From: Acidobacteriaceae bacterium
Lineage (GTDB): Bacteria > Acidobacteriota > Terriglobia > Terriglobales > Acidobacteriaceae
Reading direction: 5' to 3'
NCBI GenBank assembly: GCA_003152795.1
Contig: PMBA01000273.1
Span: 1-25,433, forward strand
Length of the DNA: 25,433 nucleotides
Below the pieces are notes generated by a model that was not told the DNA's origin, did not search any database, and was given only the letters and a program-made list of their open reading frames with translations. Of the stretch, positions 1 through 25,433 are shown piece by piece; the first letter of the stretch is position 1; each line of letters begins with the position of its first letter. Both the position numbers and the translations under genes were made by a program.

Positions 1-576
1 GGCGCGCTCCGCTTCGGCATAGGCAACAGCGCGCCGCAACGAATCGGGCTTGAACAGCACATCGGCATCGGTAAAGAGCAACCAGTCTCCCGTCGCCTGC
101 TGGCCCGCGGTCCACATCGCATGCGTCTTGCCCAGCCAACCGGCGGGCAGTTCAGAAATGTGAATCGCCTTCAACCGTGCAGAGCCGGCACTCTTGTCCG
201 CTTCTGGACGCACCGGAGAGCCCGCATCCCCGGATAAGTCATTTTCACGGCCCCGTACGACCTCATCCATGATCAGGCCGGTTCGGTCGGTCGAGCGGTC
301 GTTGACGGCAATGATTTCGTAGTTGGAATAATCGAGGGCGAGCAGTTCTACCAGCGTCTCGCGGATATCTTCTTCCTCGTTGCGCGCGGGAACGATAATG
401 CTTACTCTGGGCTCCCCACTTGGCGTCCCTGGCCTCCGGCCCCATTCGGGCCGCGCGATATCGGCGACATGCCGCATCCCGAATGCCGCTTCCACGATGC
501 GCGAGAACCAGGCCACTGCGAGGATGCTGCCTGCAATCCAGTGAAATGTACCCCAGTGAAATGTCTGCCAATGCAT
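1..576 (-). CDS. Family 2 glycosyltransferase, 3' end beyond window
   Basis: The first 192 codons of a GT2 glycosyltransferase are present; the C-terminus lies beyond the left edge. Seen: an N-terminal hydrophobic stretch (about residues 8-30, with FHWIAGSILAVAWF), then the GT-A nucleotide-binding start PRVSIIVPARNEEEDI, VNDRSTD, a PAGWLGKTHAMW segment and the DXD-type metal site LFTDADV. The GWxGK...DAD layout resembles the HpnB/CrtQ branch of GT2, membrane enzymes that glycosylate lipids. Because hopanoid genes lie nearby, a hopanoid or carotenoid acceptor is possible, but this is inference. The ATG at 576 is the only good start; it lies 20 bp after the MFS stop, with GAGGAG about 16 nt upstream, so the two genes are probably co-transcribed. 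The upstream frame continues open without a better start. The part between the N-terminal strand and the DXD carries a polar insert of about 25 residues (DLSGDAGSPVRPEADKSAG) that looks flexible. Confidence 0.85.
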   Translation of the reverse strand, partial: MHWQTFHWGTFHWIAGSILAVAWFSRIVEAAFGMRHVADIARPEWGRRPGTPSGEPRVSIIVPARNEEEDIRETLVELLALDYSNYEIIAVNDRSTDRTGLIMDEVVRGRENDLSGDAGSPVRPEADKSAGSARLKAIHISELPAGWLGKTHAMWTAGQQATGDWLLFTDADVLFKPDSLRRAVAYAEAERA

Positions 577-596
577 TCTGCTTAGGAAGATGCTCC

Positions 597-1835
597 TCAG
601 GGTACTGGCGACTCTGCCGATGGGTCGCCGACCCGCAGTGGTGGAGCGAATCGCATGCCGTAGAACAGGATCGCCGCGGAAATCATCATCGCAATCACAG
701 GCAGAACGAAAGCAGCCTGCAGCGAACGCCGATCGGCAACCCATCCCATCATCGTCGGCGACGGAACGTCGCCCAGAATGTGAATGATGAAAATGTTCAC
801 CGCGATGGCCGTGGCGCGAATATGGGCGCCCACCGAGTTGATCAGCGCCGCATTCAGCGGCGAAGTATTCAGCAACAGGAAGAAAGCCGCCAACCCGAAG
901 GCCGGCATCATGGCGTGGCCCTTCGCAAACAGCGCCACGATCATCACCGGAACACCGAGCGCCATGCTCACAGCCGAAACCAGGTAGTACGAACCTTTCA
1001 TCCGCCGAAGCAGAGAGTCGCCCAACCACCCGCCGGCGAGTGCGGCAACAATCCCATCCACCACGATGATGATGCCAAAAACAAAGTTGGCTCGGGCAAG
1101 CGAGTAGTGGCGCTCGCTATAAAGAAACTGCGGCATCCAGACCTGAATGCCGCCCAGCGAAAACGTCATCGCCGCCATTCCCAGCGTCGCCGTCAGGAAC
1201 GCTGGGTTGCGCGCCAAACCAAACACCGTCCCACGCTCCCGAGTTTCTGCAACCGAATCAAATTGTCCCCGCTCCGGTTCCTTCAGGAACAGCGCCGCAA
1301 TCGCCAGCAGGAATCCCGGCGCCGCCGCAATGTAGAAGGGAAAGCGCCATCCATAGTGCGGGGCAAGATTGCCGCCCAGCAGGTATCCCGCCGCCGATCC
1401 CACCGGAATCGCCAGGTAAAACACGCCGAGGATGCGTCCGCGCATTTCCTCCGCGAACAAATCCGCCACAAAGGTCGGTGCAATGGTGACGAACGTCGCT
1501 TCGCCTATCCCAACCAGCGTGTGCCGAATCAGCAGTTCCGTGTAGGTGTGGGTGAACGCCGTGAGCAGGGTCAGCCCGCTCCAGAAAATCGCCCCGAGAG
1601 AAATAATCAGCTTGCGCGAATAGCGGTCCGCCAGCGGCCCCACAAAGGGCGCAGCGATCATGTAGAACCCCAGGAACGCGCTGGTGAGGTATCCGATCTG
1701 AACCTTACTTAGATGGAATTCAGCCTGCACCAGAGGCTGCACCGCAAACAGCACGTTCCGGTCCGCATAATTCAGCAGGTTCAGCGCGGTCAGCACGAGC
1801 AGCGCGGTCCGGGCGTGGAGCTGTTGCGGGGTCAC
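597..1835 (-). CDS. Spinster-like MFS transporter
   Basis: A 412-residue major facilitator superfamily protein with about 12 membrane segments. The first helix carries NLLNYADRNVLFAVQPLV, typical of the spinster (Spns) branch. The loop between helices 2 and 3 has the MFS signature as GPLADRYSRKLI, and helix 4/5 has GIGEATFVTIAPTFVADLF, also spinster-like. Eukaryotic Spns proteins export lipids such as sphingosine-1-phosphate and lysophospholipids; bacterial members have mostly unknown substrates. The start is a GTG at 1835; no Shine-Dalgarno sequence is visible, and a TGCTATATT extended -10 element lies just upstream. The stop is 20 bp before the glycosyltransferase start, so the two likely form an operon. 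A lipid or sugar-lipid substrate would fit the neighbour, but nothing in the sequence fixes it. Confidence 0.88.
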   Translation of the reverse strand: MTPQQLHARTALLVLTALNLLNYADRNVLFAVQPLVQAEFHLSKVQIGYLTSAFLGFYMIAAPFVGPLADRYSRKLIISLGAIFWSGLTLLTAFTHTYTELLIRHTLVGIGEATFVTIAPTFVADLFAEEMRGRILGVFYLAIPVGSAAGYLLGGNLAPHYGWRFPFYIAAAPGFLLAIAALFLKEPERGQFDSVAETRERGTVFGLARNPAFLTATLGMAAMTFSLGGIQVWMPQFLYSERHYSLARANFVFGIIIVVDGIVAALAGGWLGDSLLRRMKGSYYLVSAVSMALGVPVMIVALFAKGHAMMPAFGLAAFFLLLNTSPLNAALINSVGAHIRATAIAVNIFIIHILGDVPSPTMMGWVADRRSLQAAFVLPVIAMMISAAILFYGMRFAPPLRVGDPSAESPVP

Positions 1836-1845
1836 AGGTCGAGCG

Positions 1846-1854
1846 AATATAGCA
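1846..1854 (-). promoter_or_regulatory. Possible extended -10 promoter for the MFS gene
   Basis: On the minus strand TGCTATATT gives a TG-N extended -10 followed after 10 nt by the GTG start at 1835. No -35 box is seen at 16-18 bp. If used, the transcript would have a leader of only a few nucleotides. It shares a short divergent region with the higBA promoter. Motif match only. Confidence 0.35.
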
Positions 1855-1895
1855 TGGCCCCTGGTTAACGTGCTGGGCTCAAATGATCTTAACGA

Positions 1896-1924
1896 TTGAC
1901 ATTATTAACGCTTACCGTTATCAT
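1896..1924 (+). promoter_or_regulatory. Near-consensus sigma-70 promoter of higBA
   Basis: TTGACA (1896-1901), a spacer of exactly 17 bp, then TATCAT (1919-1924), one mismatch from the consensus -10. The GTG proposed as the higB start begins 7 nt after the -10 box, about where transcription should start, so the mRNA may be leaderless. Placement and quality make this the clearest promoter in the window. Confidence 0.75.
1906..1920 (+). promoter_or_regulatory. Palindromic operator candidate in the higBA promoter
   Basis: A perfect inverted repeat TAACG-N5-CGTTA (1906-1910 / 1916-1920) lies in the promoter spacer and touches the -10 box. TTAACG also occurs at 1865-1870 and 1889-1894, so there may be several half sites. 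HigA-type antitoxins repress their own operon by binding palindromes over the promoter, and TTAAC/GTTAA half sites have been described for some HigA proteins. Binding by this HigA is inferred. Confidence 0.5.
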
Positions 1925-1930
1925 TGCCCT

Positions 1931-2206
1931 GTGATCAGGACTTTCGCCAACCGGGAAACGGCGGAAATCTGGAGAACCGGCAAGACACGGGGTGCGCCGC
2001 CAGCGAGCGTGACGAAACGGAAACTGGCCATGCTCGAGGGCGCCCTGACGCTGGACGATTTAAAGGTCCCACCCGGAAACCGGCTGGAGAAACTGCGTGG
2101 TAATCGGCAGGGTCAGTACAGCATTCGAATCAACGACCAGTACAGAATTTGCTTCGAATGGCGCGGACCGGATGCTTACGCTGTAGAAATCACGGACTAT
2201 CATTAA
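1931..2206 (+). CDS. higB: HigB-type toxin (RelE/ParE superfamily ribonuclease)
   Basis: A 91-residue toxin. HigB toxins are ribosome-dependent mRNA interferases of the RelE fold, neutralised by HigA. The proposed start is the GTG at 1931, giving VIRTFANRETAEIW, which matches the usual MI.TF...ET.. start of the family. A longer reading from ATG 1883 would put the promoter inside the gene and adds a stretch unlike the family. Seen: the conserved middle part LEGALTLDDLKVPPGNRLEKLRG and the C-terminal strands QYSIRINDQYRICFEW, with the R-x-N-x-Q-Y-R-I-x-F pattern typical of HigB. The family length of about 92 residues agrees. The toxin gene precedes the antitoxin gene, the usual order for higBA. 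It is followed after 11 bp by higA. Confidence 0.93.
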   Translation: MIRTFANRETAEIWRTGKTRGAPPASVTKRKLAMLEGALTLDDLKVPPGNRLEKLRGNRQGQYSIRINDQYRICFEWRGPDAYAVEITDYH

Positions 2207-2217
2207 GGCCAAATAGC

Positions 2218-2538
2218 ATGAGCGTGATCAGAAAAGGCATACCAAACTGGAGAGTTCATCCCGGCGAAATCCTGCGCGAAGAATTTCTAAAGCCGATGGA
2301 CATCTCCGCTTACGAATTAGCCAAGCGCCTGCACGTGCCCGCGCCTCGGATCAATGACATCGTTCTCGAACGGCGTGGCATCAGCGCCGATACTGCGGTC
2401 CGGTTGTCCCGCTTCTTCGGGACCACCGAACAGTTCTGGCTGAATTTGCAGGGAGCCTACGAGATAAGCCGCGTCAAGGCCGCTCATGCGGCTGAGATCG
2501 AGCTCATCACTCCACGAGCGGTGGCCGCATCCCGCTAA
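2218..2538 (+). CDS. higA: HigA-type antitoxin (XRE helix-turn-helix)
   Basis: A 106-residue antitoxin. HigA binds and blocks HigB and represses the operon. Seen: the family opening VHPGEILREEFLKPM, then a helix-turn-helix of XRE type, ISAYELAKRLHVPAPRINDI, the conserved RGISADTAVRLSRFFGT, and EQFWLNLQGAYEI near the C-terminus. Start at ATG 2218, 11 bp after the higB stop; an upstream in-frame ATG at 2149 lies inside higB and adds no family sequence. No strong Shine-Dalgarno is visible (AAGGCC is weak), so translation may be coupled to higB. It ends 38 bp before the queF stop, so higBA and queF are convergent. Confidence 0.93.
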   Translation: MSVIRKGIPNWRVHPGEILREEFLKPMDISAYELAKRLHVPAPRINDIVLERRGISADTAVRLSRFFGTTEQFWLNLQGAYEISRVKAAHAAEIELITPRAVAASR

Positions 2539-2576
2539 CTTGCCGCGGACGAGTCTGCGAGCTTTCCGATCGCCAG

Positions 2577-2999
2577 TCACTTCCGGCTCTTTTTCCCTCG
2601 CGGCCACCGTGCAATCACGACCGTCGAAATCCCTCCGCGCGGACGGAACTCACCATTCACCTCGGCCCACACCGGCTTCGCCCAGCGCACCACATCCTCC
2701 AGCACCTGATTCACGATGTTCTCCTGGAAAATGCCGAGGTTGCGATACGACTGGAGATATTCCTTTAACGATTTCAATTCCAGACACAGACGATCGGGCT
2801 GGTAGCGAATCACGATGTGGCCGAAGTCCGGCAACCCGGTCTTCGGACAGACTGACGTAAATTCCGGATCGTCCACAACAATTTCGTAGCCTGGAAACTG
2901 GTTCGGCCAGGTTTCAATTTCCGGGAAACTGTGATCGAGCCCCGCGCTGGCGTGCTCCGCGGTGTAACGGGGAGAGGTGGAACGGACAGACTTTCGCAT
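2577..2999 (-). CDS. queF: NADPH-dependent 7-cyano-7-deazaguanine reductase QueF
   Basis: A 140-residue enzyme that reduces preQ0 to preQ1, the last free-base step in making the tRNA nucleoside queuosine. Seen: the catalytic cysteine in FTSVCPKTGLPDFGH (Cys51, Asp58), the QueF NADPH motif as LELKSLKEYLQSYRN (Glu74), then FQENIVNQVLEDV and a C-terminal RGGISTVVIARW. The length fits the short, unimodal (B. subtilis-like) subfamily. The ATG at 2999 is chosen because it gives the normal N-terminus; the frame stays open for another 45 codons upstream, with sequence unlike the family. A TACAAT box lies 6 nt before this ATG. No other queuosine gene is in the window. Confidence 0.96.
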   Translation of the reverse strand: MRKSVRSTSPRYTAEHASAGLDHSFPEIETWPNQFPGYEIVVDDPEFTSVCPKTGLPDFGHIVIRYQPDRLCLELKSLKEYLQSYRNLGIFQENIVNQVLEDVVRWAKPVWAEVNGEFRPRGGISTVVIARWPRGKKSRK

Positions 3000-3005
3000 C
3001 TGCCT

Positions 3006-3011
3006 ATTGTA
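3006..3011 (-). promoter_or_regulatory. Likely -10 box of queF, possibly leaderless
   Basis: TACAAT on the minus strand is followed by 6 nt and then the queF ATG, so the start point would fall at or next to the A of ATG. No convincing -35 is seen. No Shine-Dalgarno sequence precedes this ATG, which fits a leaderless transcript. Confidence 0.45.
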
Positions 3012-3218
3012 CCGAGAGCCGCGTACGGAAGAGTCGCGAGCGCATGATTCCCAGTGGACGGCCGAGTCTCCCGTTCCTCCATCCCCGTGAAACATCCCGC
3101 ACCAGCCCTGGCGCAAACTTCCGGCGCGAGGCATCTAATCAGGCAAGTCCTCGCCGAGCAGTTGCCTGCTCTCCGCAGTGCGTGGATGATATACATTGAA
3201 GCTTGCGCTTTTCTCCGC

Positions 3219-4463
3219 ATGACATTGAATGGAAACAGTTCGGGACCCCAGCCCCGGCGTTGGTGGGTGACAGCGCTTGTAATTCTTGTGGCTGTCATCG
3301 CTCTCGTTGCGTTCGTCTCTCACCGCGATGACGCGGTGCCGGTGCGAACCGCCATCGTCGAGCAAAGCTCGATCCGCAGCCTGGTTTCTACCAACGGAAA
3401 AATTGAGCCCGTCACCAACTTCGAGGCGCACGCTCCAGTCTCGACTAGCGTTCGCCGCGTCCTGGTCAAGGAAGGCGACTCGGTCAAAAAGGGTCAATTG
3501 CTGCTTGTTCTGGATGACGCCGAGGCGCGCGCCCAGGCGGCTCGCGCCGAAACCCAGTTGAAAACAGCCCAAGCCGACCGGAGTGCCGCGAAGCGCGGCG
3601 GGAACCAGGAAGAGGTCCTCAGCCTCGAAGCCCAACTTCTCAAAGCCGGTGCCGACCGCGATTCCGCGCAGCGCAATTTGGATGCGCTCACGAAACTTGA
3701 ACAGCAGGGCGCCGCCTCGGCGGGAGAAGCGCGCGAAGCACAGAACGCTCTTGCCCGCGCCGACGCCCAACTCACTTTTCTCCGGCAGAAACAGACGCAA
3801 CGATATTCCAATGCGGAGTTGGCGCGCGTCGATGCGCAGCGCGCCGAGGCGCAGGCCACCTACGATGCCGCGCAGTCCGTCCTCGCCAAATCGAACATCC
3901 GCGCCCCTTTTGACGGCATTGTGTACTCCTTGCCCGCGAGGCAAGGCGGTTTCGTCGCGGTCGGAGACCTTCTGCTGCAAGTGGCCGATCTCCGGAAGGT
4001 GCTGGTCCGCGCTTTCGTCGATGAACCCGACGTGGCCCGGCTCGCTCCGGGAAATCCCATTGAGATTACGTGGGACGCCGTTCCGGGCCGGGTTTGGCAG
4101 GCCACTGTGACTGCCATCCCTTCGACCGTGAAATTGCGCGGCGCGCGCAACGTCGGCGAGACCACCAGCATCGTAGATAACAGGGATTTGAAACTCTTGC
4201 CGAATATCAACGTCGGAGTCGCGATCGTTACTGCCGAGCGCGACAACGTGCTGGTGGTGCCGCGAGAGGCCGTCCGCATGGATGACTCCAAACCTTATGT
4301 GTTGCTGATTGCCGGCCACGAACTCAAGCGCCGCGAGGTGGAGACTTCCCTTTCCAATCTCACTCAGGTGCAAGTCACGCGCGGACTCGCCGCCAGGGAT
4401 GTGGTCGCAATCAATTCCTCCAATGGCAAACCGATTGGCGACCGAATGCAGGTCAAGTTCTAG
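3219..4463 (+). CDS. HlyD/RND-type periplasmic adaptor protein
   Basis: A 414-residue membrane-fusion (adaptor) protein that would bridge an inner-membrane exporter and a TolC-type channel. Seen: a short cytoplasmic start with RRWW, one membrane segment (about residues 15-33, VTALVILVAVIALVAFV), a first barrel/lipoyl half (VRRVLVKEGDSVKKGQLLLVLDDAEA), a long Ala/Arg/Glu-rich coiled coil (about residues 95-220), the second lipoyl half (SNIRAPFDGIVYSLPARQGGFVAVGDLLLQVAD), and a beta-barrel domain with EPDVARLAPGNPIEI. Start at ATG 3219 because it sits just before the membrane segment; ATG 3186 is an alternative, and no clear Shine-Dalgarno precedes either. The stop TAG is followed directly by the ATG of the TPR gene (0-bp gap), so the two are translationally linked. 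No ABC or RND pump gene is adjacent, which is unusual. Confidence 0.92.
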   Translation: MTLNGNSSGPQPRRWWVTALVILVAVIALVAFVSHRDDAVPVRTAIVEQSSIRSLVSTNGKIEPVTNFEAHAPVSTSVRRVLVKEGDSVKKGQLLLVLDDAEARAQAARAETQLKTAQADRSAAKRGGNQEEVLSLEAQLLKAGADRDSAQRNLDALTKLEQQGAASAGEAREAQNALARADAQLTFLRQKQTQRYSNAELARVDAQRAEAQATYDAAQSVLAKSNIRAPFDGIVYSLPARQGGFVAVGDLLLQVADLRKVLVRAFVDEPDVARLAPGNPIEITWDAVPGRVWQATVTAIPSTVKLRGARNVGETTSIVDNRDLKLLPNINVGVAIVTAERDNVLVVPREAVRMDDSKPYVLLIAGHELKRREVETSLSNLTQVQVTRGLAARDVVAINSSNGKPIGDRMQVKF

Positions 4464-5435
4464 ATGATCACACGCGCTTCCAGATTCTTGCTCGTTTTCC
4501 TGCTGCTCTTCGCCTCCTTGACCTCGACCGCCAGTTTGGCGGATTCTGCGCAGGACAAACTGGCGGCCGGCCGCATCGATGAAGCCATCGCCGAATTGAA
4601 TGGACGCCTTTCCTCGGCTCCCGCCGACGCGGAATCCTCCAACCTGCTCTGCCGCGCTTATTTCGCTCTCGAAGAATGGGACCGCGCCGAATCCTCCTGC
4701 AGGAAAGCCGCCTCGCTCGATCCCGGCAACAGTCGTTTCCATCTTTGGCTGGGGCGCGTCTACGGCGAAAAAGCGGATCGGGCAAATTTTCTGGCCGCCG
4801 CGAGTCTGGCCGGAAAGGTGCGCGGAGAATTTGAGCGCGCCGTGCAACTCAATCCCAAAGACGTCGATGCGCGCCTCGATCTGGCCGAGTTCTATCTGGC
4901 CGCACCGGGCATTGTCGGCGGCGGAGAGCAGAAAGCCCGCGATCAGGCGCGCTCCATTGCCGCCGTGAATCCAGCCCGCGAGCATTGGGTCTACGCCCGC
5001 ATCGCCGAACAGAAAAAGGACCCCGCCACCGCCGAGCGCGAGTATCACCAGTACATCGACCTCAGCAACGGCGAAGCGGAATCTTGGCTCAATCTTGCTC
5101 TTTTTCTCCGCCGCCAGAAGCGCTTCGACGAAATGGAACCAGCCATCCTCAGGCTCAGCCAGGCCCCGATGTCGAAACTCGACGTTCTGGTTGAGGGCGC
5201 CCAGATGCTATATCGCGCCGGTCGAAACTATCCTTTCGCCACGGAACTGCTGCGCCGTTATCTCGCCTCAGGTCCGGTAGAGGCCGCTCCCGCCTTCAAG
5301 GCTCACTATCTGCTGGGCATGTTGCTGGAAAAACAGGGCGACAAGCCAGGTGCCGCACAGCAATACCGCGCTTCCCTGGCTTTAGTCCGCAACTACGGCT
5401 TGGCCCAGCAGGCGCTCAATCGGGTTGCCCACTGA
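4464..5435 (+). CDS. Secreted tetratricopeptide-repeat protein
   Basis: A 323-residue protein with a signal peptide (hydrophobic core FLLVFLLLFASL, likely cleavage after Ala26 in ASLA-DS) and several TPR-like helical pairs. Examples are AGRIDEAIAELNGRLSSAPA, EEWDRAESSCRKAASLDPGN, RGEFERAVQLNPKDVDARLD, ATAEREYHQYIDLSNGEAES and GDKPGAAQQYRASLALVRNY. Such proteins are protein-interaction scaffolds; the target is not shown by the sequence. It starts immediately after the adaptor stop codon and is followed after about 200 bp by the TolC-like gene. It may therefore help assemble or regulate this export system in the periplasm (inference). No enzyme motif is visible. Confidence 0.85.
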   Translation: MITRASRFLLVFLLLFASLTSTASLADSAQDKLAAGRIDEAIAELNGRLSSAPADAESSNLLCRAYFALEEWDRAESSCRKAASLDPGNSRFHLWLGRVYGEKADRANFLAAASLAGKVRGEFERAVQLNPKDVDARLDLAEFYLAAPGIVGGGEQKARDQARSIAAVNPAREHWVYARIAEQKKDPATAEREYHQYIDLSNGEAESWLNLALFLRRQKRFDEMEPAILRLSQAPMSKLDVLVEGAQMLYRAGRNYPFATELLRRYLASGPVEAAPAFKAHYLLGMLLEKQGDKPGAAQQYRASLALVRNYGLAQQALNRVAH

Positions 5436-5506
5436 GGATGCCGATACTCCTCCCGCCTGGCTCTGTCTCCAATAACTTCAGAACCTGCTGCGCCGCTCAC
5501 GTCTGG

Positions 5507-5524
5507 CGCACTACAATTTGTGCG
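5507..5524 (+). promoter_or_regulatory. Inverted repeat around a -10-like TACAAT
   Basis: CGCAC (5507-5511) and GTGCG (5520-5524) are perfect inverted arms enclosing TACAATTT. TACAAT (5512-5517) resembles a -10 box and could serve a promoter for the TolC-like gene about 110 bp downstream. No good -35 is seen. A repressor site over a promoter is one reading; chance is another. Confidence 0.3.
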
Positions 5525-5568
5525 TCGCGGAAAATGCCCCAGCCTGATCCCATATCCGCCCGATCCAT

Positions 5569-5638
5569 GGTTACGAGGTGAAGGTTACGATGTAAAGGTT
5601 ACGAGGTGAAGGTAACAAGATGAAGGTGACGAGATGAA
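5569..5638 (+). repeat. Five 14-bp tandem repeats overlapping the TolC start codon
   Basis: Five head-to-tail 14-bp units: GGTTACGAGGTGAA (5569), GGTTACGATGTAAA (5583), GGTTACGAGGTGAA (5597), GGTAACAAGATGAA (5611), GGTGACGAGATGAA (5625). The TolC-like ATG (5634) lies in the fifth unit. Units 1, 3, 4 and 5 carry GTG or ATG at the same place. From 5606 and 5620 these open five-codon ORFs whose TGA overlaps the next ATG by ATGA. GAGGTGAAGG is also a good Shine-Dalgarno match. The array may set translation of the downstream gene, and its copy number could vary. Confidence 0.9.
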
Positions 5639-6971
5639 ACTCCGATTGCCGCGCTTGCGTTCCTCAATTCTGCTCGCCTTGTTCACGGCGCTGATGACCA
5701 TCGCAACGCCGGGTCACGCCGAACCCCTGCCTCTTGATCGCGCCATCCGGCTCGCCCTCGCGCACAGCACCGGTTCAGCGATTGCCAATGCCGACGTGCA
5801 GCGCGCCTTTGCTTCTTACCGCGAACTCCGCAACAACTACATTCCCCAGCTCGTCGTCGGTTCCGGCCTCGGCTGGTCCTACGGATTCCCCCTCACCATT
5901 GAAGGCTCCGCCCCGGCGCTGGTCAATGCCGTCGCCCAGAGCACCGTTTTCAATCCCGCGCAGCACCACTTCCTGAATGCCGCGAAAGTCGAATGGCATG
6001 CTTCCGAGTTCCAAAACAAAGACCAGCGCAATGCCCTGATCCAGGACGTCGCGCTGACCTATGCCGAACTGGCCAAGTGGGAAGAGCGCCTCCTGCGCCT
6101 GCAGCAGGACGACGCCCAGGCGCGGCAGATGGAACAGGCGGTGGCCGAGCGTTTGCACCAGGGCGTGGACAGCACCATCGACTTGAACAAGGCAAAACTC
6201 ACCGCCGCGCGCGTCCGCTTGCACCGGGCCGAGGCTCATGGCAACGCCGACGTCCTGCGCCGCCACCTCTCAACTCTGACCGGTTTGCCGGCTTCTTCCA
6301 TCGAACTCGCACCCGAAACCATTCCCGCCTTGCCGCCGCTAGCCCCCGACGATGATCTCTCGCAGAAAGCCATTGCCTCCAGCCCCGCCATCAAGCTGGC
6401 CGAGCAGCATTCGCTGGCGCAAGCCATGCGGGCTTCGGGCGAGCATTCCGCTCTCTATCCGTCCATCGATTTCTCTGCCCAGTATGCCCGGCTCTCCACT
6501 TTCAATAACTACAACCAGTACTATCTCAAGTTCCAACCTGACAATGCCACCGTCGGCATTGGCCTGCGGATTCCCCTGTTCAACGCCAGCCAGCGCGCCC
6601 GCGCCCAGGCCGCCGAAGCCGAAGCCCTCAAAGCGAAGAAGCAAGCCGAAGCGGCTCGCGATCAGGTGGCGGAGGAAACCCTGAAACTACAGCGCGCCGC
6701 CGAGCAACTCCAGGCGGCCCGCGAGGTGGCGCAGTTGGAGTACCAACTGGCACAGTCGGGTCTGGAAGCGGCCCAGACCCGCATCGACGCCAAAACTGGA
6801 ACCTTCCATGAATTGTCCGACGCCCGCGTTCAGGCCGCCGAACGCTATCTGCTCTTCCAGGACGCCGACTTCGAATACCAGCGGGTCCGCCTCAGCCTGC
6901 TGCGGGCTACTGGAGATCTGGAAAACTGGGCCCTGCCCGGCGCCGGCTCCGCCAGCCCCGACGCAAAATGA
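5634..6971 (+). CDS. TolC-family outer-membrane efflux protein
   Basis: A 445-residue outer-membrane factor. Such proteins form trimeric channels, with a beta barrel in the outer membrane and a long alpha-helical tunnel in the periplasm, and dock with HlyD-type adaptors. Seen: a signal peptide (residues 1-29, cleavage at GHA-EP), the usual opening LPLDRAIRLALAHS, two homologous halves rich in Ala/Gln/Glu/Arg heptads (about residues 130-230 and 325-425), and beta-strand segments between them such as YPSIDFSAQYARL and VGIGLRIPLFNASQRARAQ. The last is the classic end of the second strand pair. The start ATG at 5634 lies in a tandem repeat and overlaps the TGA of a five-codon ORF (ATGA). Its natural partner is the adaptor at 3219-4463; the pump itself is not encoded here. 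Confidence 0.93.
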   Translation: MKLRLPRLRSSILLALFTALMTIATPGHAEPLPLDRAIRLALAHSTGSAIANADVQRAFASYRELRNNYIPQLVVGSGLGWSYGFPLTIEGSAPALVNAVAQSTVFNPAQHHFLNAAKVEWHASEFQNKDQRNALIQDVALTYAELAKWEERLLRLQQDDAQARQMEQAVAERLHQGVDSTIDLNKAKLTAARVRLHRAEAHGNADVLRRHLSTLTGLPASSIELAPETIPALPPLAPDDDLSQKAIASSPAIKLAEQHSLAQAMRASGEHSALYPSIDFSAQYARLSTFNNYNQYYLKFQPDNATVGIGLRIPLFNASQRARAQAAEAEALKAKKQAEAARDQVAEETLKLQRAAEQLQAAREVAQLEYQLAQSGLEAAQTRIDAKTGTFHELSDARVQAAERYLLFQDADFEYQRVRLSLLRATGDLENWALPGAGSASPDAK

Positions 6972-7181
6972 CGCTGAAAACCGCTCATCCAGCCGCTACC
7001 CGATTCTCGCGGCTTAATGCGCAGAAACCACGTTCGGCGAGGTTCTTTTGCGCTTTGTGCCCCGCTAAGGCACACTTACAGAAAGGGTTCCACGCTCCCG
7101 ACACAGGCCCGGACGTACCTGAATGGTAGCGTCGAGTAGGCTTTGTGCGCATCTAACAATGCTAAGATAGAGACTCCCAAT

Positions 7182-8654
7182 ATGCCATTGAAAACACTGT
7201 TTTTGAATCCGCCTTCGTTTGAGAATTTCGACGGGGGAGCTGGCTCCCGCTGGCCCGCTACCCGCGAGATTGAATCCTACTGGTATCCGGTGTGGCTCGC
7301 CTATCCAACCGGCATGCTCGAAGGCGCGCGCCTGCTCGACGCCCCGGCTCACCACATTACCGCGGAAGAAACCATCCGCACGTGCCAGGACTACGAACTG
7401 CTCGTGCTGTTCACCAGCACTCCTGGGTTTCCCGGCGACGTCCGTATCGCCGAGGCCATCAAAGACAGCAACCCTCACATCAAGATCGCCTTCGTCGGAC
7501 CCCACGTCAGCGTGTTGCCCGAGAAGTCTCTGCTGGAAGCCAAGGTGATTGACGTAGCCTGCCGCAAGGAATTCGACTACTCCATCGTCGAATACGCCCA
7601 GGGCAAGCCGATCGAAGACATTCTCGGCATTTCATACCGCAAGAACGGCAAGGTCGTGCATAATCCCGATCGGCCCACCATCGAGAATCTCGACGCCCTG
7701 CCCCACGTCACCGACGTTTACCGCCGCGACCTCGATGTTCGCCGCTACAACGTGCCTTTCCTGCTCCACCCCTTTGTCTCGCTCTACACCTCGCGCGGAT
7801 GCCCGGCCCAGTGCACTTTCTGCCTCTGGCCCCAGACCCTCAGCGGACACCCATGGCGCAAGCGCTCCACCGACGACGTGGCCCGTGAGATGGCCAAGGC
7901 GAAAGACTACTGGCCCTACGTCAAGGAATTTTTCTTCGACGACGACACTTTCAACCTGCAAAAGGCTCGCACCGTGGAACTCTGCGCTAAGTTGAAACCG
8001 CTGGGCCTCACCTGGTCGTGCACCTCGCGAGTCACCACCGACTTCGAAACCCTCAAGGCAATGAAAGAGGCCGGATGCCGGCTTTTGATTGTGGGCTACG
8101 AATCGGGAGATCAACAGATTCTGAAGAACATCAAAAAGGGCGCGACCATCGAGCGCGCCCGCCAGTTCACCAAGGATTGCCACAAGCTCGGACTGGTGGT
8201 CCACGGGGATTTCATCCTCGGCCTTCCCGGAGAGAGTCGCGAGACCATCAAGAACACCATCAACTTCGCCAAGGAACTCGACGTGGAGACGATCCAGGTT
8301 TCCGTGGCGCACGCGTACCCTGGCACGGAGTTGCACGAATTTGCCATGAAAAATGGCTTCATGACCAGCGACTCGAAAATGGTCGACGATGGCGGCCACC
8401 AGATGGTGCAGATCGAGTATCCCGGCCTGCCCGCTGCGGAAATTCTGGAGGCGGTCCATCACTTCTACGACGCCTATTATTTCCGTCCCAAGGCCGCCTA
8501 CCGCATTTTGCGGAAGGCCGTCTTCGACAACTCCGAACGCAAGCGCCTCTACAAAGAAGCGCGGACTTTCCTTAAACTGCGTTCCCAGCGCCACAAATGG
8601 GTCAAGGATAACCGCAAGGAAGAAACACCTGCCGCGGCACCGGCCAAGGCCTAG
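7182..8654 (+). CDS. hpnJ: Hopanoid biosynthesis radical SAM protein HpnJ
   Basis: A 490-residue radical SAM enzyme with an N-terminal B12-binding-like domain. Seen: the family start MPLKTLFLNPPSFENFDGGA, a Rossmann-like domain (about residues 60-140, AEAIKDSNPHIKIAFVGPHV), then the iron-sulphur motif CPAQCTFC (Cys207, Cys211, Cys214), FFFDDDTFN, and the C-terminal SAM-barrel motifs GYESGD and HGDFILGLPGES. The start at ATG 7182 reproduces the family N-terminus exactly; the frame opens 39 nt earlier. In Burkholderia hpnJ acts with hpnI (glycosyltransferase) and hpnK (deacetylase) to make bacteriohopanetetrol cyclitol ether, probably by contracting the sugar ring. No hpnI or hpnK is visible here. 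The gene is followed by a large inverted repeat and two small DMT-type proteins. Confidence 0.93.
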   Translation: MPLKTLFLNPPSFENFDGGAGSRWPATREIESYWYPVWLAYPTGMLEGARLLDAPAHHITAEETIRTCQDYELLVLFTSTPGFPGDVRIAEAIKDSNPHIKIAFVGPHVSVLPEKSLLEAKVIDVACRKEFDYSIVEYAQGKPIEDILGISYRKNGKVVHNPDRPTIENLDALPHVTDVYRRDLDVRRYNVPFLLHPFVSLYTSRGCPAQCTFCLWPQTLSGHPWRKRSTDDVAREMAKAKDYWPYVKEFFFDDDTFNLQKARTVELCAKLKPLGLTWSCTSRVTTDFETLKAMKEAGCRLLIVGYESGDQQILKNIKKGATIERARQFTKDCHKLGLVVHGDFILGLPGESRETIKNTINFAKELDVETIQVSVAHAYPGTELHEFAMKNGFMTSDSKMVDDGGHQMVQIEYPGLPAAEILEAVHHFYDAYYFRPKAAYRILRKAVFDNSERKRLYKEARTFLKLRSQRHKWVKDNRKEETPAAAPAKA

Positions 8655-8660
8655 ACAATC

Positions 8661-8757
8661 ATTGAGGCATTGAATCATTGAGGCATTTTGAAAACCCAAG
8701 AGCCCTTGCCCTTTAATGATTCAATGACTCAGTGTCTCAATGATTCAATGCCTCAAT
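8661..8757. repeat. Perfect 22-bp inverted repeat between hpnJ and the DMT pair
   Basis: Arms at 8661-8682 and 8736-8757 are exact reverse complements over 22 bp (core AATGATTCAATGCCTCAAT), with a 53-nt loop holding further degenerate copies (AATGATTCAATGACTC at 8715-8730). The sequence is built from repeated TCAATGA-type words. The ATG (8748) of the next gene is inside the right arm, so the hairpin in mRNA would bury the start codon. Such word repeats recur between genes in acidobacterial genomes, as far as I recall. Confidence 0.85.
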
Positions 8758-9188
8758 TGACCTTTCAAAAATACCTCGTCCTGGCGGGAATCACCGTATT
8801 CAGCACTGCCGGCGATTCCCTGCTGGCTCGTGGTATGAAAGATCTCGCCGGCATCTCCCTGCATCATCCTTCCGGTCTCCTCCTGGCCGTCCTCAATCCC
8901 TGGGTAACGGCGGGAATCCTGTTGCTGCTGGCCTTCTTCGTTTGCTACATGTCCGCGCTTTCATGGGCTGACCTCACCTATGTACTGCCTGCTACATCGC
9001 TCGCATATGTGCTCGTGGCTTTGATTGGTCACTTCCAGCTTCATGAGGTGATCTCGCCCACGCGTTGGCTTGGCATTGCATTAATCGCCGCCGGCGTCGG
9101 CTTCGTGGCCGCCGGACCTTCGGTGACGCCCAGCCGCCAACCCCGCGACACCGATCGCGACACACTGTCGCCCGAGGTGCGGTCATGA
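8748..9188 (+). CDS. Small DMT/SMR-like membrane protein, first of a pair
   Basis: A protein of about 146 residues with four hydrophobic segments: FQKYLVLAGITVFSTAGDSL, LNPWVTAGILLLLAFFVCYM, DLTYVLPATSLAYVLVALIG, and WLGIALIAAGVGFVAAG. The pattern, with a glycine-rich last helix and LPATSLAYVLVAL in helix 3, is that of half-size drug/metabolite transporters (EamA or SMR fold, like ArnE/ArnF). Four-helix members work as dimers. A polar tail of about 20 residues follows. The start is uncertain: ATG 8748 is best placed but has no Shine-Dalgarno and sits in the inverted repeat; ATG 8724 and TTG 8688 are upstream in frame. Its TGA overlaps the ATG of the second small protein by 4 nt, which suggests equal production of two subunits. 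The substrate is unknown; the adjacent hpnJ points to a hopanoid lipid. Confidence 0.8.
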   Translation: MPQLTFQKYLVLAGITVFSTAGDSLLARGMKDLAGISLHHPSGLLLAVLNPWVTAGILLLLAFFVCYMSALSWADLTYVLPATSLAYVLVALIGHFQLHEVISPTRWLGIALIAAGVGFVAAGPSVTPSRQPRDTDRDTLSPEVRS

Positions 9189-9565
9189 ATGAAGTCCACG
9201 CCTGGGCCGCGATTGGCCTCATCATTCTGGCCTCCACCACTGGAGACGTGTTGCTGTCCTATTCCATGAAACGGGTCGGCGACGTTACTGACCTCTGGCG
9301 GCAGCGCGGCCTCCTGGCCGTTGCCGCGCGCGTGCTGGCAACGCCCACCTTTGCTCTCGGCTTGATGGCCATGGCGGTCGCGTTCTACAGCCTGCTCTTT
9401 GGCCTCTCGTGGGGCAATCTCAGTCTGGTCGTGCCCGCTTCCGCCTCGCTCACCTTTGTCGCCAACGCCGTTGCCGCGCGCATCTTCCTCCATGAACGCG
9501 TCGGCCGCCGTCGTTGGATTGCCGCATTGCTGGTAGCCGGTGGCGTAGTGCTGATGGCCCTCTGA
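9185..9565 (+). CDS. Small DMT/SMR-like membrane protein, second of a pair
   Basis: A 126-residue protein with four predicted membrane helices: AWAAIGLIILASTTGDVLLS, TPTFALGLMAMAVAFYSLLF, LSLVVPASASLTFVANAVAA, and WIAALLVAGGVVLMAL. It shares the STTGD/STAGD motif in helix 1, the helix-3 proline-alanine pattern (VPASASLTFV versus LPATSLAYVL) and the -F/H-LHE- loop before helix 4 (IFLHERVGRRRW versus FQLHEVISPTRW) with its partner, so the two are paralogues. Start at ATG 9185, overlapping the upstream TGA (ATGA). ArnE and ArnF, which flip aminoarabinose-lipid carrier, are arranged in the same way; a lipid-flipping heterodimer is the likeliest reading but remains inferred. Confidence 0.82.
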   Translation: MNEVHAWAAIGLIILASTTGDVLLSYSMKRVGDVTDLWRQRGLLAVAARVLATPTFALGLMAMAVAFYSLLFGLSWGNLSLVVPASASLTFVANAVAARIFLHERVGRRRWIAALLVAGGVVLMAL

Positions 9566-9612
9566 TTCGCCCTGGCGCAGCGTGTCAATCAGATCAACGA
9601 AATAGTTAGCGC

Positions 9613-9641
9613 TGTCATCCTGAGCGAAGCGAAGGACCTAT
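9613..9641 (+). repeat. Dispersed short repeat of the TCATCCTGAGCGAAGCGAAG type
   Basis: The stretch starting TGTCATCCTGAGCGAAGC and ending GAAGGACCTA matches a sequence I recognise as recurring between genes in many Acidobacteriota and other environmental bacteria. Only one copy is in this window, so its repeat nature rests on memory, not on the sequence. The rest of 9566-9722 shows no gene. Confidence 0.5.
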
Positions 9642-9722
9642 GTATTTTGTTTGTACTACGAAGCTCTTGCCAGGCCCCGACACCGCGCCCCGACCTTATT
9701 CGCGTATTTCCGGGTCACGACG

Positions 9723-10481
9723 CTAGCCGAATAAATCGACCGCGATCACCAGCGGTTGCGTTTCCGCGATTCGGTCTTTGCCGTCGGATGCGGATTGCCT
9801 TGATTTTGGCTCCGGTTCCTCTCCACGCAGAATTGTCCCCAGAAACGGAAACCGCTCGCTTAACCTCACCGCGCCCAGTCTTCCGTCCTCAATCTGCCTG
9901 CGAAATGACTCCGTATGCGTCCCCCGGCGCGCCGATCTAAGCTGGTTCATGATCGCCTGCAGCCTCGCCAGCTCCGCGACCAGTTCCGCCAGCATGTCCT
10001 TTCCGCCCGTACTCAACTGGACGAACTCGATGCCTGTTCCGGACCCGCCCCGAATCGCCCTTACCTCACCCACGGCCCGGAACGAAGCCGCGTTCACGCG
10101 CACCATGATTTCAGCGCGCCAGCCGCAACGTGCCGGCAGATTGGCATCGACCCGGCATCCTCCAAGACTCAAATCGAGGATCTTCCCCGGAACAAAAATG
10201 CCATCGGATGGCAGCCGGCTGATCTTCGCCTCGCCGCCACAGGTGAATCGCCGGCTGCGACGGCGATCCTCGGCAGCGGGGTTGTCGGCGCGCTCATGGC
10301 TTGCGCCATTCTGATCGGCGCGATCCTGATCTGCGGGAACAAGCTTTGGGCGATCACTGTCCCCTCCGCTGCGCTCAGCCATATTGATAAGATCGTATTC
10401 AGGCGAAAATTCTTGAGAAAGGCCTCTGGGTAACGCAGGACTGAAAACTGAAGTAATTGAAGTTGCCGAACCAGGTCTCAT
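9723..10481 (-). CDS. PilZ-domain protein (c-di-GMP receptor type)
   Basis: Up to 252 residues with one PilZ domain (about residues 72-165). The c-di-GMP-binding residues are all present: RRRSR (73-77) for the RxxxR part and DLSLGG (103-108) for the (D/N)xSxxG part. A basic, low-complexity lead precedes it; a C-terminal extension of about 85 residues has no family I recognise. The ATG at 10481 overlaps the hpnE TGA (ATGA), like the other genes of this run, so it is annotated here. However, the first 33 codons look like intergenic sequence (runs of ACTTCAGTTTTCAGT), and ATG 10382 is a fair alternative that keeps the whole domain. Position as last gene of the hpn run suggests that c-di-GMP signalling is linked to hopanoid synthesis or to the membrane it changes; this is inference. 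Confidence 0.85.
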   Translation of the reverse strand: MRPGSATSITSVFSPALPRGLSQEFSPEYDLINMAERSGGDSDRPKLVPADQDRADQNGASHERADNPAAEDRRRSRRFTCGGEAKISRLPSDGIFVPGKILDLSLGGCRVDANLPARCGWRAEIMVRVNAASFRAVGEVRAIRGGSGTGIEFVQLSTGGKDMLAELVAELARLQAIMNQLRSARRGTHTESFRRQIEDGRLGAVRLSERFPFLGTILRGEEPEPKSRQSASDGKDRIAETQPLVIAVDLFG

Positions 10482-11923
10482 TCAAACAGCTTCATGAACC
10501 CACTCGCCGCCAGATCGGGCACCAGAAAGCTCGCGTTCTTGCCGCCGGCGAACCGCGCCAGCGCTTCCGCCGCCAGATACCCGCTGCGCACCGCGCCCTC
10601 CATCGTGGCCGGCCAACCCGTCGCCGTCCAATCGCCCGCCAGATACACTCGCGGCCCTAGCGTCTCCGGCTGCGGCCGGTACTGGTCGATTCCCGGGCGC
10701 GGCGAATAGGTCGCATGCACTTCCTTGATCACCGTCGACTTCAGCAGTTTTGCTTCGCGTGCGCCGGGGAAAAATTCCTGCGCCTCTTTCACCGCCAGTT
10801 CGACGATCTCCGCTTTCGATTTTTCCACCAGGCTCCGCGAGCAGCTGACAACCAGCTCCACATAGCTGCCACCGTCCCCCCGACCGTCGTTCTCGCGAGC
10901 TTCAATCAGTCGCGACTTGTGAAACATCCATTGAATCGTGCGGTCGAGCAGTACCGCATGATCAAGATCGCTGATCTGACGATCGAACCAGAGATGAATG
11001 CCGGTGATCGGCGACGTCGAAAACTGCCCGAGCGCCCCGGCCAATGCAGCCGCCGCCGGTGTATCGGGCAACATGCGCCCCAGGACATCAAAAGGGACGG
11101 CAAGAACGAGATAATCGAATTCCTGCTCCTGCCCATTCGTCGTCACGCTTACACCAACTGCCTCTGTCCGAAACGACTCCACGCCCGCGCGAAACTGCAC
11201 CTCTCCACCCCGCGCGCGGATATAGTCTCCGGCGGTGCTGTACAGCTCGGTAAGCGGCACAGTTGGAATCCCCATGCGCCCGGCCGCCGCCGACTTAAGA
11301 AACGACTCGCGCACCACCTGCGCCGCATAAGGGACGGACACCTTATTGAGGTCTTCGTTCAGGGCGCTGACCAGGATTGTCTTCCAGAAACGCTCAATCG
11401 CTCGCTCGGTCTGGCCATGGCGTTTCAGCCAGTCCAGGAACGACTCGCCCCGATCCGCCGGGTTCGAAGGAGCCAGCGCCAGCATGGCGCGGCTGATGGC
11501 CATCTTGTCCCGAAAACCCAGACAGTCTGCCCGCAGAAATGACGGAGCAGTGTGCAGCGGAGCCGGCAGCCCTGACGGCGCAATCACCGAGGCGCGCCCC
11601 CCGGGCTCGAGGAACGTCAGCTTCTCATACCAGCGAATCTTGTCCTGAACTCCCGCTCGACGATAAAAATCCAGCAGGTTGGTGCAGCAGCCGAGCAACA
11701 CATGCTGGCAATTGTCCACCACTTCACCGGTGCCGGGATGCTGATACGAAGAGGCGCGCCCCCCGAGATAAGGGCGGCGCTCAAAGAGCGTCACGCGAAA
11801 GCCGGCTTCGGCCAGGGCGCATCCCGCGGCCAGACCGGCCAACCCGCCTCCGGCTACAGCGACTGTAGCAGGATGCGCCGAGTTAGCATGGATCGTATCT
11901 GGATGGATCAAGGGCGGCATCAC
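10478..11923 (-). CDS. hpnE: Hydroxysqualene dehydroxylase HpnE
   Basis: A 481-residue flavoprotein of the amine-oxidase/phytoene-desaturase fold that reduces hydroxysqualene to squalene, the last of the three bacterial steps from farnesyl diphosphate. Seen: the FAD-binding start VAVAGGGLAGLAAGCALAEA (GGGxxG at 25-30), then FERRPYLGGRASSYQHPGTG, VDNCQHVLLGCCTNLLDF, and the C-terminal FAD signature VYLAGDWTATGWPATMEGAV. The ATG at 11923 overlaps the hpnD stop by 4 nt; the TGA overlaps the ATG of the PilZ gene. The length is slightly above the usual 420-460 because of a short N-terminal extension. HpnE is normally membrane-associated and acts with HpnC and HpnD. Confidence 0.96.
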   Translation of the reverse strand: MMPPLIHPDTIHANSAHPATVAVAGGGLAGLAAGCALAEAGFRVTLFERRPYLGGRASSYQHPGTGEVVDNCQHVLLGCCTNLLDFYRRAGVQDKIRWYEKLTFLEPGGRASVIAPSGLPAPLHTAPSFLRADCLGFRDKMAISRAMLALAPSNPADRGESFLDWLKRHGQTERAIERFWKTILVSALNEDLNKVSVPYAAQVVRESFLKSAAAGRMGIPTVPLTELYSTAGDYIRARGGEVQFRAGVESFRTEAVGVSVTTNGQEQEFDYLVLAVPFDVLGRMLPDTPAAAALAGALGQFSTSPITGIHLWFDRQISDLDHAVLLDRTIQWMFHKSRLIEARENDGRGDGGSYVELVVSCSRSLVEKSKAEIVELAVKEAQEFFPGAREAKLLKSTVIKEVHATYSPRPGIDQYRPQPETLGPRVYLAGDWTATGWPATMEGAVRSGYLAAEALARFAGGKNASFLVPDLAASGFMKLFE

Positions 11924-12855
11924 AGCAGACGCTTCAGGATTCCTTTTCCGAGGACAGTGAGCTTTTCGGGAACAGTCAGCCGGACGCGCTCACTGAATAC
12001 GTCATACTGGTTCGAAGCGATTTTTTCCAGCAGCCGGCGATAGATGGTGATCAGGACCCACAGCGCAGGCTGGCTGTCTTCATTCACCAGCGGGATCAAT
12101 TCTTCTCCAGCGCGATAGCACTCGCGAGCCCGGTCGGTCTCCATCGCCAGCAGCGGACGTATGCGGGCCGCATCAACCTGCGGCGCCGCCAGATCCGCGG
12201 CCGACAGTCCGCACTGCGCCAGGTCCTCTTGCGGAAAATAAACCCGCCCCATCGCCACGTCTTCTTTGACGTCGCGAATAATGTTCGTAAGCTGAAAAGC
12301 CAAACCGCAGCGTTCCGCAAGCGCCTCGGCGGCGGGGTCGCGATAGCCGAATATCCTGATGCACACCAGCCCCACCACCGATGCCACGCCGTAGCAATAC
12401 TGCCGCAACTCTTCAAAAGTCTGGTAACGCGCGACCGCCGCCGCGCCGGGCTCCGTCTGCCCATATTCCAGATCCGCGGCCGTGCCGTACGCCAACTGGT
12501 CGAGAAGGCCCACCGGAATCTGGTAAGTGCGCTGCGCGTCGGTCAGCGCCAGCAGCACCGGATCATCCGTCGGCTGTGCTGCCAGGGCGCGGTGTACTTC
12601 ATCCAACCAGTCCAGCAGCTTGTTGTGACGGTCGCCGGGGCCTGACGTGCTGTCGTCACTGATGTCGTCGCACCGCCGCATGTACGCGTACACCGCGCTC
12701 AAAGCATTTCGCTTCCTCACAGGCAGCACCACGAACCCGTAATAGAAATTCTTCGCGGCCGAGCGCGCGATACTCCGGCAGACCGAGTACGCCATATCGA
12801 GCTGGGACGCGGTAGGCGCGAACTGCGCGGGCGCATTTCCCACGACCGTGCTCAT
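11920..12855 (-). CDS. hpnD: Presqualene diphosphate synthase HpnD
   Basis: A 311-residue trans-isoprenyl diphosphate synthase that joins two farnesyl diphosphates head to head into presqualene diphosphate. Seen: the first aspartate-rich site DDISDD (63-68), YAYMRRCDDI before it, and the second site NIIRDVKED (191-199) followed by GRVYFPQEDL. These are the magnesium-diphosphate sites of the squalene/phytoene synthase fold. The order hpnC-hpnD-hpnE is the standard one. ATG 12855 overlaps the hpnC TGA, and its own TGA overlaps the hpnE ATG, so all three are translationally coupled. HpnD is told from HpnC by the NIIRDVKED second motif and by its place in the operon. Phytoene synthase is the alternative family member, but the hpnE partner argues against it. 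Confidence 0.96.
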   Translation of the reverse strand: MSTVVGNAPAQFAPTASQLDMAYSVCRSIARSAAKNFYYGFVVLPVRKRNALSAVYAYMRRCDDISDDSTSGPGDRHNKLLDWLDEVHRALAAQPTDDPVLLALTDAQRTYQIPVGLLDQLAYGTAADLEYGQTEPGAAAVARYQTFEELRQYCYGVASVVGLVCIRIFGYRDPAAEALAERCGLAFQLTNIIRDVKEDVAMGRVYFPQEDLAQCGLSAADLAAPQVDAARIRPLLAMETDRARECYRAGEELIPLVNEDSQPALWVLITIYRRLLEKIASNQYDVFSERVRLTVPEKLTVLGKGILKRLL

Positions 12856-13790
12856 CGCAGCTTCCCCAACCCGGCGCGCACCACCAGCGCCAGCTTTCGC
12901 GCTTTGGAGATCGCGGGACGCCTGCCCAGCACGGAATATTGCTGGCGCTCGATGGCGTTAAGAATTTCCTGTCCGCCCCGGCTGAAAAGTCCGATGTCGG
13001 TGGCTAACGCGCGGTCCACTTTCGCGATCAAAGGCAGGCCTTGCCCGAACCACTCCCGCGCCCGTTCGACTTCAAACTTCATCATGGCGCAGAACGCGGA
13101 ACTGTTCTCTCCGTCCCGTAATCCCGCTTCGCTCACGCCAAACCGCCGCAGGTCCTCGAGTGGAAGATAAATTCGTCCTTTGGCATAGTCCGCGCTCACG
13201 TCTTGCCAGAAGTTCGCCAGTTGCAGCGCGGTACAGGTGTAGTCGGACAACTGCTGGCGCTCGGAATCGCCGTATCCGCAGAGATACAGCACCAGGTGCC
13301 CGACCGGATTCGCCGAATACCTGCAATAGCCCAGCAGCGAATCGAAGGTCTCGTAGCGGGTGACATTCTGGTCCTGCCGGAAAGCGGTCAGCAGATCCGC
13401 AAACTCTTGTTTCGGAATTTCAAACTTGCGCACGGTTTCGGCCAGCGCGACAAATACCGGGTGTCGCGGATGACCCTCGTAGCAGGCGTTTAACTCATTT
13501 TCCCACTGATCCAGCAACTGCAGGGATGCGCCCGCGTCCCCCACCTCGTCCCCCAGGTCGTCCGAGATCCGGCAATAAGCGTAGACGTTGAAGAAGTGCT
13601 GCCGCAGTTGCTTCGGAAGAAACCAGGACGCAACCGAAAAATTCTCGTAATGCGAGCGCGCCAGGCGGCGGCAATAGTCGCGCGCTTCAGCTTCCGACGG
13701 GGCATGCTCGGGAATGGCGTACTCCGGCGGCAGCGCACTCCATCCGGAGGCGCGCGGCGCAGTCGGGGGATGGCTGGCAGCAGTTATCAT
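12852..13790 (-). CDS. hpnC: Hydroxysqualene synthase HpnC
   Basis: A 312-residue member of the squalene/phytoene synthase family that turns presqualene diphosphate into hydroxysqualene, which HpnE then reduces. Seen: DYCRRLARSHYENFSVASWF near the start, the first metal site DDLGDE (77-82) in YAYCRISDDLGDEVG, FRQDQNVTRYETFDSLLGYC, and the second site as NFWQDVSADYAKGRIYLP (193-210), which has the NFWQD form typical of HpnC. The ATG at 13790 is the first start in the frame; a 60-bp gap separates it from the upstream dehydrogenase. The TGA overlaps the hpnD ATG (ATGA). HpnC and HpnD are paralogues in tandem. Confidence 0.96.
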   Translation of the reverse strand: MITAASHPPTAPRASGWSALPPEYAIPEHAPSEAEARDYCRRLARSHYENFSVASWFLPKQLRQHFFNVYAYCRISDDLGDEVGDAGASLQLLDQWENELNACYEGHPRHPVFVALAETVRKFEIPKQEFADLLTAFRQDQNVTRYETFDSLLGYCRYSANPVGHLVLYLCGYGDSERQQLSDYTCTALQLANFWQDVSADYAKGRIYLPLEDLRRFGVSEAGLRDGENSSAFCAMMKFEVERAREWFGQGLPLIAKVDRALATDIGLFSRGGQEILNAIERQQYSVLGRRPAISKARKLALVVRAGLGKLR

Positions 13791-13851
13791 TCAAAATTGC
13801 TTGTGGAGCGCCGGACGCGCCCGGCCCGACGCCCGTCTCGCCACCATTGGG

Positions 13852-14901
13852 CTAGTGACCCGGGATAATCGCGGTCTTGATATCCCCGTTGCGGTTCAGC
13901 ATGTGGCGCAGCACATCCTGCAAGCGCGAAAGCGGAGCTTCACCGGTAATGTAGTCGTTCCCGCAAACTTTCTTCTCGGCAATCAGACCAAAAGCCCGCC
14001 GCACCGTCTCCGGTGTGTGATGGAAAGTTGCTTTCAAAGTGATTTCCGAATAGTGCAGGCGGTTGGTGTCCAACTGTACCTTGGTTCCCGCCGCGCACCC
14101 GCCAAAAAAATTGACCGTGCCTCCCTTGCGAACCATCTGCACCGCCCACTCCCACGCTTCCGGACGGCCCACCGCTTCAATCGCCACATCGGCTCCGCGT
14201 CTCTCCGGACTCAACTGCCGCACCGCCTCTACCGGATCGCTCACCTTCGTAATCTGCACCACTTCGTGTGCGCCCTTCTTCCGCGCCAGCGCCACCTGCG
14301 AATCGCGCTTGACCACCGCAATCACATTGCAGCCGATGGCCTTGGCCACCTGCACAAACATCAACCCGATCGGTCCGCCGCCGATCACCGCCACCGTGTC
14401 GCCAATCTCCACTCCCGTTTCGTGCAACCCGCGGAGCACGCAGGCCAGCGGTTCGGTCATCGCCGCATCCTCGAAGCTCACGTTCGACGGCACAACCAGC
14501 ATATTCGCTTCCACAATCCGCTTCGGAATTCGAATGTACTCGGCGTAGGCGCCATTATTGAACAACAGATCTTCGCAGAGGTTTAACTGGTGCTTGGAGC
14601 AATAGAAGCACTTGCCACAGGGAGCCGAGTTGAGCGCCACCACCCGCATCCCCTTCTTGAAGCCCCGCACGCCCTCTCCCACTTCTTCCACCGTGCCCGC
14701 CAGTTCATGCCCGAACAATGCCGGCGGCACAATCATGCGTGCGTGATAGCCCCGTTGATACACCTTCAAATCCGTGCCGCAGGTCAGCGCAACGTGCACC
14801 TTGACCAGTACTTCGCCCTCCCCCACTCGCGGGATCGGCACTCGTTCAATCTTGATATCTTCTTTGCCGTAAAGGACGGCAGCCGTCATCTTGCCATTCA
14901 C
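13852..14901 (-). CDS. Zinc-dependent MDR dehydrogenase, hpn cluster copy 1
   Basis: A 349-residue medium-chain dehydrogenase of the polyol/threonine dehydrogenase type. Seen: the catalytic-zinc residues in TCGTDLK (Cys41) and GHE (His65, Glu66), the four structural-zinc cysteines Cys95, Cys98, Cys101 and Cys109 in PCGKCFYCSKHQLNLC, and the NAD(P) fold VAVIGGGPIGLMFVQVAKA. The enzyme should interconvert an alcohol and an aldehyde or ketone. Its ATG overlaps the stop of the second dehydrogenase by 4 nt; hpnC follows. The substrate is not known. Placement between hpnG and hpnC suggests a hopanoid side-chain step, possibly reduction of ribosylhopane's open-chain aldehyde. Start at 14901; Met5 at 14889 is an alternative. 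Confidence 0.9.
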   Translation of the reverse strand: MNGKMTAAVLYGKEDIKIERVPIPRVGEGEVLVKVHVALTCGTDLKVYQRGYHARMIVPPALFGHELAGTVEEVGEGVRGFKKGMRVVALNSAPCGKCFYCSKHQLNLCEDLLFNNGAYAEYIRIPKRIVEANMLVVPSNVSFEDAAMTEPLACVLRGLHETGVEIGDTVAVIGGGPIGLMFVQVAKAIGCNVIAVVKRDSQVALARKKGAHEVVQITKVSDPVEAVRQLSPERRGADVAIEAVGRPEAWEWAVQMVRKGGTVNFFGGCAAGTKVQLDTNRLHYSEITLKATFHHTPETVRRAFGLIAEKKVCGNDYITGEAPLSRLQDVLRHMLNRNGDIKTAIIPGH

Positions 14902-16028
14902 AGTTCATGTCCTTCCCAGGCACCGCCCGGCTGGATGACGATCTTCATCGAGTCTGGTTGAGGATGGGCAGCCAGATGCAACGCTTCCACTCCCCTTTCA
15001 AGCGGAAAACGGTGGCTGATAAGCCGTTCAAGATCCATCTCACGGTTCATCACAAACCGCACTGATTCCTCCTGCAGATCGACCGATGCGCTATAAGATC
15101 CCAGTAGAGCCTTTTCATCCACGCACACCGCAGCCGGGTCGATGGTGACCTCTCCGCGCACCGTCTGCGCAAACAGTAGCACTCGGCCTCCCGGACGCGT
15201 TGCATCAATCGCGGGCCGGATCAGTCCGCTCCCGCCGACCGCCAGAATCACCGCATCCGCCCCACGCCCTTCTGTCATTTCGCGCACAGTTTGTCCGGCG
15301 TCGGCTTTGGACGCATCAATTGTCAGTTTTAGGCCGAAGCTATTTGCTATTGTAAGCCTCGCCGGATGCAAATCGGAAGTAATCACACGACTCCCCGCCC
15401 GCTTCGCCAAAGTCGCCAGGATCAGGCCAATCGGACCCTGCCCAATCACCAGCACCGTCTCCCCCGCTTGCAGCCGGAGGGTCTCAATACCTTTGATGCA
15501 GGTATTCGCCGGTTCGACAAAACAGGCCTGCTCGAAACTCACGCCGTCCGGAATTCGTACGGTCCCCTTCTCGACAATCCAGTCCATCACCCGCACGTAT
15601 TCCGCAAATCCTCCACCCGACGGCTCAAAACCCGCCGTACAGCCCACCTTCTTATAGCCAGCGCACTGCGCAAAAGTCTTGTGTCGACAGTAATAGCATT
15701 CTCCGCACGGAATATGGTGAAACACAACCACGCGGTCGCCAACGCTGAACTGGCGCACGCCTTCGCCAACTTTCGCGACGACACCCGCGGTCTCATGCCC
15801 GAAAATGCGCGGTGCCGAGTGCGATCCGCTAGCGATCTTCTTAAGATCGGTGCCGCAAATTCCGCAGGTGTGGACGCGCACCAGAATCTCGCCCATCCCA
15901 ATCTCGGGTACCGGCACTTCCTCCAGTCGCACATCGTCTACGCCGCGATACACGGCCGCCTTCATCGTCGAAGGAACCTTGCGCCCTGCGCTTTTAAAAG
16001 CCAACGGCAATGTCTGGGCATTCGCCAT
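14898..16028 (-). CDS. Zinc-dependent MDR dehydrogenase, hpn cluster copy 2
   Basis: About 376 residues, related to but clearly different from the neighbouring dehydrogenase. Seen: CGICGTDLK (catalytic Cys58), GHE (His78, Glu79), the structural-zinc set Cys108, Cys111, Cys114 and Cys122 in PCGECYYCRHKTFAQC, and the cofactor fold VLVIGQGPIGLILATLAKRA with a following acidic residue (SDLHPARL) that favours NAD over NADP. The start is uncertain: ATG 16028 is chosen because it avoids overlap with hpnG and gives a modest lead; ATG 15965 gives the classical N-terminus MKAAVYRG, and 16115 would run 59 nt into hpnG. The stop overlaps the ATG of copy 1. The paired, co-translated genes may act in sequence or as a hetero-oligomer on a polyol side chain (inference). 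Confidence 0.9.
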   Translation of the reverse strand: MANAQTLPLAFKSAGRKVPSTMKAAVYRGVDDVRLEEVPVPEIGMGEILVRVHTCGICGTDLKKIASGSHSAPRIFGHETAGVVAKVGEGVRQFSVGDRVVVFHHIPCGECYYCRHKTFAQCAGYKKVGCTAGFEPSGGGFAEYVRVMDWIVEKGTVRIPDGVSFEQACFVEPANTCIKGIETLRLQAGETVLVIGQGPIGLILATLAKRAGSRVITSDLHPARLTIANSFGLKLTIDASKADAGQTVREMTEGRGADAVILAVGGSGLIRPAIDATRPGGRVLLFAQTVRGEVTIDPAAVCVDEKALLGSYSASVDLQEESVRFVMNREMDLERLISHRFPLERGVEALHLAAHPQPDSMKIVIQPGGAWEGHEL

Positions 16029-16056
16029 AGCAAACTCTGTTACCCGCTTCCTTCCC

Positions 16057-16836
16057 TTAAGCCTTAGTATGAGACTCATTGCCGGCGCGAGTATGTGCAA
16101 TAGCGCACTCTGCACCGTCTTTCGCTGCTTGCAACCCGGACCCCAGCGACTCCAAAGGGCAAAATCTCGCGCGCGCCAGGTAACTCACCAGCGCTCCGCA
16201 AAGAGCCCGGCTTGCCTTCGAACTGTTCCGCGCCAGCGTAATCGTCGTCCCCCACAACCACGGCCTCTGGACCACATGACACCCAAACCTGGCGGAGCGA
16301 AAGGTGCCATCCGCCGCCACAAAGCGATCCATCGCCGGCATGCTGAAATCGGCGGCGTCGGACACGGCTTTTAAAACTGCGAATTCGACTCCCCGCGCCT
16401 CCGCTCCTTGCGCCACAGCGGCTGCTTCCATGTCCACCGCGCTCGCCCCATACGCTTTGCCCAATCGATCTTTCTGCTCCTTGCCCGCCACGCTTGCCGA
16501 AGTCACCAGTATCCCTTCACCCCAGCCAAGTTCGGTTCGGACGCCATCGGCCGCGTTGATCACCGTTCGCGGCTCCAGGATATCCCCCGCTCTCAGCGAG
16601 CCATTGACTGCTCCGGCAAATCCAGCTGAGATCACCAGCGCCGGGCGGACTTCCTGAATCACTGCCTCGGTAGCGCGGCGCGCCGCTGCCGCTCCAATGC
16701 CCCCGCATATCAATACCGCGTCACCATTTTCAAAAATACGAAACCGCCGTCCGCCGTGTTCGATCACCCTGACTTTCCAGCTTCGGGCCAGCGGCCTCAC
16801 TTCGCGCTCCATCGCGGCAATAATCGCAATCCTCAT
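16057..16836 (-). CDS. hpnG: Adenosylhopane nucleosidase/phosphorylase HpnG
   Basis: A 259-residue protein of the purine nucleoside phosphorylase (PNP/UDP) family. HpnG removes adenine from adenosylhopane to give phosphoribosylhopane or ribosylhopane. Seen: the start MRIAIIAAMEREVRPLAR, the phosphate/ribose loop ISAGFAGAVN (69-78), the ribose-binding VDMEAAAVA (134-142) and the catalytic aspartate in KAVSDAAD (Asp160). The identification rests on this fold plus the place between hpnA and the dehydrogenases; a general 5'-methylthioadenosine nucleosidase is the alternative but would lack this setting. The last about 40 residues are atypical and overlap nothing. Its usual partner hpnH, which makes adenosylhopane, is not in the window. 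Confidence 0.88.
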   Translation of the reverse strand: MRIAIIAAMEREVRPLARSWKVRVIEHGGRRFRIFENGDAVLICGGIGAAAARRATEAVIQEVRPALVISAGFAGAVNGSLRAGDILEPRTVINAADGVRTELGWGEGILVTSASVAGKEQKDRLGKAYGASAVDMEAAAVAQGAEARGVEFAVLKAVSDAADFSMPAMDRFVAADGTFRSARFGCHVVQRPWLWGTTITLARNSSKASRALCGALVSYLARARFCPLESLGSGLQAAKDGAECAIAHTRAGNESHTKA

Positions 16837-16907
16837 TCATCCTCAACGCAGCGAACTTCTCCATCAGACGCGGTGACGACCGGTTCCGATCAAGCACATG
16901 GGCTTCC

Positions 16908-16942
16908 CCTGCGCCCCTCCGTGTACCGCGTGGTTAAGCCTT
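16908..16942. repeat. Possible dispersed intergenic repeat (CCTCCGTGTACC... type)
   Basis: CTGCGCCCCTCCGTG followed by TACCGCGTGGTTAAGCC resembles a degenerate copy of the CTCTGTGTCCTCTGTGGTTAA sequence that I recall as common between genes in soil bacteria. It is the only feature seen in the 133 bp between hpnA and hpnG. Single copy here; recognition from memory only. Confidence 0.35.
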
Positions 16943-16969
16943 CTTCTCGAACGCGCAACCACACTCTTG

Positions 16970-18058
16970 CTAGGCATACCCGTTCGCGCGAAACCACTCC
17001 ACCGACCGCCGCAGTGCTCCATCCACCGGAACCGTCCGCCAGCCCAGTTCCCGTTCCGCTTTCGCTGAACTCACAAACATCATCTTGCGTCCCATGCGCA
17101 CTGCATCAATCGTCGCGCGCGGCTCGCGGCCCAAAAGTCGGCCCGTCACCATCTCGTCCACAACTCCAGCCGCCAGCGCAAAAATGTAAGGCAGTTTCAC
17201 CGTCGGCGACGGCAAGCCCGTAATCGCCCCAAGCCGGTCCAGAATCTGCTTCAGCGTTAGATTCTCTCCCCCCAGAATGTAGCGCTCGCCCGTTCTTCCC
17301 TTCTCCAGCGCCTGCACATGCCCGCGCGCGCATTCCGTCGCATCCACCAGGTTCAACCCCGTCTCCACATACGCCGGAAACTTCCGCTTCAGGAAATCCA
17401 CCACGATGCGCCCCGTCGGAGTCGGTTTGATATCCCGCTCGCCAATCGGCGTCGTAGGATTCACGATCACTACATCGACTCCCGATTTCGCGGCATCGAC
17501 CGCCACTTGCTCCGCCATAAACTTCGAACGCTTGTAGTGCCCAATCATGTCCACCAAAGACACCGGACTCTCTTCATCCGCCACCAAGCCAGTGGAGACC
17601 AGGCTCGTGTCGGAACGCCCCCCCCCGGTTTGCGTAGGGGCAGGTGCCCTCACCTGCCCAGCCGAGCGCATCTCGGCCGCTGTATGGTTCGAGATAAAAC
17701 CCATCGTCGCCACACTAGACGTGTACACGACGCGCCGTACTCCTTGTTTCCGAGCCGCTTCGAGCAAGGAACGCGTGCCCTCGACATTCGACCGATACAT
17801 CTCCTTGGCATCTCGCCCGCGCACCCACAGCCGGTAGTCCGCCGCCACGTGAAATACAACCTCGCGGCCGGAAAGCGCCTTCGCAATCGAAGCCGCGTCC
17901 CGCAGGTCGCCCACAACTCGATCCGCGTCCACCCCATCAAGGTTGCGCAGATCGCTCGTAGCCCGCACCAGCAGCCGCAACTCGGCTCCCTGTTCCGCCA
18001 GAACGCGCGCCACATGGCTGCCCAGAAATCCCGTAGCTCCGGTAACAAAAACTTTCAA
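16970..18058 (-). CDS. hpnA: Hopanoid-associated sugar epimerase HpnA, with insertion
   Basis: A 362-residue NAD-dependent epimerase/dehydratase-type protein of the extended SDR family, always found with hopanoid genes; its exact substrate is not settled. Seen: the cofactor loop GATGFLGSH (7-15), NVEGTRSLLEAA, YTSSVATMG, the catalytic YKRSK (Tyr175, Lys179), NPTTPIGERD and a C-terminal ELGWRTVPVDGALRRSVEWF. Relatives run nearly straight from YTSSVAT... to ESPVSLVDMIGHYKRSK; here about 30 extra residues (roughly 130-158, MRSAGQVRAPAPTQTGGGRS and on) are inserted in frame, and the family length is usually about 330. The insert is coded by a hairpin repeat and a run of nine G. It is upstream of the catalytic Tyr in an exposed loop, so activity may survive. 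Confidence 0.92.
   Translation of the reverse strand: MKVFVTGATGFLGSHVARVLAEQGAELRLLVRATSDLRNLDGVDADRVVGDLRDAASIAKALSGREVVFHVAADYRLWVRGRDAKEMYRSNVEGTRSLLEAARKQGVRRVVYTSSVATMGFISNHTAAEMRSAGQVRAPAPTQTGGGRSDTSLVSTGLVADEESPVSLVDMIGHYKRSKFMAEQVAVDAAKSGVDVVIVNPTTPIGERDIKPTPTGRIVVDFLKRKFPAYVETGLNLVDATECARGHVQALEKGRTGERYILGGENLTLKQILDRLGAITGLPSPTVKLPYIFALAAGVVDEMVTGRLLGREPRATIDAVRMGRKMMFVSSAKAERELGWRTVPVDGALRRSVEWFRANGYA
17618..17626. repeat. Nine-base C/G homopolymer inside hpnA
   Basis: Nine consecutive C on the + strand (G on the coding strand) encode Gly-Gly-Gly in the hpnA insert. Runs of this length are prone to slipped-strand changes, and gain or loss of one base would truncate HpnA soon after. 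The current length keeps the frame open. Confidence 0.9.
17638..17659. repeat. Hairpin repeat inserted in the hpnA coding sequence
   Basis: GGGCAGGTG (17638-17646) and CACCTGCCC (17651-17659) form a perfect 9-bp stem with loop CCCT. It is part of the stretch (about 17585-17662) coding for the extra HpnA residues. GTAGGGGCAGGTG...CACCTGCCC sequences recur between genes in acidobacterial genomes as far as I recall, so this is probably a mobile or dispersed repeat that entered a gene. Confidence 0.75.
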
Positions 18059-18061
18059 AAC

Positions 18062-18169
18062 CAGTTCTCGGTTCTCAGTTCTCGGTGCTCAGTCACAACT
18101 CAGAAGGACTACGACATAACCCGCCGTCACCGCTCTTTCTGAGAACTGGGAACTGAGAACCGGGAACTA
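18062..18169. repeat. Imperfect inverted repeat (TTCTCAGTTCTC type) between hpnA and shc
   Basis: Arms of 29 bp at 18062-18090 and 18141-18169 match in 24 positions as reverse complements, built of CAGTTCTC/CAGTTCCC words, with a 50-bp loop. They fill the whole hpnA-shc gap. The right arm includes the TAG stop of shc. In the mRNA the pair would form a long hairpin, which could lower expression of hpnA relative to shc or stabilise the shc 3' end. Similar words recur in soil-bacterial genomes. Confidence 0.8.
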
Positions 18170-20170
18170 GCTCGTACTCTTCTCCGCCATCACCTTCGAA
18201 TACGTCGTGAGCGCGATCAGCGGGAAATACTCGCGGTACAGGTGGTACATCAGATAAAACACGCGCGGGAAGCCCGTTCCGGTGAAGAAAGCCTCGTCCC
18301 ACGAACCATCTTTCTTTTGCGTGCGCAGAAGATACGCCATGCCCCGGGCCACGCATTCGCTGCGCGTGTCGCCTACCGCGAGCAGTCCCATAATCGCCCA
18401 AGCGGTCTGCGATGCCGTGCTGTCGCCTTGCCCTCGCAGGTCGGGCTCGTCGTAGGATCCTACCGTCTCGCCCCAGCCGCCATCGGCATTCTGCACCGAC
18501 CGCAACCACTCCGCCGCCTGCTGGATCATGGGCTCGTTCCGGTCCGCGGCCATCGCTTCCAGACCGCGCAACACCTGCATCGTGCCGTAGATGTAGTTCA
18601 CGCCCCACCGTCCGAACCAGCTTCCATCCGGCTCCTGCTCCTGGCGAATAAACTTGATCGCCCGCTTCACCGCCGGGTGGCTCTGATCGTATCCATAGGT
18701 CGCAAGACACTCCAGAATCCTGCCCGTGATGTCCACGGTCGCGGGGTCGAGCATGGCGTTGTGATCGGCAAACGGCACATATTGGAACACCATGCGGTCG
18801 TTGTCTTTGTCGAACGAAGCCCACCCTCCGTCCTTGCACTGCATCGACAAGATCCAATCGATCGCCCGCTGCACCGACTCGCTCTGATAGCGCCCGTTCG
18901 GATGCTCCACCCGGCTCAGCGCCAGACAGACCATGGCGCTATCGTCGACGTCGGGATAGAACTCGTTGTTGAACTCGAAATACCACCCGCCCGGCTCGCC
19001 TTTCGGATTCTTGATCTTCCAGTCTCCCGGCTTGCGCACCTGCTTCTGCAGGATCCAGTCCGCGCACTTCACCAGCCGCGGATCGGTCGCTGGAACCCCC
19101 GCCTCGCCCAGCGCAAACAGCGCGTACGCCGTGTCCCACACCGGAGACTTACAGGGCTGCATGCGGAACGTGTCGCCCTCCTCGATCCCCAGCTTCTCGA
19201 ATTCATCCAGAGCCCGGATAAACTGCGGATCGTCCACCGAATATCCCAGGCAGCGCAGCGCGATGATCGCGTTCATCATCGAGGGATAGATCGCTCCCAG
19301 CCCGTCGCTCATCTCGAAGCGTTCCAGCATCCACTTCTCCGCCTGTCGCAGCGCAATCGAACGCAGCGGCCGGATGTGCACCCGCTCCGCCCAGTGCGCA
19401 ATTCGATCCGCCACCAGAAAGAAATTCCGCCACGAAATCAGCTTCTTGGCCCAGCGCAGATGCATGCGCGACTTGTCGCGCCCGCCCACAAATAGCTCTT
19501 CCACTCCCATTTCGTCGGAAATTTTCTTGAATGGCTTCTTGGCGTAACAGATCGAAAGCGGCACCAGGATGGCGCGCGACCACGATGAAATTTCGTAGAT
19601 ATTGAACCAGAACCAGTTCGGAAACAGCACGATCTCCGGCGGAACCGCCGGCACCGCGTCGTAATCGTATTGCCCAAAAAAACAAAGATAGATCTTGGTA
19701 AATGTATTGACTTCGGTCACGCCGCCCATTTCGAGTATCTTCTTGCGGGCGCCCGCCAGCGCGGGATGATCCGCCGTGAATCCGGCCAGCTTCAGCCCGA
19801 AGTACGCCTTCACCGAAGCGCTGATGTTGGATGGCCCGGCGGCATAGATGCTCCAGCCTCCGTCTTCATTCTGATGGTTCAGAATGTACCGAGCCGCCTT
19901 CTCAAATCGTTCTTGGTTCCCCGTCCCCAGCAGCGTATGCAGCAGGATGTAATCGGATTCCAGCGTGGTATCGGCTTCCAATTCTCCGCACCAGTAACCC
20001 GCTTCGTACTGCTGCGAGAAAAGATACTGCCGCGCCGCGTCCACCGCCACCGCCACCCGGCTCCCCAGGTCGTCGATCTTCCCGAATCGCATCTGCGGCG
20101 CCGACGCCGCGCTTTGAGCGGAACTCTGGGTCGAATTAGGAGCCGAACTATAAGGGGAGGATTCTTCCAT
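18167..20170 (-). CDS. shc: Squalene-hopene cyclase
   Basis: A 667-residue monotopic membrane enzyme that cyclises squalene to hopene/hopanol. Seen: the catalytic acid motif DVDD (407-410, in YPDVDDSAM), several QW repeats that stabilise the alpha-barrels (QNEDGGW, QCKDGGWASF, QEPDGSWFGRWGVNYIYGT, QNADGGWGE, QKKDGSWDE), and FPNWFWFNIYEISSWSRAIL in the middle. The start at ATG 20170 is supported by GGAG six nt upstream; the frame remains open 44 codons further into ispH with unrelated basic sequence. Length agrees with bacterial cyclases (630-720). The first about 25 residues are a Ser/Ala-rich tail. ispH lies 19 bp upstream; hpnA follows after an inverted repeat. Confidence 0.97.
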   Translation of the reverse strand: MEESSPYSSAPNSTQSSAQSAASAPQMRFGKIDDLGSRVAVAVDAARQYLFSQQYEAGYWCGELEADTTLESDYILLHTLLGTGNQERFEKAARYILNHQNEDGGWSIYAAGPSNISASVKAYFGLKLAGFTADHPALAGARKKILEMGGVTEVNTFTKIYLCFFGQYDYDAVPAVPPEIVLFPNWFWFNIYEISSWSRAILVPLSICYAKKPFKKISDEMGVEELFVGGRDKSRMHLRWAKKLISWRNFFLVADRIAHWAERVHIRPLRSIALRQAEKWMLERFEMSDGLGAIYPSMMNAIIALRCLGYSVDDPQFIRALDEFEKLGIEEGDTFRMQPCKSPVWDTAYALFALGEAGVPATDPRLVKCADWILQKQVRKPGDWKIKNPKGEPGGWYFEFNNEFYPDVDDSAMVCLALSRVEHPNGRYQSESVQRAIDWILSMQCKDGGWASFDKDNDRMVFQYVPFADHNAMLDPATVDITGRILECLATYGYDQSHPAVKRAIKFIRQEQEPDGSWFGRWGVNYIYGTMQVLRGLEAMAADRNEPMIQQAAEWLRSVQNADGGWGETVGSYDEPDLRGQGDSTASQTAWAIMGLLAVGDTRSECVARGMAYLLRTQKKDGSWDEAFFTGTGFPRVFYLMYHLYREYFPLIALTTYSKVMAEKSTS

Positions 20171-20189
20171 CGATAACTCCAACTCCAAG

Positions 20190-21194
20190 CTACGACTGTA
20201 GCGCCGCGCCCGCCGGCGCTGCCGCGATCGTTTCGACGATCTCCGGCGGCAACCCGAAGCGTACATTTTCCGGCATGATTTCAAGTTCCTGCACGTCGCC
20301 AAAACCCTTTCCCGCCAGGTATGCCACCACTTCCTGCACCAGATGCTCCGGAGCCGATGCTCCCGCCGTCAGAGCCACCGTCTTCACGTCATTCAACCAC
20401 TGCGTCTGAATGTCGCGACAGTCATCAATTAGATGCGCTGGGGTGCCCAAACTGCGCGCCACCTCCACCAACCGCTTGGAATTCGAACTATTGTCCGAGC
20501 CCACCACCAGCAACAAGTCCGCATCCGCGGCTACATGCTTCACCGCAACCTGCCTGTTTTCCGTGGCATAGCAGATATCCTGCGCCGCCGGGCCTTTGAT
20601 GTTCGGGAACCGCTGGCGCAGCGCGCCGATAATGTCCCGCGTCTCATCCAGACTGAGCGTCGTCTGCGTCAGGTACGCCACCCGATTGGGGTCCGGCAAC
20701 GTTACCGACGCTACTTCCGCAGGCGAGCCCACGACCTGAGTCACCGCAGGCGCCTCGCCAAGCGTGCCAATCACTTCGTCATGGTCGCGATGCCCAATCA
20801 GAATCAGCGAATAGCCTTCTTTGGCAAACTTCACCGCCTCCACATGTACCTTAGTGACCAGCGGACATGTAGCATCGATCACCCGCAGCTTCCGCAGTTT
20901 GCTGGCGTCGCGCACCTCCGGAGAAACCCCGTGCGCGCTGTAGATGACGCGTTCGCCCTCGGGCACTTCGTCCACGCTATCCACAAAAATCGCGCCCTTC
21001 TGCTGCAACTCCTCCACCACAAAACGGTTGTGGACAATCTCTTTCCGCACATAAATCGGCCGCCCAAACGCCTCCAGCGCAATCCGCACGATGTCGATCG
21101 CGCGCACCACCCCAGCGCAAAACCCGCGCGGCTTCAACAATAGCAAGGTCTTCGTGTGTAAATTGGTCTCAGACAAGTCGCATCCCCCACCCAC
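20190..21194 (-). CDS. ispH: 4-hydroxy-3-methylbut-2-enyl diphosphate reductase IspH
   Basis: About 334 residues. IspH is the last enzyme of the MEP pathway, reducing HMBPP to IPP and DMAPP on a 4Fe-4S cluster. Seen: the three cluster cysteines in PRGFCAGVVRA (Cys26), DATCPLVTKVH (Cys110) and QDICYATENRQ (Cys208), the SAHGV motif, GHRDHDEVIGT with the conserved histidine and glutamate, and GSDNSSNSKRL. The start is either GTG 21194 or TTG 21176; neither has a clear Shine-Dalgarno, though GGGGG lies before the TTG. The gene sits 19 bp before shc, so isoprenoid supply and hopene formation appear to be on one transcript. It is the first gene of the leftward hopanoid run. Confidence 0.96.
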   Translation of the reverse strand: MGGGCDLSETNLHTKTLLLLKPRGFCAGVVRAIDIVRIALEAFGRPIYVRKEIVHNRFVVEELQQKGAIFVDSVDEVPEGERVIYSAHGVSPEVRDASKLRKLRVIDATCPLVTKVHVEAVKFAKEGYSLILIGHRDHDEVIGTLGEAPAVTQVVGSPAEVASVTLPDPNRVAYLTQTTLSLDETRDIIGALRQRFPNIKGPAAQDICYATENRQVAVKHVAADADLLLVVGSDNSSNSKRLVEVARSLGTPAHLIDDCRDIQTQWLNDVKTVALTAGASAPEHLVQEVVAYLAGKGFGDVQELEIMPENVRFGLPPEIVETIAAAPAGAALQS

Positions 21195-21400
21195 TCAGGG
21201 TACACTTTCTGGTTGCAAAAGATGCTCTAAGGGTACCGAAAGATGCACCCTCAGGTCAATGTAAGCCTTTGAGCATGTGAGGATTAGCACCGGGCGGGGA
21301 AATAGGGCCGGTGAATGGGGAGGGAGTCCCAAGCCTGTGGAGGAAGTGAGATTCGTATCAGGGTATTCGCTTTAGCTATACCGTTGACTTCGAGATGAAT

Positions 21401-21414
21401 GCCCCTTCAGGGGC
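21401..21414. repeat. REP-like palindrome GCCCCTTCAGGGGC
   Basis: A perfect 5-bp stem GCCCC/GGGGC with loop TTCA, in the context AATGCCCCTTCAGGGGCTGCGGCG. This resembles the compact GC-rich palindromes scattered between genes in Acidobacteriota. One copy only is seen here. Confidence 0.5.
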
Positions 21415-21430
21415 TGCGGCGCTAACCTTA

Positions 21431-21562
21431 CTACTCGAACCCCAAATCCTTCAGCTCCTGATCAGTCAGCGGCGCAAATGCATCCGGAGAACAGAAAACC
21501 TTGCCCTTCCATGGGTTATGAAACGGGATACAGTTCGCCTTACGGTTGACATTCCAGCTCCG
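21431..21562 (-). pseudogene. Possible remnant of a small antitoxin-like gene (3' end)
   Basis: On the minus strand an open stretch without a start codon, running from a TGA (21565-21563) to a TAG (21433-21431), ends in KVFCSPDAFAPLTDQELKDL then GFE and stop. The -DAFAPLTDxEL- C-terminal tail resembles short Phd/VapB-type antitoxins. No ATG or GTG and no partner toxin are present, so it is at best a decayed or frameshifted fragment. The likeness is from memory and weak. Confidence 0.3.
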
Positions 21563-21648
21563 TCACCTTTGACCGCACGCTTCAGTCGCGCGGTGCCGAT
21601 GTGCTCATGCTGTAGAAGGACTCTTAGCAACCCCAATCCTACCGGCGT

Positions 21649-22446
21649 ATGCTACTTGCGTTCATGAGATTACTGCGACGAATTCTGACCACGGTGGTAG
21701 TTTCCCTGGGAGTGATCGCCTTAGGAGTCTTCTGGGTAGCTCCGGTCGCTCTTTCTTTCGATGCGGCAAGAAAGGCTTCCCCGGTCGCCAGAGTCGTCCC
21801 AACCGACCTCAAAGATCCGTCCGTTTCGCAGGCTCCAGGAACAAGACTCTCCTACGTTGGATATGAGTTTGAGATTCCATGGACCGATCTTGACGAGACC
21901 CAGACCAGGTTATTTCCTGGAGACAATCCTTACATGGCTGCCCTGGTTTTCCGGTCAGGCTTGCGCTTGATCGTGAGCGCTAGCCCGCCGCGCATCCTTC
22001 CAAACGAATTCGCTCGGCAATGGAAGGTCTCACCACAGAAGCTCGAATCGGTCTTTGGACGCGGAGCAGCACAGTCGGACTACAGCTTCCTTATGAATCT
22101 GTATGCGTTCACTCCGGACAAGATGCATCGTTGGGCGTTGTCGCCAAGTGTGCACTACCGCGATCAGATGTTGCTCATGTTGAAGACCACTGTCTTGTCT
22201 GGGCCTTCTGCCGATACGGGGATCTTCAATATCCAGAATCAAAGTTATCGCGGGTTCCAGCTTGGCGACCCCAAGGCTCACCCGCGCAGGATTGCCGTGA
22301 GTCTTTATTCAAACGAGGGCAACGTCGAGTTCACCTTCGCTGGTAAAGACGGCTGGGGGCCGGTCGCGGTTACGCAACCCGAAATCAATCACATCGTGCA
22401 GTCCCTGCGCAAAGTCCCTCAGGATGGGCAGGGCTCTACAAACTAG
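21649..22446 (+). CDS. Membrane-anchored protein of unknown function
   Basis: A 265-residue protein I do not recognise. Seen: an N-terminal membrane segment (about residues 10-34, ILTTVVVSLGVIALGVFWVA) that could be an uncleaved anchor, followed by a soluble part with mixed strands and helices: LSYVGYEFEIPWTDLDET, NPYMAALVFRSGLRLIVSA, SDYSFLMNLYAFTPDKMHRW, YRGFQLGDPKAHPRRIAVSL, and GNVEFTFAGKDGWGPVAVTQ. No catalytic motif or known repeat is visible. Start ATG 21649, with ATG 21664 as an alternative; no Shine-Dalgarno is seen at either. It lies alone on the + strand, convergent with recN, next to a gene-poor patch. Base use looks slightly less GC-rich than its neighbours, which could mean later acquisition. 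Confidence 0.75.
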   Translation: MLLAFMRLLRRILTTVVVSLGVIALGVFWVAPVALSFDAARKASPVARVVPTDLKDPSVSQAPGTRLSYVGYEFEIPWTDLDETQTRLFPGDNPYMAALVFRSGLRLIVSASPPRILPNEFARQWKVSPQKLESVFGRGAAQSDYSFLMNLYAFTPDKMHRWALSPSVHYRDQMLLMLKTTVLSGPSADTGIFNIQNQSYRGFQLGDPKAHPRRIAVSLYSNEGNVEFTFAGKDGWGPVAVTQPEINHIVQSLRKVPQDGQGSTN

Positions 22447-22519
22447 TCGGGAACTGACTCTACTTTCCGCCGCGCACCTGGAAGCCGCTGGATGTTCCAC
22501 CATCCGCGCCTCCTTAGCT

Positions 22520-24232
22520 TCACCCGTTCGCCCGAATCATCTGCTCCGCATGCTTCCGCGAAGTCTCGGTCAGCTTCGCCCCGGACAGCATCCGCGCCAC
22601 CTCTTCAGTCCGCTCTTCGCCCGTAATCTGCCGCACTGTAGTCTTGGCCCGCCCCGCAGCTTCGCGCTTCTCAATCACGTAATGATGATCGGCAAAGGTA
22701 GCAATCTGCGGCAAGTGTGTAACGCACAAAACCTGATTGCCTTTGGAGAGCGCCTTCAACTTTTTCCCCACGGCCTCCGCTGCGCGCCCTCCAATACCGG
22801 TATCGATCTCGTCGAAGACTAGCGTGCGCTGCGCCGCCGCCGATTTTTTCTTTCTTGCTGGATCGCCCGCCGGATTCGTCCCCGCTTCCACGCTCGCCTT
22901 CAAAGCCAGCATCACCCGCGAAAGTTCGCCGCCCGACGCGATCTGCTCCAGCGGACGCGGAGCCTCGCCCGCATTGGTTGCGATTCGATACACGACCTGG
23001 TTGATCCCCGAAGCCGTCCAATGCTCCTCGGCTTCATTCTCTTCGACCGCAATGCGAAAACTCGCCCGCATGGCAAGGTCATTGATTTCGGCCTCAACCA
23101 GCTTCTCTAATTTCCGCCCCGCCTCCGACCGTTTGCGCGAGACCGCTCGCGCCGCTTTGCGATACTCTCCGCCCCCCACCGCCAGCATCGCCCGCAGTTC
23201 CAGCAGCACTTGATCTTTGTTCTCCATCTCCGAAAGCTTTCGCCGCACATCCTCGCCAAATGCGATGGCCTGATCCAGCGTCGGCCCGTACTTCCGCTTC
23301 AGACGATCCAGCAAAGCCAGCCGTTCCTCGATCTCCGCCAGACGCTCCGGCGAGGCCTGTATTCCTCCCGCATAATCGCGCAGCGTCGCCCCCACATCTT
23401 CCACGCTGATGCGCGCCGAATCCAGCGCCCCGAGCGCTTCCTGAAACTTGGGCTCATAGCGGACCAGTTCCTCCACATGCTTCTGCGCCGCCCGCAGGCT
23501 CGACGAGGTGGAGGCGTTGCCTTCATACAGCAGGTCGAAAGCATTGATCGCCGCGCCATAAATTTTCTCGGCATTCGCCAGGACGCATTTCTCGGCCTCG
23601 AGTTGTTCATCCTCACCGGCCCGCAGACGCGCCTCGTCAATCTCGCGGCACTGGAAGTTCCACAGGTCCAGAAGCCGCATCCGATCCTGCTCGTCCTGTT
23701 CGAGCTCGGCGATGCGCCCGCGAATCTGCTTCCAGTGGGCAAAGGCAGCGGACACTTCTTTCAACTCGACTACGGCGTAAGCATCGAGCAAGTCCTGCCG
23801 CGCTGCAGCATCAAAATTGATGATGGATTCATTCTGCGCATGGATCACCGCAAGGTGCGGCGCAATCTGCTTCAGCACAGCCACCGTGGCCGGCTGATTA
23901 TTGATGAAGACCCGTCCCTTCCCGCCCGGCGCAATCTCGCGCCGCAGAATCAGCGAGCCGTTCTCCCCGTCCAGGCCGTTCGTTTCCAGGATGCCTTCGA
24001 TCGATCGCGCCGCCGCTCCGTCGCTCTCAAACACCGCCGCAACCACCGCCCGCTCCGCGCCCGTTCGAATCACATCCGAGGACGCTTTTTCCCCCAGCAG
24101 CAAGCCCAGCGCGTCGATCAGAATCGACTTCCCCGCCCCGGTCTCGCCCGTCAGAAGATTCAGACCCGCCGCGAATTCAATCACGACATTGTCGATCACC
24201 GCATAATTTTCCAGTCGAAGTTCGGCCAGCAT
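22520..24232 (-). CDS. recN: DNA repair protein RecN
   Basis: A 570-residue SMC-like ATPase that helps repair double-strand breaks by holding DNA ends together. Seen: the family start MLAELRLENYAVIDNVVIEF, Walker A GETGAGKS (29-36), the N-terminal HAQNESIINFDAAARQDLLD, a long coiled-coil middle (about residues 150-365, many Glu/Arg/Leu heptads), the ABC signature IASGGELSRVMLALK, Walker B LVFDEIDTGIGG and CVTHLPQIATFADHH. The start at ATG 24232 has AGGA five nt upstream. Length agrees with the family (550-570). The HAQNES segment replaces the usual HGQH form. The gene is usually induced by DNA damage, but no LexA box was recognised upstream. Confidence 0.97.
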   Translation of the reverse strand: MLAELRLENYAVIDNVVIEFAAGLNLLTGETGAGKSILIDALGLLLGEKASSDVIRTGAERAVVAAVFESDGAAARSIEGILETNGLDGENGSLILRREIAPGGKGRVFINNQPATVAVLKQIAPHLAVIHAQNESIINFDAAARQDLLDAYAVVELKEVSAAFAHWKQIRGRIAELEQDEQDRMRLLDLWNFQCREIDEARLRAGEDEQLEAEKCVLANAEKIYGAAINAFDLLYEGNASTSSSLRAAQKHVEELVRYEPKFQEALGALDSARISVEDVGATLRDYAGGIQASPERLAEIEERLALLDRLKRKYGPTLDQAIAFGEDVRRKLSEMENKDQVLLELRAMLAVGGGEYRKAARAVSRKRSEAGRKLEKLVEAEINDLAMRASFRIAVEENEAEEHWTASGINQVVYRIATNAGEAPRPLEQIASGGELSRVMLALKASVEAGTNPAGDPARKKKSAAAQRTLVFDEIDTGIGGRAAEAVGKKLKALSKGNQVLCVTHLPQIATFADHHYVIEKREAAGRAKTTVRQITGEERTEEVARMLSGAKLTETSRKHAEQMIRANG

Positions 24233-24410
24233 AAGGGTCCTGCGATCTTTAACTTACGACGATCAGAAGTTTACGCGCAGCATAGCACAGACTGCCCGGC
24301 CCGGCCTCCCCGCCCCCGCCACACGGTGCCCTAAGAACTAGCACGAATGAATCTGAAAAAATGCACTTCCGAGTTTGCCTCGAATCCGCACGGATGGTGA
24401 AATAAAAACC

Positions 24411-25433
24411 ATGCGAGCCTTCCCCCTAGTCGTTGCTACGGCGCTGATCTGTTGTCTGGCGTCCACGTCCGCCTGGGCCCAAGAACTTGGCTGTGACCCT
24501 TGCAGTTACGATTTTGGCAGCATACAGGTCGGCAAGACCAGTTCTTATTCCATCCAACTCGCGAACAACAACACCCAACCGCTCGTTATCTTCTCCAAGT
24601 CTGTGCAGGGAGACGCTTTTTCATTCGGCAGTTTCCCTCTGCCCATGCGAATCAGTCCTTATTCAAGCATCGAGTTGCCAATTGTTTTCGCGCCGACCGC
24701 CTCCGGCTCCACCCAGGGTGTTCTCGAACTTATAAGCAACGCCTTCAATTCCCCGATTGACATCGACGTCTACGGGACGGGCGCCGGGAACTCGAACCCG
24801 CAGCTTGCGGTCAGTCCGGCGACCCTGAATTTCGGTAACGTCACGGTAGGATCGAGCGCTTCCCTGCAAGCGACTCTCACCGCCTCTAATGCCGCGGTCA
24901 AAATCTCTTCGGACCAGTTGTCCAACTCCGAGTTTGCCATTGTTGGCCTGACCCTGCCGGTCACCATCGCCGCTGGAAAGAGCCTCTCCGTCACTATTCA
25001 ATTCACCCCCACCGCCGCCGGATCCGCCTCCGGGCAGGCAACCTTCACCAGCAACGCCGCCAACTCGCCAACCGTCGGTCAGTTATCCGGTACCGGCGTC
25101 GCAGCCCCGCAGGCGCAATTGAACATCTCTCCCGCCACCCTCAATTTCGGTAACGTCACGGTGGGATCGAGTACCAGCCTGCAGGCAACGCTCACCGCCT
25201 CCAACGCCGCCGTCACCATCTCTTCGGACAAGTCGTCGGACTCTCAGTTTGCCGTCGTCGGCCTGAACCTGCCAGTGACGATTGCCGCTGGAAAGAGCCT
25301 CTCCGTCACCATTCAATTCACTCCCGCCGCCGCCGGAGCCGCCACCGCCAAAACCAACTTCGTCAGCAACGCAGAGAACTCTCCAGCCGTCGCAGAGTCG
25401 AGCGGTACCGGCGTCGCTGCCGTGAACCCGCAA
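24411..25433 (+). CDS. Secreted choice-of-anchor-D (ASH-type) repeat protein, 3' end beyond window
   Basis: The first 341 codons of a large secreted protein. Seen: a signal peptide (MRAFPLVVATALICCLASTS then AWA-QE), an initial Ig-like domain starting with two cysteines (CDPCSYDFGSIQVGKTSSYS), then two 105-residue repeats whose signature is SPATLNFGNVTVGSS...SVTIQFTPxAAG. This is the ASPM-SPD-2-Hydin (choice-of-anchor D) beta-sandwich family, often strung in tandem in Acidobacteriota surface proteins; function is presumed adhesive or structural. The two repeats are also alike at the DNA level, so the array could expand or shrink by recombination. GGATGGTGA about 12 nt upstream may serve as ribosome site. 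No anchor or C-terminal domain is inside the window. Confidence 0.9.
   Translation, partial: MRAFPLVVATALICCLASTSAWAQELGCDPCSYDFGSIQVGKTSSYSIQLANNNTQPLVIFSKSVQGDAFSFGSFPLPMRISPYSSIELPIVFAPTASGSTQGVLELISNAFNSPIDIDVYGTGAGNSNPQLAVSPATLNFGNVTVGSSASLQATLTASNAAVKISSDQLSNSEFAIVGLTLPVTIAAGKSLSVTIQFTPTAAGSASGQATFTSNAANSPTVGQLSGTGVAAPQAQLNISPATLNFGNVTVGSSTSLQATLTASNAAVTISSDKSSDSQFAVVGLNLPVTIAAGKSLSVTIQFTPAAAGAATAKTNFVSNAENSPAVAESSGTGVAAVNPQ
24801..25430 (+). repeat. Two tandem 315-bp coding repeats
   Basis: Units at 24801-25115 and 25116-25430 have a period of exactly 315 bp (105 codons). Long stretches are nearly identical, for example AATTTCGGTAACGTCACGGT, CTGGAAAGAGCCTCTCCGTC and ATTCAATTCA. They encode the two ASH-type domains of the secreted protein. 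High nucleotide identity suggests recent duplication or gene conversion. Confidence 0.9.

Follow-up and report, generated by a model that had tools for sequence, protein, structure and literature searches.

Two zinc MDR dehydrogenases of an acidobacterial hopanoid locus as candidate enzymes for the C35 side chain

Hopanoids are bacterial sterol-like lipids. Two zinc MDR dehydrogenases, here called MDR1 and MDR2, follow hpnG in a hopanoid locus of an Acidobacteriaceae bacterium, and a role of both in the hopanoid side chain, of whatever kind, is very probable. The best explanation, put forward tentatively, is a dedicated pair of the zinc polyol-dehydrogenase type that would act on the C35 side chain after HpnG in the Terriglobia and some related Acidobacteriota. 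In this view, ribosylhopane in its open-chain form would have its aldehyde reduced by MDR2, which has an NADP(H)-type signature, to give bacteriohopanetetrol (BHT). MDR1, whose signature is of the NAD(H) type, would then catalyze another redox reaction on this polyol, oxidizing a secondary hydroxyl or running in the opposite direction. Taken by itself, the assignment of MDR2 as the ribosylhopane reductase of these lineages is possible, and MDR2 is regarded as a candidate.

The window, meaning the whole stretch of 25,433 nucleotides analyzed (contig PMBA01000273.1), carries the following features:

7143 to 8654, plus strand: hpnJ, B12-binding radical SAM protein (783 bits, cut-off 577.6)
10478 to 11923, minus strand: hpnE (NCBIfam profile match)
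11920 to 12855, minus strand: hpnD-like presqualene diphosphate synthase (230 bits, cut-off 278.6)
12852 to 13790, minus strand: hpnC (NCBIfam profile match)
13852 to 14901, minus strand: MDR2, zinc MDR dehydrogenase, 349 aa, intact reading frame (PF08240 and PF00107 above cut-off)
14313 to 14305, minus strand: NADP(H)-type signature of MDR2, Val197-Lys198-Arg199 (residue pattern)
14898 to 14901, minus strand: 4-base overlap GTGA of the MDR1 stop (TGA) and the MDR2 start (GTG), read from 14901 to 14898
14898 to about 16028, minus strand: MDR1, zinc MDR dehydrogenase, intact reading frame (PF08240 and PF00107 above cut-off)
15374 to 15372, minus strand: NAD(H)-type Asp codon of MDR1 (residue pattern)
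16057 to 16836, minus strand: hpnG, phosphorylase/nucleosidase-type (TIGR03468, below cut-off)
16970 to 18058, minus strand: hpnA, SDR "hopanoid-associated sugar epimerase" (472 bits, cut-off 367.65)
18167 to 20302, minus strand: shc/hpnF, squalene-hopene cyclase (NCBIfam profile match)
20190 to 21194, minus strand: ispH (NCBIfam profile match)

On the minus strand, the order is thus hpnG, MDR1, MDR2 and hpnC-hpnD-hpnE. The reading frame of shc/hpnF overlaps that of ispH, and its start is probably placed too far upstream. MDR1 most likely starts at the ATG at 16028 or 15965, not at the GTG of its reading frame at 16115, within hpnG. The original prediction described hpnG followed by two zinc MDR dehydrogenases with complete catalytic and structural zinc sites, which the reading frames, Pfam domains and conserved ligands bear out; the "ATGA" by which the two genes were said to overlap is in fact GTGA. 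With an alternative MDR2 start, the ATG at 14889, the overlap would vanish. Nine PF00107 matches occur in the 4.72 Mb of the source genome, two of them being MDR1 and MDR2; together with the recurring gene order described below, this places the pair beyond chance.

For the putative hpnG, the name rests on the best model and on position. TIGR03468 scores best of all NCBIfam models, at 95.7 bits, without reaching its cut-off of 187.1, and in a profile search this cut-off was reached in none of 198 Acidobacteriota genomes. Matches below the cut-off are found in 50 of the 51 genomes with hpnH but also in 12 of 14 control genomes, so the profile is not specific at such scores. HpnG is taken, from knowledge of the family, to remove adenine from adenosylhopane.

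Both MDR1 and MDR2 belong to the zinc MDR superfamily, their ADH_N and ADH_zinc_N domains scoring over the cut-off. The Cys, His and Glu of the catalytic zinc are invariant in 87 of 87 MDR1 and 81 of 81 MDR2 sequences, counts that leave out L003 and L004, further copies of the source genome. All four Cys of the structural zinc are present in 81/81 MDR2 and 86/87 MDR1, the exception (L015) having Arg for the first Cys. These ligand roles are presumed from the motifs. A homologue search scored 8000 candidates, of which the best 120 were all at least 85% identical, and indicates abundance only. From the tree, whose branches are long, only the split between MDR1 and MDR2 was used (59 rows: 21 of the 87 MDR1, 22 of the 81 MDR2, 12 relatives and 4 paralogues of the source genome).

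Among the best-scoring named NCBIfam models for both proteins are L-threonine 3-dehydrogenase (TIGR00692; MDR2 174.2 and MDR1 171.8 bits, cut-off 458.35) and scyllo-inosose 3-dehydrogenase IolM (NF041097; 157 and 172 bits, cut-off 450); membership of either family is not reached. The same holds for galactitol-1-phosphate 5-dehydrogenase (NF007642; 113.9 and 135.2 bits, cut-off 550). The best solved relatives include the NADP(H)-dependent ketose reductase 1e3j and the sorbitol dehydrogenase 1pl6, in line with the predicted resemblance to polyol- and ketose-reducing MDRs. They share with MDR1 and MDR2 the Zn-MDR fold and both zinc sites. 1e3j is within the ten best PDB matches of each model, with an identity of 27% to MDR1 and 28% to MDR2 in Foldseek alignments.

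The two enzymes differ in their predicted cofactor. At the cofactor position of the alignment, MDR1 has Asp in 86 of 87 sequences and Glu in the remaining one, an NAD(H)-type signature. MDR2 has Val or Gly followed by Lys or Arg (80/81), an NADP(H)-type signature. The Val-Lys of MDR2 aligns with Ala-Arg of 1e3j, a basic residue thus standing at the NADP(H) position, whereas MDR1 has the NAD-type Asp instead. The preference itself is predicted from these residues. The same split is seen in tandem relatives from families f31 and f59 (three genomes) but is missing from those of f44 and f46, each represented by one genome.

In print, the reductase converting ribosylhopane to BHT was unassigned as of November 2025, according to passages of PMC12583986, which agrees with the premise of the original prediction; apart from hpnA, B, L and M, that study found no candidate in the neighborhood of hpn clusters of Alphaproteobacteria. 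A 2017 study of acidobacterial hopanoids (PMC5462960) reported, in the parts available, two genes of unknown function at the same two positions, ug1 past hpnA-hpnG and ug2 ahead of hpnC. ug2 is described there as a Zn-binding alcohol dehydrogenase of about 350 aa, and MDR2 corresponds to it by position and size; MDR1 matches ug1 by position only. Those passages do not name ug1 as a dehydrogenase and give no cofactor signature for either gene; the cofactor split of MDR1 and MDR2 is new here.

Orthologues of MDR1 occur in 31 of the 198 Acidobacteriota genomes sampled (388–796 bits, next best 219), and those of MDR2 in the same 31 and in G121 (401–778 bits, next best 305). Joint retention is 31/31, including genomes in which the genes lie apart. 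A Shc match accompanies MDR1 in 31/31 genomes (30 over the cut-off; in G168 in two pieces at contig ends) and MDR2 in 31/32. The exception, G121, has a close MDR2 relative (55% identity), no Shc match and no hpnH over the cut-off. MDR1 and hpnH occur jointly in 29 of the 31 genomes (Fisher p = 1e-18, with genomes clustered by family). By family, 20 of the 31 belong to f1, eight to f28 and one each to f2, f38 and f49. The pair is kept together over five Acidobacteriota families. In f31, an MDR2-like protein (44–48% identity) is present in 10/10 genomes and hpnH in 9/10, so its occurrence gives no discrimination.

The gene order is strongly conserved. Among the best 80 of 127 relatives whose contigs were scanned, and counting loci with room, MDR2 lies directly downstream of MDR1 in 69 of 71, hpnG directly upstream of MDR1 in 60 of 70, and hpnC immediately past MDR2 in 64 of 65. 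Of the five families, four (f1, f2, f28, f49) have the pair beside hopanoid genes; in f38 it is unlinked. Of two distant operons, that of G086 (shc-hpnH-hpnA-hpnG-MDR1-MDR2-hpnC-D-E) is closely packed; G168 has shc-hpnH-hpnA-MDR1-MDR2-hpnC-D-E, with hpnG on another contig. In 13 of the 31 genomes, the two genes are not adjacent. In 12 of these, MDR1 lies within 2.5 kb of hpnA, and in the 13th, G119, beside hpnG; likewise, MDR2 lies within 4.5 kb of hpnE in 12, the 13th (G093) being without an hpnE match. Overall, MDR1 is within 2.5 kb of hpnA in 29/31, the exceptions being G119 and G061, where the pair is unlinked to hpn genes.

MDR2 precedes hpnC, and a role in squalene synthesis was considered. 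It is unlikely, as eight of the 31 genomes with the pair show no hpnE match (E ≤ 1e-20). According to passages of PMC5462960, every SD1 strain likewise has ug2, although hpnC and/or hpnE are missing from some.

The pair cannot be a universal ribosylhopane reductase, which should accompany hpnH and hpnG in almost every genome. Of the 51 sampled genomes with hpnH over the cut-off, 29 have it and 22 have neither orthologue, all 22 with Shc over the cut-off. Moreover, Chloracidobacterium (C. thermophilum) makes BHT, while the hpnC-side gene ug2, found in all SD1 and SD3 Acidobacteria, is reported absent from it (PMC5462960, in part). The proposal that these MDRs are the missing reductase thus holds in that they are real, complete, hopanoid-linked and similar to polyol MDRs, and fails as a general solution; the absence from most hpnG carriers that was to count against it is found outside these lineages, not inside. 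G007 has Shc and hpnH, no hpnA or hpnG match and neither MDR orthologue; these genes may have been lost together, or the contig may simply end before them, 2.4 kb past hpnH, and this genome is not drawn on as evidence. A partial scan around shc-hpnH of the pair-less genomes found no obvious stand-in oxidoreductase. Five of these operons (L109, L110, L111, L113, L114) have weak hpnD-like matches (41–48 bits) past hpnG or hpnA. The Pfam scan covered three frames past hpnG: in L107, one of 328 aa gave no match and another matched a pyridoxal decarboxylase; the third, in L108, is of the FMN dehydrogenase type.

The pair may therefore include a lineage-specific reductase, a role for which MDR2 is the better candidate, or may serve in redox editing. 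Under the latter reading, which is somewhat unlikely, another, universal enzyme would reduce ribosylhopane; MDR1 would oxidize a hydroxyl of the finished polyol with NAD+, and MDR2 would re-reduce it with NADPH on the opposite face or at a different carbon. The outcome, confined to these lineages, would be an altered stereochemistry or a keto or amino-ready group. It accounts for the need of two enzymes, for the strict joint retention even of separated genes, for the patchy spread and for the opposite cofactor signatures, conserved also in the f31 and f59 relatives. However, the f44 and f46 relatives are without the split, cofactor signatures do not fix the direction, and passages of PMC12583986 and PMC8537080 give no stereochemistry for acidobacterial BHT.

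The missing step has also been tentatively assigned to HpnA, an SDR protein, in passages of PMC5462960; the MDR pair would then decorate BHT later. hpnA is over the cut-off in 49 of the 51 genomes with hpnH (not in G007 and G054), a far wider spread than that of the MDRs. Nevertheless, this assignment is quite unlikely: PMC5462960, in the parts available, cites evidence for hpnA being dispensable for BHT in Burkholderia cenocepacia and describes Rhodopseudomonas as without hpnA, and passages of PMC12583986 report it missing from 6 of 48 hpnH-positive Alphaproteobacterial genomes.

A role of the pair in making or modifying the sugar or cyclitol head group of a composite hopanoid, in place of the C35 chain itself, is very unlikely. 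IolM is among the best named relatives, hpnJ is present in the window, and large polar head groups are suspected in the hard-to-extract acidobacterial hopanoids (PMC5462960, in part). Both proteins nevertheless score far under the IolM cut-off, hpnJ stands beside hpn genes without the pair in L109, L116 and L118, and MDR1 tracks hpnA and hpnG rather than hpnJ. Ordinary sugar-alcohol dehydrogenases merely located in the operon are highly improbable: tandem relatives do occur in G072, G121 and G195, all without a Shc match, and flanks there and of other relatives include transporter parts, 3-hydroxyacyl-CoA dehydrogenase and class II aldolase, but the orthologues proper are confined to Shc-positive genomes, MDR2 of G121 excepted, and the genes of split pairs mostly remain with hpn genes.

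Against the preferred reading, a dedicated pair with MDR2 as reductase, stand the 22 hpnH-positive genomes with neither gene, the BHT of C. thermophilum, the MDR2 relative of G121 and the unlinked pair of G061. Furthermore, one reductase would suffice for plain reduction, which leaves the second enzyme unexplained. Polyol-type MDRs act mostly at a secondary carbon (polyol-ketose), not at the aldose C1, so for reduction of the aldose end the fold would have to be used in a less usual way. The dedicated pair seems to have been recruited from an older tandem pair, also found in genomes without hopanoid genes.

The step from ribosylhopane to BHT, without a gene in passages of PMC12583986, now has two defined candidates, predicted to differ in their cofactor. 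As bacterial biomarkers, bacteriohopanepolyols and the fossil products derived from them are in wide use. With cultivable strains in the group, the gap becomes tractable by deletion and enzyme work. If the pair edits the chain instead, hopanoid structure would be linked to a major soil phylum.

In the polyol pathway, an aldose reductase with NADPH is followed by a sorbitol dehydrogenase with NAD+. By analogy, an NADPH-type and an NAD-type enzyme would likewise take sequential steps on a sugar chain here. In its full form, which is unlikely, such a lipid-borne polyol pathway would reduce ribosylhopane to BHT and then re-oxidize or invert one hydroxyl, giving a distinct stereochemistry or a keto group. 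If true, an enzyme or enzymes would be assigned for the first time to the reaction that follows HpnG, and an acidobacterial biomarker would gain a genetic marker. Compared with the polyol pathway, both enzymes of the present pair are MDRs, and the proposed substrate is a lipid.

The two zinc MDR dehydrogenase genes, MDR1 and MDR2, lie within a hopanoid gene cluster. The relevant features of the window are the following.

Minus strand, in this order: ispH, shc, hpnA, hpnG, MDR1, MDR2, hpnC, hpnD-like gene, hpnE
Plus strand: hpnJ
14898 to about 16028, minus strand: MDR1
13852-14901, minus strand: MDR2
9723-10481, minus strand: PilZ-domain protein
17634-17658, minus strand: palindromic element GGCAGGTGAGGGCACCTGCCCCTAC, in frame within hpnA
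8688-9188 and 9185-9565, plus strand, after hpnJ: two small EamA-type membrane proteins
3054-6971, plus strand: HlyD-, TPR- and TolC-like genes

The most likely start of MDR1 is 16028, 28 bases past the hpnG stop. The two MDR genes do overlap, as stated in the original prediction, but the shared sequence is GTGA, not ATGA. Both are full-length zinc MDRs by Pfam. In the profile search, they fall below every NCBIfam family cut-off: the best families, threonine dehydrogenase and IolM, reach 157-174 bits, with cut-offs of 458 and 450.

A genome-contig scan with MDR1 was used to examine the conservation of this arrangement. The best 80 of 127 relatives were kept, all Acidobacteriota by title; these closest named contigs of the window are in many cases titled Acidobacteriaceae or Terriglobia. 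Among these loci, 69 of the 71 with room have MDR2 immediately after MDR1; in one exception, MDR2 is in two pieces (L013), and the other is without MDR2 (L088). HpnG directly precedes MDR1 in 60/70 loci, hpnC directly follows MDR2 in 64/65, and 79/80 carry shc or one or more hpn genes. Of the ten loci without upstream hpnG, seven (L032, L036, L048, L050, L052, L061 and L062) carry shc and ispH on the opposite strand of the same contig, most of them also hpnG and/or hpnA, with MDR1-MDR2-hpnC intact. In three loci of family f28 (L099, L100 and L101), hpnA runs directly into MDR1-MDR2 with no intervening hpnG, and the f49 locus (L098) has nine closely spaced genes from shc to hpnE, the pair lying between hpnG and hpnC. 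In f38 (G061), the pair has no linkage with hpn genes, and the gene upstream of it is proline-dehydrogenase-like (257 bits, cut-off 500).

Occurrence was followed in 198 evenly drawn Acidobacteriota genomes, including the source genome (4.72 Mb, 82% complete). HpnH is over cut-off in 51. MDR1 orthologues, set apart by score, occur in 31 (f1, 20; f28, eight; f2, f38 and f49, one each); MDR2 orthologues are present in these 31 genomes and also in G121. A Shc match was found in 53 of 56 genomes searched (52 over cut-off), among them all 31 pair-bearing ones, and none in G072, G121 and G195. HpnH is present in 29 of the 31, the exceptions being the source genome and G103 (93% complete); Fisher's test for MDR1 and hpnH gives 1e-18, with non-independent genomes. 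Eight of the 31 have no hpnE match; hence, the pair persists where hpnE is missing. A role of MDR1 and MDR2 in the hopanoid side chain is strongly indicated.

In the source genome, hpnH was not found (best 62 bits), and no hpnH separates shc from hpnA within the window; 16 of the 80 MDR1 loci contain it. G007 (100% complete; locus L103, G007:C102) has shc and hpnH but lacks both MDR orthologues and any hpnA or hpnG match, through either natural loss of the block or a gap in the assembly.

In MDRs, the residues at the end of the second Rossmann strand usually indicate NAD(H) or NADP(H) use. MDR1 has Asp there in 86 of 87 sequences and Glu in one. MDR2 has Val (74/81) or Gly (6/81), followed by Lys or Arg, with Asp-Lys in one (L101); the 81 include one sequence (L089, G121) from a Shc-lacking genome. 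When aligned to 1e3j, an NADP(H)-dependent ketose reductase, MDR2 places its Val-Lys opposite Ala-Arg, and MDR1 its Asp opposite that Ala. By this rule, MDR1 is predicted to use NAD(H) and MDR2 NADP(H). AlphaFold2 models (25 input sequences for MDR1, 15 for MDR2) show the MDR fold in both, with pLDDT of 81 and 74, and low confidence in parts of the MDR2 catalytic domain. Thermus alcohol dehydrogenase 4cpd is the top PDB match in both cases; 1e3j ranks ninth among the MDR1 matches and fifth among those of MDR2.

Two enzymes with opposite predicted cofactors would fit an oxidation and a subsequent reduction, the main rival to ribosylhopane reduction by MDR2. For the plain reduction, HpnA is a wider but disputed candidate, being over cut-off in 49 of the 51 hpnH-positive genomes. 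MDR2 is itself a candidate. The linkage beside hpnG is real and conserved. Both orthologues are absent from 22 of the 51 hpnH-positive genomes, all with Shc, which opposes a general enzyme, and the second enzyme is left unexplained. Moreover, according to PMC5462960, C. thermophilum produces bacteriohopanetetrol without ug2, the gene matching MDR2 in position. The accessible literature mentioning ribosylhopane, with most subscription journals outside coverage, contains no reductase assignment.

Tandem relatives (33-46% identity) occur in f31 (G047, G058), f44 (G072, G195), f46 (G148) and f59 (G121), in varying gene order. In the tree, each included pair has one member that groups with MDR2 (support 100/99) and one that groups, weakly, with MDR1 (91/60). 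The NAD/NADP split is present in f31 and f59 and absent in f44 and f46 (one genome each looked at). Given this placement and the differing flanking genes scanned, a tandem pair seems to predate hopanoid use.

Other genes of the window were also compared. The PilZ-domain gene and the end of hpnE share four bases; within the 80 loci, matches to this gene are confined to the closer relatives. In 32/35 fetched hpnJ loci, both EamA-type genes occur on the same strand, no more than 2 kb from hpnJ, and they are also found by hpnJ in f31 (L116, L118); they may form the two parts of a hopanoid head-group flippase. The HlyD-, TPR- and TolC-like genes adjoin hpnJ in many relatives and hpnG in f28 (L100, L123; L124 without HlyD), a possible hopanoid-linked efflux system. 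The palindromic element has five genome copies (at most two mismatches; reversed control, 0), and five close relatives have shorter hpnA alignments, by 29-38 residues in four of them and by 16 in the other.

The positions of both genes are already known, as ug1 and ug2; the orthologue census, the NAD/NADP split, the joint retention of separated genes and their persistence where hpnE is missing are new. MDR1 and MDR2 are non-adjacent in 13 of the 31 genomes. In 12 of these, MDR1 is within 2.5 kb of hpnA (in the remaining one, it adjoins hpnG), and 12 have MDR2 no further than 4.5 kb from hpnE (the remaining genome has no hpnE match). This agrees with clusters C (hpnA-hpnG-ug1) and A (ug2-hpnC-hpnD-hpnE) of PMC5462960: MDR1 corresponds to ug1 in place, and MDR2 to ug2 in place, size and annotation.
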